A program made the translations under genes and the position numbers. A stretch of DNA of 64,000 nt, from positions 558,001 to 622,000 of the forward strand of contig NZ_JAFMZP010000001.1 of the NCBI RefSeq assembly GCF_024436435.1, given 5' to 3'. Numbering within the stretch: position 1 is the first letter of the stretch; each line of letters starts with the position of its first letter. Source of the DNA: Desertivirga xinjiangensis. Its GTDB lineage: Bacteria > Bacteroidota > Bacteroidia > Sphingobacteriales > Sphingobacteriaceae. Positions 1 through 64,000 of the stretch are shown here, one piece after another. The notes below the pieces were generated by a model. The model ran no database searches. It was not told where the DNA came from and saw nothing but the letters and a program-made list of their open reading frames with translations.

Positions 1-1
1 T

Positions 2-556
2 TTAGAGAAGGGAAATAAAACTGTTTCATCATTAGCCTTTGAACAGCTGTTCTTAAGTTATTATGATCGCCTTGTTTATTTTGCCTGGCAGTTTATACAC
101 GACAAAGAAACAGCCAGAGATATCGTTCAGGAAGCTTTTGTAAATTATTGGAAGTCGTTCGAATTTGACGCTCCTCCAGAAGTGCAGGGAAGAAATTTCC
201 TTTATCTTACCGTAAAAAATGCCTGCCTGAAAATTATTCGCCACGACAAGGTGGTAGATAAACACAGGCAGATCCTTGATCCTGACCCCACCGAAGAAAG
301 CTGTACGATAAATAAGATCATCAGGGCGGAAGTAAGCGGTGAAATATATCGCGCAATTGAAACTTTACCGGCTAGCTGTCGTCGTATTTCAAGAATGTGC
401 TATCTGGAAGGTATGAAGAACCAGGAAATCGCCGACGAGCTGGGCATCTCAGTCAACACCGTAAAAACACAAAAACAACGGGCGCTTCAATTATTACGAC
501 TGCGCCTTAACCCCGAGATCTTCATTTTGCTGATGTTGTACTTTACAAATGATTAA
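2..556 (+). CDS. ECF-type RNA polymerase sigma factor, 5' end outside window
   Basis: The frame is open from base 2, so the start codon lies upstream of the window and about 185 residues are visible. A region-2 helix (RDIVQEAFVNYW, about bases 117-152) precedes a region-4 helix-turn-helix (NQEIADELGISVNTVKTQKQ, about bases 419-478), the order found in Bacteroidota FecI/RpoE-like sigma factors. Such factors usually pair with a FecR anti-sigma factor and a SusC-type receptor. None follows here, so this is either an orphan or controlled from elsewhere. The first in-frame ATG (base 182) lies inside region 2 and is not a credible start. The next gene is on the same strand 122 bases downstream but has its own promoter-like box. 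Confidence 0.85.
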   Translation, partial: LEKGNKTVSSLAFEQLFLSYYDRLVYFAWQFIHDKETARDIVQEAFVNYWKSFEFDAPPEVQGRNFLYLTVKNACLKIIRHDKVVDKHRQILDPDPTEESCTINKIIRAEVSGEIYRAIETLPASCRRISRMCYLEGMKNQEIADELGISVNTVKTQKQRALQLLRLRLNPEIFILLMLYFTND

Positions 557-601
557 TAACTAGGTAAACGAAACATTCTCTCCTTCCGGTACAGTTACGA
601 C

Positions 602-616
602 GTTACAATTTGTAAC
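602..616. promoter_or_regulatory. Perfect inverted repeat upstream of the PAS-kinase promoter
   Basis: GTTAC-AATTT-GTAAC, a 15-base palindrome centred about 44 bases upstream of the -7-like box at 653-660. It could be a regulator site or the stem of a weak terminator for the sigma gene. The stem is only 5 bp and the following T-run is short (about 618-622), so a protein-binding site is as plausible. Confidence 0.3.
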
Positions 617-628
617 ATTTTTGAGAAA

Positions 629-660
629 CTTGTGCATTCTTTTCATATACCTTACATTTG
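629..660 (+). promoter_or_regulatory. Putative Bacteroidota-type promoter of the multi-PAS kinase
   Basis: TACATTTG at 653-660 matches the Bacteroidota -7 consensus TAnnTTTG exactly. A CTTG at 629-632 sits 20 bases upstream, at the -33 position. Transcription would begin a few bases after 660, just ahead of the ATG at 679. This makes the TTG at 658, which would otherwise extend the gene by seven codons, part of the promoter rather than a start codon. Confidence 0.5.
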
Positions 661-678
661 CGGGTTGAAGTTAACGCA

Positions 679-3624
679 ATGAATCTACCTGGGCAATCAT
701 TAAATACCAGCCAGATACTGGATATATTAAATTTGTCAAAATTTCCGACAGCTATTTATACCAGCGAGGCTTTTATCATCGAAGAAGCCAACGAAGCAAT
801 GCTGGCTCTATGGAAAAAAGACAAAAGCGTGATCGGTTTGCCATTAAAGGATGTGGTACCGGAATTCGTACATCAACCATTTACAGATCAGCTTGAAAAG
901 GTCTGGCAATCGGGACAAGCCTTGTGTTTGAACGAAGTGCCGGTATATACCGCAGGAAAGTCAGTCAGCATTCGCTATTATGTTGTAGATTTTCAGCCTG
1001 TTAAGGACAATTCCGGCGAAGTGTTTGGCATATTACACACTGCAACAGAGGTTTTAAGGAAAGGCACGAATGGCCGGGACCACCACTCTGCTGACAATGC
1101 GTCGTTAGTTGATCCGAGTCTCAACGCATTTTTCTCCGCAAAAAACAGTACAGAGGAATCTCAGCATGATAGAGTGCGGCGGTTTTTTATGCAAGCCCCT
1201 GCCGGTATCTGTATTTTAGACGGTCCCGACTTTGTATTCGAGCTCGTGAATCCCTTATATCAACAGTTCTTTCCAGGCAGAGATCTTATGGGTAAGCCTA
1301 TTTTAGAAGCGCTTCCAGAACTCACAGGTAAGCCCGTATGGGATATCCTGCAGCGTGTTTATAAGACTGGAGAAACATTTGAAGGGAAGGAACTGCACGT
1401 TCCTCTAGCATATACAGTAGAAGGCAAGGTTGCCGACCGGTACTTTGACTTTATTTATCAGGCCAGGTTTGATGCACAGGATAATATTGACGGTATCCTG
1501 GTTTTTGTGATTGAAGTAACAGATAATGTATTAAACAGGCAAACAGTAGAAGAGAAAGAATCGAGTCTTCGTAGTCTGGTGATGGCCTCTCATTACGGTC
1601 TGATGATTTTAAAGGGGAAAGAAATGCGCATTGAAATTGTGAATCAGCAAATTGCGAATCTCTGGCAAAAAACTCTTCAGGATATCACTGGTAAAACATT
1701 ACTCGAGGTGCTTCCGGAATTGAAGGATCAACCTTTTCCTGCCTTATTGACTAACGTTTACCAAACGGGTAATGGATATGGCCAGGAAGAAGAAGTTCTT
1801 TACATCGAAACTGAAGAGGGTACAGTGAAAAAATATGTCAGTTTCTATTACGACCCTACCAGGGATGTTAATGGCAATGTTACAGGGGTTGTAGTTGCAT
1901 GTGAGGACGTTACCGAGAGAGTTAAATCAAGGGTGATGCTTCAGGATAGCTACGAGGAGCAACAAACCCTGAACGAAGAGCTTTCTTCAACCAATGAAGA
2001 ACTTGCCGCTGTAAATGAAGAGATGTCGGCCACTTATGAGGAGTTGCTTGGAACGCAAGCGGACCTGGAGAAAATGGTTAATTTCTTCGAGCGGAGTGAA
2101 AATAAGCTTCGAGCCATGGTTGAAAGTGCCCCTTTTCCAATCGGAGTCTATGAGGGAAGGGAAATGCGTATTGCGCTGGCTAACCGTTCTATGATGGATG
2201 TCTGGGGTAAGGGCTATGATTTGGCAGGCAGGCTTTATTCTGAAATCTTGCCAGAACTGGAAAATCAGGAAATATTTGGGCAGCTGGATGCGGTGTATTC
2301 AACGGGCATTCCCTTCCATGCACGCAATCAACAGGTCGATCTTGTGGTAGATGGAAAATTAAAGACATTTTATTTCAATTACAGCTTTACTCCTCTGTAT
2401 GACCTGCAAGGCAATATTTACGGGGTAATGAATACTGCTGCCGATGTAACGGATCTTAATCTCGCTAAACAGCAAATACAGCAAAATGAGCGAAACCTGC
2501 ACAATATGATCTTACAGGCTCCTGTGGCAATGTGTATTTTGCTGGGGCCTGAACACATCATTACTGTAGCTAATTCCCGTATTATCGAAATTTGGGGTAA
2601 GCCAGCTGAAGAAGTGATCAATAAACCGGTTTTTGAAGCTTTGCCCGATGCCAGGGCGCAAGGCCTCGAACAGCTGATGTCAGATGTTTATTATAAGGGA
2701 AAAACGTTCCATGCTGCGGAGATGCCCGTCAATCTTATCCGGAACGGCGTTCCCGATACTGTTTACCAGAATTTTGTTTATCAGCCATACAAGGATTCAG
2801 ATGGCTCAATTTTAGGTATAATTGCTATTACGATAGATGTCACAGAACAGGTCCTTGCAAGAAAAAGAATCGAAGAAAATGAAGCGCAGTTATTAGAAAC
2901 CAAAAAGCGACTGGAACAGGAGCTGGAAGCCGGGAAAAAGATTCAGCGACAAAAGGATGGCTTTATCGGTATTGCAAGTCACGAGCTTAAAACCCCTTTG
3001 ACTTCTCTAACGGCAATTATTCAGGTGGCCAGCTTAAAACTAAAAAACAGCAATGATGAATTCCTGGTCGGTGCAATGGAAAAAGCTCAGGCACAGGTAA
3101 AGAGAATGCGCAGCATGATCAATGGTTTTCTTAATATTTCCAGGCTTGAATCAGGGAATATTGTGATCGAGCGGCACCAGTTCGATATGAAAGAGCTTAT
3201 CCTGGAGGTTATTGAGGAGCTTAAGCTGACTGCTGGCTCACACCAAATTCATCTCACGCCGTGTACTTCAATAACAATTAATGGCGATCAGGATAAAATA
3301 AATTCGGTTGTATCTAATTTGCTCAACAACGCCATAAAATATTCTCCCAATGGAAAACAGGTTACCGTAACTTGCGAACTGGAAGACGGAAAGGTTAAGG
3401 TGAGTGTTCGCGATGAGGGCATAGGTGTTAAGCCGGAAGATCAGGCTAAAATATTTGATCGCTATTACCGGATCGAGAGAGATGATACCCGCCACATTTC
3501 AGGGTTTGGTATAGGTCTTTATTTGAGCGCCGAAATTGTTAGAAGACATGATGGGCAAATTTGGGTGGAAAGTGAAAGTGGTAAAGGAAGTACATTTTGT
3601 TTTACTTTACCGTTGTCTGCGTGA
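679..3624 (+). CDS. Sensor histidine kinase with five PAS domains
   Basis: The protein has 981 residues. Two PAS domains (about 15-125 and 165-280) and a third (about 295-415) are followed by a long coiled coil rich in EELSSTNEELAAVNEEM (about 420-470), then two more PAS domains (about 475-595 and 600-725). A HisKA domain follows with the phospho-acceptor in ASHELKTPL (His768), and then a HATPase domain with N box NLLNNAIKYSP, G1 DEGIGV, F box FDRYYR and G2 GFGIGLYL. No membrane segment or signal peptide is evident, so it is probably a cytoplasmic sensor of redox, light or small ligands. No response regulator lies next to it. The ATG at 679 is preferred because the upstream TTG lies in the promoter box. 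The tandem near-identical PAS layout is common in Pedobacter-type genomes. Confidence 0.88.
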   Translation: MNLPGQSLNTSQILDILNLSKFPTAIYTSEAFIIEEANEAMLALWKKDKSVIGLPLKDVVPEFVHQPFTDQLEKVWQSGQALCLNEVPVYTAGKSVSIRYYVVDFQPVKDNSGEVFGILHTATEVLRKGTNGRDHHSADNASLVDPSLNAFFSAKNSTEESQHDRVRRFFMQAPAGICILDGPDFVFELVNPLYQQFFPGRDLMGKPILEALPELTGKPVWDILQRVYKTGETFEGKELHVPLAYTVEGKVADRYFDFIYQARFDAQDNIDGILVFVIEVTDNVLNRQTVEEKESSLRSLVMASHYGLMILKGKEMRIEIVNQQIANLWQKTLQDITGKTLLEVLPELKDQPFPALLTNVYQTGNGYGQEEEVLYIETEEGTVKKYVSFYYDPTRDVNGNVTGVVVACEDVTERVKSRVMLQDSYEEQQTLNEELSSTNEELAAVNEEMSATYEELLGTQADLEKMVNFFERSENKLRAMVESAPFPIGVYEGREMRIALANRSMMDVWGKGYDLAGRLYSEILPELENQEIFGQLDAVYSTGIPFHARNQQVDLVVDGKLKTFYFNYSFTPLYDLQGNIYGVMNTAADVTDLNLAKQQIQQNERNLHNMILQAPVAMCILLGPEHIITVANSRIIEIWGKPAEEVINKPVFEALPDARAQGLEQLMSDVYYKGKTFHAAEMPVNLIRNGVPDTVYQNFVYQPYKDSDGSILGIIAITIDVTEQVLARKRIEENEAQLLETKKRLEQELEAGKKIQRQKDGFIGIASHELKTPLTSLTAIIQVASLKLKNSNDEFLVGAMEKAQAQVKRMRSMINGFLNISRLESGNIVIERHQFDMKELILEVIEELKLTAGSHQIHLTPCTSITINGDQDKINSVVSNLLNNAIKYSPNGKQVTVTCELEDGKVKVSVRDEGIGVKPEDQAKIFDRYYRIERDDTRHISGFGIGLYLSAEIVRRHDGQIWVESESGKGSTFCFTLPLSA

Positions 3625-3722
3625 GAGTATGAAATAGGACGTATATTGACCTTCAGAAGGAGGCTTTTTTGGATGGTCTGGAGAGGTTTGAAACATAGGG
3701 CTTCCCGATTCGTATAAATCAG

Positions 3723-5626
3723 ATGATGTCTTATAAACAGAAGGCTTTCTTTTGCTTTATTCTTTCAGCTGTGATGATCCTTCTCGTTGCTTTTATATCG
3801 TATATAGCAATTGTAGAGCTTAAGTCGTCATCAGACCGGGTTGACCATACCCATCATGTTATTCAGAAAACCCTCGCTATTTCATCAAAACTGAGTCAGG
3901 TATATCAAGCGGCTTTTCTCAATAACGAAAGCAGGTTGCACCAGCGGCGGGATTCCGGTAAGCTGGTTGCTGCTGTAAAGGACGATGTCAATCATCTAAT
4001 CTTAGTTGCTAAAGATAAGTCCTCGAACCTTCAGGAGATCGAACTTCTTCAACGATGTGTGTGCGAATTTCTAAGTTTGGCGGAAGCAAATATCGTTGAA
4101 AAGACGGATAATACGATTTACATGGCTAGTGCCTCCTTAGATCAGTGTAATTCCCAAATCCATAAGATTGTTGCCGATGAACATCAGTATTTGATCAGCA
4201 GAAAGTTTGTCAGCCGAAAAAACGAATTGAAAATCCAGTACCTGATCATAGCAAGTACGGTTCTCGGGATTGTGTGCCTTTCTTTGCTGTTTTACTTTAT
4301 TTACAAGGTCTTCCGTGCAAAGTCACTAGCAAATCAGCAGTTGCAGCTCAGTGAGCGTATTTTTTCTATCTCGTTTACGAATACGGGCGTAGGTATGGCC
4401 ATGGTATCCACGGAGGGAGACTGGCTGGATGTCAATCCTGCATTGTGTGATATGTTGGGCTACTCGAAGGAAGAACTTATTAAACTTACTTTTCAGGACC
4501 TTTCTCACCCGGATGACCTGAAACTGGATCTGCACTATCTAGAGATGACCCTTGCGGGAACTATAGATAAATACGCTATTGAAAAGCGGTATCTCAGTAA
4601 GCACGGGCATTATATTCATGCCCGTCTCCATGTTTCCCTGGTAAGAGAAAACGGGGTCCCGGTGTTTTTTATTTCACAGATTCATGATATATCCTCCCAA
4701 AAACATGCCACGGAGGAATTGATCCGGGCGAAGGAGGAAGCTGAACAAGCAACTATTGCTAAGACAAACTTTCTTTCCACCATGAGCCATGAAATCCGTA
4801 CTCCAATGAATGCGGTTATCAATTTTACTCATCTCTTACTTCAGAATGCAAGGGAAGACCAATTGGAATATTTGAAAATGCTCAAATTTTCAGGCGAGAA
4901 CCTTTTGGTGCTGATCAACGATATTTTAGATTATAATAAAATCGAGTCTGGAAAAATTGAGTTTGAGAGCATTGATTTTGACCTTCCCGAACTGCTGGAA
5001 AACATCAAGGGTGGGTTATTATTAGAAGCTGAAAATAAAGGAATTTCACTAGGTCTCTCTATCGACAACAAGCTGCCTCATATGGTTCAGGGCGATCCGG
5101 TAAGGCTTACACAGATTTTAACGAACCTAGTCAGTAACGCGGTTAAATTTACACATAAAGGCAGCGTAACCCTCACTTCTAAACTAGTGGAAGCATCTTC
5201 TTTTGGTCTTACCATTAATTTTGAAGTTGTGGATACGGGTATAGGAATTGACAAGGATAAACATCATTTTATTTTTGAGTCGTTTACACAGGCAAGTTCA
5301 GAAACCACCAGAAAGTTTGGAGGTACAGGACTAGGACTGGCTATAACTAAGCGGCTTTTAGAATTGCAGAAATGGTTCAAAAAAAACCTTACCGGCTGGT
5401 ATTGATGGATCTTCAGATGCCAGAAATGGATGGATACACTGCTAGTATGGAAATCAGGAAATTGCCGGACGTAAGATACCAGCGGCTTCCAATCATTGCT
5501 TTGACAGCAGCCGTGATGTCTGAGGTGAAAGATGAAATGATCCTGGCCGGAATGAATGATTTTTTGGCCAAGCCTTTTAATCCGGATGAGCTGTACTCAA
5601 AAATATGTCATTATAATAACTTGTAA
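3723..5626 (+). pseudogene. Hybrid histidine kinase broken by an internal deletion
   Basis: The first frame (3723-5405) encodes a membrane segment (about residues 5-30), an extracytoplasmic helical region, a second membrane segment (about 173-195), a PAS domain (about 215-330), HisKA with MSHEIRTPM (His356) and most of a HATPase (NLVSNAVKFTH, DTGIGI, GGTGLGLAITKR). After LELQ the reading becomes nonsense and stops. In another frame, from 5372 to 5626, the rest of a receiver domain appears: phospho-acceptor motif LMDLQMPEMDG, ALTA and AKPF. The last HATPase strand, the linker and the first half of the receiver with its acidic pair are missing. The join at about 5368-5372 therefore marks a deletion of very roughly a hundred codons (estimated from normal architecture) that also shifts the frame. 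Neither half should support phosphorelay. Confidence 0.85.
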
Positions 5627-5698
5627 TTAGTATTGGTGACGACAAAGATGTCCGTTCTAAATCTCCTTTATTATATTTTATTTTCCTGAACATTGTTA

Positions 5699-5706
5699 TA
5701 TCTTTG
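5699..5706 (+). promoter_or_regulatory. TAnnTTTG box ahead of the truncated tRNA
   Basis: TATCTTTG matches the Bacteroidota -7 consensus and lies 7 bases before the first tRNA base, the usual place for a tRNA promoter. The -33 region is T-rich but has no clear TTG. Its presence suggests that the tRNA was once an expressed gene at this site. Confidence 0.5.
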
Positions 5707-5713
5707 CGCCTCT

Positions 5714-5751
5714 GCTCCCGTAGTTCAATGGATAGAATTATGGTTTCCGGT
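5714..5751 (+). pseudogene. 5' half of tRNA-Arg (anticodon CCG), truncated after the anticodon loop
   Basis: The bases fold as a tRNA 5' half: acceptor strand GCTCCCG (5714-5720), TA, D arm GTTCAATGGATAGAAT, then ATGGT and the loop TTCCGGT with anticodon CCG at 5747-5749. From 5752 on, the complementary anticodon strand (ACCAT would be expected), the T arm and the 3' acceptor strand (CGGGAGC) are absent. No matching 3' half occurs elsewhere in the window. The loss begins at the 3' edge of the anticodon loop, a place where some tyrosine recombinases cross over, so an old integration or excision event is possible (inference). Confidence 0.75.
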
Positions 5752-5814
5752 TCTTTTAGTTTCTAATTTCAATTGCCTCGTTTTCAAAGGCTTTCTAAAT
5801 TCTAGCTTTTTCCT

Positions 5815-5833
5815 GTAAAACAGTTGTAAAACA
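5815..5833 (+). repeat. Two direct copies of GTAAAACA spaced 11 bases apart
   Basis: GTAAAACA occurs at 5815-5822 and 5826-5833, one helical turn apart, about 65 bases after the tRNA break. Short helically phased repeats beside an attachment core can be integrase arm-binding sites. Two copies are weak evidence, and the repeat may be chance in AT-rich DNA. Confidence 0.3.
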
Positions 5834-5844
5834 ATCAGTGTTTC

Positions 5845-6661
5845 TTTATGCTCCAGGAAAACAACTACAAGAACTTCCAAAGTAGCGGAAGCAAAAGCAA
5901 GATTAGTATCCAATCAATCTACCTATACCGCCGCCAAAGCAACCTACGACCGGGTAGTTGAAGCAGCAAAAACCCCTGGTGCTATTTCCAACGACGCTCT
6001 GGATCAAATTACTGCAAAGAAGAATTCAGACTATGCCCAATACCAAGCGGCAAAGGCAGTATATGAAGAAGTAAAAGCGATGGAGCAGTATCTTCAACTA
6101 AGAGCTCCGTTTGATGGAATTGTCACCATTCGAAATGTTGATCCGGGAGCATATGTTGGCCCAGCAGGAAAAGGATCTGAACAGCCCTTGATCACCCTTC
6201 AGGAACAAAGAAGATTAAGATTAAAAGTTTCTATTCCTGAAGCAAATCTTCCGTTTATCAATGCCGGTCAGCCCGTAACTTTCATGGTCAGAAGTATGCC
6301 TCAAAAGCTTTATAATGGAAAATAGCAAGAAGCAGGTGCTCTAGACTTGCGTTTAAGATCTGAACAAATAGAAATTGATATTCCAAATTCAAGTAAGGAG
6401 TTACTTCCGGGAATGATTGCAGAAGCTCATATCCCCCCTTACCGGCGAGAAAGCAAATATAATTGTCCCAAGAACGGCTCTTGTTAATTCAGATGAAGGC
6501 TTATATTTAATCAAGGTGGTTGATAATAAAGCACAAAAGGTATTTGTGAGGAAAGGCGTGAACTAGAAATGAAGGTGGAGGTTTTCAGTAACTTACAGGC
6601 TGGAGACGCTATTATATCCAAACTCAATATGCAAATTCAGGAAGGTGATAAAATTAAGTAA
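5845..6661 (+). pseudogene. Remnant of an RND/HlyD-family efflux periplasmic adaptor
   Basis: Recognisable adaptor sequence starts in the alpha-helical hairpin (AEAKARLVSNQSTYTAAKAT, from about 5884). It continues through the lipoyl half-motif LRAPFDGIVTIRNVDPGAYV and the beta-barrel (NAGQPVTFMVRS) to the membrane-proximal domain (IIVPRTALVN). The N-terminal lipoprotein signal and first lipoyl half are gone. Disabling changes are a frameshift near 5880, an in-frame TAG at 6323-6325 with family sequence continuing in the same frame behind it, a one-base insertion near 6437 in a C-run, and another frameshift near 6560. The family-like C-terminus ends at TAA 6659-6661. No RND pump or outer-membrane partner adjoins it. 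A separate intact efflux adaptor lies at 44.6 kb. Confidence 0.85.
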
Positions 6662-6748
6662 GTTCTAATATCTCTAAAAAACACCATTAATCCCATGTTT
6701 TGTACAAGCGCTGGCATGGCATTCAACTTTATCTTTTAATAAAAAAAC

Positions 6749-7822
6749 ATGAGGTTACATAATTTCGCAGCGGGGTCGGCAATCTTACCAGGAGAAGTAT
6801 TTACGGAATCAGCACAAGCTGTCCAGAATTTTAACGATATGGGACTTTCTATTCTAGAAATTTCCCACCGCTCGCCGAAATTTGAGAAGGTGATCCACGA
6901 GGCAGAATCACTGCTTCGTGAATTGCTTTCCGTACCTCAAGGATACTCAATTCTGTTCATGGGCGGCGGCGCTAGCCTGCAATTCACCCTGATCCCTCTT
7001 AGTCTTCTTCCCATTGGAGGGGCTGCTGCTTTTGGGGAATCAGGTATATGGGCAAAAAAGGCAATAGAGCAAGCTCTTCATTATGGTCACGTAGATGTTG
7101 TTGCCACAGGTAAAGACACAAAATTTACTGCTGTTCCAACTGATCATGCAGTTCCTGCTAATGCCAGTTACCTTCATATCACGACGAACAATATAATTTT
7201 TGTGGCACACAATCTAAAGTTCTTCCTGATAACTAATGTACCGATAGTGGCTGATATGTCTTCTGACATTTTAAGCTATGAAATTGATGTAGCAAAATAT
7301 GGATTGATATATGCAGGAGCTCAAAAGAACATCAGGCCTGCAGGGGTAACAGTAGTCATAGTGAAAGATGATCTTTTAGGCAAAACGAATAGAGTAATCC
7401 CAGCGATGCTTGATTATAAGGAACATATTAAAGCTGGCTCCTTATATAATACTCCTCCGGTTTTTGACATTTACGTCTTGATGCTAACTCTTGCCTGGCT
7501 TCAAAAGCTGGGCGGAGTGAAGGAAGTTGAAAAGCTAAATAAAAAGAAAGCAGAAATACTTTATGAGCAGATTGACAGTAATCCACTTTTTTATGGGCCT
7601 GTTTCTCCAGAATCCAGGTCAGAAATGAATGTCGTATTTAGAATGAACGATGAAAGTCTTGAGCCCGCATTTCTGTCGTTTGCAAAGGAAAGAGGAATAA
7701 TCGGAATAAATGGGCATCGAAGTGTTGGGGGATTTCAAGCTTCTATTTATAATGCAATGCCTATTGAATCTGTCGCTGTTTTGACTCAGGCAATGAAAGA
7801 CTTTACGGATGAGATAGGTTAG
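6749..7822 (+). CDS. serC: Phosphoserine aminotransferase (SerC)
   Basis: This 357-residue class-V PLP aminotransferase converts 3-phosphohydroxypyruvate and glutamate to phosphoserine in serine synthesis, and can also serve pyridoxal phosphate synthesis. The start NFAAGSAILP, HRSPKFEKV, GGGASLQF, ADMSSDILS and the PLP-lysine segment YAGAQKNIRPAGV, followed by YNTPPVFDIY and GHRSVGGFQASIYNA, are SerC signatures, and the length is typical. In the segment that usually reads NNTIYGTQ, this protein reads NNIIFVAH, a local divergence. Position-specific substitutions there could affect substrate binding. The usual serA neighbour is absent. The gene follows the decayed adaptor and ends at a strong terminator, so it is probably transcribed alone. 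Confidence 0.9.
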   Translation: MRLHNFAAGSAILPGEVFTESAQAVQNFNDMGLSILEISHRSPKFEKVIHEAESLLRELLSVPQGYSILFMGGGASLQFTLIPLSLLPIGGAAAFGESGIWAKKAIEQALHYGHVDVVATGKDTKFTAVPTDHAVPANASYLHITTNNIIFVAHNLKFFLITNVPIVADMSSDILSYEIDVAKYGLIYAGAQKNIRPAGVTVVIVKDDLLGKTNRVIPAMLDYKEHIKAGSLYNTPPVFDIYVLMLTLAWLQKLGGVKEVEKLNKKKAEILYEQIDSNPLFYGPVSPESRSEMNVVFRMNDESLEPAFLSFAKERGIIGINGHRSVGGFQASIYNAMPIESVAVLTQAMKDFTDEIG

Positions 7823-7850
7823 AAGAATTTTATGGTTGATGTTTCCCTAA

Positions 7851-7878
7851 GGGAGTAGAGTTTTCTGCTCCCTTTTTT
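7851..7878 (+). terminator. Rho-independent terminator of serC
   Basis: GGGAGTAGA (7851-7859) pairs with TCTGCTCCC (7864-7872) through one G-U wobble, with a 4-base loop and six T residues following. It lies 29 bases after the serC stop. Confidence 0.85.
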
Positions 7879-8408
7879 GTTAAATCTCTTTTTTCTTACA
7901 TCCACACGCCTATACCGTTTATCGAAATCTCAATAGTACGGCTAACTCTTTACACCGGCAAAAGTTGTTGCTATCAGTACAATTCGCATTGCTAGATCAA
8001 TCTGTATTGTTCGTTATTAATGTAATTCCCTACAACGGAACAGTTTCAGCTCCACAAATAGAACAATCCGCCTTAATTTACTCATTTTCCTTCAATTTAC
8101 CACACTATTTTAAAAAAAAACAAACCTTCACAGAAGGTTTAAGGTCGAATCAATAGTAAAATAGCGGCAAAAAGAAAAACACACTGGATTCGTGCCGTTT
8201 TAAAATAGATAAACCGAAAAAAAGAACTCAATTTTTATAAAAAACAGTCATTATAATATCAAACAATAAAATATTAGCATGTTTTATAGAAAAACATCCA
8301 TTAAATTCACTAAAATATCCACATATTGATGTTTTTTTAATATAAAATGGAGCTATTTTTACAATAAGCAAATGAAATAAATCATTTGATGAAAAAATAA
8401 AAGCAATT
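7879..8408. other. Gene-free, AT-rich intergenic region before the Nit1C cluster
   Basis: No coding sequence is convincing. A 63-codon frame at 7965-8156 has no recognisable motif and is low in complexity. The last 250 bases are very AT-rich and should hold the promoter of the nitrilase cluster. I see no exact TAnnTTTG box; the nearest candidate is ATCATTTG about 20 bases before the start, with two mismatches. A minus-strand terminator-like hairpin sits at 8112-8140. Confidence 0.5.
8112..8140 (-). terminator. Terminator-like hairpin facing left with no minus-strand gene
   Basis: AAACCTTC-ACA-GAAGGTTT forms a perfect 8-bp stem (8122-8140), preceded on the plus strand by A-rich bases 8112-8120. 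Read on the minus strand this is a stem followed by a T-run. No minus-strand gene lies to its right before the Nit1C cluster, so it may be left over from a lost gene. Confidence 0.5.
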
Positions 8409-8891
8409 ATGCCAAAAGTAGAACTATCATCTAATCAAAAAGGAGATTTTTTTGTTGATTTTGAAGAAAAAGTATTCGAAGATGTAAAAGCAGAGCCGGG
8501 GCAAAAGGCCTTGATCACTTTTCATACCGTTGCCTTCGAAGGATCCATTGGTTTGGTTAATATTCTTACAGCTACTCGTCTTCTTCGTAAAGGTTTTGAA
8601 ACTTCTATTCTTCTTTACGGACCAGGTGTAACGTTAGGTGTTCAAAGAGGATTTCCAAAGATTGGCGATGAAGCATTTCCTGGTCATATGGCTTACTCAG
8701 ACCGTCTTACTAAATTCATTGCTGAAGGTGGTAAAGTTTATGCATGCCGTTTTGCTCTTCAAGCACTCTACGGTATGGGAGAACCTAATCTTTTGCCAGG
8801 CATCACCCCAATAAGTCCGCTTGATGTCCTTGACATTCAATTGAGTCACCGGAAAGAGAAATCATTCATTTTCGATACCTGGACATTGTAA
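8409..8891 (+). CDS. MSMEG_0572/Sll0783-family nitrogen-starvation response protein
   Basis: This 160-residue soluble protein has the DsrE-like alpha/beta pattern and the family's conserved stretches [37 protein letters not shown] and [13 protein letters not shown]. It is the customary first gene of the Nit1C cluster, named for its cyanobacterial and mycobacterial members induced by nitrogen starvation. Its biochemical role is not known to me. The nitrilase gene follows after 36 bases, and the whole set to 14616 is co-directional with small gaps or overlaps, so it is likely the promoter-proximal gene of the operon. The ATG at 8409 gives a product of family-like length. Confidence 0.88.
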
Positions 8892-8927
8892 TTTTCACTC
8901 AGATCCTTCATCCTTTTATCCTTTAAA

Positions 8928-9899
8928 ATGGCCTCTAAAGCAATCATTAAAGCAGCTGCTGCACAGCTAAAACCTGTATTGAACGATGGGCTGGGAACAA
9001 CCAGCAAAATTTGTGATATGATTCGTGCAAGTGCAGCAGAAGGTGCAGATATAATTGTCTTCCCCGAAACCTGCGTTCCTAACTACCCATACTTTTCGTT
9101 TATACAACCGCCGGTTCTTCAGGGTGCTGATCACCTAAAGCTCTATGAGGAATCTGTAGTAATCCCTGGGCCTTTAACCGACCTCGTTTCGGCAGCTGCA
9201 CGGGAAAGTGAGATGGTGGTGGTATTAGGAGTTAACGAGCGCGATCATGGCACACTTTACAATGCGCAACTCATTTTCGACGTTAACGGCGAAATAGTAT
9301 TGAAACGCAGAAAAATCACCCCTACCTACCATGAGCGAATGATTTGGGGCCAGGGAGACGGTAGCGGACTAAAAGCTGTCGACACAGGAATTGCCCGCAT
9401 TGGTGCTTTGGCTTGCTGGGAACATTATAATCCTTTAGCCAGGTATGCCTTGATGGCTGATCATGAAGAAATCCATTGCAGTCAATTCCCGGGGTCTTTG
9501 GTAGGGCAAATATTCGCTGACCAGATGGAAGTGACCATGCGTCATCACGCCCTAGAAAGTGGCTGTTTCGTAATTAATGCAACCGGCTGGTTAGATGATG
9601 AGCAGATTAAAAGCATCACCGCAGATGACAAGCTTCAAAAAGCTCTTCGAGGAGGGTGCAATACAATGATCATCTCGCCCGAAGGCAAACATTTAGTTGC
9701 TCCATTAACGGAGGGTGAGGGAATTATCTATGCTGAGCTGGATATGAAGCTTATTGACAAAAGGAAGAGGATGATGGATTCCGTAGGGCATTATTCCCGC
9801 CCCGAACTCCTGTCGATCAATATCGATAAAACGGGATACAAGCATGCAAGTATTACAGATTCAAGTTTAATTATTCCTGAAAAGTTGGAGGAAATATGA
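8928..9899 (+). CDS. Nit1-type (Nit6803-like) nitrilase
   Basis: This 323-residue carbon-nitrogen hydrolase hydrolyses nitriles to a carboxylic acid and ammonia. The catalytic triad can be read directly: Glu47 in [12 protein letters not shown], Lys129 in [12 protein letters not shown] and Cys163 in [13 protein letters not shown] tract ending HCSQFPGS follows, as in cluster-type nitrilases related to the Synechocystis enzyme. In a pseudomonad the cluster is required for growth on cyanide as nitrogen source, so release of ammonia from a nitrile or cyanide-derived substrate is the probable role; the natural substrate is unsettled. The end overlaps the next start by 4 bases (ATGA), indicating translational coupling to the radical SAM gene. 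Confidence 0.93.
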
Positions 9900-11002
9900 C
9901 AACAGCAGCGCTATTAACAGAATTACAGGCTTTCGGTCTTCGTCTCGATACTTCCTCAACAGATGTTGGAAGAAAAGGAGGTGCCGGGCCTACGGATCAC
10001 CGGGCGATTCGTGTTGGAGATACTACTATCATGGTTCCGGTTCATAATTTCGCTTCTGTCCACTCACCATATCGTTCAGAAAAACCCGACGATCTTGGAG
10101 TAGCCAGGATCTTTAAGAATGATGAATTTGTTGGGGAGGTTTTATTTCCCAAGCAGGCCAGATTTTATGGTCAAAGTACGTCCGATGGTGTTCCCTTCTG
10201 GAAAATAGCGCAGCTGCATAGTCATAATGTACTTGCAACTACCGTTCTGCAAAATTGTGTTAGGTATGGCGACAAATCGACCTCATGTCAGTTTTGTGCA
10301 ATTGGAGAATCCTTAAAAAGTAACAAAACCATCTCCTATAAAAGACCTTTTCAGTTGGCAGAAGTTGCAAAAGCGGCAGTAGAACTGGATGGAGTGGAAC
10401 AATTCGTTATTACCACCGGAACACCATCAACTCCTGATCGTGGCGCAAAAGTGCTTTACGAAAGTGTGAAAGCAATTAAGGCAAGTGTCAACATTCCTAT
10501 CCAGGTACAATGCGAACCACCGGATGATTTCTCCTGGTTCCAAAAATTGAAGGATGTTGGGACAGAAGCTATCGGAATGCATCTGGAAGCAGCCGATGAA
10601 GAAGTGCGCAAACGAATTATGCCAGGCAAGGCAGAAGTGCCTGTAAGCTACTATATGCAGGCGTTTAAGGCGGCAGTAGAAGTGTTCGGAAGAGGTCAGG
10701 TGTCCACCTACCTTTTAGCCGGACTGGGAGACACGGAAGAGACGCTGATTAATATCAGCAAAGAGCTCGTAGCTATTGGAGTGTATCCATTCATCGTACC
10801 CTTTGTCCCGGTAAAAGGTACACCTTTAGAAAATTACCGCACCCCCGACAAGAACTTCATGCAAAGGGTGCTTTCACAGGTTGGAGAGATTATTACTGAA
10901 GGAAACATTACTTCTGATAAAATGAAGGCAGGCTGTGGAAAGTGCGGAGCGTGTTCTACTCTTAAATCTTTCGAAAAGAAAGCTGTTCATCAGGCTGCAT
11001 AA
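9896..11002 (+). CDS. MSMEG_0568-family radical SAM protein of the Nit1C cluster
   Basis: The protein has 368 residues. It carries an unusual cluster-binding motif of three cysteines at 121, 131 and 134 (CX9CX2C within [18 protein letters not shown]) in place of the textbook CX3CX2C. A second group, Cys347, Cys350 and Cys353 (GCGKCGAC), near the C-terminus could hold an auxiliary iron-sulfur cluster. The barrel contains [13 protein letters not shown] and [17 protein letters not shown], like biotin-synthase and lipoyl-synthase relatives. The substrate is unknown. Its fixed place beside the nitrilase suggests that it makes or modifies the nitrile substrate or a cofactor (inference). The start overlaps the nitrilase stop. 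Confidence 0.9.
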
Positions 11003-11034
11003 GATATTGTTCACACTAATTAAATCCTGTTTTT

Positions 11035-11628
11035 ATGATCATAGAGAGTCCGCAGCCGTACAAGGCTAATTATATCACCTTTGATTTTGCCAGAGAGAAA
11101 TGGCAGTTAAACCAGTATTGGGAGCTTCGTACAAAAATCTTTTGCCAGGAACAGCAAATTTTTTCCGAATCAGACAAGGATGAAATTGACGATAAGGCCT
11201 TACCCATAATTGCAGAATGCAGTTATGGCGGGCAGTTGGATCAGGTTGTGGGTGTGGTAAGAATAGATGAACGGGAACCAGGAATATGGTGGGGAAGCAG
11301 ACTGGGAGTAGCTGAGCAATACCGGCAAATGTCCCGCTTTAACACTTTTGGCCTATTTAACACCTCCCACCCCGTACATCCTTTTACGATGAACCTTGGC
11401 GGAGCATTAATCTACAAAGCTGTATCTACGGCACTCGCTTTCGGATGCCAGGAGTTCTACGCCTACGTACAGGAACAAAATGTAAATTTCTTTTCCCGAA
11501 TGCATTGGAAAAGCCTGGGAACTGAGGACCTTTTCGGCCGCACCCACCATTTCATGCGATGCGAACTGGACTTTTACGCTCCTTCACAGCCATCCATATT
11601 TCAATTAAATATCAGAAAAGCGGCTTAA
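11035..11628 (+). CDS. MSMEG_0567/Sll0786-family nitrogen-starvation N-acetyltransferase
   Basis: This 197-residue GNAT-fold protein has FREARKL-type family features written here as WELRTKIFCQEQQIF near the N-terminus, VVGVVRIDEREPGIWWGSRLG in the core and FYAYVQEQNVNFFSRMHW near the C-terminus. In some genomes this domain is fused to the AIR-synthase-like domain; here the two are separate genes, with the flavoprotein gene between them. The acceptor substrate is unknown. It lies 32 bases after the radical SAM gene and 51 bases before the oxidoreductase gene. Confidence 0.87.
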   Translation: MIIESPQPYKANYITFDFAREKWQLNQYWELRTKIFCQEQQIFSESDKDEIDDKALPIIAECSYGGQLDQVVGVVRIDEREPGIWWGSRLGVAEQYRQMSRFNTFGLFNTSHPVHPFTMNLGGALIYKAVSTALAFGCQEFYAYVQEQNVNFFSRMHWKSLGTEDLFGRTHHFMRCELDFYAPSQPSIFQLNIRKAA

Positions 11629-11679
11629 AGCTGCGGTAATAAATCATTAGCAGCTATCTGTCTGCATAAGTATCAAGAG

Positions 11680-12945
11680 ATGAAAACAAACTACGAAATA
11701 ATTATAGTTGGCGGTGGCCAGGCGGGACTGTCAATGAGTTACCTCCTCAAAGAAAAAGGCATTGATCATGTCATTTTTGAAAAAAAAAGAATTGCTGATT
11801 CATGGAGAAGCTTCCGCTGGGATACCTTTAGTTTGGTTACTCCTAACTGGCAATGTAATCTTCCTGGCTATTCCTATACAGGTAAAGACCCCTATGGTTT
11901 TATGGTTAAAGACGAAATCGTAGAATTTCTGGAAGGTTATGTAAAAAGCTTTGATCCGCCTGTTGAAGAAGATATAGAGGTATTATCTGTAGTTAGGGAC
12001 GAGCTTCAGGATGCCTTTATAGTAAAAACATCAAAAGGAGTGTTTACCTGCAAGCAAGCGGTAATATGTGTCGGAAACTTCCATTCTGCTCCGCTTCCGA
12101 AAGTGGCAAATAAATTCCCAAAGCATATTGCACAAGTTCATTCTGCGCATTATAAAAACCCTGCATCTCTTCCTGAAGGAGAGGTGTTAATTGTAGGGAC
12201 GGGACAGTCAGGAGCCCAAATAGCAGAAGACCTTCATATTGCAGGTAGAAAAGTGCATCTGTGCGTAGGAAACGCTCCTCGATGCGCTCGACTCTACCGC
12301 GGAAAAGATGTTGTAGAATGGCTGGATATGATGAAGTATTACCACTTACCAGTAGACAAACATCCTGAAGGTGAAGGTGTTCGCGAGAAGACAAATCATT
12401 ACGTGACCGGCCGGGATGGCGGGCGGGAAATTGACCTCCGCAAATTTGCACTGGAGGGAATGAAATTATATGGAGTTCTAACGGATATAGAGGCAGGTCA
12501 ATTACAATTTGCTCCTGATTTGAAAAAGAACCTGGACTACGCTGATCAGGTCTCTGAGAATATTAAGAGGAAGATAGATAAATACATTGCTGAAAATGGT
12601 ATCGTAGCTCCTGTTGAGCCGGGCTATGTTCCGGTTTGGGAACCTAAAGAAGAACCTGGAAGTCTTGCTATCTCGGATACCAATATTACCTCGGTGATCT
12701 GGTGTATCGGTTTCGGCTTCGACTATTCCTGGATTAAACTTCCGGTGTTTAACGAAAGAGGTCTTCCAGTACATGAGCGAGGAATCACCTCTCAGCTAGG
12801 TCTGTATTTCCTGGGATTAACTTGGCAACACACATGGGGCTCTGCAAGATTTTCAGGGGTGGGGAAAGATGCAGAACACCTGCTGGAGGCAATCGAAAAG
12901 CAGCGTGAACCTAGTGTAGGAAATAGCGTAGATCTGGCGGTTTGA
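11680..12945 (+). CDS. MSMEG_0569-family flavin-dependent oxidoreductase
   Basis: This 421-residue flavoprotein monooxygenase has an N-terminal FAD-binding motif IIIVGGGQAGLSMSYLL (about 5-21). A second Rossmann motif, VLIVGTGQSGAQIAEDL (about 169-185), serves NAD(P)H. The stretch WRSFRWDTFSLVTPNWQCNLPG is typical of the cluster-linked members. A late motif GLYFLGLTWQHTWGSARFSGVG precedes the C-terminal helix. In Nit1C clusters this enzyme is thought to oxidise an N-containing intermediate, but its substrate has not been established to my knowledge. The gene sits 28 bases ahead of the AIR-synthase-like gene. Confidence 0.9.
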   Translation: MKTNYEIIIVGGGQAGLSMSYLLKEKGIDHVIFEKKRIADSWRSFRWDTFSLVTPNWQCNLPGYSYTGKDPYGFMVKDEIVEFLEGYVKSFDPPVEEDIEVLSVVRDELQDAFIVKTSKGVFTCKQAVICVGNFHSAPLPKVANKFPKHIAQVHSAHYKNPASLPEGEVLIVGTGQSGAQIAEDLHIAGRKVHLCVGNAPRCARLYRGKDVVEWLDMMKYYHLPVDKHPEGEGVREKTNHYVTGRDGGREIDLRKFALEGMKLYGVLTDIEAGQLQFAPDLKKNLDYADQVSENIKRKIDKYIAENGIVAPVEPGYVPVWEPKEEPGSLAISDTNITSVIWCIGFGFDYSWIKLPVFNERGLPVHERGITSQLGLYFLGLTWQHTWGSARFSGVGKDAEHLLEAIEKQREPSVGNSVDLAV

Positions 12946-12973
12946 TTTGTACCCCTAATAATTTTCTGATTAT

Positions 12974-13939
12974 ATGTTGAGAGCTATAATAGATAAAGTA
13001 CTGTCAACGCAAAGCGTCAGGGATAAAGTAGCTATAGCTAATACACATTCAGCTCTTGGTAACCAGGTGAACTATCAGGATCCGCTGAGTATGATGCAGC
13101 ACACCATCGGGATAGGTGATGATTGTGCTGCTATCCCCGACGGCACAGGAGGCTTCCTTTTATTTGCGACCGAAGGCATTATTTCTGCTTTTGTGGAAGC
13201 TTCTCCCTGGTTTGCCGGATATTCTTCGGTAATGGTAAATATTAATGACGTATGTTCAATGGGTGGTCTTCCCTTAGCTGTAACCGATGTTCTTTGGCTG
13301 AAAGATGAGGAGGCGGGAAAGGAAATTTGGGAAGGTATGAAGGCTGCCTCAGACGCTTATGGCGTTCCTATAGTAGGCGGTCACACCTGTTACCGCTCTG
13401 AAAAAAGCCAGCTGGCTGTATCGATACTTGGAAAGGCGTCAAAGTTATTGCAGGACACAGCCGCCAAACCCGGTCAAATACTGATGATGGCAGTAGATCT
13501 TAAAGGAGATTATTATGGCGACTATCCCTTCTGGAATGCCTCTACCATGGCCGATCCTGCTTATCTAAAAGGAATCATGCGATTGATGTATGAGCTGCGG
13601 GAAAGGGATTGGTCTGAAGCGGCAAAGGACATTAGTATGGGAGGTATTATCGGTACGCTGGCTATGTTCCTTCAAAATTCTTCAGCAGGGGCTAGTGTAA
13701 ATTTGGAAGCTATCCCTTGTCCTACCGGAATTGAATGGGAAAAGTGGCTTATCAGTTTCCCAAGCTTCGGTTATCTTTTTACCTGTAGTAAGGAAAACTG
13801 CGGCGCGATTGAGGCTCATTTCCAATCTGCCGCCATTTCCTGCAAACCTATAGGTGAAATCAATGATTCAAGACATATCAGCATCATTAATAATAAAGAA
13901 CAAGTAGACATTAATTTAAATTTTGCATATTATGCCTGA
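12974..13939 (+). CDS. Sll0787-family AIR-synthase-like protein
   Basis: This 321-residue PurM/AIR-synthase-related protein has the ATP-phosphate-binding start IGIGDDCAAIPDG (about 46-58), then VNINDVCSMGG and VGGHTCYRSE, and a C-terminal half with AKDISMGGIIGTLAMFLQ. The fold uses ATP to activate an amide or carbonyl oxygen, as in PurM and SelD. In this cluster its substrate is unknown. The last 8 bases overlap the next gene if that gene starts at 13932, which implies coupled translation. Confidence 0.88.
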   Translation: MLRAIIDKVLSTQSVRDKVAIANTHSALGNQVNYQDPLSMMQHTIGIGDDCAAIPDGTGGFLLFATEGIISAFVEASPWFAGYSSVMVNINDVCSMGGLPLAVTDVLWLKDEEAGKEIWEGMKAASDAYGVPIVGGHTCYRSEKSQLAVSILGKASKLLQDTAAKPGQILMMAVDLKGDYYGDYPFWNASTMADPAYLKGIMRLMYELRERDWSEAAKDISMGGIIGTLAMFLQNSSAGASVNLEAIPCPTGIEWEKWLISFPSFGYLFTCSKENCGAIEAHFQSAAISCKPIGEINDSRHISIINNKEQVDINLNFAYYA

Positions 13940-14204
13940 AGTATATCTTAAAGTAGAATGGCCTGGGAATAAGCAGGATGAGATCTATTCTCCTTCGACG
14001 GTAATTACACAGTATTTTGAAAGAGGCATGGAATTGACTGTAGCTCAGTTTGAATTGAAAGTTTCAGAAGCGCTCGGGAAAGCAAGTCAGCGAGTTTACG
14101 AACGTTACGGCTACGAGTGTACGTCAGCAATCGGAGAGCTAAACAGGATTAAACGCATAACATCCGGTATTAACGACAAGAACGCAACTATTAAAATTTT
14201 ATGA
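13932..14204 (+). CDS. MSMEG_0570-family nitrogen-starvation response protein
   Basis: This 90-residue protein starts at ATG 13932; a TTG nine bases earlier is possible but less likely. The family pattern is visible as [21 protein letters not shown] followed by [17 protein letters not shown] and [10 protein letters not shown]. It is a small soluble protein of unknown role that is a standard Nit1C member. Its start lies inside the 3' end of the AIR-synthase-like gene, and its stop is one base ahead of the next ATG, so the three genes are tightly coupled. Confidence 0.85.
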
Positions 14205-14205
14205 A

Positions 14206-14616
14206 ATGACAGAAAGACCTCCTTTGCCACCTTTTAATTTCGAAACAGCCACTTTAAAAGTACAAATGGCGGAAGATGCCTGGAATTCAAAAGATCCGGC
14301 AAGAGTATCACTCGCATATACAGAAGATACTGAATGGCGCAATCGCTCTCAATTTGTTAACGGAAGGGAAGAAGTGGTGGCTTTTCTCACAGAAAAGTGG
14401 AAAAAGGAACGGGGTTATAAATTGAAGAAGGAGCTATGGTCTTTTACAGGAAACAGGATTGCCGTACGTTTCGAATATGAGTATCATGACGAGACTGGGC
14501 AGTGGTTCCGGGCTTATGGTAACGAAAACTGGGAGTTTAATGAGCAGGGTCTAATGCAGAAGAGATTTGCAAGTATAAACGACTTGCCCATCGAAGAAAG
14601 CGAAAGGCGCCTGTAA
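14206..14616 (+). CDS. NTF2-like DUF1348 family protein
   Basis: This 136-residue single-domain protein has the NTF2-like (SnoaL-type) fold signs: [20 protein letters not shown] at the N-terminus, then [22 protein letters not shown] and [24 protein letters not shown]1348 proteins are small alpha+beta cones that bind hydrophobic or aromatic ligands; no reaction is assigned. It begins one base after the MSMEG_0570-type stop, so it belongs to the operon here, although it is not part of the core cluster as I know it. It may act on, or protect against, a nitrile or its product (inference). Confidence 0.85.
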
Positions 14617-14677
14617 ATACGGCTTTTGCTTAAATGTCTGATATAAATTGTTAGAGCTAAAAAATAAGGGCTAATGC

Positions 14678-15580
14678 ATGATTAAAAAAGATATTCCAGT
14701 TTATACTATAGATAAGTTATCTCAGTCTAATCAAAAAGATATTCAGGTAAGCCGGTTTGCTCCTTATCTTGCAGTACATAAGAACCTGCACCTGGCCCAT
14801 CGGCATTCTTTTTATCACCTTATCCTCTTTATCGAGGGAGGAGGAACACATGAAATTGACTTTGAAACTTTCCCCGTTAAGCCTTTTCAAATTTATTTTA
14901 TGATACCAGGGCAGGTGCATAGCTGGAGCTTCGAAAACTTCGTAGACGGTTATGTGGTAAATTTTTCAGAACAGTTCTTCCAGTCTTTTTTATCCAAGCC
15001 TGACTATCTGGAGCAGTTTCCATTTTTTAATGGAATAATCTCGGAATCAGTTATTGAACTCCCTGTAGATATTCAGCCGCAAATTCAATATTACTTTGAG
15101 GAATTGATTAGGGAAAGTGAGAGTGGATCGCCCTATACTTTAGATATGGTTCGCTCTATCCTCATCCAGTTATTTATTTCCGTTTCCCGGCTTACTTATG
15201 ACGAGCAGCGCCAGCGTGCAACCAATCATAATTACAAACTCCTTCGTAACTTTCAGAAACTTATCGAGGAAAATTATTTCAATCTAAGACTACCAAAGGA
15301 TTACGCAGAACTTCTATATATATCTCCAAACCACCTGAATTCTCTCTGCCGCGATCTTATTGGACTGCAGGCGGGCGATGTTATTAGAAACCGGATTGTT
15401 CTGGAAGCAAAAAGACTACTGGTTAATCTGGACCTTACAGTAGCAGAAATAGCCTATAAGCTTAATTTCGATGACAACTCCTACTTTACTAAATTCTTCA
15501 AGAAACAGGCTGGATTAACACCAGACGAGTTCAGGAAGGAAGCAGTTAAACAAACTCAGAAGAAGGTTTGGCTCAAATAA
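14678..15580 (+). CDS. AraC-family transcriptional regulator next to the Nit1C cluster
   Basis: This 300-residue regulator has an N-terminal cupin-like sensor domain (HRHSFYHLILFIEGGGTHEI, then PVKPFQIYFMIPGQVHSW). The C-terminal half carries two helix-turn-helix units, LPKDYAELLYISPNHLNSLC and VAEIAYKLNFDDNSYFTKFF, ending in GLTPDEFR. It lies 61 bases downstream of the DUF1348 gene on the same strand and may be the last operon gene or have its own promoter. It is a natural candidate regulator of the cluster or of a linked pathway. A second ATG four bases upstream is out of frame. Confidence 0.88.
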   Translation: MIKKDIPVYTIDKLSQSNQKDIQVSRFAPYLAVHKNLHLAHRHSFYHLILFIEGGGTHEIDFETFPVKPFQIYFMIPGQVHSWSFENFVDGYVVNFSEQFFQSFLSKPDYLEQFPFFNGIISESVIELPVDIQPQIQYYFEELIRESESGSPYTLDMVRSILIQLFISVSRLTYDEQRQRATNHNYKLLRNFQKLIEENYFNLRLPKDYAELLYISPNHLNSLCRDLIGLQAGDVIRNRIVLEAKRLLVNLDLTVAEIAYKLNFDDNSYFTKFFKKQAGLTPDEFRKEAVKQTQKKVWLK

Positions 15581-16025
15581 TAAGGACGGCTGATGTTACT
15601 GTAACGTTGGCTAAAACTATCAAAGAATGGCCTTACTCCTGTCTTAAAATTTTTGAGGCAGAATGCCCTCTGTCGGATTTGCAGATACGACAGAAGCATC
15701 TATTAATTGCTGCCAACTTAGCTCGTATATTGGGGGGTGGGAAACCTCTTGTTCCTCAAGGTTTGCCTCTAATTCTCTCTGCTGGTAGTTATTTCAAAAA
15801 ATGAAAAAGGCTGTAAATAAGAAGTTTATAGGTCTTCTGCGTTTACGAAGAAAGACAGCTTATTCAATATTTTTCTTAAAAAAAGGTGAGCGTTTCAATG
15901 AGCAATATTTAATTTTAAAAATGCCCACCTAATTTGGTGTAAATTTGAGGGTTCAATAGGTTAGATGGTTTGATATCTTGATTTTCTCGGGCTGCAATGC
16001 GACATTTATTAATCTTAATAAGTGC
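15581..16025. other. Intergenic region, no gene recognised
   Basis: A 78-codon frame (15568-15804) overlaps the regulator's end. Its tail (LARILGGGKP) only faintly recalls outer-membrane efflux proteins, so I do not call it a gene. The stretch near 15880-15960 resembles the leader of an integrase gene and contains the promoter-like box at 15940. Nothing else is recognised. Confidence 0.4.
15940..15947 (+). promoter_or_regulatory. TAnnTTTG box ahead of the integrase remnant
   Basis: TAAATTTG is an exact match to the Bacteroidota -7 consensus, 78 bases before the ATG of the integrase remnant. No clear -33 TTTG is found at the right spacing. Confidence 0.35.
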
Positions 16026-16313
16026 ATGAAAACGAATTGCAGTATGCTTTCTTGTTTCAAAAAAAGAAGTAGTTACAAAAGTGGCCAAGTCTTAATCTAT
16101 CTGAGGATTACAATTGATGGTTGGGTGCAGAGTACTGTAGGATCTGATGTGACTGAGAGTCATGATTATCTTTCGGCTGCTAAAGAACCTCATGTTAAAG
16201 TTGTTTTCCTCCAGAGCCGTAAGAATAGCTAAATAAAGGCTCATATAGATCCTTTGAAGCCTGGTGTCATTGATGCACGCTTAATCGCGCGTGAATTTTT
16301 TCTTGTTGCTTAA
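16026..16313 (+). pseudogene. N-terminal remnant of a tyrosine site-specific recombinase
   Basis: From ATG 16026 the frame reads MKTNCSMLSCFKKRSSYKSG and QVLIYLRITIDG, the start of the arm-DNA-binding domain of Bacteroidota integrases. The following residues lose family likeness and stop at 16232. In another frame (about 16233-16313) a helical stretch, KAHIDPLKPGVIDARLIARE, resembles the next part of the same domain and ends at TAA 16311-16313. The SAM-like domain and the catalytic Arg-His-Arg-Tyr domain are entirely missing. This is the trace of an old integrated element. Confidence 0.7.
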
Positions 16314-16594
16314 CCATTTTTATCTTTAATATTAATACCTATATGCCATCGTTTAAAAGCTTTTATTTCATCCCTTGAGGAATAAATAACTCCTCCAATT
16401 TTTGCGTATATGAGCGTGCCAGCAATCCTTGAAATGCGCTATGTTGCGGGAAATCTTTAGCAAAGTCCCACTTCCTTGCTCTTAGCCTGCATGATCCATT
16501 GAACTGTTTTCTTGACTATGTTGTCTTATAATTCCAATAGTTCGAGTTTGAATAATTCAAGGTGTTTTTTAGTTAGTATTTCGTTTGCTTCCAT
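16310..16594 (-). pseudogene. Decayed helix-turn-helix (excisionase-like) gene
   Basis: Read leftward from ATG 16594 the sequence gives MEANEILTKKHLELFKLELL, a stop, then in shifting frames the family-like pieces VKKTVQWIMQAKSKEV, RISRIAGTLIYAKIGGVIY and SSRDEI. This is the pattern of short MerR-like HTH proteins carried beside integrases in Bacteroidota elements. At least three interruptions prevent expression. It ends where the integrase remnant ends, and a second remnant of the same family lies at 30.8-31.1 kb. Confidence 0.65.
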
Positions 16595-17137
16595 TGATTA
16601 AAGTTTCTTGATCACTAAAAAAGGAAGACCAGAGACCTTCTTTAGTTTTTTTCTGGTAGGCACCTCAAGATTTTGTTAAAAGAAATTAAGATATGGTAGT
16701 AGCGATTCCGTGCTTAATTATTGTCGAAAAATTAGGTTTCGGACTATAAGACCGAGTTGGCACTTAAATAAAGGCAAGCTACTAACAAATGTGTAATAAG
16801 AAGGCCTTGCAATTATTGGAACACTTAGTTTACAATTGATGTAGCTAAAGCCCTAGTTGAAAGTATAGGAATTATGTCGTTTAACATGCTATGTAAAATT
16901 CTTTAAAGATGAGTAACTTCTCCGTGCTCTTACTTCCTTTGTTAAAACAGTAACAAGAAGTCAAATTAAGTGAGTAGGGTTAATGTTGGCCGGCTCGGTA
17001 TTTCGAGGAGGTTAGTATGCAGATTTACGAATTAATCAATTTATCTAAGATATCCATAATAATTTGTTAAGATTATTTTAATATTTGAAAAGTTTTCATA
17101 CTTTAGTTTTAGTACTTCCTTCTTTTTAATATAGCTT
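16595..17137. other. Gene-free region upstream of the ECF sigma gene
   Basis: No open frame with a recognisable motif is seen. The interval 16595-16700 looks like leader DNA of the decayed HTH gene. The last 100 bases are AT-rich and should contain the promoter for the sigma gene. TACTTTAG near 17099-17106 matches TAnnTTTG with one mismatch. Confidence 0.35.
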
Positions 17138-17722
17138 TTGGCAGACTATAAAGTATATTCTGATGCTGACCTTACCGTGCTACTTAAAGCAGGCGACAGG
17201 CGGGCTTTTGCGGAGATTTACAATCGTTATAAGTTGATATTGCACAATCACGCCTGGAATAAAACACGTGATACCGTAGAAGCGCAGGATGCCATCCAGG
17301 AGGTTTTTTCAAATCTTTGGACCAAAAGAGAAGTGCTAGAAATAGGTAGTAACTTGTCGGGTTATCTTTACCGTGCGGTACGGAACCACATACTCAACCT
17401 CTTTGCAAGGAAACAATTGAAGGAGAAGTATATACAATCAATACAGCAATACACACAGCAGCGCGCGAATGTTACCGACCACAGGGTGCGCGAATCAATG
17501 CTGCGAGAGCTGATTGAAAAGGAAATATCCCAACTCCCTCCCAAGATGCGCGAGGTTTTCATATTAAGCCGCAGGCATCACCTCAGTCATAAAGAAATTG
17601 CTGAAATAATGGGTACAACCGAGCAGACAGTAAAGAAGCAGGTAGCCAATGCCCTGAAACACTTGCGAACTAAGCTTGGCCTTGTGTTATACCTGTATCT
17701 GCTTTGGACACTCAAACAATAA
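17138..17722 (+). CDS. ECF RNA polymerase sigma factor of the SusCD/FecR block
   Basis: This 194-residue factor has region 2 (AFAEIYNRYKLILHNHAWNK, EAQDAIQEVFSNLWTKRE) and region 4 (LPPKMREVFILSRRHHLSHK, EIAEIMGTTEQTVKKQVANA) of the Bacteroidota FecI-like type. A short hydrophobic tail (LGLVLYLYLL) at the C-terminus is frequent in this group. There is no in-frame ATG before region 2, so TTG 17138 is the best start and gives a normal length. It should be held by the FecR protein at 21078 and released when the STN-bearing SusC at 22301 binds its ligand (established for FecR/FecI systems, inferred here). Confidence 0.88.
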   Translation: MADYKVYSDADLTVLLKAGDRRAFAEIYNRYKLILHNHAWNKTRDTVEAQDAIQEVFSNLWTKREVLEIGSNLSGYLYRAVRNHILNLFARKQLKEKYIQSIQQYTQQRANVTDHRVRESMLRELIEKEISQLPPKMREVFILSRRHHLSHKEIAEIMGTTEQTVKKQVANALKHLRTKLGLVLYLYLLWTLKQ

Positions 17723-17810
17723 GCAACTCCCTGCTTAAATATTTTTTTAATTCGCAATACTCCCAGTCCTTTGCTGCATTGTCTTACAGTTAAATCACTG
17801 TTTAGATAAG

Positions 17811-18749
17811 TTGGAAAATAGCATCTTAAGGGCATCGCACCTGTCTCACAAATACAGTCGCGACTGGGCAATCAGGGATATCAATCTGGAAATAAATAAA
17901 GTCGGAGTTTTAGGTTTGCTTGGCTCAAACGGAGCAGGTAAATCAACTACCATGAACATTCTGTGTGGGGTGCTTAGTCAAACTGAAGGCAAGGTTTATA
18001 TTGATGGAATCGACTTGAGAAAGCATCCGGAAGAAGCGAAAACCCGTATAGGTTTCTTACCGCAAAATGCTCCGTTGCACCTCGACCTTACCGTTGGAGA
18101 ATACCTTACTTATTGCGCTTACCTGCGTAGCATAAGTAAGCGAAACATTAAAGACGCAGTTAATGCTGCAATGGAAAAGTGCGGACTGTCCCATTTCAAA
18201 TCGAGGGTGATAAATAACCTAAGCGGTGGCTATAGGCAACGGGTTGGGATTGCACAGAGCATTATTCATCAACCCAAGCTGGTGGTGCTTGATGAACCCA
18301 CAAACGGGCTCGATCCAAACCAGATCCTGGAAGTCCGGAAACTTATAAAGGAAATAGCGACCGAGAGGGCCGTGATATTCTCATCACACATACTTTCTGA
18401 AGTTCAGGCAACCTGCGACGAGGTACGTATGATAGAGGGTGGACGCATGGTGTTTGCTGATACTATGACGGCATTTAATAACTACATACTGCCCAACTCA
18501 CTACTGGTGTATATGGAAAACCCGCCTCCAATGGAAACATTGGCATCGATAAATGGCATTACGTCAATTGAACAGCTGGCCGATGGCGGTATACGTATGC
18601 ATTTCGACACCAGTACAAAGGTATCTTCAACAATTATTGAAATGGCAGTAAGCAACAATTGGCGACTCACGGAAATAATGCTCGAAAAGAGCAGCCTCGA
18701 CGAAATCTTTGCTCAATTATCTAATTATACCGCACAATCCTTAACATGA
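17811..18749 (+). CDS. ABC transporter ATP-binding protein (GldA-like)
   Basis: This 312-residue ABC ATPase has Walker A GSNGAGKST (38-46), signature NLSGGYRQR (about 138-146), Walker B LVVLDEPTNGLDP and the H loop FSSHILSE. It resembles GldA and related ATPases that energise ABC-2 permeases. TTG 17811 is the apparent start because no in-frame ATG precedes the first beta strand, the second TTG start in a row in this block. The gene lies 88 bases after the sigma gene and overlaps the permease gene by 4 bases (ATGA). An extra C-terminal domain of about 90 residues is usual for this type. Confidence 0.88.
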   Translation: MENSILRASHLSHKYSRDWAIRDINLEINKVGVLGLLGSNGAGKSTTMNILCGVLSQTEGKVYIDGIDLRKHPEEAKTRIGFLPQNAPLHLDLTVGEYLTYCAYLRSISKRNIKDAVNAAMEKCGLSHFKSRVINNLSGGYRQRVGIAQSIIHQPKLVVLDEPTNGLDPNQILEVRKLIKEIATERAVIFSSHILSEVQATCDEVRMIEGGRMVFADTMTAFNNYILPNSLLVYMENPPPMETLASINGITSIEQLADGGIRMHFDTSTKVSSTIIEMAVSNNWRLTEIMLEKSSLDEIFAQLSNYTAQSLT

Positions 18750-21022
18750 TAAAAATATTAAAAATAGCCAGGCTTGAACTTAGTATACTCTTTTATTCGC
18801 CTGTGGCCTGGCTTGTGCTTGTCGTTTTTATGGTGCAGGCGGGGACTGGGTTTTTTGGGATGCTGAGCAGTTTCCAGGAGCTTTTCATGATGGGCGAAAA
18901 GGTCGACAATTTAACACGCATGCTTTTTCCTGGCATTAACGGATTATTTGATAAGGTTCTGCAAACCCTTTACCTGTACATTCCGCTCCTAACCATGGGC
19001 CTGGTAAGCCGCGAACTTAGCAGCGGGTCGATAAAACTTCTGCTGTCATCGCCAGTAAAAATAACGGAGATAATACTTGGTAAGTATCTGGCCATGTTAT
19101 ATTACGTCTTGATGTTAATTGGCGTTTTAGGCATTTTTAGTTTACTTGGAGTCATCATTATCAAAAATGCCGATACAGGTCTGTTGCTGTCGGGATTATT
19201 AGCACTGTTCCTGCTTACGGCCACTTATGCTGCTATAGGGCTGTTTATGTCGAGCCTCACGCAATTCCAGGTAGTGGCGGCTATAAGTACGCTTGCTGTA
19301 TTTGCTGCGTTGAAGTTTGTTGGCGGTATAGGGCAAGGCGTTGATTTTGTGCGTGATATCACCTATTTCCTTTCGATATCAGGTCGCACTGAAAGTATGC
19401 TAAATGGTCTGATCTCTTCACGCGATGTATTGTATTATTTATTGCTTATCACCTTGTTCTTGGAGCTTACTATTTTATCCCTTAAGGCTGGGCGGGAAGC
19501 TTGGTCTTTACGCGTTCGCATTGCAAGGTATACCGCTTTAATAGCCCTTATACTTTTGTGTGGGTACCTTAGTTCAAGGCCTGGCAATATTCTCTACCGG
19601 GACGTTACATCCCTAAAGGCTGAAACCTTAACAGAGGCCAGTCAAGCTGTGGCAAAGGAAATAAATGGACCATTGCAAATAACCACCTATGTAAATCTAC
19701 TCGATCAACATGTGTACTCGGGCCTTCCTGTTTCAAGGAATACAGACCTGGCTCGCTTCGAAAGCTTTCGCAGGTTCATTCCCGATATACAAATGGACTA
19801 TGTTTACTATTACGATGCTACCGACCTGGCCAATAATCCAAACATGATTTACCAGGGGGATATAAAAGGCCTTACCATAAAGCAGGTTGCGGAAAAGGTG
19901 GCCGGAAACATACAGGTTAACCTGAATAGTTTTTTAACGCCCGGGCAGATAAGGAAAAAAATCGACCTTAAGCCAGAAGACAACACTTTTGTGCGGCAAC
20001 TGAGTTATCAGGGCAGGAACAGTTTCTTAAGGCTTTATAATGAAAATAATCAGTTTCCTGAAGAAGCCGAAATAACTGCAGCAATAAAGAAACTGGTATC
20101 TCCCTCACAAAAAGTAACTTTTATATATGGAGACAACGAGCGAAGTATTAACGTAAAGGCCGATAGAAGTTACCGATTGTTCGCTAATGACCGTAAAACG
20201 CGTAAGTCACTTATAAACCAGGGTTTTGATGTTTTGCCCGCGAATTTAAACAAGGATGACGTCCCGGCAGGAACCACTGTACTGGTGTTGGCAGATCCTG
20301 CAAAGCAGCTGACTGCGAAAGCAATTGAACGAATACAACAATACCTAAGTGGGGGTGGCGATATGTTGATAACGGCAGAACCCGGGCATCGCGATATCAT
20401 AAATCCTTTGCTTAAGCACTTAGGAGTGAGCCTTGCAGAGGGAATGATGGTAAGTGCAGATAAAAGAAGTACACCTGAACTTATTCAGGCTAGATTTAAA
20501 AGGAAAGAGATTCCTTACTTTCAGCAGATGACTCGTCCAAATGCCAGCGTAGCAATGCCGACGGCAGCTATGCTTGAAGTATCTAAAACTGAATTTAAAG
20601 TTGACACATTAGTTCAGAGTGAGCCGGGCGGCTGGAATAAAAAACAGGGCTTCGACCCATCGTCGGCAACGGTTACTTATTCGCGGCAGCAGGGGGATGA
20701 TAAAGGTAGCAAACCACTCATGGTGGCCCTTACTCGAGCTCGTGGCAACCATCAACAAAAAATACTGGTAAGTGGTGATGCCGATTTTATGAGCGACAAT
20801 CTAGTGGGCTCAGCCTACAACTTTACATTTATAAATAGCATATTTAGGTGGTACAGTAAAGGACTATTCCCTGTTGATGTAAGTCGCCCACCAGCACTTG
20901 ACGATGCATTGTTGGTTAATCGCCCCCAATTATCAATTTACCGTGTGGCCAACTTATGGGGAATACCGCTTCTAATAATTATTGCAGGAGCTGTACTTTT
21001 AATAAGCAGAAAAAGAAAATAA
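18746..21022 (+). CDS. GldF-GldG-like fused ABC permease
   Basis: This 758-residue protein joins two parts that are separate in gliding bacteria. Residues 1 to about 250 are an ABC-2 permease with six hydrophobic segments (LELSILFYSPVAWLVLVVF first, ELSSGSIKLLLSSPV after the second). A further membrane segment near 255-275 leads into a large extracytoplasmic region (about 280-725) with the GldG/DUF4350 pattern TVLVLADPAKQLTAKAIERI, YLSGGGDMLITAEPG and ILVSGDADFMSD. A last membrane helix (LLIIIAGAVLLISRKRK) ends it. GldA, GldF and GldG are known in gliding motility of Flavobacterium; here the block has no other gliding gene, so export of another substrate is more likely. Confidence 0.85.
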   Translation: MIKILKIARLELSILFYSPVAWLVLVVFMVQAGTGFFGMLSSFQELFMMGEKVDNLTRMLFPGINGLFDKVLQTLYLYIPLLTMGLVSRELSSGSIKLLLSSPVKITEIILGKYLAMLYYVLMLIGVLGIFSLLGVIIIKNADTGLLLSGLLALFLLTATYAAIGLFMSSLTQFQVVAAISTLAVFAALKFVGGIGQGVDFVRDITYFLSISGRTESMLNGLISSRDVLYYLLLITLFLELTILSLKAGREAWSLRVRIARYTALIALILLCGYLSSRPGNILYRDVTSLKAETLTEASQAVAKEINGPLQITTYVNLLDQHVYSGLPVSRNTDLARFESFRRFIPDIQMDYVYYYDATDLANNPNMIYQGDIKGLTIKQVAEKVAGNIQVNLNSFLTPGQIRKKIDLKPEDNTFVRQLSYQGRNSFLRLYNENNQFPEEAEITAAIKKLVSPSQKVTFIYGDNERSINVKADRSYRLFANDRKTRKSLINQGFDVLPANLNKDDVPAGTTVLVLADPAKQLTAKAIERIQQYLSGGGDMLITAEPGHRDIINPLLKHLGVSLAEGMMVSADKRSTPELIQARFKRKEIPYFQQMTRPNASVAMPTAAMLEVSKTEFKVDTLVQSEPGGWNKKQGFDPSSATVTYSRQQGDDKGSKPLMVALTRARGNHQQKILVSGDADFMSDNLVGSAYNFTFINSIFRWYSKGLFPVDVSRPPALDDALLVNRPQLSIYRVANLWGIPLLIIIAGAVLLISRKRK

Positions 21023-21077
21023 AAAAACGGATACCTCCTGCATAGGTAATTAATTGTCTTACGTATATATCAAGGTT

Positions 21078-22178
21078 ATGAGTGAACTGAACGATCAGGA
21101 AATCAAACGCATACTGGAAAATTACCGACTTGGAACGGCAACAGATGAGGAAAAGGCATTGCTGGAGTCGTGGTATCTAACCTATACAGAAGAAGGTACT
21201 GATGATCCCGAACTGGCCGAGCGCTTTGCCGCCGTTGATAACGTTTGGATGAAGCTCGAAAACGAATACCGCCCGGTTAAAAAAATGTGGAAGTGGACAT
21301 CTTTTGCCGCAGCTGCTCTTATCGTGCTGGTTGCTGGCAGTTACTTTTTATGGCGACCACAACCGGTTAGCGTAAGTGAACTTGCTAAGACATCCAAGGA
21401 TATAGCTCCGGGATACAATAAGGCTACGTTAACCATTGATGGTGTGGGTATATTATCCCTCGATTCATCAAGTGCAGGCATTGTGGTAAAGTCGACTTCA
21501 GTTATTTACGATAACAACAGAACAGTAAAAGGTACTGATGCTTTGATCAAAAATCCGGGCATGCTAACCTTAACTACACCTAAGGGCGGTACTTATAAAC
21601 TAGCCTTGCCCGATGGTTCTGTAGTATGGCTTAATGCGGCCTCGAAGCTTGTATTTTCATCGGTTTTCCATAAACAGAAACAGCGAGTGGTTGAGCTGGA
21701 AGGAGAAGGGTATTTCGAGGTTGCGAAAAATAAACAGCAACCCTTTATTGTAAAAAGTAAAGGCCAGCAGGTTGAAGTATTAGGCACTCATTTCAATATA
21801 AACAGTTATTCGGATGAGCCATTAACCAAAACTACCTTACTTGAGGGCAGCATTCGTATTAGCAATAAGATATTAAAACCCGGAGAGCAGGCACAAAATA
21901 CAGGGAAAAGCCTCGTTGTGCATGAGGTTGACACGGCAGGTGTGGTAGGCTGGAAAAATAATTACATTGTTTTTGAAGATGAAAGCATACAAGGCGTTAT
22001 GCGAAAAATAAGCCGCTGGTACGATGTCGATATTACTTACGAGGGGGAGTTGCCTGTGGATGACTTCGGCGGCCGGATAAACAGACAGGCCTATGTATCC
22101 CAGGTGCTTAGAAAATTGGAGTTAACAAATAAGGTGCACTTTAAAGTTGCAGGAAGGAGGATAATCGTAACGAAATAA
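21078..22178 (+). CDS. FecR-family anti-sigma factor
   Basis: The protein has 366 residues from ATG 21078; a TTG at 21054 would add eight residues without family likeness. The cytoplasmic N-terminus holds the sigma (IKRILENYRLGTATDEEKAL), a single membrane helix follows (about 76-95, WTSFAAAALIVLVAGSYFLW), then the FecR domain (LTTPKGGTYKLALPDGSVVW, NAASKLVFSS, VELEGEGYFEVAKNKQQPF, FNINSYSD) and a DUF4974-type end (YDVDITYEGELPVDDFGGRI). It should transmit the state of the outer-membrane SusC to the sigma factor. Having two ABC genes between the sigma and the FecR genes is unusual; they normally adjoin. Confidence 0.9.
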   Translation: MSELNDQEIKRILENYRLGTATDEEKALLESWYLTYTEEGTDDPELAERFAAVDNVWMKLENEYRPVKKMWKWTSFAAAALIVLVAGSYFLWRPQPVSVSELAKTSKDIAPGYNKATLTIDGVGILSLDSSSAGIVVKSTSVIYDNNRTVKGTDALIKNPGMLTLTTPKGGTYKLALPDGSVVWLNAASKLVFSSVFHKQKQRVVELEGEGYFEVAKNKQQPFIVKSKGQQVEVLGTHFNINSYSDEPLTKTTLLEGSIRISNKILKPGEQAQNTGKSLVVHEVDTAGVVGWKNNYIVFEDESIQGVMRKISRWYDVDITYEGELPVDDFGGRINRQAYVSQVLRKLELTNKVHFKVAGRRIIVTK

Positions 22179-22212
22179 ACTATACCTACTCTTCGATATG
22201 CCTTAATAAAAA

Positions 22213-22241
22213 GGCCAGTAGTGGTTGCAACACAACTGGCC
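22213..22241 (+). promoter_or_regulatory. Hairpin in the FecR-SusC intergenic leader
   Basis: GGCCAGT (22213-22219) pairs with ACTGGCC (22235-22241), with GTG/CAC extending the stem, 60 bases before the SusC start. No T-run follows on the plus strand, so it is not a plain terminator. It may mark an RNA processing or attenuation site, or a regulator site. Confidence 0.4.
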
Positions 22242-22300
22242 AATGTCAGGCATGGTCAATAAAATTCCTGTTTGTATCAACTTTTTACCAGACTTAACAA

Positions 22301-25300
22301 ATGTATAAAATTTATACTATCAAATCCGGCGTGCCCTATACACCCGTTCATAAAGTGTTGCTGATTATGCGATTGACGATATTTATAATGTTTATTATGC
22401 TGTTCCGGGTGTCCGGGGCAACCTTGGCCCAAAGTATTTCGCTAAACGAGAAGAACGTTCCGATAAAAGTTATTATCACCAAAATTCAGCAGCAAAGCAA
22501 TTATGATTTCGTGTATACTGCCCAGCAGCTTAAAAGCATCGGTAAGGTGAGTATTTCCGTGAAATCGGCCAATATTCGTACCGTGCTTAATCTGGTTTTT
22601 AAAGACCAGCCACTTACTTATACAATCGATGACAATACGATAGTATTAAAAGAAAAAATAGCTGCGACCTCTGCGGTACCTATCAATTTTATTGATGTAA
22701 GCGGAAACGTGTCAACCAGTTTGGGTGCAGGGTTACCGGGTGCTACAGTGAGACTTTTGGGTACGCAGATAAGGGTAGCTACAGACCAGGCCGGTAACTA
22801 TAAGATGTTGCGTGTTCCTGATGATGGTAAATTGATTTTCTCGTACATTGGTTATCGCACTGATACCATTTCCATTACCGGGCAGACAACAATAAACGTG
22901 GTCCTTAAGGAGGTTGTATCAGAAATGGGGCCGGTCTCCATCGTATCAACAGGTTTACAGGACTTGCCTAAGGAACGTGCCACAGGTTCGTTCGAAGTGA
23001 TCAGCAAGGTACAACTTCTGCATAGTACAGACCCCAACCTTGTCAGGCGTTTGGAAGGTATCACCACGTCGCTTGATTTCAGAAATGACCTTCGCCCCAA
23101 TAATTCAGCTTCGCCAAATGCAAGGCAATCGCCTTTGGCAAACCTCACCATCAGGGGGAAAAATACATTGAATGATGCTATGACTGCTGACCTTAATGGC
23201 AATTATAGCGGACAGGTACTTGTTGTAATTGATGGTATTGCCAGTCCATATTCAATTGATAAGGTTAACCCAAATGATGTTGAATCGGTAACCATATTGA
23301 AAGACGCAGCAGCTGCTTCTATTTGGGGATCGAGAGCGGCAAATGGCGTTATTGTCATCAAAACAAAACGTGGGAGCTACAATCATGCACCCCGCATCAC
23401 CTTTAATAGTAATGCTAATCTTACTGAGAAGGTCGACTTGTTTTACAACAAAACCATGAGTGTGTCCGACTTTATCGATGCGCAGGCAACTTACTTTGAA
23501 AGTCAGAAGCGACCGCTGGCCGACTTAAGTATCACGCACTTGTATGGCCAGGAGATAAAGTCACCAGTGGCAGAGATCATTAACGCCTGGAAATTTAAAG
23601 GTACGCTTACAGACGACGAAGCTAATAGGCAATTAGACGTTTTAAGAAATAACGACATCAGGCAAGATTATGAAAAGTATTTTCTGCGCAACGCGGTCAC
23701 CCAAAGCTACTCACTAGCTCTGGATGGAGGTTCGGATAAGTTTAATTACCGTGTTTCTGGTGGTTTGGATAAGGGTCTTAACAATACTGAAAATTCTGAT
23801 TACAATCGTTTAGCCATAGGTTACTCCATGTCAATAAAGCCTTTAAGCCGCCTTGAGTTGCAGGGTAATATCAGCTATAATGTGCAAAAAAATAATGAAC
23901 AGGCGCCACTTAACCGAATAACCGGCGCTACCGACGCTACCTTTTACCCATATAGCCGCCTGGTAGATGATAATGGAAGCCACCTGGAACTTGCGAAGAT
24001 GTACAGGCAAGGCTTTGCAGCGGCGGTAGCTGAGGCTTACGGGAGTAATTTTTTAAGTTACAGTTACGTGCCGTTAGACGATATTAATGAAGGCTATAAC
24101 AAGCTGAAATCACAGAACCTAAACCTGAATTTTAGCGCTAATTACAAAGTGCTTCATAGCCTTTCGGCACAATTCACCTACAACTACAACACTGGCCGCA
24201 ACAATGATAATACCCTGTACAGTCAAAACTCATTTTACATGCGGAACATGATGAATTATTTCACTACCTCGCCAGTGTCTGTAAACCCAATGACCTATGA
24301 TCCGGTTCCAGCCTACAACAGGCAACTTCCGCTTGGCGGGCAATACACTACCTTGCTTACCAACAGTAATAATCACACCCTACGTGGGCAGTTGAATTTT
24401 GAGCATGCCTGGAACGAAAAGCACGAGGTATCGGCTATTGCAGGTTTGGATGTAGCACAATCATACAGTATAGCTAAAACTGATGGCTTTTATGGGTACA
24501 ATGAGTCAACGCTTTCCAGCAATAATAAGCTGGACTATAAAACAATGATTCCAATAGCTTTTGCGGAAGATTTCAGCGGTTACAACGGAGAGTATATACC
24601 CAATCTTTCAACAGGCTTTATTGACAATAAAGTACGAACCTTTAGCTATTACACTAATGCCGCCTATACATACGACAGGCGATATACTTTGTCTGCCAGC
24701 TTGCGTAAGGATCTATCGAGCGAGTTTGGCCGGGGTACCAACCAGAATGGTACGCCTTATTACTCAGTGGGCGCTGCCTGGAACATTAACAACGAAAGCT
24801 TTTATAATTGGGATTTACTGCAGTCATTAATTTTCAGGGCAACTTATGGTTTCAATGGCAACGTTAATCCGTCAATAATTGCACGCCCATTAATTACATA
24901 TTCAATTTTTAACGGGACCAATAATCTTCCTTATGCATACACCAGCTTTGGTACAGGAATTAGTAACAGTCAACTTCGTCCTGAACGTACAGGCGTAATG
25001 AACGTAGGACTTGATTTTGTTTTCAAGAAGAACAGGCTGTCGGGCAACGTACAGTATTACAATAAGAAAACAACCGACCTTGTTGCTGGGGGCGCTCTCG
25101 ACCCAAGTACCGGTTATACCAATATCACGTATAACACAGGTAATTTGAAAGGTCAAGGAGTAGAGTTTACCTTAAACTCATTAAACCTTGAACTGAACAA
25201 ACTCAGGTGGAACAGCAACTTTCTGTTCGCTTACAATAAGGTAAAGGTAACAAAGCTGTATGCAACTGCTACCAGTCAAGCAGGGGCAGCAGTAAATAAC

Positions 25301-25990
25301 AGCTCAGGATCTTACAATGAAGGTTATGACTTGTCGCGTCTGTTTGGTTATGAATGGGCTGGACTTGACCCTCAAACCGGCGACCCTCGCGGTTATGTTG
25401 ATGGAAATATTGTTACTATATCAAACAACTCTCAGGGCGAAGAAAACTATCGGGCTATACAAAATGCACCAATAGGCACACTCAAATACTTTGGTAGCGC
25501 GGTACCTGTGTACTATGGTTCTTTGAGAAATACATTCTCTTATGGTTCGGTTGCGATATCTGCCAACCTGCTCTATAAGTTTGATTACTTTGTTCGCAGG
25601 CCAACCTCGCAAGTGGTGAATTACAGTTCGCTTAACTCTGGAAACTCGCTGCAGGGAATCGAATACAATGACAGATGGCAGAAACCCGGCGACGAGGTCA
25701 GTACCAACGTACCTTCAAAGGTTGCGTCAACCAATTTCATGAACCGTGATAATTTCTATTACTACTCTGCAGTGAACGTTATTAAGGGTGACCATATCAG
25801 GTTGCAGGAGATCAACTTGTCATACACGCTTAGGGTAGGCCCTCAAAGCCGCATTAAACAACCTAGGTTCTATACTAACATAAGTAATCTAGGGATTGTA
25901 TGGCGCGCTAATGATAAAGGTATCGACCCGGAAGTGTTCGATTATCCATTGCCACGTACTTATAGTTTAGGTTTTTCAGCTAACTTTTAA
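22301..25990 (+). CDS. SusC/RagA-family TonB-dependent transporter with STN signalling domain
   Basis: The 1229-residue outer-membrane protein starts with a signal segment (LLIMRLTIFIMFIMLFRVSG, ATLAQ). An STN domain follows (about 47-120, VPIKVIITKIQQQSNYDFVY), then a carboxypeptidase-like regulatory domain (about 130-210), the plug with DGIASPYSIDKVNPNDVES and VTILKDAAAASIWGSRAANG, and a beta-barrel ending FSANF with an aromatic last residue. The STN domain is the part that contacts FecR, supporting surface signalling with the upstream sigma/FecR pair. SusC-type pores take up oligosaccharides or, as in RagA, peptides; the M16 peptidase downstream favours a peptide (inference). Confidence 0.92.
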   Translation: MYKIYTIKSGVPYTPVHKVLLIMRLTIFIMFIMLFRVSGATLAQSISLNEKNVPIKVIITKIQQQSNYDFVYTAQQLKSIGKVSISVKSANIRTVLNLVFKDQPLTYTIDDNTIVLKEKIAATSAVPINFIDVSGNVSTSLGAGLPGATVRLLGTQIRVATDQAGNYKMLRVPDDGKLIFSYIGYRTDTISITGQTTINVVLKEVVSEMGPVSIVSTGLQDLPKERATGSFEVISKVQLLHSTDPNLVRRLEGITTSLDFRNDLRPNNSASPNARQSPLANLTIRGKNTLNDAMTADLNGNYSGQVLVVIDGIASPYSIDKVNPNDVESVTILKDAAAASIWGSRAANGVIVIKTKRGSYNHAPRITFNSNANLTEKVDLFYNKTMSVSDFIDAQATYFESQKRPLADLSITHLYGQEIKSPVAEIINAWKFKGTLTDDEANRQLDVLRNNDIRQDYEKYFLRNAVTQSYSLALDGGSDKFNYRVSGGLDKGLNNTENSDYNRLAIGYSMSIKPLSRLELQGNISYNVQKNNEQAPLNRITGATDATFYPYSRLVDDNGSHLELAKMYRQGFAAAVAEAYGSNFLSYSYVPLDDINEGYNKLKSQNLNLNFSANYKVLHSLSAQFTYNYNTGRNNDNTLYSQNSFYMRNMMNYFTTSPVSVNPMTYDPVPAYNRQLPLGGQYTTLLTNSNNHTLRGQLNFEHAWNEKHEVSAIAGLDVAQSYSIAKTDGFYGYNESTLSSNNKLDYKTMIPIAFAEDFSGYNGEYIPNLSTGFIDNKVRTFSYYTNAAYTYDRRYTLSASLRKDLSSEFGRGTNQNGTPYYSVGAAWNINNESFYNWDLLQSLIFRATYGFNGNVNPSIIARPLITYSIFNGTNNLPYAYTSFGTGISNSQLRPERTGVMNVGLDFVFKKNRLSGNVQYYNKKTTDLVAGGALDPSTGYTNITYNTGNLKGQGVEFTLNSLNLELNKLRWNSNFLFAYNKVKVTKLYATATSQAGAAVNNSSGSYNEGYDLSRLFGYEWAGLDPQTGDPRGYVDGNIVTISNNSQGEENYRAIQNAPIGTLKYFGSAVPVYYGSLRNTFSYGSVAISANLLYKFDYFVRRPTSQVVNYSSLNSGNSLQGIEYNDRWQKPGDEVSTNVPSKVASTNFMNRDNFYYYSAVNVIKGDHIRLQEINLSYTLRVGPQSRIKQPRFYTNISNLGIVWRANDKGIDPEVFDYPLPRTYSLGFSANF

Positions 25991-26002
25991 TCTCCCGGAG
26001 TC

Positions 26003-27400
26003 ATGAAAAAAATTATAAAAAATATACTTGCACTTGTTTTCATTGTTGCCCTGAGCTCTTGCCAAAAGTTTGTAGATATCAAGAAAAGCGGTTCTCAATC
26101 ATTTATAGAAACAACCGACGATTGTCAGCTCATCCTGGATAATTACGATCTGTTCAATATTAATTATCCCTTGGATGGAGAAATTTCGGGCGACGATTAT
26201 TACATGGATGATACGCGTTATAATGCCGATGTGATCACTTCTGAAGATAAGGCCCTGTACACCTGGCAGGCTACTGCAATGCGTTCCAGCGCTACTCAAT
26301 GGGTTTCGTCATACAATAAAATATACCACTGCAATCTGGTGCTTGAGGCGCTTGATGAACTAAATGGTACCGGTAACGAAACTGTACTAAACAATCTGCG
26401 AGGCACTGCCTTGTTCCTAAGGGCTTATGCTTTGTGGCCGCTTGCACAATTGTATATCAAGCCTTATGATGCAAACAACCTGGAGGAACCAGGTTTGCCT
26501 ATCCATACCAAATCAGACATTAATGATGTTCCTGGCCGTGGCACTGTTCAGGAAACTTACGCTGCTATTGTAGACGACCTTACCCGGGCGGCAGTATTAT
26601 TAAACCATACATCCAGCATTTCGTCAAGGCCGAATAAAGCGGCTGCCTATGCCATGCTGGCAAGGGTTTATATTTCAATGGAAGATTATCCAAAAGCGCT
26701 AGCAACTGCTGATGCCGCTTTGGCTATAAAAAAGGACCTGATCGATTACAATACGCTGAACTTGGGAAGCTATAACCCCTTTCAGCGTTTTAATAAGGAA
26801 GTAATATTTCACTCGGTTATTCTTCAGCAGAATAGCGTACTTGAGGTTGGTTATGGTGATGAGGATAAGGCGCTTATTGCCACGGATATTGTTAAAGCTT
26901 ATCAACCAGACGACTTGCGCAAGCAGGTGCTGGTTAAAGAAAATCTGGATGTACCCCAGCCATCAGGTACTTACCGTTTTGTAGGTAACTATGAAGGTGC
27001 TGTTGGTTCATCGGTACTGTTTAATGGTCTGGCCGTCGACGAATTGTATCTGATAAGGGCAGAGTGTTATGCCCGCTCTGGCCAAACCGCCAGCGCAGTT
27101 GCTGATATGAATACCCTGCTTGCCACTCGTTTTGCTACCGGTACTTATGCAGGGTTTAACGCAGTCAATGCTGAAGATGCCCTTAGAAAGATATTAGTCG
27201 AACGCCGCAAGCAATTGTTAATGCGTGGTTTGCGATGGACCGACCTCAGGAGGTTAAACAAAGACCCCCGGTTCGCAACAGATATTTCCCGTACCATTAA
27301 CGGTACTACATACACTCTGCCAGCAAACGACTCCCGGTATACACTGCTTATACCGCAGGAAGTTATCACCAACTCAAAACTACAGCAAAATACACGCTAA
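26003..27400 (+). CDS. SusD/RagB-family outer-membrane lipoprotein
   Basis: This 465-residue protein has a lipobox ending at Cys20 (ALSSCQ). SusD features include the TPR-like segment LRGTALFLRAYALWPLAQLY, AYAMLARVYISMEDYPKAL and the C-terminal LVERRKQLLMRGLRWTDLRR. It is the surface lid that captures the ligand for the SusC pore encoded 12 bases upstream. It contains no carbohydrate enzyme domain. Transcription after it meets a terminator-like hairpin before the peptidase gene. Confidence 0.92.
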   Translation: MKKIIKNILALVFIVALSSCQKFVDIKKSGSQSFIETTDDCQLILDNYDLFNINYPLDGEISGDDYYMDDTRYNADVITSEDKALYTWQATAMRSSATQWVSSYNKIYHCNLVLEALDELNGTGNETVLNNLRGTALFLRAYALWPLAQLYIKPYDANNLEEPGLPIHTKSDINDVPGRGTVQETYAAIVDDLTRAAVLLNHTSSISSRPNKAAAYAMLARVYISMEDYPKALATADAALAIKKDLIDYNTLNLGSYNPFQRFNKEVIFHSVILQQNSVLEVGYGDEDKALIATDIVKAYQPDDLRKQVLVKENLDVPQPSGTYRFVGNYEGAVGSSVLFNGLAVDELYLIRAECYARSGQTASAVADMNTLLATRFATGTYAGFNAVNAEDALRKILVERRKQLLMRGLRWTDLRRLNKDPRFATDISRTINGTTYTLPANDSRYTLLIPQEVITNSKLQQNTR

Positions 27401-27414
27401 CTTTTATTTATTCA

Positions 27415-27453
27415 AACCACTGGCCGCAAATAATGCGGCAAGTGGTTTTATTT
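27415..27453 (+). terminator. Terminator-like hairpin between SusD and the M16 peptidase
   Basis: AACCACTGGCCGCA (27415-27428) pairs with TGCGGCAAGTGGTT (27434-27447), with one mismatch and a 5-base loop, followed by TTTATTTA. It lies 15 bases after the SusD stop and ends shortly before the peptidase ATG at 27464. It may lower expression of the peptidase relative to SusC and SusD. Confidence 0.7.
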
Positions 27454-27463
27454 ACTATGTTTT

Positions 27464-30250
27464 ATGCTTAAAAATATCATAGGAGCTTTTCTGCTATGCT
27501 TTACCGTGGCTTTTGCAACAGCGCAAGACAGGCTAATTCCGCTGGATACCGCCGTCCATACCGGTCAACTTAAGAACGGATTTACCTATTATATCAGGTA
27601 TAATAATACTCCGAAAAAAAGGGCTCAGTTTTATTTAGTGAACAAGGTGGGTTCGGTTTTGGAGGATGATAATCAGCGAGGCCTGGCTCATTTTGTTGAG
27701 CATATGACGTTTAATGGTTCAAAAAACTTTCCGAAGAACACGATGATGGATTACCTGCAAAAGGCAGGCGTCCGTTTTGGTGCCGATGTCAATGCCTATA
27801 CCGGTTATGACGAAACAGTATACCAGTTGCCACTACCTACTGATGATAAAGCCCTTGTAAAAAATGGTTTATTAATCGTTCGGGATTGGGCGCAGAACGC
27901 TACTCTCGATGCCCGTGAGATCGATATCGAACGCGGTGTAATACTTGAAGAGAAACGCCTGGGCAAAGGTGCGTCCGATAGGCTGCAACAACAATATTAC
28001 CCGCTGTTGCTTAATCATTCACGCTATGCAGAGCGTAACCCAATAGGTACCGACGAGGTATTAAAAAACTTCAAGCCCCAGGTGATACGTAAGTTTTATA
28101 ACGATTGGTACCGCCCCAATTTACAGGCTCTGATAATTGTTGGCGATATCGACGTAGCAGCTATTGAACAGCAGGTAAAAGCCCTGTTTTCCGATCTTAA
28201 AAATCCTGTTAGACAACGGTCCCGGAATGATTATACTATACCGTTAACCGATAAAAACCAATTTATAGCCTTAACCGATAAAGAAATAACAAATACGGTT
28301 GCCGAAGTAATTATAAAGCACAAAGCAACACCGTTAACTACGGCGGAAGATTACCGGAGGCTTTTGACAAAGCAACTATTTAACAATATGCTTGACGACA
28401 GGTTCAAACGGCTCTCTCGTACTCAGCCACCATTTATATCAGCTAATGCTGGAATAAAAGATTTTTTTGGAAGTTTGGATACCTACCGGACGACGGTAGT
28501 CTGCAAGCCCGGTATGCTAAAGCAAGGATTTATGGCTTTGTGGTATGAATACGAACGCATAAAAGCGCATGGTTTTAGCTCTCCGGAATTGGAACAGGCA
28601 AAAAGCATTCTTTTACAACATCTTGAGAATGTTTACCGCGAACGGAATAACAATCCTTCAGAAAGTTATGTGCAGGAATATATCGCCCATTTTTTACGAA
28701 GCGAAGCGGCGCCAGGCATTGAAGGGGAGTACAGGTTAATGAAAGAATATCTGCCCTTGGTTAATCAGGAAGATATCCGAAAGGTAATACTCGAATATCT
28801 TGGCGATAAAAACCGTGACATTATAATTAACGCACCGTTTAACTCCGCTGAAGCCTTACCTAATAACGAGCAGGTTGAACAATGGATAACTGAAGTGAAG
28901 GCCATGCAAATGCAGGCCTTTGAAGAACAAACAACTTTATCATCATTATTAACAATGCAACCCATTGCCGGTAAGATCACGACTGAGCAGTATGACGCTA
29001 AGGGGGGCATAACCACTCTTAAATTATCAAATGGAGTGAAAATAGTTATTAAGCCAACGGATTTTAAAAGCAATCAGATAATATTTAAAAGTTTTGCAGC
29101 GGGTGGAACATCTTTGTATGCAGATGCTGATTATCCGTCGGCCGCAAATGCGGCTTCAATAATAGCTGCAGCAGGCGTAGGTAATTTAACTGCTGCTGAG
29201 CTTGACCGCTTTGTGGCTGACAAACAAGTGGAAGTACGGCCTTACATAGCAGAAAGATATCAGGGTATAACTGGCGGCAGCTCTGTCCACGATTTTAATG
29301 TCGCCATGCAACTGATACACGCTTACATTACCCAGCCGCAAAAAGATCCTCTTCTCTATAACAGTATAATGGAACGCTCAAAGGCGCGCTATGTTAATCG
29401 CGCTAATGATCCTGGTGCTGATTTTAATGATACGGTTAGCGCAGTGTTGGGAAATTATACTTTCCGCCGTACAGGGCCATCGCTTAAAAAACTTGATATG
29501 GTAAATCTTGACAAGGTTTTCAATATCTATAAAGAACGTTTTACTAATGCGGCTAATATGGTTTTCGTATTCACAGGCAATATTGATGTAAAAGCAGCAA
29601 AACCTTTGTTTGAAAAATATCTTGGTTCGCTGCCTTCAACCTCTAAGACGGAAAACGCCCGTGATTTGATTATCGATCCGCCAGCAGGCGAAATAGCCAA
29701 AATGGTTAAAAAAGGTAGAGAAGCTAAAGCCACGGTCGTTATGATGTATTCCGGCAAGTATGATTTTAATAGCCGGAACAATATCGTGTTTGATGCCCTG
29801 CAGGAAAATTTAAATATCCGGCTAATAGAAACACTACGAGAAAAGGAAGGCGGCGTTTATAGTCCCCGGGTTGATTACAGTGTTGCTAAATATCCTGCCC
29901 AAAGGTTCTCGTTAACAGTCCAGTTCAGTTGCGATCCGGCGAATGCGGAAAAGCTGGCCGCATCTGCACGAGCAGAAGTACACCGGCTATCAACTGAAGG
30001 ACCAGAAGCAGAAAACATCAGCAAATGGAAGGTGGAATGGTATCGGCAGCGCGAACTTGAACTGCGCGAGAATAACTGGTGGCTGAACTACATAACAGGG
30101 CAATTGCAGTTAGGTGAAGATCTCAACGAGTATGCAGCTGATAAAAAAATAGTAGATGCTGTTGATGCAGTAGCTATAAGAAATATTGCAAGGCAGTGTC
30201 TTATGAATGGTAATCTTATAAAATTCACACTAATGCCCGAAGCTCATTAA
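27464..30250 (+). CDS. M16-family zinc metallopeptidase (insulinase/PqqL-like)
   Basis: The 928-residue protein has a signal peptide (cut near residue 20, FATAQ), which places it in the periplasm or outer membrane. The inverted zinc motif HFVEH is at 76-80, with the third ligand expected in IERGVILEEK (about 155-164). The second, inactive-type half starts about residue 520. The long double-unit layout is that of PqqL and other periplasmic M16 peptidases, which cut peptides small enough to enter their chamber. In this operon it would degrade or trim the peptide imported by SusCD (inference). A terminator follows 62 bases after the stop. Confidence 0.9.
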   Translation: MLKNIIGAFLLCFTVAFATAQDRLIPLDTAVHTGQLKNGFTYYIRYNNTPKKRAQFYLVNKVGSVLEDDNQRGLAHFVEHMTFNGSKNFPKNTMMDYLQKAGVRFGADVNAYTGYDETVYQLPLPTDDKALVKNGLLIVRDWAQNATLDAREIDIERGVILEEKRLGKGASDRLQQQYYPLLLNHSRYAERNPIGTDEVLKNFKPQVIRKFYNDWYRPNLQALIIVGDIDVAAIEQQVKALFSDLKNPVRQRSRNDYTIPLTDKNQFIALTDKEITNTVAEVIIKHKATPLTTAEDYRRLLTKQLFNNMLDDRFKRLSRTQPPFISANAGIKDFFGSLDTYRTTVVCKPGMLKQGFMALWYEYERIKAHGFSSPELEQAKSILLQHLENVYRERNNNPSESYVQEYIAHFLRSEAAPGIEGEYRLMKEYLPLVNQEDIRKVILEYLGDKNRDIIINAPFNSAEALPNNEQVEQWITEVKAMQMQAFEEQTTLSSLLTMQPIAGKITTEQYDAKGGITTLKLSNGVKIVIKPTDFKSNQIIFKSFAAGGTSLYADADYPSAANAASIIAAAGVGNLTAAELDRFVADKQVEVRPYIAERYQGITGGSSVHDFNVAMQLIHAYITQPQKDPLLYNSIMERSKARYVNRANDPGADFNDTVSAVLGNYTFRRTGPSLKKLDMVNLDKVFNIYKERFTNAANMVFVFTGNIDVKAAKPLFEKYLGSLPSTSKTENARDLIIDPPAGEIAKMVKKGREAKATVVMMYSGKYDFNSRNNIVFDALQENLNIRLIETLREKEGGVYSPRVDYSVAKYPAQRFSLTVQFSCDPANAEKLAASARAEVHRLSTEGPEAENISKWKVEWYRQRELELRENNWWLNYITGQLQLGEDLNEYAADKKIVDAVDAVAIRNIARQCLMNGNLIKFTLMPEAH

Positions 30251-30312
30251 ATACTCTGCTGTTGAGTAATGACAACTTTTTATTTTGCTAAAACAAGAAA
30301 TATTTACTCCGG

Positions 30313-30342
30313 CGCTTTCCAGAAAATGGAAAGCGTTTTTTT
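30313..30342 (+). terminator. Rho-independent terminator after the M16 peptidase
   Basis: CGCTTTCCA (30313-30321) and TGGAAAGCG (30327-30335) form a perfect 9-bp stem with a 5-base loop and seven following T residues. It closes the block that started at 17138. Confidence 0.9.
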
Positions 30343-30829
30343 ATCCTGATAGAAAGCTTTTGTGGCGGCAATACTGGAACGTAAACGCGAACTCTTGCTT
30401 AACCTAAGTTAGGATACAAGTTTCGCTTTATTTACTGCTTATTTCAATAAGGTTGCTGGATTAAGCCCATTGATCTGATATTTTTGGAACCTTATATCTA
30501 AGGTGAATGCACACTTCACAATAGTCTGTCTGAGAGTTTTTTATCCGATGCTGCACTCCGATATAGAAATAGAAGCTTTGTTAAGCGGAAAAAAATACCT
30601 GTAAAGAAAAGTATTCTCCCGGTTAGACTATTCTCGGAGAATACTTTTAGGAGTAGTATAGGCGGTTGTTCTGCTCAAAACTGGTACTGAGGCCAACGAT
30701 ATTCACCTTGAAGGGCTAGGGCATAAAAAATGACAGTAGCGCGTTTGTTGACCAGCTAAATGAGGCATGCATCTAGAGAGTTTAAAGAGAATCTATCTAA
30801 TTGATTATAATCCATTGCTTAAAGGTCCA
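30343..30829. other. Gene-free region with a long hairpin
   Basis: No gene is convincing. A perfect 13-bp inverted repeat (30607-30619 with 30636-30648, arms AAAAGTATTCTCC and GGAGAATACTTTT) resembles a terminator or the end of a lost gene. The stretch 30700-30770 has a short peptide-like tract (KNDSSAFVDQLNEAC) in one frame without family assignment. Confidence 0.4.
30607..30648. repeat. 13-bp inverted repeat, orphan terminator-like hairpin
   Basis: AAAAGTATTCTCC and its reverse complement are separated by 16 bases. T-rich arm ends could terminate transcription in either direction, yet no intact gene ends here. Confidence 0.45.
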
Positions 30830-31075
30830 TCATCTCATCCTTTGAGTAATAAATCACTTCGCCAATCTTATTGAATTTGATAGTGCTGCTAATATTTAGG
30901 CTTGGGAGGGTTCCGGGACAGATTTTCGTATAGTGCCTACTCCTTTATTTCAAAGCATTCAAGAGTCCTAAGATTCTCTATCTGATTTTTGTCGTATACA
31001 CTCGAAAAGCTCCTGTTTCAATAGTTGGAGATCGTTTTCAGTTAATCTGCTTCGATTTTATTAAAGTTTTTTCAT
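30830..31075 (-). pseudogene. Second decayed helix-turn-helix (excisionase-like) gene
   Basis: Read leftward from ATG 31075, broken frames give NRSRLTENDLQLLKQELFEC and IRQKSD, then in another frame NSIRLAK-like, KIGEVIYYSKDEMMDL-like pieces. The order and motifs match the short HTH proteins of mobile elements and the remnant at 16310-16594, though the two copies differ. Several stops and shifts rule out function. Confidence 0.6.
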
Positions 31076-31346
31076 TGCTACGAAAGGGCCAAGTTTGCCG
31101 TTATCTGCTGCCTTTCTGGTAGACACCCGGAAGATTTTTTAAAAGCGCGATGGATAAAAAGGAACTCATGAGCCATTAATGTCACAAAGTTAGGCTGAAG
31201 GCTGCTGAAGCGGGCAAAAGCGTCCGGCATAAACCCTCATTCCCACCTGCTCCTGTGTCCATTTATTCCTTTTCCTTTTGCCCTTGATCGCCCTCAGCCT
31301 GCTGATGCGCCATAATTAATTCATTCATCACTTAAAAAATCTAATT

Positions 31347-31820
31347 ATGAAAAAGCTTCAGAATCAATTGGCAATGTTTCAGGTTTCAGAAATTAAAGTT
31401 ATTTATCAGCCAAAGATAAAGGCTTCAGAAAGATTTTCGGTAAGCTGTTCGAGAGATGTATTTAACGTTTTTCGTCAAAGTTGGGATATGAACAGAATTC
31501 AGTTAGTGGAACAGTTCAAGATCCTGTTATTAAACAGAGCTAATAAAGTGCTTGGAATTTATGAGGTATCTTCAGGTGGTATGGCAGGCACAGTAGCTGA
31601 TCCTAAGTTGATCTTTGCAGCTGCCTTGAAGGGATATGCCGCAGGAATTATTCTGGCCCATAATCATCCTTCAGGAAACCTTAAACCGAGTCAGGCTGAT
31701 ATTAATCTTACCTGTAAGATTAAAGAAGGAGCGATGCTGCTTGATATAGCCGTTCTAGACCATATTATACTTTCTCCTGAGGATTCTTATTATTCATTTG
31801 CAGATGAGGGGCTTTTATAG
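31347..31820 (+). CDS. JAB/RadC-like domain protein of mobile-element type
   Basis: This 157-residue protein has the JAMM metal motif HNHPSGNLKPSQAD (about 112-125), preceded by LLLNRANKVLGIYEVSSGGM and GTVADPKLIFAAAL. It is a RadC-domain protein without the N-terminal helix-hairpin-helix of chromosomal RadC, the form commonly found on Bacteroidota integrative elements. Its molecular function is unproven; a metalloprotease-like or nuclease-linked role has been proposed for the family. It is intact although its surroundings are decayed. No partner genes remain nearby, apart from a hypothetical protein on the other strand. Confidence 0.85.
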   Translation: MKKLQNQLAMFQVSEIKVIYQPKIKASERFSVSCSRDVFNVFRQSWDMNRIQLVEQFKILLLNRANKVLGIYEVSSGGMAGTVADPKLIFAAALKGYAAGIILAHNHPSGNLKPSQADINLTCKIKEGAMLLDIAVLDHIILSPEDSYYSFADEGLL

Positions 31821-32109
31821 CCCTTTATTCTTTTACTAAATTGACCAGGTTATATCTGTCTGCAGGGCTTGCCGTGTCAACATTGTCGCCAATGTAAATG
31901 GTATGCTTTCGCCATACCCTATAAGAAAAATCTATTTCAGACTGTTGTTTGCGAAAGGGGAAAAGCATAAAAAAGCCAGAAGGCTGCCCCTCTGACTCCT
32001 CCAGGATATTTTTAATTTACCTGTCTTGTATCTCGGAGGCAAAGGTGATAAAAGTGATTTCACCTGAAAGGTGTAATTTGACAACGTTTTGGACAACGTT
32101 TCTTTTTTC

Positions 32110-32346
32110 TCAGATCGCGTAACGTTTGCAGATGGATTTAGCTACTGCTTCAAGTAACTGATAATCTCCTAAAGAAGCTTCCCTGATTTGCCAATTACCG
32201 TTCCCGCCCTTTTCCATTGTAAACTCTTCCTCTTCCAGGCTAAACTTGATACTGGTCGTCTCTTTATTAATCACCCTGGTAAGTATCCTGTAAGTATAGT
32301 CCCGGTTTCCAAAAGTAGTTCTTAGTGGCAAACTCATAAGCGGCAA
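32110..32346 (-). CDS. Small conserved-looking hypothetical protein
   Basis: The 78-residue frame reads as a plausible small soluble protein (LRTTFGNRDYTYRILTRVIN, then FTMEKGGNGNWQIREAS, and AVAKSICKRYAI at the end). I associate such proteins with accessory DNA of Sphingobacteriaceae, but I do not recognise a named family. The amino-acid make-up is regular and there is no competing gene on the other strand. Leucine at position 6 follows two possible starts (ATG 32346 and ATG 32337). Confidence 0.5.
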   Translation of the reverse strand: MPLMSLPLRTTFGNRDYTYRILTRVINKETTSIKFSLEEEEFTMEKGGNGNWQIREASLGDYQLLEAVAKSICKRYAI

Positions 32347-32591
32347 AAATATGAAAAAGAGTTCGTTCTGGTAAAATAACGTCCTAATGCGGCGGTCTCT
32401 TTAACCTGAAGGAAACAGATATATAAGGCAAACGCTCGTTTTGCGCTTTGAATACTTAAGTTTAACTTATGTATGTCTCAGCAAAATGTAGTTCAGGAGC
32501 TATAGGTGTTTGTTTCGCAACTAGAATACAGAATACGTGATATGTATCAGTATTCGGTACTTATGTATAAATTTTTCCGAGATGAGTCTGA

Positions 32592-32599
32592 TAATTTTG
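32592..32599 (+). promoter_or_regulatory. TAnnTTTG box of the SDR gene
   Basis: TAATTTTG is an exact -7 consensus match 22 bases before the ATG at 32622. The -33 region is T-rich (TTTTT near 32572) but has no clear TTTG. Confidence 0.45.
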
Positions 32600-32621
32600 G
32601 ACAATATTACAGATTAAAACA

Positions 32622-33440
32622 ATGTCAAAAACAATCTTCATTACAGGCTCTTCACGCGGATTTGGAAAAATTTGGGCAGAAGCATTTTTAAAACGAGGCG
32701 ATAATGTTATAGCAACCGCGAGAAACTCTGAAAACTTCGATTATCTAATTCAGACTTACGGCGAGGCAGTATTGCCTATTCAGCTAGATGTAAACGATCG
32801 TGATGCTGATTTTGCAGCTATTGAGAAAGCAAAAGAACATTTCGGTACTATCGATGTGCTAATTAACAATGCGGGGTACGGATTATTTGGCACCGTTGAA
32901 GAAACCAGTGAACAGCAAGCGCGCGACCAAATTGAAACAAACTTCTTTGGTTTGCTATGGCTTACTCAAGCAGTATTACCAATTATGAGGCAACAAGGCC
33001 ATGGCCATATTATACAAGTATCGAGCATTTTAGGTATAGCTACTCTACCGATACTAGGGTTGTATAACGCGTCTAAATTTGCCGTGGAAGGCTTAAGCGA
33101 AACTCTTGCGAGTGAAGTTAAGGGCTTCGGTATTAACGTTACACTACTCGAACCAAACGGCTTCGAAACAGATTGGGCAGGTACATCCGCTGTACAAACT
33201 ACCGGGATTGAAGCTTATAATCCGGTAAAAGATGCTTTTAAAGCCAGCCTTAAATCCGATGCGTTTGGAGTTCCAGAAGCAACAAGCGCTGCTATGTTCA
33301 AACTTATAGATTCTAACCACCCTCCATTGCGGTTATTTTTGGGGAAGCTTGCACTGCCATGGATTAAACAAGTGTATCAAGGTCGATTAGCCGAATGGGA
33401 AGAATGGGCTGAGGTAGCGGCTATCGCTCACGGAAAGTAA
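32622..33440 (+). CDS. Short-chain dehydrogenase/reductase
   Basis: This 272-residue classical SDR has the cofactor motif TGSSRGFG (8-15), NNAGYG (about 87-92), catalytic serine in VSSILG and the Tyr-Lys pair in YNASK (about 152-156). An Arg after the glycine motif, within ATARNSENF, suggests NADP preference. The substrate cannot be told from the sequence. The next gene on the same strand is an AraC regulator, often found divergent or adjacent to such SDRs in Bacteroidota and likely its controller. Confidence 0.88.
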   Translation: MSKTIFITGSSRGFGKIWAEAFLKRGDNVIATARNSENFDYLIQTYGEAVLPIQLDVNDRDADFAAIEKAKEHFGTIDVLINNAGYGLFGTVEETSEQQARDQIETNFFGLLWLTQAVLPIMRQQGHGHIIQVSSILGIATLPILGLYNASKFAVEGLSETLASEVKGFGINVTLLEPNGFETDWAGTSAVQTTGIEAYNPVKDAFKASLKSDAFGVPEATSAAMFKLIDSNHPPLRLFLGKLALPWIKQVYQGRLAEWEEWAEVAAIAHGK

Positions 33441-33526
33441 GCTAAATTAATTACAATAGCAGGATTTGATTATGCTGTGGTTTCTGTAATTTTATAGTAT
33501 CGATATCGCAGTTAAAAAATTGTACG

Positions 33527-34417
33527 ATGAAGCATTTCAAAAGCATGGCCGACCTGAACCGATCAAACGGAATGCCGCCTCCATAGCATCCTTTAGTGAG
33601 CATCTTTCAGTGCAATAAAACCTGCCCACTTGGCGACCGGGTATTTACGACTGATTTTTATATGATTGGGATAAAGAAGCTTAGGAGCGGTGTGTTTTTG
33701 TATGGCCGTACTAAGTACGATCATAATTCAGGCTCGATGTCTTTTGTTAAGCCGCGGCAGGTGGTGGAAATGAAGAACCTGGATTTTGAGGAAGACGGCT
33801 TCCTCATTTTCTTTCACGAGGATTTTTTAAACGGGCACCCGCTTCACTCCGAGATTAAGAAATATGGTTTTTTCGAATACGAAGTCAATGAAGCGCTACA
33901 TCTGTCTTCAATAGAGGAAAAGATCATTTGGGACTTACATAGTAAAATCAAATTTGAATATTACAATAATCAAGACGAGTACACGCGCGATATTATCATC
34001 GGTCATATTGATTCTATACTTAAATACTCACAACGCTTTTACAAACGACAGTTCGAAGACAGGTATACGGCTACAGGTAAAACCGTCTCTAAATTCATCG
34101 AGATACTTTCGGCCTACCTGGAAAAGGGAGATGTACCAGCCAATGGCTTGCCTACCGTTAAGTTTATGGCTGAACAACTCCACCTTTCGCCGCGTTATTT
34201 AAGCGATCTATTGAAACGGGAAACAGGGAAGACGGCAATTGAATTGATCCATATCCGCTTGATTTCTGAAGCTAAAAATCTATTAACAGGGTCTGATTGT
34301 AATGTTGCTGAAACAGCCTATTCGTTAGGCTTTGATAACCCGCCCTATTTTTCAAGATTATTTAAAAAAGAAGTTGGCGTTAGTCCCCTACAGTTCAGGA
34401 AGCAGTTTCTTAATTAG
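33527..34417 (+). pseudogene. AraC-family regulator with an in-frame amber codon at position 20
   Basis: From ATG 33527 the protein begins MKHFKSMADLNRSNGMPPP and then hits TAG at 33584-33586. The same frame continues without a gap (HPLVSIFQCNKTCPLGDRVF) through a full sensor domain and two helix-turn-helix units, FMAEQLHLSPRYLSDLLKRE and YSLGFDNPPYFSRLFKKEVG, to 34417. Family members usually read PPPE at the stop position, so one base change (GAG to TAG) explains it. Translation could restart at GTG 33596, giving 273 residues that keep most of the domain, so some function may remain. Sequence error is the main alternative. Confidence 0.75.
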
Positions 34418-34434
34418 TACAGTTCTTTTGAATC

Positions 34435-34459
34435 AAAGCTGGTTCAGACAGCTTTTTTG
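34435..34459 (+). terminator. Terminator after the AraC-like gene
   Basis: AAAGCTG (34435-34441) pairs with CAGCTTT (34449-34455) around a 7-base loop, and the T-run continues to 34457. It lies 18 bases after the stop codon. Confidence 0.75.
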
Positions 34460-34907
34460 TTTTAATCAATACTAATGGAAGGCCCTTATATTTATGCCTC
34501 TTCCCATTCACGTTGTTTCCTAACTGAAACAACCATTTTCACCGGCAAAAAAAGTTGAATCTCAAGACGCAATTCTCGCCAAAACTGTGTGAGGGCTAAT
34601 AAAAGGGATTGATTGCTCAGTGTATAATTTTAACAATATCTATATTGCTCAGCAAAAGGATTAATAGTATTCCTCCTAGCTATTACTGGGTCGTAATGCT
34701 TTGCCCCATAAATCATACTTCCCTGTTTCGATATGCTTCTCCTTACCGTGTAGTTGAAGTCGTTACAAAGACAATAGAAAAGAGTGTGCTAATTGTTCTT
34801 TTCATTTATCCTTAAGTATTTATATATTTCGTTAATAGTAAAAGGGGAAGGTTAGGTAAAAGAATTTCCTGTTATTTAAGAGTATCTGTTTATAAATGTT
34901 ATTGATC
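34460..34907. other. Intergenic region between convergent units, nothing recognised
   Basis: The SDR/AraC unit on the plus strand and the glycosidase genes on the minus strand converge here. Short frames (for example 34609-34815) lack any motif and look like chance. Confidence 0.45.
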
Positions 34908-34940
34908 TTTAAAAAGAGGCTGATCTTTCGAGACAGCCTC
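34908..34940 (-). terminator. Terminator of the GH36/GH95 transcript
   Basis: On the minus strand GAGGCTG and CAGCCTC (plus-strand positions 34934-34940 and 34916-34922) form a 7-bp stem followed by TTTTT. It lies 45 bases past the GH36 stop. Confidence 0.8.
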
Positions 34941-34984
34941 CAACTTTCAAACAATCAACAAATATCAGGACATAAGCTCCTTAA

Positions 34985-37195
34985 TTACTTCACTTCTTTA
35001 AATTCCAGGACAACGCTTGTCCTGGACGTATTCACGTCCGGATTGAAACCAACATTCATTAGAAAATCTCCGGAGAAAACTTTCTTTACATCAAGAGTAG
35101 AGGACGTCCCCGGAAATAAGTTAATTTCGGTAATTCTGTATTTTTTGCGGGGATCTAAGCCTTTCAACTTGATCGGGGAGGCACTATTTGAACCATAGCG
35201 GTTGTTTACTAGGTAATTAAAGATAATCCCTCTAGCTTTAGCTTCGTCTACGTACATTACCGATGCAACATTTCCTTCTCTTGGATTTGCAAGGCGATAC
35301 TGGTCACCGTGCCAAATCACATCTTTCAACCCGTTGTAGTTCTTAATTGCCTCCTGGCAGAATTTCAAATCGTTCTCCGGTAATTTATTTACTACAATAT
35401 CGAACCCTAGTTTTCCCATCATAGCTACGTCGGTACGGAATTTAATAGGTTGCTTTCCCCAATCGGTTACATGATTGGATGAGCTGATGGCAGGATAGAA
35501 GTAGGAGTATTCCCATTGGATGAAGATCCGCTCCATTGGATCTGTATTGTCGCTGGGCCAAAACTCTGTAAAAAATTGTAAAGCACCATAATCTACCCTG
35601 CCACCGCCACCAGAACAAAGCATCATCGGCACGTTGGGAAATTTAGCTCTGATCCGCTTTAAAACATTATACAGCCCATTCATGTATTCTATATAGAAAT
35701 GTGACTGATTTTTAAGAAAAGCGGAATGGGCATTATAGATCACTGCATTACAATCCCATTTTAGGTAAGCTAGCTCTGGATTTTTTGTAAATAGTCTGTC
35801 AACGATCCCGTAGACAAAGTCCTGAACCTGAGGGTTGGCTAGATCAAGTACCAACTGATTTCTAAAGTAATGTTCATTTCGTTTTGGTTGTTTAATTACC
35901 CAGTCTGGATGCTTTTCGTATAGCTCGCTTTTCGGGTTTATCATCTCCGGTTCAATCCATAACCCAAATTTTACCCCATTAGCGGTTGCTTCTTTAACTA
36001 GAGAACCGATTCCGTTAGGAAGTTTCGCTTTGTTTTCCTGCCAGTCACCTAAACCGGCACGATCATCATTACGAGAATATTTATTAGCAAACCAGCCGTC
36101 ATCCAATAGAAACATGTCAACACCAAGCTTCTTTGTATCTCCGATCAGCTCGGCCAATTTGTTCTCATTGAAATCAAAATAGGTGGCTTCCCAATTATTT
36201 AAGAGTGTCAGACGATTACCGTTTCCATCCTGCAACTTATACTTTCTAGCCCAGCTCTGCAGTTTTCGGCTGGCATTGCCTTTTCCCTGATTTGAAAAGG
36301 TGTATAAAAAGGGTGGAGTGGTAAAGGTGTCACCTGGTTTTAGAGTGTAAGGTGAAGCATAGTTATTGATACCGGCAATGATTCTCAGGTTATCCTGATA
36401 ATCAAGTTCTAAGTCCACCTTAAAATTACCACTATATTCTAATGCCCCGTACAATACATTGCCTTCATCTTCTGTTGCGGGTTTATCCAGAGAGATCATG
36501 AACACCGAAGGCTGGAATAAGTTGGCTCTTGTTCCAAGTTTGGAATCAATAGTCTTAATTCCATGAGTTAAGCGCGCTTCCTCTGGCTGCATTTCCTTTG
36601 CCCAGTCGCCGTGGTACTGGTTCAGCCAGTAACTTTTGGCTTTTAAATGTAGATTAGCTGATGCATATTTCTGCAATACCACATCGCCCTTTTCTCCATG
36701 TTTAATTTCACTCCACTGTTCAACTACATCTTCTTTGAAGTAAGATTTATAGTAAAGCTTTACTTCAAAATCATAGACTGGATCTTTTAAAACAATGCTT
36801 AACAAACTTACATTATCATTCACTTTAGCCTGCTTATGACTAACGTACCGTAAGTCTAATGAATTATTGCCGTCCGCATGTGTTACAGTGATCGCTGGTT
36901 CAAGGAGATTTCTGGAACCAGAAGGAGTATACGCGGCATTCGCCAAGCCCGTATATTCTTCCGTTTGCTTGTATAATCCCGAAACGAGTTTATATTCGTT
37001 TATGTCGACTAGCTTTTTACCAAAGTATATTGAGCTTAGGTCTTTATCTTTTTCTGCTTCCAGGACGAAAGCGTTGTTCTGCGTCTCGATGGGTATCAGA
37101 GTTTGAGCAAAGGATTTTGTTACAATAATATCCTTTAACAATAGGACTATTGAAAATCCAAGAATAACTGTAGTTGTTCGTTGGTTAAAATTCAT
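34985..37195 (-). CDS. GH36 alpha-galactosidase
   Basis: The 736-residue protein opens with a hydrophobic signal-like segment (TTVILGFSIVLLLKDIIV, then SFAQ), so it is probably exported to the periplasm. GH36 marks are LLDDGWFANKY and WIEPEMINPKSELYEKHPDW, the nucleophile Asp481 in YLKWDCNAV, MLCSGGGGRVDYG, and the proposed acid/base Asp in FWPSDNTDP. It removes alpha-1,6- or alpha-1,3-linked galactose from oligosaccharides. It is the downstream partner of GH95 with a 41-base gap, so the two act together on side chains carrying galactose and fucose (or L-galactose). The usual GH36 length is 700-750. Confidence 0.9.
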   Translation of the reverse strand: MNFNQRTTTVILGFSIVLLLKDIIVTKSFAQTLIPIETQNNAFVLEAEKDKDLSSIYFGKKLVDINEYKLVSGLYKQTEEYTGLANAAYTPSGSRNLLEPAITVTHADGNNSLDLRYVSHKQAKVNDNVSLLSIVLKDPVYDFEVKLYYKSYFKEDVVEQWSEIKHGEKGDVVLQKYASANLHLKAKSYWLNQYHGDWAKEMQPEEARLTHGIKTIDSKLGTRANLFQPSVFMISLDKPATEDEGNVLYGALEYSGNFKVDLELDYQDNLRIIAGINNYASPYTLKPGDTFTTPPFLYTFSNQGKGNASRKLQSWARKYKLQDGNGNRLTLLNNWEATYFDFNENKLAELIGDTKKLGVDMFLLDDGWFANKYSRNDDRAGLGDWQENKAKLPNGIGSLVKEATANGVKFGLWIEPEMINPKSELYEKHPDWVIKQPKRNEHYFRNQLVLDLANPQVQDFVYGIVDRLFTKNPELAYLKWDCNAVIYNAHSAFLKNQSHFYIEYMNGLYNVLKRIRAKFPNVPMMLCSGGGGRVDYGALQFFTEFWPSDNTDPMERIFIQWEYSYFYPAISSSNHVTDWGKQPIKFRTDVAMMGKLGFDIVVNKLPENDLKFCQEAIKNYNGLKDVIWHGDQYRLANPREGNVASVMYVDEAKARGIIFNYLVNNRYGSNSASPIKLKGLDPRKKYRITEINLFPGTSSTLDVKKVFSGDFLMNVGFNPDVNTSRTSVVLEFKEVK

Positions 37196-37236
37196 AAATT
37201 GATTCTCCCGGTTATATCCGGCTTTTATTTTCCTCT

Positions 37237-39573
37237 TTAAATTTTTCTTGAATGAATTTCCTTAATCTCTCCGTTAACTTTAACTTTCAACTTTGATACT
37301 GTAGGAGAGACGACTTTATAGCTGATTACTTTACCATCCTTCCAGCTGAAATCTACTGTATAGTTTCCTCTTGCTTTCAGGCCTTTAACCTCACCAAACG
37401 GTTTCCATAGGTCAGGAATTGAGGGAAGAAGGTCGATATATCCGTCATGACTTTGAATAAGCATCTCAGCGATTCCTGCTGTAGCTCCAAAATTGCCATC
37501 AATTTGGAATGGAGGCCCTGCAGATAACATATTTGGATATACGCCTCCTCCTGCTCCATAATTTATGTCTGTTCTAAGGGTTGGTTTTAGTATTTCTCTA
37601 AGTAACTTAAAGGCTCTATTTCCATCTTGTAACCTTGCCCAGAAAAGAAGCTTGTAAGCAATCGTCCAGCTAGGTCCATCATCCCCCCTTACCTCTAAGG
37701 TTTTCTTGGCGGCTTCTGCCAATTCGGGGGTTGATTTGGGTGTAATCATCGTTGCCGGATAAAGACCATATAAATGTGATATGTGGCGATGCTGGGGATC
37801 TGTCTCCTTGTAGTCCTCGATCCATTCCATAATCCTTCCGTTGGCAGATACCTGGCCAACCGGAGGAAGTTGTTTCACCTTTGCTTCCAACAACTTTCTG
37901 AAGCTTTCATCTTTACCTAATACTTTTGAAGCTGTAATTACATTTCCGAACAGTTCTCTAACAATCTGATTATCAATGGTTGGACCCATCGTGATGCTCG
38001 CAGTTTTTCCATTTGGAAGATAAAAGGAGTTTTCAGGAGATACGGATGGAGATGTAACCAGCCAGCCTGTTTTAGGTTCTTTTACAAGCGCGTCGTTATA
38101 AAACTCTGCCGAACCCTTAATGATCGGATAAATACTTTTCAGATACTCTTTATCTCCCGTAAAAGCATAATGATCCCAGAGGTTATTACACAACCAACCA
38201 GAACCTGCATTCGATGCTCCCCAAGAAGCGCTTTCTCCAGGTTCTGTATAACCCCAGACGTTGGTAATAACGTGAGCAATCCAGCCATCAGCTCCGTAAT
38301 AAGCCTTTGCAGTCTTTTCTCCATTTTTTACTAGTCCCCGCACCAATTCTGCTAACGGCAGATTTAATTCTGATAGATTGGAAACTTCCAACGGCCAATG
38401 GTTCATCTGCACATTGACGTCCAAGTGATAATCCCCATTCCAGGGGGTATTGATTTGATTGGCCCATAAACCCTGAAGATTAGGAGGAAGCAGTCCCGCG
38501 AAAGTACTGCTAATGCTCAGATATCTCCCAAATTGATAGAATAATGCAGGGAGGCCTTTGTCTGCTTGGGGATTATTATAGTACGCAGCTAGCCGTTTCT
38601 CTGTAGTCAGGTTCCCATTTTCACCTTGGCCCAAATTCAAGCTTACACGCGCGAATAGCTTCTGGTAAGCGGTAATATGACTTTGCTTCTGCCCCTCAAA
38701 ATCCTTTTTTAAAGCAGCATTGATAGACTTCGCTACTGTCTCTAGGTAACGGGGATTTTTATAATCTGTAGAAGCCGAAATATAGATAACGACTTCAGTT
38801 GCGTTTTTTATTTCAAGAGTGCTGGATGTATTGCTTTGGCTTCCCCCATTTAGACGGAGTTTTACCCGAGCGATGTAACACATGCCTTTACCGTCTGTCC
38901 CATTATCTAACTGTCCTCGCATCACCAGTTCTCCGTCTTCCACAGCAGTCTCAAAGCGTTCGGACCGGGTTAATCCAAGTGTGAAATTTAGTTTGCCGGG
39001 CTGGTCTGAAGTAATTTTAATAACACTTACATCGTCGCCAAAGCTTGTAAAGTACTCTTTTGTGTAGTTCACACCCTTGATTTTGTAAGAACTCGTGGCC
39101 ACAGCATTGTTTAAGTCGAGCTCTCTGTGATAATCTATTGCGGCAGGGATTCCTGTTGAATGCAGACCGTAGTCATAATTCATCTGTAGTTCTCCCAGCA
39201 CTTGGAATTTGCCCCACTGGCGGCCTCCTGATCCTGGGCCTTTGCAAACAAATTCTTTGTTCACCAGAGCCTGTGCCTCGTCATTTTTTCCTTCCATGAT
39301 CAAATTACGTATTTGCGGAAGTACTTTATAAGCGTTGTAGTTATTGGCATCCTGAGGACTTCCTGACCATAGGGTGATATCATTAAGTGTGACCTTTTCG
39401 GAGAAAATACCTCCATCCGGAGTCATTCCTAAATGACCGTTCCCAAGAGGAAGTGTTTCTTCCCACATCTGCGCGGGCCTGTCGTACCTCAACTTTAAGG
39501 GTTGTTGGGCGAAGGCGAACTGGATAACTAAGACTGAGATAAAAAGAAGTTTAAGATTTGGCTTTCCTTTCAT
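37237..39573 (-). CDS. GH95 alpha-L-fucosidase-family enzyme
   Basis: The 778-residue protein has a cleavable signal (LFISVLVIQFAFAQ) and the GH95 pattern: N-terminal domain with PLGNGHLGMTPDGG and NDITLWSGSPQD, central NLQGLWANQINTPWNGDYHL and MNHWPLEVSNLSELN, then HRHISHLYGLYPA, and the late QIDGNFGATAGIAEM. The family contains alpha-1,2-L-fucosidases and alpha-L-galactosidases. In the active-site strand the sequence reads DYHLDVNVQMNHW (about residues 382-394); as I recall, characterised fucosidases carry a Thr-Asn pair where this reads Leu-Asp, so substrate and activity should be treated as open. It precedes the GH36 gene in one transcript. Confidence 0.9.
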   Translation of the reverse strand: MKGKPNLKLLFISVLVIQFAFAQQPLKLRYDRPAQMWEETLPLGNGHLGMTPDGGIFSEKVTLNDITLWSGSPQDANNYNAYKVLPQIRNLIMEGKNDEAQALVNKEFVCKGPGSGGRQWGKFQVLGELQMNYDYGLHSTGIPAAIDYHRELDLNNAVATSSYKIKGVNYTKEYFTSFGDDVSVIKITSDQPGKLNFTLGLTRSERFETAVEDGELVMRGQLDNGTDGKGMCYIARVKLRLNGGSQSNTSSTLEIKNATEVVIYISASTDYKNPRYLETVAKSINAALKKDFEGQKQSHITAYQKLFARVSLNLGQGENGNLTTEKRLAAYYNNPQADKGLPALFYQFGRYLSISSTFAGLLPPNLQGLWANQINTPWNGDYHLDVNVQMNHWPLEVSNLSELNLPLAELVRGLVKNGEKTAKAYYGADGWIAHVITNVWGYTEPGESASWGASNAGSGWLCNNLWDHYAFTGDKEYLKSIYPIIKGSAEFYNDALVKEPKTGWLVTSPSVSPENSFYLPNGKTASITMGPTIDNQIVRELFGNVITASKVLGKDESFRKLLEAKVKQLPPVGQVSANGRIMEWIEDYKETDPQHRHISHLYGLYPATMITPKSTPELAEAAKKTLEVRGDDGPSWTIAYKLLFWARLQDGNRAFKLLREILKPTLRTDINYGAGGGVYPNMLSAGPPFQIDGNFGATAGIAEMLIQSHDGYIDLLPSIPDLWKPFGEVKGLKARGNYTVDFSWKDGKVISYKVVSPTVSKLKVKVNGEIKEIHSRKI

Positions 39574-39963
39574 AAAATTTTACTAGTTATAATATTTAAG
39601 TGTGTATTTATATTCCTTGTTAGTTGAACTATCCAAAAAAAAGGGCGATGGGCGCCCTTCTTTCAGTCGAACCAATATTAAGTGCTTAAGTATTTTCAAT
39701 AAGTTTATACGCTAGATTCAATTAGACCAACTCTTAATAGCTTGATTTTGTAAAGCTATCGTTCCATAGAGGAATATGCAATGGATAAATCATTGGAAGA
39801 AATAGATTATTCTATCGTTAATGTCCTTGATGCATTAATATTGGTTACATAACCCTGCTGTGTCTTAAATTTGTACAACTCAAGCTGAAATATATTTGGT
39901 ATTGGGTTTAAAAGCAATTACAGTATTTCAATAAGTACCTATATGGGAAGTTCTCATATTAAT
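39574..39963. other. Intergenic region between the GH95 gene and the efflux operon
   Basis: The region holds the leader of the GH95 transcript and the terminator of the efflux operon at 39632-39659. No exact TAnnTTTG box is seen on the minus strand. No gene is recognised. Confidence 0.45.
39632..39659 (-). terminator. Terminator of the RND efflux operon
   Basis: Read on the minus strand, AAGGGCG and CGCCCTT (plus-strand 39641-39659 as a whole) form a GC-rich stem, followed by eight T residues at 39633-39640. It lies about 300 bases past the outer-membrane-factor stop, between the efflux and GH95 genes. Confidence 0.8.
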
Positions 39964-41400
39964 TTACTTCCAGCCGCCCCCTATTGCTTTAAACAATTTC
40001 ACTTGGGCTCCCAATTGATTTCTTTTTATGCCAGCCAATTCCAGTTCACTCTGTAACACATTACCTTGTGCAGTAATTACTTCAAGATAGGTGGCTAGGC
40101 CACTGATAAAAAGCTTGTTTGCGTTACCCACCGCTTTTTGTAAATTGGTTACCCTTTGTGCTTTAATACTCGCTTCCTCATTAAGTTTTTCTATTTCCAC
40201 TAAGGTTCCTGAAACCTCACTAACAGCAACCAATATTTGTCTCTTAAAAGCAAGTATTACGTTCTCCCTTTCAATTTTTGCTATCTCATAGTTTGTTCGA
40301 AGTCGTTTCCCCTGAAGCAAAGGTTGACTAATGCTCGATGCTAAAGTACCAAACAGAGAAGATGGCATATTAAACCAGCTACTTGCAAGTAGTGAATTAA
40401 CGCCTCCAGTAGCTGTAATATTCAATGCCGGGTAAAGAGAAGCTTTGGCAATCCCTACTCGGGCATTTGAGGCATTTAATTCATACTCCAGTGACTTTAT
40501 ATCAGGACGCTGACTTAGTAGTAAAGAGGGTATGCTTGTAGGTAAGCTGCCAAGTTCAACAATATCTTGAAGCTTTTTATCTCTCTCAATTCTTCCAGGT
40601 AAAGCGCCTGTAAGTAGATTTAATACATTTTCCTGCAATGTAATTTCCTTTTCTATCTGCGGAACTATTCCCTTAACTTGTAGCCGCTGAGCTTCTGCCT
40701 GTTCTACTGCCAAATGCGTTACCTGCGCTGCCTTGAACTGCTGCGAAATAATGTGGGAAGTTTTTTCACTCAATGCCTGATTTCGTTTGGCAATTTCTAG
40801 CTGAGCATCCAACATTACCAGATTATAGTATCCAACAGCTACAGATGCAACAATATCAGCTTGTATTGTTTTTTTTGCCTCCTGCGTTTGAAGGTAAGAT
40901 GCCAGAGCCTCTTTTTTTCGATTATTAATCTTGCCCCATATATCCGCTTCCCATGAAAAAAATATATCTAAGCTAAAATCTTCGATATGACTTTTTCCCA
41001 GAAAATTATTAATACTGTACCCGTTAAAACTGTTTTCTGAGGGGATACTTGTACTGTTATTCACAAAGGCATTCAACTGCGGTGTTTGTCCCAACTTTGA
41101 CTGTCTTAACTGTAAGCGTGCAATCTCAATTTTCTGCAGGGCTATTTGCATGTCATAGTTTTCTATAACAGCTTTCTCAATCAGTTTCTGCAGCTTAGAA
41201 TCCGGAAAAAAGTGCTTCCACTGCCACGCAACTGTCGCCACAGTATCGCGATTATAAGTGAAAGATTTCTTATACTCCTCAATGATAGGTGATGATGCGA
41301 TTATATCTTTTGAGACCCCACACGAGCCAAATACAATTACAAAAATCATCACTACTATATATATGCTATACCTGTTCATTATTTTCTTACGGTTATTCAT
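39964..41400 (-). CDS. RND efflux outer-membrane factor (OprM/NodT-like lipoprotein)
   Basis: The 478-residue protein from ATG 41400 has a lipobox ending in Cys (IFVIVFGSCG, about residue 27). It then shows the TolC-fold repeats (LQKLIEKAVIENYDMQIALQ, SLDIFFSWEADIWGKINN, TLVEIEKLNEEASIKAQRVT) and a typical ending LGAQVKLFKAIGGGWK. It forms the outer-membrane channel of the tripartite pump. ATG 41400 overlaps the pump gene stop by 8 bases, so translation is coupled. A later ATG at 41379 would also keep the lipobox. The open frame reaches further upstream to 41532 but only within the pump gene. Confidence 0.9.
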   Translation of the reverse strand: MNNRKKIMNRYSIYIVVMIFVIVFGSCGVSKDIIASSPIIEEYKKSFTYNRDTVATVAWQWKHFFPDSKLQKLIEKAVIENYDMQIALQKIEIARLQLRQSKLGQTPQLNAFVNNSTSIPSENSFNGYSINNFLGKSHIEDFSLDIFFSWEADIWGKINNRKKEALASYLQTQEAKKTIQADIVASVAVGYYNLVMLDAQLEIAKRNQALSEKTSHIISQQFKAAQVTHLAVEQAEAQRLQVKGIVPQIEKEITLQENVLNLLTGALPGRIERDKKLQDIVELGSLPTSIPSLLLSQRPDIKSLEYELNASNARVGIAKASLYPALNITATGGVNSLLASSWFNMPSSLFGTLASSISQPLLQGKRLRTNYEIAKIERENVILAFKRQILVAVSEVSGTLVEIEKLNEEASIKAQRVTNLQKAVGNANKLFISGLATYLEVITAQGNVLQSELELAGIKRNQLGAQVKLFKAIGGGWK

Positions 41401-44400
41401 GTTCATTCTCAATGGACGTATTGATTCTTTTTGGAGAAACTTTCTCCTGCAGGTACTGAAATACAATGAACAGTACAGGAATAATAAAGAGTCCCAGCAC
41501 CACTCCTGATAACATACCTCCGGCTGCACCAATACTAATTGAGTGATTTCCTTCTGCTGAAGGTCCCGTAGCGCCCATCATTGGTATAAGACCAACTATA
41601 AAGGCAAGCGATGTCATAATGATCGGTCGCAGTCTCAGTCTCGCAGCTTCAAGGGAAGCAGAAAGCAGAGATTTACCCGCTCTTCGTCTTTGCACAGCAA
41701 ACTCAACGATAAGAATGGCATTTTTGGCTAAAAGCCCGATGAGCATGACTAAAGTAACTTGAACGTAAATATTATTGGCAATACCGGTTAAGCCGATAGC
41801 TGCAAATACACCGAATATTCCAGTCGGAATTGAGAGAATTACAGCAAGTGGCAAAATATAGCTCTCGTATTGGGCTGCTAAAAGGAAATATATGAAAATC
41901 AGGCTCAAACTGAATATTACAAAGGCTTGTCCCCCAGATGAAATCTCTTCTTTTGTAATACCTGAAAACTCAAACGAATACCCTGAAGGTAGGAAACGCT
42001 CTGCAACTTCTTCTACGGCCTTAATGGCGTCGCCGGAGCTGTAACCTGGTTTTTGCGTAGCATTAATAGAAATTGAATTAAACAAGTTGTAACGGGAGAC
42101 AACTTCAGGTCCATAAACGCGGTTAAGTTTAACTATAGAATTTACAGGAACGCTCTTGCCATTTCTGTTTTTTACAAAGATCTTACTAAAAGACTCCGGG
42201 GTTGCACGAAAATCTTTGTCAGCTTGAATCATTACACGATAGTATTTTCCAAAGCGATTAAAGTCACTAATTTGAGCACTGCCATAATAGTCCTGCAATG
42301 TCTGCATCAGGTCGTCCAATTCAACGTTCAATTGTTCTGCATTATCATAGTCAACTTCCATCTCATACTGTGGATAGTCTGTCCTGAATGAAGTAAAAGC
42401 TGTTTGAATTTCGGGTCGTTTGGACAGTTCGGCAATAAATTTACTTCCTACTTCACTGAACTGATTGAAAGGTCTGCCAAGGCGGTCTTGTATAACAAAG
42501 TCTAGGGCATCCACAAAGCTGAACCCAGGAACAGTAGGAAAGGTAAATACAAAGAACTTCGCGCCTTTATAAGAAGAAAGTCTTGCTCTAGCATCTTCCA
42601 TTACAGCATTAATGTCGCTTACTTTGCCCCGATCTTCTTGCCGCTTAAGATTAATAAAAACTACGCCACTTGAGGAGCTCGGGGAGCCTGTAAAGATATC
42701 TGCACCTGTTCTACTCATCAGATTATCCCTGGCTTCAATAGGCATCAGCAGATCTTCTACTTCTTTCATCACTTTAGTAGTTCTATCGAGAGAACTTCCT
42801 GCCGGCAACGACACAGATACAGCAACAAAAGCCATATCTTCACTGGGAATAAATCCTGAAGGAGTTTTATGCACCATCCAAACTGTACTTAAAATAATTA
42901 GAGCTAAGGATAGAAGGGTCAGCCATCTAAATTTAATCAGGAGACGCAATCCTCCGATGTACCGCCTGGTTAACTTTTCAAAGCTAACATTGAAGCCGGC
43001 AAAAAAGCGATCCTTAAGTCCACTCTTTTTTGCTTTCTGGTATGAGCTGGGTTCTTTTAAGAATAATGCAGCGAGCGCCGGACTCAATGTTAGAGCATTC
43101 ACAGCTGATATTATAATTGCAATTGCCAGAGTGAAAGCAAACTGACGATAAAAAACCCCAGTAGATCCACTCATAAATCCTACAGGAAGGAAAACGGCTG
43201 ACATAACAAGCGTTATGGAGATAATTGCACCTGTAATCTCACTCATAGCGGATGTAGTAGCTGCCTTTGGCGAAAGACGGGCATGTTCCATTTTCGAATG
43301 CACAGCTTCTACCACTACAATTGCGTCATCTACTACGATTCCAATGGCCAATACAAGCGCAAATAGCGTGAGCAGGTTGATTGAGAAACCAAAGATCGAC
43401 ATGAAAAAGAATGTACCCAGTAAGGCAACTGGAACGGCGATGGCAGGAATGAGGGTAGATCGAAAATCCTGAAGGAAAATGAACACTACAATAAATACCA
43501 AAATAAATGCTTCAACGAGGGTATGCTTTACTTGATCAATGGACATATCCAACAGATTCTTGGTATTATACAACATTACATACTTCACGTTTCTGGGGAA
43601 CTTTTTAGATGCTTTTTTCATCAGCTCCTCCGCTGCAATTTGTATTTCATTTGCATTCGACCCTGGAAGCTGTAGGATTGAAATATTCGTACCTGGCTTC
43701 CCGTTTACGCGCACTATATTATTATACGTACGGGAACCGAATTCTACCCGTGCGATATCTTTCAGATGTAAAATACTCCCATCAGTATTTGACCTGATAA
43801 TCATATTTTCATACTCCTCCGGTTTACTGAACTTGCCTCTATATTTAATTACATACTCAAATGCCTGCTGGCTGTTTTCTCCGAATTTCCCGGGAGCAGC
43901 TTCAATATTCCTTCGCTGAATGGCTCTCGCTACTTCCTGCGGCGTGATATTGTAAGAAGCCATCTGCGAAGGATTCAACCAGATTCTCATCGAATAATCC
44001 CAACTGCTTCCAAAGGAATTTACCTGACCTACCCCCGGTATTCGTTTTAATTCAGGAATAATATTGATTTGCGCATAATTGGTAATATAAGCCTGATCGT
44101 ATTGTGACTCATCCTCAGAATAAAGATCAATAACCATCACCTGACTGTTCTGCAGCTTATTAGTATTAATGCCCGCTTGGATGACCTCGGGAGGAAGCTG
44201 GCTCATAGCTTGTGCTACTCTGTTCTGAACATTCACTGCAGCCTGGTCGGGATCGGTGCCGAGCTTGAAATAAACTGTGATTGCCAAAGATCCATCATTA
44301 TTAGCAGTGGAAGTCATGTAACTCATATTCTCTACTCCGTTTATTGACTCTTCCAAAGAAGGTGCAACAGCTCGCAAGACGGTTTCAGCGTTAGCACCCG

Positions 44401-44548
44401 GATACTGAGTAGAGACTTGTACAGCTGGCGGCGCTATATCGGGAAATTGCCTCAAGGGTAAAGTTTTAAGTCCTATTATTCCCAAAATTGCCAGAACAAC
44501 TGAAATCACTGTAGCCATTACAGGCCTGTCTATAATTTTTCTTAACAT
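41393..44548 (-). CDS. RND multidrug efflux permease (HAE1/AcrB family)
   Basis: This 1051-residue inner-membrane proton antiporter has twelve hydrophobic segments. The first begins VMATVISVVLAILGIIGL, and FPDIAPPAVQVSTQYPGA follows. The proton-relay pair lies in VLAIGIVVDDAIVVVEAV (TM4), and GLLAKNAILIVEFA lies in the second half. Two large periplasmic loops form the porter and docking parts. The full length and motifs are those of HAE1-type drug pumps rather than of metal-exporting CzcA types. Partners are encoded on both sides: the adaptor upstream and the outer-membrane factor downstream. Upstream operators suggest control by the TetR gene at 47235. Confidence 0.93.
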   Translation of the reverse strand: MLRKIIDRPVMATVISVVLAILGIIGLKTLPLRQFPDIAPPAVQVSTQYPGANAETVLRAVAPSLEESINGVENMSYMTSTANNDGSLAITVYFKLGTDPDQAAVNVQNRVAQAMSQLPPEVIQAGINTNKLQNSQVMVIDLYSEDESQYDQAYITNYAQINIIPELKRIPGVGQVNSFGSSWDYSMRIWLNPSQMASYNITPQEVARAIQRRNIEAAPGKFGENSQQAFEYVIKYRGKFSKPEEYENMIIRSNTDGSILHLKDIARVEFGSRTYNNIVRVNGKPGTNISILQLPGSNANEIQIAAEELMKKASKKFPRNVKYVMLYNTKNLLDMSIDQVKHTLVEAFILVFIVVFIFLQDFRSTLIPAIAVPVALLGTFFFMSIFGFSINLLTLFALVLAIGIVVDDAIVVVEAVHSKMEHARLSPKAATTSAMSEITGAIISITLVMSAVFLPVGFMSGSTGVFYRQFAFTLAIAIIISAVNALTLSPALAALFLKEPSSYQKAKKSGLKDRFFAGFNVSFEKLTRRYIGGLRLLIKFRWLTLLSLALIILSTVWMVHKTPSGFIPSEDMAFVAVSVSLPAGSSLDRTTKVMKEVEDLLMPIEARDNLMSRTGADIFTGSPSSSSGVVFINLKRQEDRGKVSDINAVMEDARARLSSYKGAKFFVFTFPTVPGFSFVDALDFVIQDRLGRPFNQFSEVGSKFIAELSKRPEIQTAFTSFRTDYPQYEMEVDYDNAEQLNVELDDLMQTLQDYYGSAQISDFNRFGKYYRVMIQADKDFRATPESFSKIFVKNRNGKSVPVNSIVKLNRVYGPEVVSRYNLFNSISINATQKPGYSSGDAIKAVEEVAERFLPSGYSFEFSGITKEEISSGGQAFVIFSLSLIFIYFLLAAQYESYILPLAVILSIPTGIFGVFAAIGLTGIANNIYVQVTLVMLIGLLAKNAILIVEFAVQRRRAGKSLLSASLEAARLRLRPIIMTSLAFIVGLIPMMGATGPSAEGNHSISIGAAGGMLSGVVLGLFIIPVLFIVFQYLQEKVSPKRINTSIENEHE

Positions 44549-44580
44549 CCTCTAGTTATTTTGCGTAATCAACTACTTCC

Positions 44581-45702
44581 TTAGTTAACTTTTTCTGGTG
44601 TAATCAACGTGCCGTCCTGAAGCCCTTCGAAGCCTTTGTAGACAACTAAATCACCATCCTGTACTCCACCACTAACTAGGTATGCTGTTTCTGTTTTACC
44701 GTTTATAGAAATAAGGCTTTTTTCTACTTTCCCCGCCTTGTCCAGCTTATAAACATACACTTTCCCCTGTTCCTCTACTGTGGCTTCCTGAGGTACCAGT
44801 AATGACTCCATCGTCGGTATGCTTATCTTTACCCTACCGGTATTTCCAGAACGCAATAAGCCATTGTGATTAGGAAAAGTCGCTCTTAAGGTTATAGCTC
44901 CGGTGCTTTTATCCACGCGGCCATCCACCATATCAATGTGTCCTTTGTGCTGATATTCTTTGTTTCCCGAAAGGACAAGTGTAACCGGTGGCACTTTCTT
45001 TATCTTATCTTTTAATGTGTTGCCCGTATACTGCTCTTTAAATGTGGAAAAGTCCTGTTCACTTAAAGTCAGATATGCATACACTGTCTTGTTATCCGAC
45101 AGTATTGTTAAAGGTTCCATAGAGTTGGCGCTTACCAGGCTTCCTTGTTTTTTTGGTAAACGAGTAATGAACCCGTTTACAGGAGCGCAAATAATAGTGT
45201 AGCCAAGATTAATTTTAGCTGCTTCTACGGCTGCTTCTGCCTGTTTTTTGTTGCCTTTAGCTATCTCAAGCGCTGCCGTCGCAGTTTTTAGTTGGTAGTC
45301 GGATACGACTCCCTCGACTACCAAAGGAGTAAGCTTTTCTATTTCTAGTTGAGCAGAGACCGCTGCGGCGCTGGCTGCGGTTAGCTGCCCATTGGCGATA
45401 TTTAATGCCTCACGGTATCGGTGATCTTCTATTTTAAAAAGAGCGCGTCCGGCTGATACGTAATCCCCCTCATCTGCGTATATTTTCTGCAAATAGCCGT
45501 CAACCAAGGAACGTATCTCTATATCAGCATGTCCTTCAAGCTTAACTGGGAATTCCTGAGAAGTGAACGAATTTTCGGCAGAAACAGTGTAAACAGGCAA
45601 TTTAACAGCTCCTGGTGCCGGTCCCTGCTTGGTTTCACTCTGCCGACAGGAATAAATTAAGAGTGCAATTGTAATTAGATAAATTGAATATACATGCTTC
45701 AT
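44581..45702 (-). CDS. RND efflux periplasmic adaptor lipoprotein
   Basis: The 373-residue protein from ATG 45702 has a lipobox IALLIYSCRQ (Cys at about 17). The lipoyl halves are split around the hairpin (YLQKIYADEGDYVSAGRALF, then IICAPVNGFITRLPKKQGS), and a beta-barrel follows (GHIDMVDGRVDKSTGAITLR, ATFPN). It bridges the pump and the outer-membrane channel. The frame is open to 45765, but the added residues have no signal and the lipobox supports the later ATG. It is the first gene of the operon; the intergenic operator at 45869-45900 lies upstream. Confidence 0.9.
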   Translation of the reverse strand: MKHVYSIYLITIALLIYSCRQSETKQGPAPGAVKLPVYTVSAENSFTSQEFPVKLEGHADIEIRSLVDGYLQKIYADEGDYVSAGRALFKIEDHRYREALNIANGQLTAASAAAVSAQLEIEKLTPLVVEGVVSDYQLKTATAALEIAKGNKKQAEAAVEAAKINLGYTIICAPVNGFITRLPKKQGSLVSANSMEPLTILSDNKTVYAYLTLSEQDFSTFKEQYTGNTLKDKIKKVPPVTLVLSGNKEYQHKGHIDMVDGRVDKSTGAITLRATFPNHNGLLRSGNTGRVKISIPTMESLLVPQEATVEEQGKVYVYKLDKAGKVEKSLISINGKTETAYLVSGGVQDGDLVVYKGFEGLQDGTLITPEKVN

Positions 45703-45868
45703 TGTATAATACTTATTGGTTAAATTGTCTATAAAAATTAAAATATCATCTAGTAGTCTCCCCAACGACCTTGTAACCTGTTTTCGTCAATTGCCCCTAG
45801 ATATGACCTCTTGATAGATTCTTCTGAAGCTCAGGCTATGCGTTTCACACGCAGAGGCTCTATTAATA

Positions 45869-45900
45869 GGTATATTTGAACCGATCGGTTTAGATATACC
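45869..45900. promoter_or_regulatory. Palindromic operator 1, upstream of the RND operon
   Basis: A 32-base imperfect palindrome with perfect core AACCGATCGGTT (45879-45890), three non-pairing bases on each side, then GGTATAT and ATATACC as outer arms. It shares the AAC-N5-GGTT core and flanks with the sites at 46881 and 47828 and lies between the NmrA-like gene and the efflux operon. It is the probable binding site of the TetR protein encoded at 47235. Confidence 0.7.
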
Positions 45901-45939
45901 TAAAAAAATTTGGCTATCTTTCTTAGCCTTCAGTGTTTT

Positions 45940-46833
45940 TTATTCTGTAGACGATCCCGTTAAAACCTCCTCTATACCTTTTGCTGGTCGGCCTAAAAGT
46001 TGTGCAAGAAGCGGATCTACAACCTTTCCTTCTCCATTGGCTAACCCTTCATATATCCTGCCCCAACCATCTCTGGCGTGGTTACCTGTGAAATACAAGT
46101 TCACTTTACGGCCTAATTTCCTTTCGATAATCTGCGCAATTGTACTTATTGCAGTAGCACGTGGTCCCGTCAGACGTAAAGTTTGATTAATGTACTTCCT
46201 GTAATCGGCAAGAATCAGGGCATTACCTTCCCCAAGTTCGTCAAGATCTGTCCAAGCGATTGCTCCATCATTAGGTATCACCCATTCCATTGGATCACCG
46301 GTTGAGCGGATCCCTGCATAAGGGGTCCAAGCTTGTGCGTAGATCCCTTGGCGGATTATGATATGTTCAAGACCGCTTGAAAGTAAATACTTCATTGTTT
46401 GCAAATGGCCCTGCTGAATACCTATTACGCTTTCCATTCCAGTTTCCCCTCCAAGCATCATACTTGAGTAAATTATAGTCTTAATTCCAAGTGTTCTGGC
46501 GGTTTCTATGGCGTTCTTATGAAATTGCACACGTTGGATACCAGCGTCCGGATGTGACATTATAAACACTGCGGAAGCTCCTTCAAACGCCGAATGGAGG
46601 GAGCGAGGGTTTGCAAAGTCTCCATAACGTACCTCAACACCATTTTCCTTGGCAATACCAGGAACGTTTTTGGGATTAGAGGATGAGATGATTAAATCAC
46701 TAGGAGAAATTAACTTCTTTTCTAGAATGCTTGTAAGTATTCTGGATCCAAGGCGACCGGTAGTGCCAGTGAGAACGATTCGAGGCGCATTCGTCGCACC
46801 TTTTTTTAATGGTGTTTCAATTTCTTTTTCCAT
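45940..46833 (-). CDS. NmrA-like NAD(P)-binding oxidoreductase
   Basis: This 297-residue atypical SDR has the Rossmann start VLTGTTGRLGSRIL (about 20-33) and RYGDFANPRSLHSAFEGA, SHPDAG and IIRQGIYAQAWTPY further on. It resembles YtfG/NmrA-type quinone or azo-reductase-like proteins that lack the SDR Tyr-Lys pair. Substrate unknown; in TetR-controlled sets with pumps such enzymes often reduce or sense a quinone-like toxic compound (inference). It has an operator-like palindrome upstream at 46881 and another between its stop and the efflux genes. Confidence 0.85.
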   Translation of the reverse strand: MEKEIETPLKKGATNAPRIVLTGTTGRLGSRILTSILEKKLISPSDLIISSSNPKNVPGIAKENGVEVRYGDFANPRSLHSAFEGASAVFIMSHPDAGIQRVQFHKNAIETARTLGIKTIIYSSMMLGGETGMESVIGIQQGHLQTMKYLLSSGLEHIIIRQGIYAQAWTPYAGIRSTGDPMEWVIPNDGAIAWTDLDELGEGNALILADYRKYINQTLRLTGPRATAISTIAQIIERKLGRKVNLYFTGNHARDGWGRIYEGLANGEGKVVDPLLAQLLGRPAKGIEEVLTGSSTE

Positions 46834-46880
46834 GTTTTAGTTCGTTTGATAGTTATTTTATGTAATTAAATATGTGTGTT

Positions 46881-46904
46881 TTTCTAAACCACTCGGTTCA
46901 GAAA
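46881..46904. promoter_or_regulatory. Palindromic operator 2, upstream of the NmrA-like gene
   Basis: A 24-base imperfect palindrome, outer arms TTTCT and AGAAA, inner AACC and GGTT (46887-46898 reads AACCACTCGGTT). It lies 48 bases upstream of the gene's ATG and matches operator 1 in the AACC...CGGTT core. Confidence 0.65.
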
Positions 46905-47234
46905 AAGAAAAAAAATAGCTTTTGTCTCACGTTTTCAGATGCTCTCTGTGTTTGACCAACCGACCTCCCGCAATGCTGGGGCATTCGTCAGAACTTGAAA
47001 ATGGAATGATAGGAGGAAAGAATTAATTCTGAAGCAGGTTTAACCTTTTTCTCACAAAGCTTCTTACCATTTATGTTCCAAATTTACTCGCCTTGCAGGA
47101 GAGAACAAAGCGAAGAGTTTTGGCTTCGCCATCTTGAAATGCAGTTTTCACTTTTTTCATAAATGTTTCTCAAACTTTAATAATAATACAAAGCATTAAT
47201 TTGGACCCTATCAGTTTAGAAGCTGCTGCAGGAA
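46905..47234. other. Intergenic region between the TetR and NmrA-like genes
   Basis: The TetR gene ends at 47235 and the next minus-strand gene starts at 46833. Between them I see no coding sequence. The operator described at 46881-46904 lies just to the left. Confidence 0.45.
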
Positions 47235-47810
47235 TTAACTTCTTAAATAGGCTTTTAACTCATTCCCGATATTTTTTACTAATTTGCCGTCATGAATAAC
47301 AAATGATTGTTGTAGCCCAGAAAAAGAGTAAAAGAAGAATTGAGACATAATATCAGCACTTCTCTCGGCGTTTATATCACCATGCACCTGAGCTTCTTTA
47401 ATTAGAGATTTTATAACTGCCATTGTTTTTTCATTGGCAGCTTTAATAATTCCTTTTACTTCTTTGTCCTCGCCTGCTAGTTCAAATGAGCTCTTAATAC
47501 CCAGACAAGTATGCTTTCTTTCAATAGTAACTTCTATAATTTTATCAATAATGTTGTCTAATTTTTCCAAAGCATCTTTACCTTTTCGTATAGCAATGAA
47601 GTAATCTTGCTCCACCATCTTATAGTAGGCTTGCAAACATTCTTTGAACAGGGTATGCTTATCACCTATACTATTATAAAGGCTGCTTTTGTTAATTTTC
47701 ATTGCTTCCGTTAGATCCGATAGTGAAGCCGCTGTATATCCCTCACTCCAAAACACATTCATTGCCTCTGAAACTTTCTCTTCGGGTATAAACGCAATCT
47801 TTCTTGCCAT
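47235..47810 (-). CDS. TetR-family repressor of the efflux block
   Basis: The 191-residue protein from ATG 47810 has the N-terminal helix-turn-helix (SLSDLTEAMKINKSSLYNSI, then GDKHTLF) and an all-helical ligand domain (IIDKIIEVTIERKHTCLG, AERSADIMSQFFFYSFSGLQ). The longer frame to 47861 would read across its own operator and is unlikely. An operator overlapping its promoter box (47828-47856) implies autoregulation. Matching sites upstream of the NmrA-like and efflux genes suggest that all three units form one regulon induced by a toxic compound exported by the pump. Confidence 0.88.
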   Translation of the reverse strand: MARKIAFIPEEKVSEAMNVFWSEGYTAASLSDLTEAMKINKSSLYNSIGDKHTLFKECLQAYYKMVEQDYFIAIRKGKDALEKLDNIIDKIIEVTIERKHTCLGIKSSFELAGEDKEVKGIIKAANEKTMAVIKSLIKEAQVHGDINAERSADIMSQFFFYSFSGLQQSFVIHDGKLVKNIGNELKAYLRS

Positions 47811-47827
47811 AACTACAATACAAAAGT

Positions 47828-47856
47828 TATATTCTGAACTAACTGGTTCAAATATA
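47828..47856 (-). promoter_or_regulatory. Palindromic operator 3 overlapping the TetR promoter
   Basis: A 29-base imperfect palindrome with outer arms TATAT and ATATA and core AACTAACTGGTT (47838-47849). On the minus strand TATATTTG (47849-47856) is an exact -7 consensus for the TetR gene whose ATG is at 47810. The operator therefore covers the promoter, which is the arrangement of an autorepressor. Confidence 0.7.
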
Positions 47857-48023
47857 GGCAAAATCCCCTGCCGACATATTTATTTAAATAAATTATGGGA
47901 AAAATCTGACAGTCACAACATTTATCTACTCCTCAGTGAATTCAAGTTCCTGAGCTTTTCCTTACTTTTGAATCTTGATATAATTATTGGTATGCCCTAA
48001 ATTATTCCACTCGCAATTGTTGG

Positions 48024-48527
48024 CTACCTCCAATACTTCGGATATTTACGTTTCTTGTGAAGGTTATTAAAAATTACTGCTACAGCAAACCAAGATCAAT
48101 GAACCAGACAAAACAGGATTTAAAATAAATTTCCACGATGCTCCTGCGAATATAATTACTAACGGGTCTGCCCCAGCTGGAGGATGAGTTGTTTTGGTTA
48201 GTTGCATAATAAAGATAGCGGCACCAACTCCTATCACTAGCGAATACCACGTACTACCAAAGTATGTATAACATAAGACACCAATTAAGCTTGATATAAG
48301 GTGTCCCCCTAAAATATTTCTTGGTTGGGCCAATGGACTATCCGGAACACCAAACGCGAGCACACAAGATGCACCAAAGGGAGCCATGATGAGCGGAATT
48401 GCAGTTCTTTCGGTCACTATTGCGATAATAGATATTGCCAGTAGTCCTCCAATTCCAGAGTAAAATGAAAACTGTTACGTCCGGGAGTTCTGTCCGCTGT
48501 CTTAAACTTCAGAAGATAATTTTTCAT
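48024..48527 (-). pseudogene. HPP-family membrane protein with two frameshifts
   Basis: From ATG 48527 the frame reads MKNYLLKFKTADRTPGRN and leaves the family after FHF. One missing base in a T-run near 48462 restores YSGIGGLLAISIIAIVTERT, which continues as LIMAPFGASCVLAFGVPDSP, LAQPRNILGGHLISSLIG and THPPAGADPLVIIFAG. Near 48083 an extra base again breaks the frame; without it the end reads VAVAVIFNNLHKKRKYPKYW and stops at 48024-48026. The longest surviving frame (48067-48417) is 116 residues. HPP proteins are small four-helix inner-membrane proteins, some linked to nitrite transport. Both errors are single bases, so sequencing error is an alternative. Confidence 0.75.
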
Positions 48528-48689
48528 ATTTTTTACAAATAACAACCATGTTATAATAAAAATCCCATTGAAGGACAAAACTACGTCCTACTTAAAGCTT
48601 CCTTGTGGTAGCTTTAGTGGATTTAATGGTTCTAATAATAGAATTTACTGAACTAGGCTACAATCTTTAAGCATTCCACGGGGCTCACT

Positions 48690-50660
48690 TCATTTATTAC
48701 TCGAGTCTATTTCATTGATAAAAAAGTTTACTATCCTACATGCATTCCCCTTGCTGATTTTATTTTTCTTATCAGAGATCCTCAATGTAAGAGTGTGCGA
48801 ACCTTTCTTTAAATCTCCACTGAAAAGTATGTAGTAAGGTAAATGCAACCAGGTACTATACTCAGTATAAAGGTCAATTTCCTTAGCTTGTCCTCCGTCT
48901 ATTGAGTAAGAAATTATTCCAGCATCAGCTCCGGATATTATTGCCATTCCCACAGCCGTTCCCTTAAAGGGAAGGGTTAGTTTACTGCCGGCTTTTTCTG
49001 TCACCAGCATTGGTACATTTACAAAACCATCTCGGGTTGATAACCCGTCTGAAGGTTTCCACGACGAAACGTAGTCCCAGCTTCTGTCGGTTTTTGCATT
49101 CTTAATGTTGTAGTAATGGCCGTTAATAAAACTGAAATGGTTCAATGCCTGAGGAACTGGATGTTTGACGATTCTTCCTGACGAGTCATCTTTAAAGGAC
49201 TCTCCAAGCAAGCTTTTTATAGTAGCAAAATATAATTCCTGGCCGAATGGAGAAGGATGAATGTCCTTGAAATCCTCATTCCAGGAAAACTCCTTATTCC
49301 TCATTTTGTCCGCTACTTCTTTAGCAAGATTGATAGAAGGTAAATTATAACGATTAGCAACAAGCTCATGGTTAAGTACTTCCAAGGGCACCTTCCCATT
49401 GTTATAATCTTCCGTTTTATAAGGATCTGCAAAGCACATCATGATAATATCCATTGATGGATTTGCCTTTTTTGCGCGTCGAACAATTCCTTCCAAAGCT
49501 CGAACTTCAGTTATACTATCTGTTCCATTCCCTCGATCGTTAACTGCAGCTTCGAGAAACATTAGGTCAACTTTACCCGAATCCAGCAGGTCCTGCTGTA
49601 AACGAAAGGAATGCGATAAACTTCCTAAAGATGGAATTGCTGCTTCTATAAAACGGAATTGAGTGTTTGGAAAGCGTTCGCTGATATATCGGCTTACCTT
49701 CTCTCTCCAACCAGGATTATGAGTAATTGATCCGCCCACAAATCCTATCGTTGCATGTTTTTTTGCTGTAAATATTTCATAAGCATTAGTAATGCCACCA
49801 CGGATATTAAAGTAATTCTTATAACTTAAGGGTTTATCAGTAGGATAGGAATTTTGGTAAATAAAATCAGCAAAGGCTGCCGCCTTTTTGATTGGGAAAT
49901 GATGTCCATTCAACTGCTGAGGGCCATCGTTAACTGGGTAGACGGAAGCTGGACCGCCTAAAGCAACGTATCTTTGAAAAAGGATGAAAGTATTTTCAGA
50001 TGATGGCACTAATTTATCATCATAACCCACCACATGTAGAAGTGGGACTTTAAAAGAAGCCAGGCCTTCCAGATTATCGATAGGATTGTCAGTAAACTTT
50101 GGTAGTTGCTCCTCATTCAAATTATAAGCATTTTGCAACTTGAGCCACTCTTCCTTATCACCTGAACCTTTACCTTTTCCTCCAGGCCAACTTTGGAAAT
50201 CACAAACAGGGGCCTCTGCATAAACGCAACTTACTTTATCGGGATTTCTTTTTGCCCAGCCGTAAGCATACAATCCTCCGCGACTTACTGCTTCCAATGC
50301 TGCTTTGGTCGCAAACTGTGCTTCAGTGGTAAGATAACTGTAGAACTGATCCCAGATATACATAGCATAAGGACTACCAAACTGGTCATCGACACTAACA
50401 TAAGCAATATGAAAACCTCTGGTAAGTAGCAGACTGTCCATTTCTGTGTGCCAATCCGGGAACGATGCTCGCCACACCCAAGGCTTACCGGGAAGTGGAT
50501 TTAGTGGCTTTACGTAGTAGGCCTTATGATTCCCAAGTGTCAAATTAACCCTTTGAAAACCTTTCCACCGATCTCTCTGCTCCATTTTAATTGGCTGGGC
50601 AGTAAGAATATAAGTGTTACAAAAACAACAAATTAAGGAAATAATTAAACCTCGTAACAT
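48690..50660 (-). CDS. Two-domain exported hydrolase: alpha/beta-hydrolase plus SGNH esterase
   Basis: The 656-residue protein has a signal peptide (LIISLICCFCNTYILTAQ). Residues about 30-270 form an alpha/beta-hydrolase with nucleophile-like EAVSRGGLYAYGWA and a late HVVGYDDKLVP and NGHHFP that would supply Asp and His. Residues about 290-470 form an SGNH/GDSL domain with block I FVGGSITHNPGW, block III-like AAVNDRGNG, and DIHPSPFGQELY supplying Asp and His. A beta-rich C-terminal part follows. The oxyanion-site signature is a variant of GxSxG (AVSRG). Such fusions in a glycan locus suggest removal of acetyl or other esters from the polysaccharide. It lies at the left end of the locus, separated from the GntR gene by 216 bases. 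Confidence 0.8.
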   Translation of the reverse strand: MLRGLIISLICCFCNTYILTAQPIKMEQRDRWKGFQRVNLTLGNHKAYYVKPLNPLPGKPWVWRASFPDWHTEMDSLLLTRGFHIAYVSVDDQFGSPYAMYIWDQFYSYLTTEAQFATKAALEAVSRGGLYAYGWAKRNPDKVSCVYAEAPVCDFQSWPGGKGKGSGDKEEWLKLQNAYNLNEEQLPKFTDNPIDNLEGLASFKVPLLHVVGYDDKLVPSSENTFILFQRYVALGGPASVYPVNDGPQQLNGHHFPIKKAAAFADFIYQNSYPTDKPLSYKNYFNIRGGITNAYEIFTAKKHATIGFVGGSITHNPGWREKVSRYISERFPNTQFRFIEAAIPSLGSLSHSFRLQQDLLDSGKVDLMFLEAAVNDRGNGTDSITEVRALEGIVRRAKKANPSMDIIMMCFADPYKTEDYNNGKVPLEVLNHELVANRYNLPSINLAKEVADKMRNKEFSWNEDFKDIHPSPFGQELYFATIKSLLGESFKDDSSGRIVKHPVPQALNHFSFINGHYYNIKNAKTDRSWDYVSSWKPSDGLSTRDGFVNVPMLVTEKAGSKLTLPFKGTAVGMAIISGADAGIISYSIDGGQAKEIDLYTEYSTWLHLPYYILFSGDLKKGSHTLTLRISDKKNKISKGNACRIVNFFINEIDSSNK

Positions 50661-50875
50661 TCGATATCTTAAATATTTATTAAACTGGGCATAACGAAAG
50701 TGTTACCCATGGGTCTTTTTTTATAACTTATTTCGCGGAGTATTTCAATTATGTTGGCGTTCGTGTTTCCACCGCCGGTATCTGCCAGGTTCTACGCTTT
50801 CTAACCACTTCTGAAATGGGTTAAACGCTGTTAAGAAGGGAAAAATAGAAAGCTTAGACCGATCATTGGGTTCAC

Positions 50876-51892
50876 TTAAAGAGAATTTCTTCTGAAAAGG
50901 TCATTTTTCATCACGTCTTGTACCGGTTGCCTACTCCGCACAAACTCAGCCGCCTTCTTTCCCATTTCAGCGAAGTTAATGGAGAAAGTGGTTATACCGT
51001 CAAAGATGATTTCCTTTACATGATCATCATTGTGAGACAAGATGCCTAGATCCTTTCCTAAAGTCAATCCCTTTTTCTTGGTATCCTTCAGCATTTGCCA
51101 AAGTTCCAAATTGTGAATAGTAAAATACACCTTTCCGGCCGCAATACTTCCGGGTTTGTAGCTGCTTTTGATTACCCCTCTAATTTTGAAATCTTTAATA
51201 AACTTCTCGAAAGATTTGAAAACGTCATTGGGCTCTGCCGAAGATGGCTTAAAGTAAAATATGAACTCGTCGAATTCCTTGATTCGATCGGCAAGAGAAG
51301 CAAAGGCACTATAGGAAGATTTCTCAAACTCCTGCACAATGAAAGAATGGGGTTCCTTCAACTTGATATAACGGTCCACCATCAGGAATTTGTTCATTGG
51401 CAGCTCCCCGAGCAATTGAACAGAAGCAGGCTGCGGAATTGGTGCCACTACATACATTCCATATTTACCCTTAATGCTTTCAACGATAGTTGCCAAGATC
51501 TGCAGGTTGTTGTGGTGAAAGAAGATATCCAGATGCACATTCTCACCTAAATGGCTTCTGAAACTCTGGTAAAAGGTTTCCTGAAAAGTGTCGAAAGCAA
51601 ATAGTACCAAGCAAACTTTCAAATGCTGCTCTGTATCTTCTGTAGAAACAAAGTATCCTTGGCGATTCTTTGATTCAACGATACCTCTCGCTATTAATTC
51701 CCTATAGGCTTTAGCGATGGTTTCCCTGGCGTACGTGAACTCCTTGATCATCTCATTTACCGATGGCAGCATATCTCCCTTTGAAATTATTTTTTGATCT
51801 ATTGCATTTATAACTCCTTGAACCAGCTTTTCATGCTTTGAAAGGGCGTTTACATCTTCCAGATTTCTTATCTCGTTAAATAGATTACTCAT
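50876..51892 (-). CDS. GntR-family regulator with periplasmic-binding-protein-like sensor
   Basis: The 338-residue regulator has an N-terminal winged helix (LVQGVINAIDQKIISKGDML, PSVNEMIKEFTYARETIAKA, YRELIARGIVE) followed by a LacI/sugar-binding-like domain (about 85-330). This arrangement is known in regulators of sugar loci in Bacteroidota. It lies 67 bases downstream of the alpha-galactosidase-like gene in the same direction, but has its own leader, and the sensor domain should bind a released sugar. It is the likely controller of the surrounding hydrolase genes (inference). Confidence 0.87.
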   Translation of the reverse strand: MSNLFNEIRNLEDVNALSKHEKLVQGVINAIDQKIISKGDMLPSVNEMIKEFTYARETIAKAYRELIARGIVESKNRQGYFVSTEDTEQHLKVCLVLFAFDTFQETFYQSFRSHLGENVHLDIFFHHNNLQILATIVESIKGKYGMYVVAPIPQPASVQLLGELPMNKFLMVDRYIKLKEPHSFIVQEFEKSSYSAFASLADRIKEFDEFIFYFKPSSAEPNDVFKSFEKFIKDFKIRGVIKSSYKPGSIAAGKVYFTIHNLELWQMLKDTKKKGLTLGKDLGILSHNDDHVKEIIFDGITTFSINFAEMGKKAAEFVRSRQPVQDVMKNDLFRRNSL

Positions 51893-51958
51893 TGAAAGTA
51901 CGATTGTAGTTTAAATGGACAGCAAAATCCAAAGAAATCTCATGCATTATTCTTGAAT

Positions 51959-54004
51959 TTATAATTTAATTTTAAGCATAACAGCATCTTTAGCTGGTAT
52001 CCGGCTTTCTTGATTCATTCCCACTTTGTATTGATTGCCAGAAAAAATATCAGAACCGGAGTACTCACTTTCTGCCGCTAACCCCGCCTTGGTTAGATCA
52101 ACCCTTACTGACTTCTCGGAATCTGAGTAGTTAAACAAGGCAAGATAGAGGAAGCCATCTACACTTTTCCAAAATATCTCACTTGCTGATTTGCCGCTAT
52201 CTCCATTTAAAGGCCTGAATGATGTTCCTTTTGCAACCAGTTTTAATAACTCTGTATTTTGAAAAAGCTCTCTTGCTCTGGATGTCCATGGGCCTGACAC
52301 AGAGAAATCGTCACCAGTTATAAAGGTACCTGTAATAACTGCTGAAAGTGTTCTAGCACGGTTTTCGCCAAGAGTCTGAGTTCCTAGAACTACGTGGTCT
52401 GCATCAACATAATTATATAGATACGTTTGCCACCAGCCGTAGTTTAGGCTGTTTAATGTATACTCTGTTTCGTTTATCGCTTTAAAAGCATCACATGCTA
52501 TACGGCGGATATGCACATATCGCCCTGATGCCATAGTTGGCGAAATGGCGGCATAAATCAGCATTTTATCATCCAGTTGTTTCAGCAAATATTCCATCCC
52601 CACCTTATATGCCTGCATTCCGGTGTGGACATTTTTATCGTAAAAACTATCTGCTTCGATAGATGCATGGCCAAGAAAGTCTATTTTAATCATCTTAAAG
52701 CCGCATTCTTTTAATTTGCCAATTACCAGTTTAATTCGTTCCTGTGTACCTGGATGAGTTGGATCCAATGCTCGAGCGCCATCGAAGTCGTGATATCCGT
52801 CCTTCACCTTTGTCCACATTTCCCTAAAAGTGTGAGAACTACCTTCTGCTCTTCGCTCTCCTCCAGACTTAAATCCCCAGTCGGTAAAAGGTGCCCAGTA
52901 AACTCCTGGTTGAAGTCCTTTTTTTAAGCAGTAATCAGCAAAGTTTTTAAGTTCTGAAAAATCCCCTTCATAACCACCTTTAATCATACTATCCCAGTAA
53001 GAATCCAAATCAACGTAAAAGTCGTTCCCATTGCGGAAACCCTTCAAGCTATCCGCAAAAAAATTAACTACGTTAGTAGCGTTAGAATAATTAATGTTTT
53101 GCTGCACCACGCCCCAGCTGTTCCATCCTACAGGAGTTGCGTTTGTCCAATTAAAAACAAATGGCCTTTCAGCAATACGGTTGGCTTTAGCGTACTCTTC
53201 CATCGCAAATCTCCAATCACTGAAATACCCTATCAAAAACTTTGATGATCGAATCTCGTCTCCTTGCAGATAGCCGTGCTCTTGTTGGTCTCTTGTCACC
53301 TCTTTATCTGTGTAACCCGAAAAAGCAATTAACTTATTATGGGATCTTTCTGCCTTGGTTTTTATAGCTGACTTCCAAACTTGGTGCTCGATTGAGCCAA
53401 CAATTATTGCTTGTTGAGATGTTTCGTTGTAAATAGCACCCACTTCCGAACTTACGTTTTCAACGCCCTCTTTAAATGCTTTTGCATCATATCTTATCCA
53501 CGCATCATTATCGAAAGGGACAAAAAGTGACCGTTGGGCGCCTGAATCTATATTTTTGAAGTCAGAAACGAAGGGAGCAAGATAATTTGATCTGACGTTT
53601 TTCCCCTCCAAAATAAGTTCGATAAGAAAATAATTTTTATCATGATATGTGTAGATAATGTGTTTTAAAGTTGGTAGTCCTGCTGACTTATATTCGATAA
53701 CATTTTTAGTACCACTGCCGAAATTATCCCTAATGATTTTCTTTGTAAATGTTCTCGTCTTGTATTCTCTGAATAGTAGAAATGATCCGTTATTTTTTGC
53801 TTGAAAATAAGCGTTAGAAAAAATTATATTTCCCAATTGAAGGACCTGAAAGCTCCCGGACTTTAGATCATACTGTATGTTTCCTGACGATCCGTAGGGA
53901 ATTGTGATGTTTTGAGGAGACATTTTCATGCTGGCAATACCAGAGATGGAAGATGACAATAAACCTGCAACTAGCATAGTGTGCAGAAATTTAAATAGTT
54001 TCAT
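51959..54004 (-). CDS. GH-D-clan alpha-galactosidase-like glycoside hydrolase
   Basis: The 681-residue protein has a signal peptide (FLHTMLVAGLLSSSISGIAS). The barrel has NATPVGWNSWGVVQQNINYS and DLDSYWD, VYWAPFTDWGF and the nucleophile-type strand KMIKIDFLGHASIE, followed by GMEYLLKQLDD and a C-terminal beta-sandwich with YLALFNYSDSEKSVRVDL. These are the marks of clan GH-D (GH27/GH31/GH36-like), so an alpha-galactosidase or related enzyme is likely; I cannot fix the family. It follows the DUF4998 lipoprotein gene after a terminator-like hairpin. Confidence 0.75.
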   Translation of the reverse strand: MKLFKFLHTMLVAGLLSSSISGIASMKMSPQNITIPYGSSGNIQYDLKSGSFQVLQLGNIIFSNAYFQAKNNGSFLLFREYKTRTFTKKIIRDNFGSGTKNVIEYKSAGLPTLKHIIYTYHDKNYFLIELILEGKNVRSNYLAPFVSDFKNIDSGAQRSLFVPFDNDAWIRYDAKAFKEGVENVSSEVGAIYNETSQQAIIVGSIEHQVWKSAIKTKAERSHNKLIAFSGYTDKEVTRDQQEHGYLQGDEIRSSKFLIGYFSDWRFAMEEYAKANRIAERPFVFNWTNATPVGWNSWGVVQQNINYSNATNVVNFFADSLKGFRNGNDFYVDLDSYWDSMIKGGYEGDFSELKNFADYCLKKGLQPGVYWAPFTDWGFKSGGERRAEGSSHTFREMWTKVKDGYHDFDGARALDPTHPGTQERIKLVIGKLKECGFKMIKIDFLGHASIEADSFYDKNVHTGMQAYKVGMEYLLKQLDDKMLIYAAISPTMASGRYVHIRRIACDAFKAINETEYTLNSLNYGWWQTYLYNYVDADHVVLGTQTLGENRARTLSAVITGTFITGDDFSVSGPWTSRARELFQNTELLKLVAKGTSFRPLNGDSGKSASEIFWKSVDGFLYLALFNYSDSEKSVRVDLTKAGLAAESEYSGSDIFSGNQYKVGMNQESRIPAKDAVMLKIKL

Positions 54005-54117
54005 GAGTGCAGTTCTATTAAATTTTGTTGGAAGGGAGGGACGTGTCTATTTATTTTTAAATTTATTTGTGTTTCTGCAAGAGTTTTTGAATGAATAGAT
54101 TCTTTTACACTAGCTTA

Positions 54118-54146
54118 AGACGGGAGCGTTTTTGGAGCTCCCGTCT
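54118..54146 (-). terminator. Terminator-like hairpin between the lipoprotein and hydrolase genes
   Basis: AGACGGGAGC (54118-54127) and GCTCCCGTCT (54137-54146) form a perfect 10-bp stem 5 bases past the DUF4998 gene stop. T residues follow only weakly on the minus strand, so it may attenuate or stabilise the upstream SusCD transcript rather than end it fully. Confidence 0.6.
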
Positions 54147-54150
54147 CATT

Positions 54151-55368
54151 TTATTCTTTATTCCATAATGTTATTTCGCTCATATTACTGTAAGCGGATC
54201 CCGTTGTTGTATGTAACACTCTGATGCGAATATACCTTACAGGGGGGAGATTATCTGTTAGATCAAACTTCATCGGTGCTTTACCATCATCCGTTCTCGT
54301 GACCTCTTTCAACAAGGTCCAGCCTTTTGAAATTGCTTCATCTTTCCATCCTGCGTTGTCGGGTCTTAAGGTTGTAGCAGCGTTTGTGATATCTTCAATT
54401 CCCCAAACTTCAAATTTGTCAGGGTTATTACAACAATCTCTTCCTGTTTCCTCTATCCGGGCGAGTTGGCTATACGATCTGCCTAGATCAAACGTAAGAA
54501 CATGCGGGTTGTATGCTCCGTCGCTGTGGAAGATATTAGGAAAGCCTTGCGGACCTGTAGTACCATCCCATAGTTTGCTAATGCTAGTTTCTGAACTGTA
54601 TGTTCCAACGTCATTAGGCAAATTAACTTCCCGGAAGAGTGATTTGTCACACTGAACATATCTGAATATTCTCGGAAAAGTGTCGTAGTCTGAAACCTGG
54701 AAAGTATCAATAGCTCCCTTTGCTGGAATATATGAAGATCGATATAAGATATCTGTTGAAGGCTTATAATCTGTCAATGTTATTGAACTTGACGTCGGTT
54801 TGATTTCTTTTGTAGCCTGTACCCCTGAAAGGGTAGTGTATCTTATCTCTGTCGCGATGTTGATGGTGTCTGGAGTGTCAAAATTGAGAGTTACCGCACT
54901 TGTGTTTTCATCAAGAGCGTATGGAGTACTTGCGTTATAGGGTCTGTTTAATAGAAGTGATTGATAATTTTCACCATAAACCTTCACGTTGTCAATCATT
55001 GTGGGAATAGATCTATTACCGTCAGCATCGCAGGAAAAAATAGTAAAAGAGTACGTGAACTCATTTAGGTTTGGAACAATAGCCTTGATTGTGTCCAGGG
55101 GACTATGAGTTGTAGCATTGACCTTAAGTGAGTCACGGCCATTGTTCCAATAAATAATATAGCCTGATATACTTGGGTCGGGACTAGGATTCCAAGCAAG
55201 ACCAACGCGGTTCTTCCCCGGGAGAACCGTTACTTTGGCCACTATGCCGGGATATACTATCTCCTGATTATCAAAGAATTCTTTGAAATCTGTGTCTTTC
55301 TTTTCACAACTTGTGATAAACATGCCTACCAATAATAGGAGAACTGCATGAAATATATGTTTCTTCAT
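54151..55368 (-). CDS. DUF4998-like surface lipoprotein with discoidin-type C-terminus
   Basis: The 405-residue lipoprotein has a lipobox (LLLLVGMFITSCEK, Cys at about 21). A fibronectin-like region (NRVGLAWNPSPDPSISGYII) and a DUF4998-type part follow, and a C-terminal F5/8-type C (discoidin-like, DUF5000-like) fold ends it (WDGTTGPQGFPNIFHSDGAY, RIRVLHTTTGSAYSNMSEIT). Proteins with this layout are surface glycan-binding partners encoded just downstream of SusCD in such loci. It lies 24 bases after the next upstream lipoprotein gene, and both were probably co-transcribed with SusCD. Confidence 0.8.
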   Translation of the reverse strand: MKKHIFHAVLLLLVGMFITSCEKKDTDFKEFFDNQEIVYPGIVAKVTVLPGKNRVGLAWNPSPDPSISGYIIYWNNGRDSLKVNATTHSPLDTIKAIVPNLNEFTYSFTIFSCDADGNRSIPTMIDNVKVYGENYQSLLLNRPYNASTPYALDENTSAVTLNFDTPDTINIATEIRYTTLSGVQATKEIKPTSSSITLTDYKPSTDILYRSSYIPAKGAIDTFQVSDYDTFPRIFRYVQCDKSLFREVNLPNDVGTYSSETSISKLWDGTTGPQGFPNIFHSDGAYNPHVLTFDLGRSYSQLARIEETGRDCCNNPDKFEVWGIEDITNAATTLRPDNAGWKDEAISKGWTLLKEVTRTDDGKAPMKFDLTDNLPPVRYIRIRVLHTTTGSAYSNMSEITLWNKE

Positions 55369-55392
55369 CTCTAACTCTTTAATTTAAAGGTT

Positions 55393-56634
55393 TTACTGAG
55401 GGTTGCCATAGAAAGTGAGTTCCATAGTGTGTGCGAAATCACCACCACCCCATGTTTGTGCTACAGCAAATCGTACAAATTTGACTGCCGGACTGCTTAT
55501 CGGAACATTAAAATCCACGCCAGCTGCAACATAGGCTTGGTCAGCGGCGTTTGCTGCCCCCGGCGCGAGTCCGGAAGGGGGACTTGGGAATTCGAAGTTC
55601 CCCATATTAACCCAATCGCCAACAACAGTACCTTCTGGTGATGTTCTAGGCAATGGGGTATCTGCGGGTTGATTTTTTGTTGAGCCCCATAAAGTAAAGA
55701 CTTTTGGATTACCATGGCTATAGGAATAGCCACCAGGACGATTAAAGAGTAAAAAGCGACTAAACTTCACCGATTGACCTAATCCAAATGTGGCAATGAT
55801 AGGGAAGCCTTTAGAAGATGATTGTGTATGCCATCCGGCTGAGTAATCGTCAGTTTTATTGTTCCACAGATTTTCAACATTCCAACCCGGATAAAGATCA
55901 GCGTCGGATGGAAGACGGTAGGTAAAAAATAAGTTCTTGTTTATTAGCGATTCAGGCAAGGGGCGAATCGTGACAACTGTTGTGTCAGAGTTGTTTCCGA
56001 ACCTATCAGTGACATATACGCCGAATTTCCTATCTACAGGTGAATATCCTCTTACAGAGTACTTGATGTCATCGATATTAGTATAGTGCTGATCTTCGAT
56101 CTCCAATGTATTAGTTGCAGAGTCTAATGCTAGCAAAATCATTCCTACTGGTTGTCTATTTGGATTTGAAGCAGTAATGTTTATTCCCCCAAAATCCGGT
56201 GTGGCGATCACTGTAGGTTTTATCAGCTTATAATAAGGTGTAAGTGGATGAACCTTTACGGTAACAGGATCGGACATAATATTGGCACGGGTTACCGCAT
56301 AGAGAGTGATCTCATACTCCTGGTTATTAGCAAAACCTTCTACCGTTATACTATCAGAGTAATAGCTGGATTTGGTTTCCCTGCCCGTTTGGTCATTAAT
56401 TTTATACTTTGCTAGTACATAAAGTAAATTTTTGGAGTTTGGAAGATCGTAGGTTATATGAGCTCCTCCATTAAAATTATCTATCTTTACATTGGTGATT
56501 GTACCAGGCTTTGTTTTATCTCCTGTTACTGGATCATTGTATCCATTGTCTTCTTTACAGCCAGTAATGGCAGTAAGAAGGAATATTGCTAAATAGAATA
56601 TTCGTATTGTCGAGTACTGTAAATTCCTTTTCAT
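55393..56634 (-). CDS. DUF4959-DUF5126-DUF5000 surface lipoprotein
   Basis: The 413-residue lipoprotein from ATG 56634 has a lipobox (LAIFLLTAITGCKEDN). A fibronectin-like DUF4959 region follows (GTITNVKIDNFNGGAHITYD), then DUF5126 (FGGINITASNPNRQPVGMIL), then a discoidin-like DUF5000 end (LWNNKTDDYSAGWHTQSSSK, WGGGDFAHTMELTFYGNPQ). Such three-part proteins are regular companions of SusCD in polysaccharide loci and probably bind the glycan at the surface. The frame is open upstream to 56727, inside the SusD gene, but the signal sequence fixes the start. Confidence 0.85.
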   Translation of the reverse strand: MKRNLQYSTIRIFYLAIFLLTAITGCKEDNGYNDPVTGDKTKPGTITNVKIDNFNGGAHITYDLPNSKNLLYVLAKYKINDQTGRETKSSYYSDSITVEGFANNQEYEITLYAVTRANIMSDPVTVKVHPLTPYYKLIKPTVIATPDFGGINITASNPNRQPVGMILLALDSATNTLEIEDQHYTNIDDIKYSVRGYSPVDRKFGVYVTDRFGNNSDTTVVTIRPLPESLINKNLFFTYRLPSDADLYPGWNVENLWNNKTDDYSAGWHTQSSSKGFPIIATFGLGQSVKFSRFLLFNRPGGYSYSHGNPKVFTLWGSTKNQPADTPLPRTSPEGTVVGDWVNMGNFEFPSPPSGLAPGAANAADQAYVAAGVDFNVPISSPAVKFVRFAVAQTWGGGDFAHTMELTFYGNPQ

Positions 56635-56663
56635 AATGTTAATTGCTAGGTTCCTATAAAAGA

Positions 56664-58577
56664 TTACCAATAAGGATTTTGAACCAAGTTTGGATTTGTA
56701 ATAATATCCTCGGTTCGAATTGGCCATAAATAGTCTTTAAGACTAAAAACAGGTGTAAGCTTGACAGTTGGCCTGTAGTAATTAATTGCTTCTTCGTTAT
56801 AGACACTCCAGCCTAATAAAGGATTACTTAGAACTGTTTGTAATTCCTTCCACCTTCGAAGATCCCAACCGGCTTGAGCTTCAAAACATAACTCTATCCG
56901 TCGCTCCTGATGAATAATTTGACGAAGACCTTCTTTTGTATTAGGTTTATTTGGATTCTTTGAATAAGTACTCCAGGCTGGTTTAACTCCTGGTAATCCT
57001 GCACGCGCCCGTACAAGGTCTATATATTCAAAAATATCTTGATTCTGCGGACCTTCAAATTCATTCAGAGCTTCGGCATATAAAAGGTATAGACTGGCAA
57101 GCCTCATTATTGGTAAATGATAGTAAACTGGTTGAAATCCGTCATCGTAAACGGATAAATAGTTAACTAATTTTTTAGGCCAGTATCCTGTATTATTGAA
57201 TCTGATTAAATCGTGAGGTCCCGCATATGAGGAGCTTCCCCTGGCCTGAACGGCATAGGCGTTATTCTGATCATATATGCCATTACCAAACCAAATCCCT
57301 CCATCAAAGGCAACATCAGCATAAAAGCGTGGCTCTCTGCCGAAGTGAGCTTTGACTGTTTCGTATCCTTCTCTAATGAAGTATCTAGATTGTCGATCTC
57401 CTGTTTTCAACGTATAGCGGTTATTATAATCCCAAGTTAGATCTTCATTAATAGGAACTCCCTTATCTGTATAGAATAGTTCTTGCATTTGGATGGGTAC
57501 AGAAAAAGTTCCAGGATTGGAAAATGCATTGTTCACTGATCTTGACGTCAATCTCGGGGTTGCTCTGCCCTCCCACCCAAAGAGAGGTGCATGTGCCCAA
57601 ATTAACTCATCATTTAATTCCCATTTTTCCGTAACCGCCGTTTGGATAGATAATACGGTTTTCAAAGAATCGGAAAGTTGGGAAATGTTTGCTGGTGGTA
57701 TAAATTGATGAAGAGTTAATCCCTGTGCTGCGCATTCATTAATAGCAATCAAACAAGCATCTGCGGCAGCTTTCCATTTTTGAGGGTCATATGTTATCGG
57801 AAAAAGCGCTACTCCGTCTTTATCTTTCAAATCTACATAATCCGCATTTCCATTAAACAATGGACTTGCCGCAGTTGCTAACACTTCAGCTTTAACTGCA
57901 AGCGCTATTAACTTGGTGACACGTCCCAATTCAGTTGATTGATTTTGAATCACTGGCGGTAGATCCGGAGCTGCTTCGTCAAGTAATGATACTATGTATT
58001 GAACAACTTCATTTAGAGGGGCTCTTTTTACGCGAACCTCTTCTGTTGTGCTCGTTATTGGTAGATTTTCATCTACAATAGGGATAGGGCCGTACATTCG
58101 CATTAGGTAGTAATGATAGTATGCCTTAAGGAATTTAACCTCAGCTATCCATCGTTTTTTTTCTGTAGCAGAAAGATCAATTGGTTGATCAATATTTTCA
58201 AGCATGGTATTGCAGGCACGAATCGACCTGAACAAACTATAACTTCCATTAGCTCCGTCCCAAGTATTCAGTCCCGGGTTACTCGCAGTTTGAGTTCCCT
58301 TTAGCATGAAGAAACCTGTCGTATTATCTGAATAAGAAGTTAAATTGTCCGGATAAATAATTTCTCCTGAGGTGGTAAAAGCTGGATTTGCTGTAATGTC
58401 ACTTAGGCGCTGTAAGTATGCATAACAGGTAAATAGATAATTTTCTGCTTCATTTCTGTTTCTAAAGGCATATTCTAATGTGCCTAAATTATCAGGAGTA
58501 ATATCCAGATATTTCTTGCAGGACACGGTAGAGAAGAGAAGAGCAATTATGCTGAGATATTTATAAAATAATTTCAT
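56664..58577 (-). CDS. SusD/RagB-family outer-membrane lipoprotein of the glycan locus
   Basis: The 637-residue protein has a lipobox (IALLFSTVSCKK, Cys at about 20) and SusD features: NEAENYLFTCYAYLQRL, WIAEVKFLKAYYHYYLMRMY, LIALAVKAEVLATAASPLFN, and LRQIIHQERRIELCFEAQAG then WDLRRWKE. It captures the glycan over the SusC pore encoded 21 bases upstream. The length (longer than the 465-residue SusD at 26 kb) is normal for the larger SusD class of plant-glycan loci. Confidence 0.93.
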   Translation of the reverse strand: MKLFYKYLSIIALLFSTVSCKKYLDITPDNLGTLEYAFRNRNEAENYLFTCYAYLQRLSDITANPAFTTSGEIIYPDNLTSYSDNTTGFFMLKGTQTASNPGLNTWDGANGSYSLFRSIRACNTMLENIDQPIDLSATEKKRWIAEVKFLKAYYHYYLMRMYGPIPIVDENLPITSTTEEVRVKRAPLNEVVQYIVSLLDEAAPDLPPVIQNQSTELGRVTKLIALAVKAEVLATAASPLFNGNADYVDLKDKDGVALFPITYDPQKWKAAADACLIAINECAAQGLTLHQFIPPANISQLSDSLKTVLSIQTAVTEKWELNDELIWAHAPLFGWEGRATPRLTSRSVNNAFSNPGTFSVPIQMQELFYTDKGVPINEDLTWDYNNRYTLKTGDRQSRYFIREGYETVKAHFGREPRFYADVAFDGGIWFGNGIYDQNNAYAVQARGSSSYAGPHDLIRFNNTGYWPKKLVNYLSVYDDGFQPVYYHLPIMRLASLYLLYAEALNEFEGPQNQDIFEYIDLVRARAGLPGVKPAWSTYSKNPNKPNTKEGLRQIIHQERRIELCFEAQAGWDLRRWKELQTVLSNPLLGWSVYNEEAINYYRPTVKLTPVFSLKDYLWPIRTEDIITNPNLVQNPYW

Positions 58578-58598
58578 TTTTATTATTTTAGTGAGGTA

Positions 58599-61500
58599 TT
58601 AAAGACTTACGTTTACTCCGAGATTAAATACCTTTTGTATTGGATAAGCAAAACCATTTCCCCCTAGTTCAGGATCCCATAATTTAAACGGACTCCAGGT
58701 TACCAGATTTAATCCGTTAAAATATACTCGGGCTGATCTTAGCTGAATTTTTCTCGATAGCTTCGATGGCAAAGTATAACCAAGTTCCAAGGATTTCAAT
58801 CGCATAAAACTACCATTACGCATCCACCAAGTACTATTTTGGCGATTGTTTTCTATCTCGCCTCCATTAGTTCCAAGTCGTGGATAAAGGGCATATAAGT
58901 TCTGATTGTCGATAGACCAATGGTCATCAGCAAAGGCTTTAAGAAGCTGGGTGTTGCCATAAATATTTGCATCAGGACTTTGTATAAAAGGGCTAACGCG
59001 TCCCGGATTTATAAATAAGGAAACCCGTGCCTGGCCTTGAAAAAAAGCACCAAGATCAAAGTTTTTGAACCTTGAGGAGAGCCCAAATCCATATACAATT
59101 TCTGGAGTTTGAGGAAATCCGATGAAAGTTTGATCGTAACCATCAATAACACCGTCTTCATTTAAGTCACGGTACTTAATATCTCCTCCTTTGGGAGGCG
59201 TTCCTCCTGTAGAAAAAATTTGCTTTGGAGAGTTAATGGCCTCCTTGTCGTCTACGAACAAACGCTCAGCTATATAGCCAAAGTTACGGTCAATAGATTG
59301 TCCCGAACGAAAACGATAGGGTTCTTCCCATTGCGGTTCTTCGTAGTGCACATACTTGTTGCTCGAATACGTGAAATTGGACAATAGCCTTATGGACACC
59401 TTTCTGCCTATAGTTCCGGAATAATCTAGATGTAAGTCAATTCCCTTAGATTTTGCAGTTCCGATGTTAGCGCTAACCGGACTTAAAGATTCCAGACCCA
59501 TGGTTTGCGGGATGGAAGAACGATCCATTAGAATGTTATATCGGAAATTCCTGTACAGCTCTGCTGTTAAGTTGAATCTTCTTAAAAGTGAAAGTTCAAA
59601 GGCTAGATTAGTCTGACGGGAAGTTTCCCATGTGATAGCTCTGTTCTCGTAACTGTTGATGAAAACACCAGTACGTGTATATTCGAGGTTTGTACCAAAA
59701 GATGAGTAATTTCCGCCTCCGTTTAAATTTACATCAGATTGATAGAAGAACCTTTGTGAACCAATTGCATCATTTCCTACTAGCCCATAGCTTGCGCGGA
59801 TTTTAAACCTATCAATTACACTCTTTAGATTATCAAAGAACCGTTCGTTGGATAAGACCCAACCTCCTCCAATTGTGGGAAAAAATCCGAAACGGTGATC
59901 TTCGGAAAACCTCTCAGAACCATTATAGCCGAAGTTCGCTTCTAAGAAGTATTTATTTTTGAAAGAATAAGTTAATCTTCCTGCCACTCCAAGATTACGG
60001 TAAGGGAGCGAATATTGTAGAGTTCTTGAATTTGTCTTCGGATCTCTAGCATTTGAGTAGATAGTTTGCTGAGCAGTTCCTATAATAGTGCCGCTTACAT
60101 TGTGATCTCCAAAAGTTCTATCGTAGGCAGCGGCTGCTTGTCCATAAAGAAATGTATTTAAATTTGGTTCTCCTGGATAATACGACAAATATTCCTGTGC
60201 TACATTCGGTACTCCGGATCCGTCATTAGGCCTTGGGTTTAGCCAGGCAAGAGTATATTGATTAGCAGCTTTATCGTAATTTCCAATGTTGTAATAAAAC
60301 GGTCCATAGGCCATTTGAGAGTCGAAGTAGGAATATCTATTTGTGCTAAAAATACTTCTGAAAGATAAACCCTTGGTAATAAAATCCATTTTTTGATTTA
60401 ATTCCAGTTGGGCCGACATTCTGGATTCGGTAGAATTTTTATGACCTCGAAGTAGAAGTGCATATGGATTGTTTACTTCTATAGAGTTGTTACCTCCAAC
60501 ATTTCCAAACAAAATATGCTTACTGTTTTGATTTGCTTCATCTGCCGGATAATAAGGAGCAAAGAGAACAGGGCTAGTATGCATCGCAACATTATATAAG
60601 TCAGTCGAAAATCCTCCATCTGCTGCAATGGGGCCATTGTAATCGCTAAAAGTACCAGCCAGTCTTACAACTAGTTCGGTTGATTTTGTTAAGTTTATAT
60701 TAACGTTTGAGCGAAGTTGATAGTTACGAAATTTGACGTTAGTATTAGCATTATTCCTCTCATCCTGGTTCAGGATTCCATTGTCTACGTTATAAGAGCC
60801 AGATACATAATATTTTGCTACACCACCACCTCCACTTACGCTTAAGTTTGCTCGTTGCGTCGCTGCTCTTTTTTTAAATAGCAAATCCAACCAGTCAACG
60901 GCAGGATAAACATATTCATTGTATCCTGGACTACGGTTTATAGTAGCTAAAGTGTTGTTAATCTTATTTTGGCTAAAAGGTAGCGGAGTTAGAGGGTTTC
61001 TTGTAACAGTAGCTTCATTAAACAACCTCATAAATGTAATCGGATCTGCAAGTTCGAGCGTCTGAGCTGACTGAGAAAGTGAATTCTCCAACCGAAAACT
61101 TATTGTTGCTTTCCCTTCTTTTCCTTGTTTTGTACTTACAAGGATAACCCCATTAGCTCCCCGTGCTCCGTATAACGCAGTAGCACTGGCGTCCTTCAGT
61201 ACGGAAAAGCTTTCTATGTCATCAACTTGTAGCCTTGCAAGGTCAGATGGAGTTAACTCAACGTTATCAATAAGTATCAACGGATCCCTTTTGTAACCGA
61301 AAGTGGTCACTCCACGAATAAAAAAGCTTGCGTTATCCTGCCCTGGTTGCCCCGAACGCTGATAAGCAATTACTCCTGCAACCTGGCCAGCAAGTGCATT
61401 TGTTAAATTACTTGCAGGAATTTTCAGGTCCCCTGGCCGTACTGATGTAACAGAGCCAACAATGGCCTCTCTACGTTGTTTCGTTCCATAGGCCACCACA

Positions 61501-61868
61501 ACTACGTCCTCGAGCGTTCCGGCATCCTTCATTACGATATTTAACACTCTATTGTTAGGTGAAACTGTGATTGTTTGCTCATTAAAACCTACATAGGATA
61601 TCCTTAATAAAGTTCCCGATTCAACTTCAAGGATGAATTTGCCTGCATCATTTGTTGTGGTTCCCACTCCCTTTTTATTGACAGCAGTGATTGACACTCC
61701 TATTAGTGTTTCTCCTGTGGTGTCACGGACGGTCCCGGTGACAGTAACTTTTTCTTGTGCGTAAAGCTCTCCTTTTATTATCAGGAAGATTAGGACGAAC
61801 AAAAGTTTAAATCCCCGAGTTGGCAACACCAGGCCGATACTTTTTTTAGATTCGCAAAATAACTTCAT
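58599..61868 (-). CDS. SusC/RagA-family TonB-dependent transporter of the glycan locus
   Basis: The 1089-residue protein has a signal segment (LLFVLIFLIIKGELYAQ), a carboxypeptidase-like regulatory domain (about 40-115, VTGTVRDTTGETLIGVSITA), a TonB-box-like stretch DVVVVAYGTKQRREA, the plug (ILIDNVELTPSDLARLQVDD, SFSVLKDASATALYGARGAN) and a beta-barrel. It lacks the STN domain, so unlike the transporter at 22.3 kb it is not wired to a FecR/sigma pair. Control probably falls to AraC at 62397 or GntR at 50876. It is the first gene of the SusCD-lipoprotein transcript. Confidence 0.93.
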   Translation of the reverse strand: MKLFCESKKSIGLVLPTRGFKLLFVLIFLIIKGELYAQEKVTVTGTVRDTTGETLIGVSITAVNKKGVGTTTNDAGKFILEVESGTLLRISYVGFNEQTITVSPNNRVLNIVMKDAGTLEDVVVVAYGTKQRREAIVGSVTSVRPGDLKIPASNLTNALAGQVAGVIAYQRSGQPGQDNASFFIRGVTTFGYKRDPLILIDNVELTPSDLARLQVDDIESFSVLKDASATALYGARGANGVILVSTKQGKEGKATISFRLENSLSQSAQTLELADPITFMRLFNEATVTRNPLTPLPFSQNKINNTLATINRSPGYNEYVYPAVDWLDLLFKKRAATQRANLSVSGGGGVAKYYVSGSYNVDNGILNQDERNNANTNVKFRNYQLRSNVNINLTKSTELVVRLAGTFSDYNGPIAADGGFSTDLYNVAMHTSPVLFAPYYPADEANQNSKHILFGNVGGNNSIEVNNPYALLLRGHKNSTESRMSAQLELNQKMDFITKGLSFRSIFSTNRYSYFDSQMAYGPFYYNIGNYDKAANQYTLAWLNPRPNDGSGVPNVAQEYLSYYPGEPNLNTFLYGQAAAAYDRTFGDHNVSGTIIGTAQQTIYSNARDPKTNSRTLQYSLPYRNLGVAGRLTYSFKNKYFLEANFGYNGSERFSEDHRFGFFPTIGGGWVLSNERFFDNLKSVIDRFKIRASYGLVGNDAIGSQRFFYQSDVNLNGGGNYSSFGTNLEYTRTGVFINSYENRAITWETSRQTNLAFELSLLRRFNLTAELYRNFRYNILMDRSSIPQTMGLESLSPVSANIGTAKSKGIDLHLDYSGTIGRKVSIRLLSNFTYSSNKYVHYEEPQWEEPYRFRSGQSIDRNFGYIAERLFVDDKEAINSPKQIFSTGGTPPKGGDIKYRDLNEDGVIDGYDQTFIGFPQTPEIVYGFGLSSRFKNFDLGAFFQGQARVSLFINPGRVSPFIQSPDANIYGNTQLLKAFADDHWSIDNQNLYALYPRLGTNGGEIENNRQNSTWWMRNGSFMRLKSLELGYTLPSKLSRKIQLRSARVYFNGLNLVTWSPFKLWDPELGGNGFAYPIQKVFNLGVNVSL

Positions 61869-62396
61869 AATAGCTTAATTAAGATAATGTGGATAAGCCT
61901 CACTGCATATCCTTTTAGGTATTAACATTGGACTGAAGACTTTAAATTGTTGTGTTTTGCGTAAATTTTTGATAAAGCAAAATTGATTGACGCTCCAAGG
62001 GGAGACTACCACATAATAGGTACATACTTTGAACTGGTGAGTTAGCATTTTAATTGGTTTATTTAGAAAATTAAAGTTAAGTCTGAATTTTCGTGAGGTA
62101 AATGGACTAAGCCTTAAACATGATGGATTATTCTATGCGGGGGCGTTTTTATACCTGAAATCAGGAATTGAGTAAAATAAACAGCCTTTGATATCCAAAT
62201 CTGGATCATTAGTGCATTTACAATAAGTGGAACGGACTTATTTTTAGTACTCCTTCCCTTTGGATATGCACAACTAAGGTTGTGAATTGATTTATTATAG
62301 ATTGTTCTTTAACTGACGATTACTCGGACAGACACAGCGTTCATCCGATAGAGAGGCTTATTGGCATATAGAATAGCTGCTTCGAAATGTTGGAGG
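61869..62396. other. Long leader and promoter region of the SusCD transcript
   Basis: No coding sequence is seen in 528 bases between the SusC start and the AraC stop, both on the minus strand. It should hold the SusC promoter and a regulator site. I find no exact -7 consensus on the minus strand. Confidence 0.45.
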
Positions 62397-63299
62397 TTAC
62401 ATTCCCTTCTTCGATTTGGCTCTGTAAACTTCAGGTGAGGATCCGATAGTTTTTTTGAAAATTCGTGAAAAATAATATGAATCCTCATACCCCAATCTAA
62501 AGGCGACCTCTTTAATCTTGAGATCCTCGTTGCACAATAATTGGCAGGCCTTCTGCATTTTCAGATGGATGAAATAATCTATTGGAGGAATTCCCGTACT
62601 TTTACGAAACTGGCTTGAGAAATGAGAAGCGGATAAGTTGTGCCACTCGGCCATATTTTCTACGGTAAGTTTCAGCCGTAAGTTAGACCTCATTCTCATT
62701 ATTGTTTCGTTAATTATGTCTTTTGCTTCAGGACCTTCCGATTTGAAGTGCTTATCAGGGAATAAGAAGATCGCAATTAAATGATACAGACAGAAAATTG
62801 CGTTGCACAAGTTATCAGTACTGTATCCCATTTCCAAGCTATTATAAATGTTTTTCCAAATTTCTATAATCTTGTTATTGACCGGTATATCTACAGGCCC
62901 TTGAAGTAATTGAATATTTAGAGATTCATTCATTTTCCTTACATCTGGTCCTGTGAAATGTACCCAGTAGATGCTCCAAGGATCTTCTTTGTCTGCCCAA
63001 TAGCGAAGGTATTCATCGGTTGCTGGAAGATGTATAAATTGATTCGGTGAGACCGTGAATTCTTTTTCCCCCACAATGTAGTGACCTTTTCCCTTGATGC
63101 AATAGATCAAGATATTATCAATACAGCCTCGTTTTCGCTCGCGATAATGGTTTTTTGCATTCGGAAAAAAGCCTATATGGCTAATATATAGATTGAAAAC
63201 ACCGGGACTGCGCCTACTACTTTTTTTCCAGACCATTTCAGGTATGCTTATTAATCTCTCACCCTCAAATCCATCTCTTCTTTTAATGTAACTATTCAT
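62397..63299 (-). CDS. AraC-family regulator of the glycan locus
   Basis: This 300-residue regulator has a cupin-type sensor domain (ILIYCIKGKGHYIVGEKEFT, then IHLPATDEYLRYWAD and WSIYWVHFTGPD). Two helix-turn-helix units form the C-terminus (MAEWHNLSASHFSSQFRKST, IKEVAFRLGYEDSYYFSRIF). The motif set is that of sugar-responding regulators upstream of SusC genes. It reads toward SusC, 528 bases away, and is divergent from the SDR gene at 63608, a layout from which it could control both. Confidence 0.9.
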   Translation of the reverse strand: MNSYIKRRDGFEGERLISIPEMVWKKSSRRSPGVFNLYISHIGFFPNAKNHYRERKRGCIDNILIYCIKGKGHYIVGEKEFTVSPNQFIHLPATDEYLRYWADKEDPWSIYWVHFTGPDVRKMNESLNIQLLQGPVDIPVNNKIIEIWKNIYNSLEMGYSTDNLCNAIFCLYHLIAIFLFPDKHFKSEGPEAKDIINETIMRMRSNLRLKLTVENMAEWHNLSASHFSSQFRKSTGIPPIDYFIHLKMQKACQLLCNEDLKIKEVAFRLGYEDSYYFSRIFKKTIGSSPEVYRAKSKKGM

Positions 63300-63607
63300 A
63301 TTTCTTATGAAATTGGTATTAATGATTGGCGGGCTGCTTTGATTGAGAAGGCAGTCATTCTAAAGATTTTTGAAATCATGCAAATATTATTAAAAATAAT
63401 TGAATGAGCAAAAAAGTCAATAATGGTATTGTCCATTAAAACCAAGGAATAGCCCATTGGATACATATTAGGATAGACATACTTTTGATTCAACGGAAAT
63501 GGGCTGTTTGCAATAATCAGTACAAGGAATTGTACCAAATTAAAAGGGAGAGTTTCTTGATTCGAGTTCTCCGTCAATATATATGGATAATCACAGATTA
63601 ATTGAAG
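63300..63607. other. Divergent intergenic region between AraC and SDR genes
   Basis: About 300 AT-rich bases hold the start regions of both genes. A 90-codon minus-strand frame (63305-63577) has no recognisable motif, ends in the AraC leader and is not called. Confidence 0.45.
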
Positions 63608-64000
63608 ATGTTACCACTACAAGATAAAGTTATTTTTTTAAGCGGAGGCACGGAGGGAATAGGTTATGAATGCGCTAAAGCATATCTAAAAGCAGGTGCA
63701 CAATTAGCAATTGTGTCAAATTCTAAAGAGAGTTTAGAATTTGCCAAGAAATCCTTTGATAATGATGACATTCTTTTTCTTGCAGCAGATGTTGCTATTT
63801 TTGACCAAGTAAATTCAGCTATCAGTGAAACATTGGAAACTTATGGTCGTTTGGATGTTGTTCATAATAATGCAGGGATTTCTAATCCCTCGAAAAGGCT
63901 GGATGAAACGACAGAAGAGGAGTGGCAGCGACTTTTTGATGTGAATGTCAAAGGTATTTACAATACTACAAAAGCGGCTTTGTCTGCTTTAAAGAAAACA
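63608..64000 (+). CDS. Short-chain dehydrogenase/reductase, 3' end outside window
   Basis: From ATG 63608 the frame stays open for 131 codons to the window edge. It has the cofactor motif SGGTEGIG (about 12-19), the NNAG element in HNNAGISNP (about 87-95) and the helix start FDVNVKGIYNTTKAA (about 112-126). The catalytic Ser-Tyr-Lys lies beyond the end. It opens opposite the AraC gene of the glycan locus; oxidation of fucose, L-galactose or galactose released by GH95, GH36 and the clan GH-D enzyme would fit (inference). Confidence 0.85.
   Translation, partial: MLPLQDKVIFLSGGTEGIGYECAKAYLKAGAQLAIVSNSKESLEFAKKSFDNDDILFLAADVAIFDQVNSAISETLETYGRLDVVHNNAGISNPSKRLDETTEEEWQRLFDVNVKGIYNTTKAALSALKKT

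Follow-up and report, generated by a model that had tools for sequence, protein, structure and literature searches.

The locus examined here raises the question of why two ABC transporter genes should lie between an ECF sigma factor gene and a fecR gene, and what they do beside the SusC/SusD pair and M16 peptidase that follow. It is in a 64 000 nucleotide stretch of the Desertivirga xinjiangensis genome (the window; contig C11). The initial annotation regarded the position of the ABC pair as abnormal and read the seven genes as a closed circuit, perhaps for a peptide. SusCD pairs are numerous in the Bacteroidota and most have no assigned substrate.

Organization of the seven genes

All seven ORFs are intact, open, and co-directional between window positions 17138 and 30250 on the forward strand, with mostly small gaps, as first described. 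The first encodes an ECF sigma factor of the Sig70_bacteroi1 subfamily (17138..17722, TTG start; TIGR02985, 137.9 bits, exceeding the cut-off of 126.4). After 88 bp comes a GldA/DrrA-like ABC ATPase gene (17811..18749, TTG start; PF00005), with intact Walker A (38–45), LSGG (137), and Walker B (157) motifs. It overlaps by 4 bp a gene (18746..21022) for a single 758 aa chain, here GldFG, in which Pfam and NCBIfam matches and hydrophobic segments show a GldF-type ABC-2 permease (PF12679), a GldG-type extracytoplasmic ABC_transp_aux part (PF09822), and a last membrane helix. A FecR anti-sigma regulator with one membrane helix (21054..22178; FecR and FecR_C, PF04773 and PF16344) is encoded 31 bp further on, the ATG at 21078 being its probable start.

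After a gap of 122 bp, susC (22301..25990; TIGR04056, 484.9 bits, exceeding the cut-off of 368.25) encodes STN (PF07660, residues 68–117), carboxypeptidase-regulatory (PF13715), and plug (PF07715) domains. Next, after 12 bp, is the gene for a SusD/RagB lipoprotein with its lipobox cysteine at residue 20 (26003..27400; SusD-like_3, PF14322, and SusD_RagB, PF07980) and, after 63 bp, that for a double-unit M16 peptidase with a signal peptide (27464..30250; PF00675 and two copies of PF05193), in which the HFVEH motif (76–80) and the downstream Glu152/Glu156 are intact. The hydrophobic N-termini of SusC, SusD, and M16 are likewise intact. An intrinsic terminator of 11 pairs followed by a T run (30311..30337, forward strand), 61 bp 3′ of the M16 gene, closes the block.

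With a sigma factor, FecR, an STN-bearing SusC, and a SusD lipoprotein at a single locus, this is an ECF/FecR-regulated SusCD system. Pfam recognized no CAZyme among the seven genes, and the block is therefore not classed as a polysaccharide utilization locus. Promoter-like sigma-70 sites were no more frequent than expected by chance (35 found, 33.2 expected), candidate ECF promoter boxes picked out by eye 5′ of susC are set aside, and PADLOC returned generic ATPase matches only.

Conservation and linkage in the Bacteroidota

Long relatives of the fused GldFG are present in approximately 95 of 400 Sphingobacteriaceae genomes (E below 1e-90, counted by eye) and, in a phylum-wide sample, in 11 of 395 genomes (E ≤ 1e-60). 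Scanning GTDB species gave 391 relatives; Flavobacterium, Chitinophaga, Niastella, Gillisia, Butyricimonas, and Bacteroides are represented among the best 80. Neighbourhoods were annotated for 60 loci from the family sample and 80 named loci and, with duplicates removed, there were 124 distinct loci, including that in the window.

SusC and SusD are encoded in the same operon at 123 of these 124 loci, the exception (L075) ending with its sequence stretch. The other partners are the ATPase (120 loci), FecR (108), the sigma factor (90), M16 (76), and MutS-like proteins (43); these counts describe the GldFG subfamily, since the loci were chosen as best GldFG matches, and some absences are due to stretch ends or to the simple ORF caller, two ATPases overlooked by it having been recovered by eye. 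Pairwise divergence of GldFG tracks that of the ATPase (r = 0.92), M16 (0.86), SusC (0.85), the sigma factor and MutS-like proteins (both 0.81), and SusD and FecR (both 0.80), and with permuted labels r was never above 0.18. Shared species history contributes to these values, which therefore show that the genes travel as a unit, not that the proteins are in physical contact. The gene set is thus widespread, conserved, and inherited as a unit in the Bacteroidota, as had been proposed for its parts. It is apparently undescribed; no account of SusCD with GldFG, M16, and MutS was found in the open full-text literature.

Co-occurrence on this scale, across several families, excludes a chance neighbourhood. 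It equally contradicts relocation of gliding-motility ABC genes to a site where they have no functional tie to SusCD, an explanation of negligible probability even though no NCBIfam models match the two proteins better than GldA and GldF. The ATPase scores 271.3 bits against the GldA model (cut-off 402.6) and GldFG scores 87.7 bits against the GldF model (cut-off 288.5), and canonical gldA, gldF, and gldG are present separately on contig C21. The pair is therefore not the gliding transporter, with which it shares the ATPase, the GldF permease, and the GldG domain but from which it differs in the fusion of GldF with GldG and in the tie to SusCD. The poorly understood GldA/GldFG fold thereby gains a second context, outside gliding.

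Gene order and its history

The commonest order is sigma–FecR–SusC–SusD–ATPase–GldFG–M16 (32 of the 124 loci), followed by the same order with two MutS-like genes replacing or preceding M16. The order in the window, sigma–ATPase–GldFG–FecR–SusC–SusD–(M16), is seen at 17 distinct loci in Mucilaginibacter, Pedobacter, and Chitinophaga; it therefore recurs in several genera, and the condition that the initial annotation named as refuting, absence of ABC genes from this position in all relatives, does not hold. A maximum-likelihood tree of GldFG places the 17 loci and one of the common order (L105) in one group (SH-aLRT 99), which is nested among common-order loci. The initial annotation is right that the ABC pair lies inside the sigma–FecR pair, but this position is best read, from the tree, as a derived reordering of a common set, the pair following SusD in most relatives; that it is the essential feature is not supported. 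Separate ABC-first arrangements are found in Butyricimonas (L173) and in a Bacteroides metagenome-assembled genome (L180).

M16 is present at eight of the 17 window-order loci and absent from the other nine, and from 48 of the 124 overall, although some loci may be incomplete in the fetched stretch. The peptidase is optional in the gene set rather than a constant member, and a need for it in the closed circuit is not supported. MutS-like ATPases, paired or fused and approximately 445 aa each, are encoded in the SusCD–ABC operon at 43 of the 124 loci (L044–L091, L125–L178) and at none of the window-order loci. They carry MutS domains III and V and also resemble KamC (reactivase ATPase). MutS-type ATPases tied to a membrane uptake operon were not found described in the open full texts searched.

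Among the best 80 of the 391 relatives, the closest partners of the window are in M. pankratovii, M. rigui, and Chitinophaga ginsengisegetis, at 70–72 % identity. Since C. ginsengisegetis belongs to another family, its 70 % identical copy suggests transfer between families. The block is absent from the two genomes of the same genus that were sampled, and no syntenic empty site was found in relatives by means of the flanking genes.

Mucilaginibacter limnophilus has a seemingly decayed window-order copy beside an intact common-order locus (L081 / L174). The decayed copy retains a GldFG fragment 91 % identical to that of the window, together with the sigma factor, the ATPase, and a truncated M16.

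The ABC transporter and possible antimicrobial-peptide immunity

Sequence comparison matches the GldG segment to IFT52 (E 0.00024), and fold comparison matches it to IFT52, OST48, and ThuA-like proteins; it is therefore a GIFT-type domain. Because the overall quality of the AlphaFold model of GldFG is poor (pLDDT 59), fold matches are taken from the better-scored soluble domain alone.

ABC-2 transporters are usually exporters. The ATPase also matches the DrrA model (197 bits) and the lantibiotic-protection ATPase model (170.6 bits, cut-off 309.75), in both cases far under the curated cut-off. The exporter habit and these sub-threshold matches make antimicrobial-peptide sensing or immunity the main rival to an uptake function: SusCD would detect or take in a membrane-active peptide or bacteriocin, M16 would degrade it in the periplasm, and a DrrA/GldFG-type exporter would clear it from the inner membrane, like LanFEG or BcrAB. 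This accords with the ABC pair accompanying SusCD more constantly than any other partner while the peptidase is optional, and with the patchy distribution just described. SusCD would, however, carry the toxin inward, and no peptide-antibiotic biosynthesis gene was recognized among the neighbouring genes examined. Immunity is thus a possible but rather unlikely function.

M16, SusCD, and the nature of the substrate

The best solved relatives of the M16 protein are the peptidase 9ldy (525 bits), PqqL (236 bits), and FusC (149 bits), with far lower scores for protease III (31 bits) and insulin-degrading enzyme (28 bits). By similarity scores rather than by a tree, it is a putative FusC/PqqL-type protease encoded with a receptor. 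FusC cuts ferredoxin that a TonB-dependent transporter has taken in, and its counterpart in Escherichia coli is PqqL; both act with TonB-dependent transporters in protein import (PMC6793856, PMC6071955).

Among solved structures, the one nearest to both SusC and SusD, the latter by fold match to ButD, is the complex of ButCD and the small protein BfUbb (PDB 8YPT, as given in the PDB title). BfUbb is presumably a B. fragilis toxin, in which case this kinship would also suit immunity. ButCD is only distantly related, the ButC orthologue in this genome being a different SusC (C11:900894, 26 % identical to that of the window) among at least 56. At ButC-like loci (L255–L259) a large gene is directly upstream of susC in five out of five, encoding a DUF4953/DUF5117 met-zincin in the four out of four tested, and a protein-binding SusCD is therefore itself protease-associated.

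A few loci that lack M16 encode a peptidase of the S41, trypsin-like, or met-zincin kind after SusD or the ABC genes. Several other genes found after GldFG are ordinary flanking genes (histidine kinases, glycogen synthesis, GH92), so replacement of the peptidase is claimed for these few loci only. A second sigma–FecR–SusC–SusD–M16 operon in the same genome has no ABC genes (contig C4; L196, C4:112000-131000, 1033-11131), and the link to a protease is therefore not dependent on the ABC pair.

Taken together, the kinship of M16, the kinship with ButCD, and the other peptidases in a few operons point to a polypeptide substrate, and the gene set probably handles peptides or small proteins. The peptide idea, which initially drew on the peptidase and the RagAB precedent, thus gains evidence beyond RagAB. 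Counting against peptide import are the frequent absence of M16, the distance of ButCD, the glycan substrates of most known SusCD pairs, and the resemblance of the GIFT domain to the carbohydrate-linked OST48 and ThuA.

A further alternative is uptake of a glycan, glycopeptide, or other small molecule, in which the GIFT domain would recognize a glycan-bearing compound and M16 would trim its peptide part or be a passenger. Most characterized SusCD pairs import glycans, and a dispensable M16 and an OST48- and ThuA-like GldG part would fit. The lack of a CAZyme in the block and the recurrent linkage to peptidases make glycan uptake improbable.

Comparison with known systems

The Fus (FusABCD) and Ydd/PqqL systems encode an inner-membrane transporter together with a TonB-dependent receptor and an M16 protease of the FusC/PqqL type, as the block does (PMC6793856, PMC6071955). 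The block differs in having SusC and SusD in place of FusA, an ABC-2 transporter whose fused GldFG chain includes a GIFT domain, and sigma/FecR signalling; its relatives often have MutS-like ATPases, and it is found in Bacteroidota, whereas the systems of the paper are from Proteobacteria. FusA and SusC are kept apart in the description of Fus. The receptor here is of the SusC/RagA type by its TIGR04056 match and there is no FusA-family transporter, and the block is therefore not a member of Fus.

RagAB, which carries peptides, and other FecR/ECF-regulated SusCD systems share the SusC/SusD pair with STN, the FecR, and the ECF sigma factor; the block adds a dedicated ABC-2 pair and M16, and its sequences are only distantly related to RagAB. 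ButCD orthologues likewise adjoin a metalloprotease gene, but they are of a different SusC lineage with a met-zincin instead of M16, and the orthologue in this genome (L255) has no neighbouring ABC, sigma, or FecR genes.

Proposed function

The block is best read, by analogy, as a Bacteroidota counterpart of protease-associated import. With a probability a little better than even, it is a substrate-induced operon by which a peptide or small protein is brought through the outer membrane and processed. The substrate would be caught by SusD and imported by SusC using TonB. As in known FecR/STN systems, the STN domain of SusC would, on binding substrate, signal through FecR, freeing the sigma factor and raising expression. 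M16, where present, would cut the imported chain in the periplasm, as FusC does with ferredoxin. At the inner membrane, the GldA/GldFG transporter may act, via its GIFT domain, on the substrate or its fragments, or else on parts of the envelope that these disturb; the usual exporter role of ABC-2 transporters fits uptake poorly.

The observations of the initial annotation are thus confirmed and its interpretation is partly supported. The near-invariant ABC link of one SusCD subgroup, often with proteases, marks loci at which uptake of proteins or peptides is likely; few SusCD pairs of this class have been characterized.

A covarying element between fecR and susC

The gap between fecR and susC contains a two-stem element (22194..22257, forward strand; model R1, 71.2 bits), a possible susC mRNA leader on the basis of its covariation and its context in relatives. 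Its tip is near-invariant (GTG-loop-CAC). Across 15 sequences, both sides of a pair had changed in 17 cells, compared to 6.2 in shuffles, none of 500 shuffles reached 17, and sliding the pairing abolished the signal. In 26 matches there were 41 such cells against 14.9, in an alignment fitted to the model, with one antisense hit among the matches. No Rfam family reached the gathering threshold in the window. Whole-gap folding energy in FecR–SusC gaps is not below that of the remaining co-directional gaps (P = 0.21), and the RNA claim is therefore limited to the covarying element.

The model matches in 57 of 151 genomes of the family. All 30 fetched loci are in FecR–SusC gaps when strands are considered, with one or two antisense matches of the palindrome-like element, and a second copy in this genome (C11:117413-117480; L200) is upstream of another FecR-linked susC. 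The element is therefore not specific to the block. A phylum-wide SusCD–ABC system, in which imported polypeptides would be handled by a dedicated GIFT-domain ABC-2 transporter, interchangeable proteases, and, at about one-third of loci, pairs of MutS-like remodelling ATPases, with a structured RNA susC leader in some lineages, is a tentative and somewhat doubtful extension.

Flanking regions

On both sides of the block (window 15600-17100 and 30340-31340) there are long stretches without convincing genes, which are possibly traces of insertion, as is possibly a RadC-domain gene after the block (31347-31820). Further upstream, at 8409-13939, nitrilase, radical SAM, acetyltransferase-like, flavoprotein, and AIR-synthase-like genes are in a row, which we take to resemble the known Nit1 cluster.
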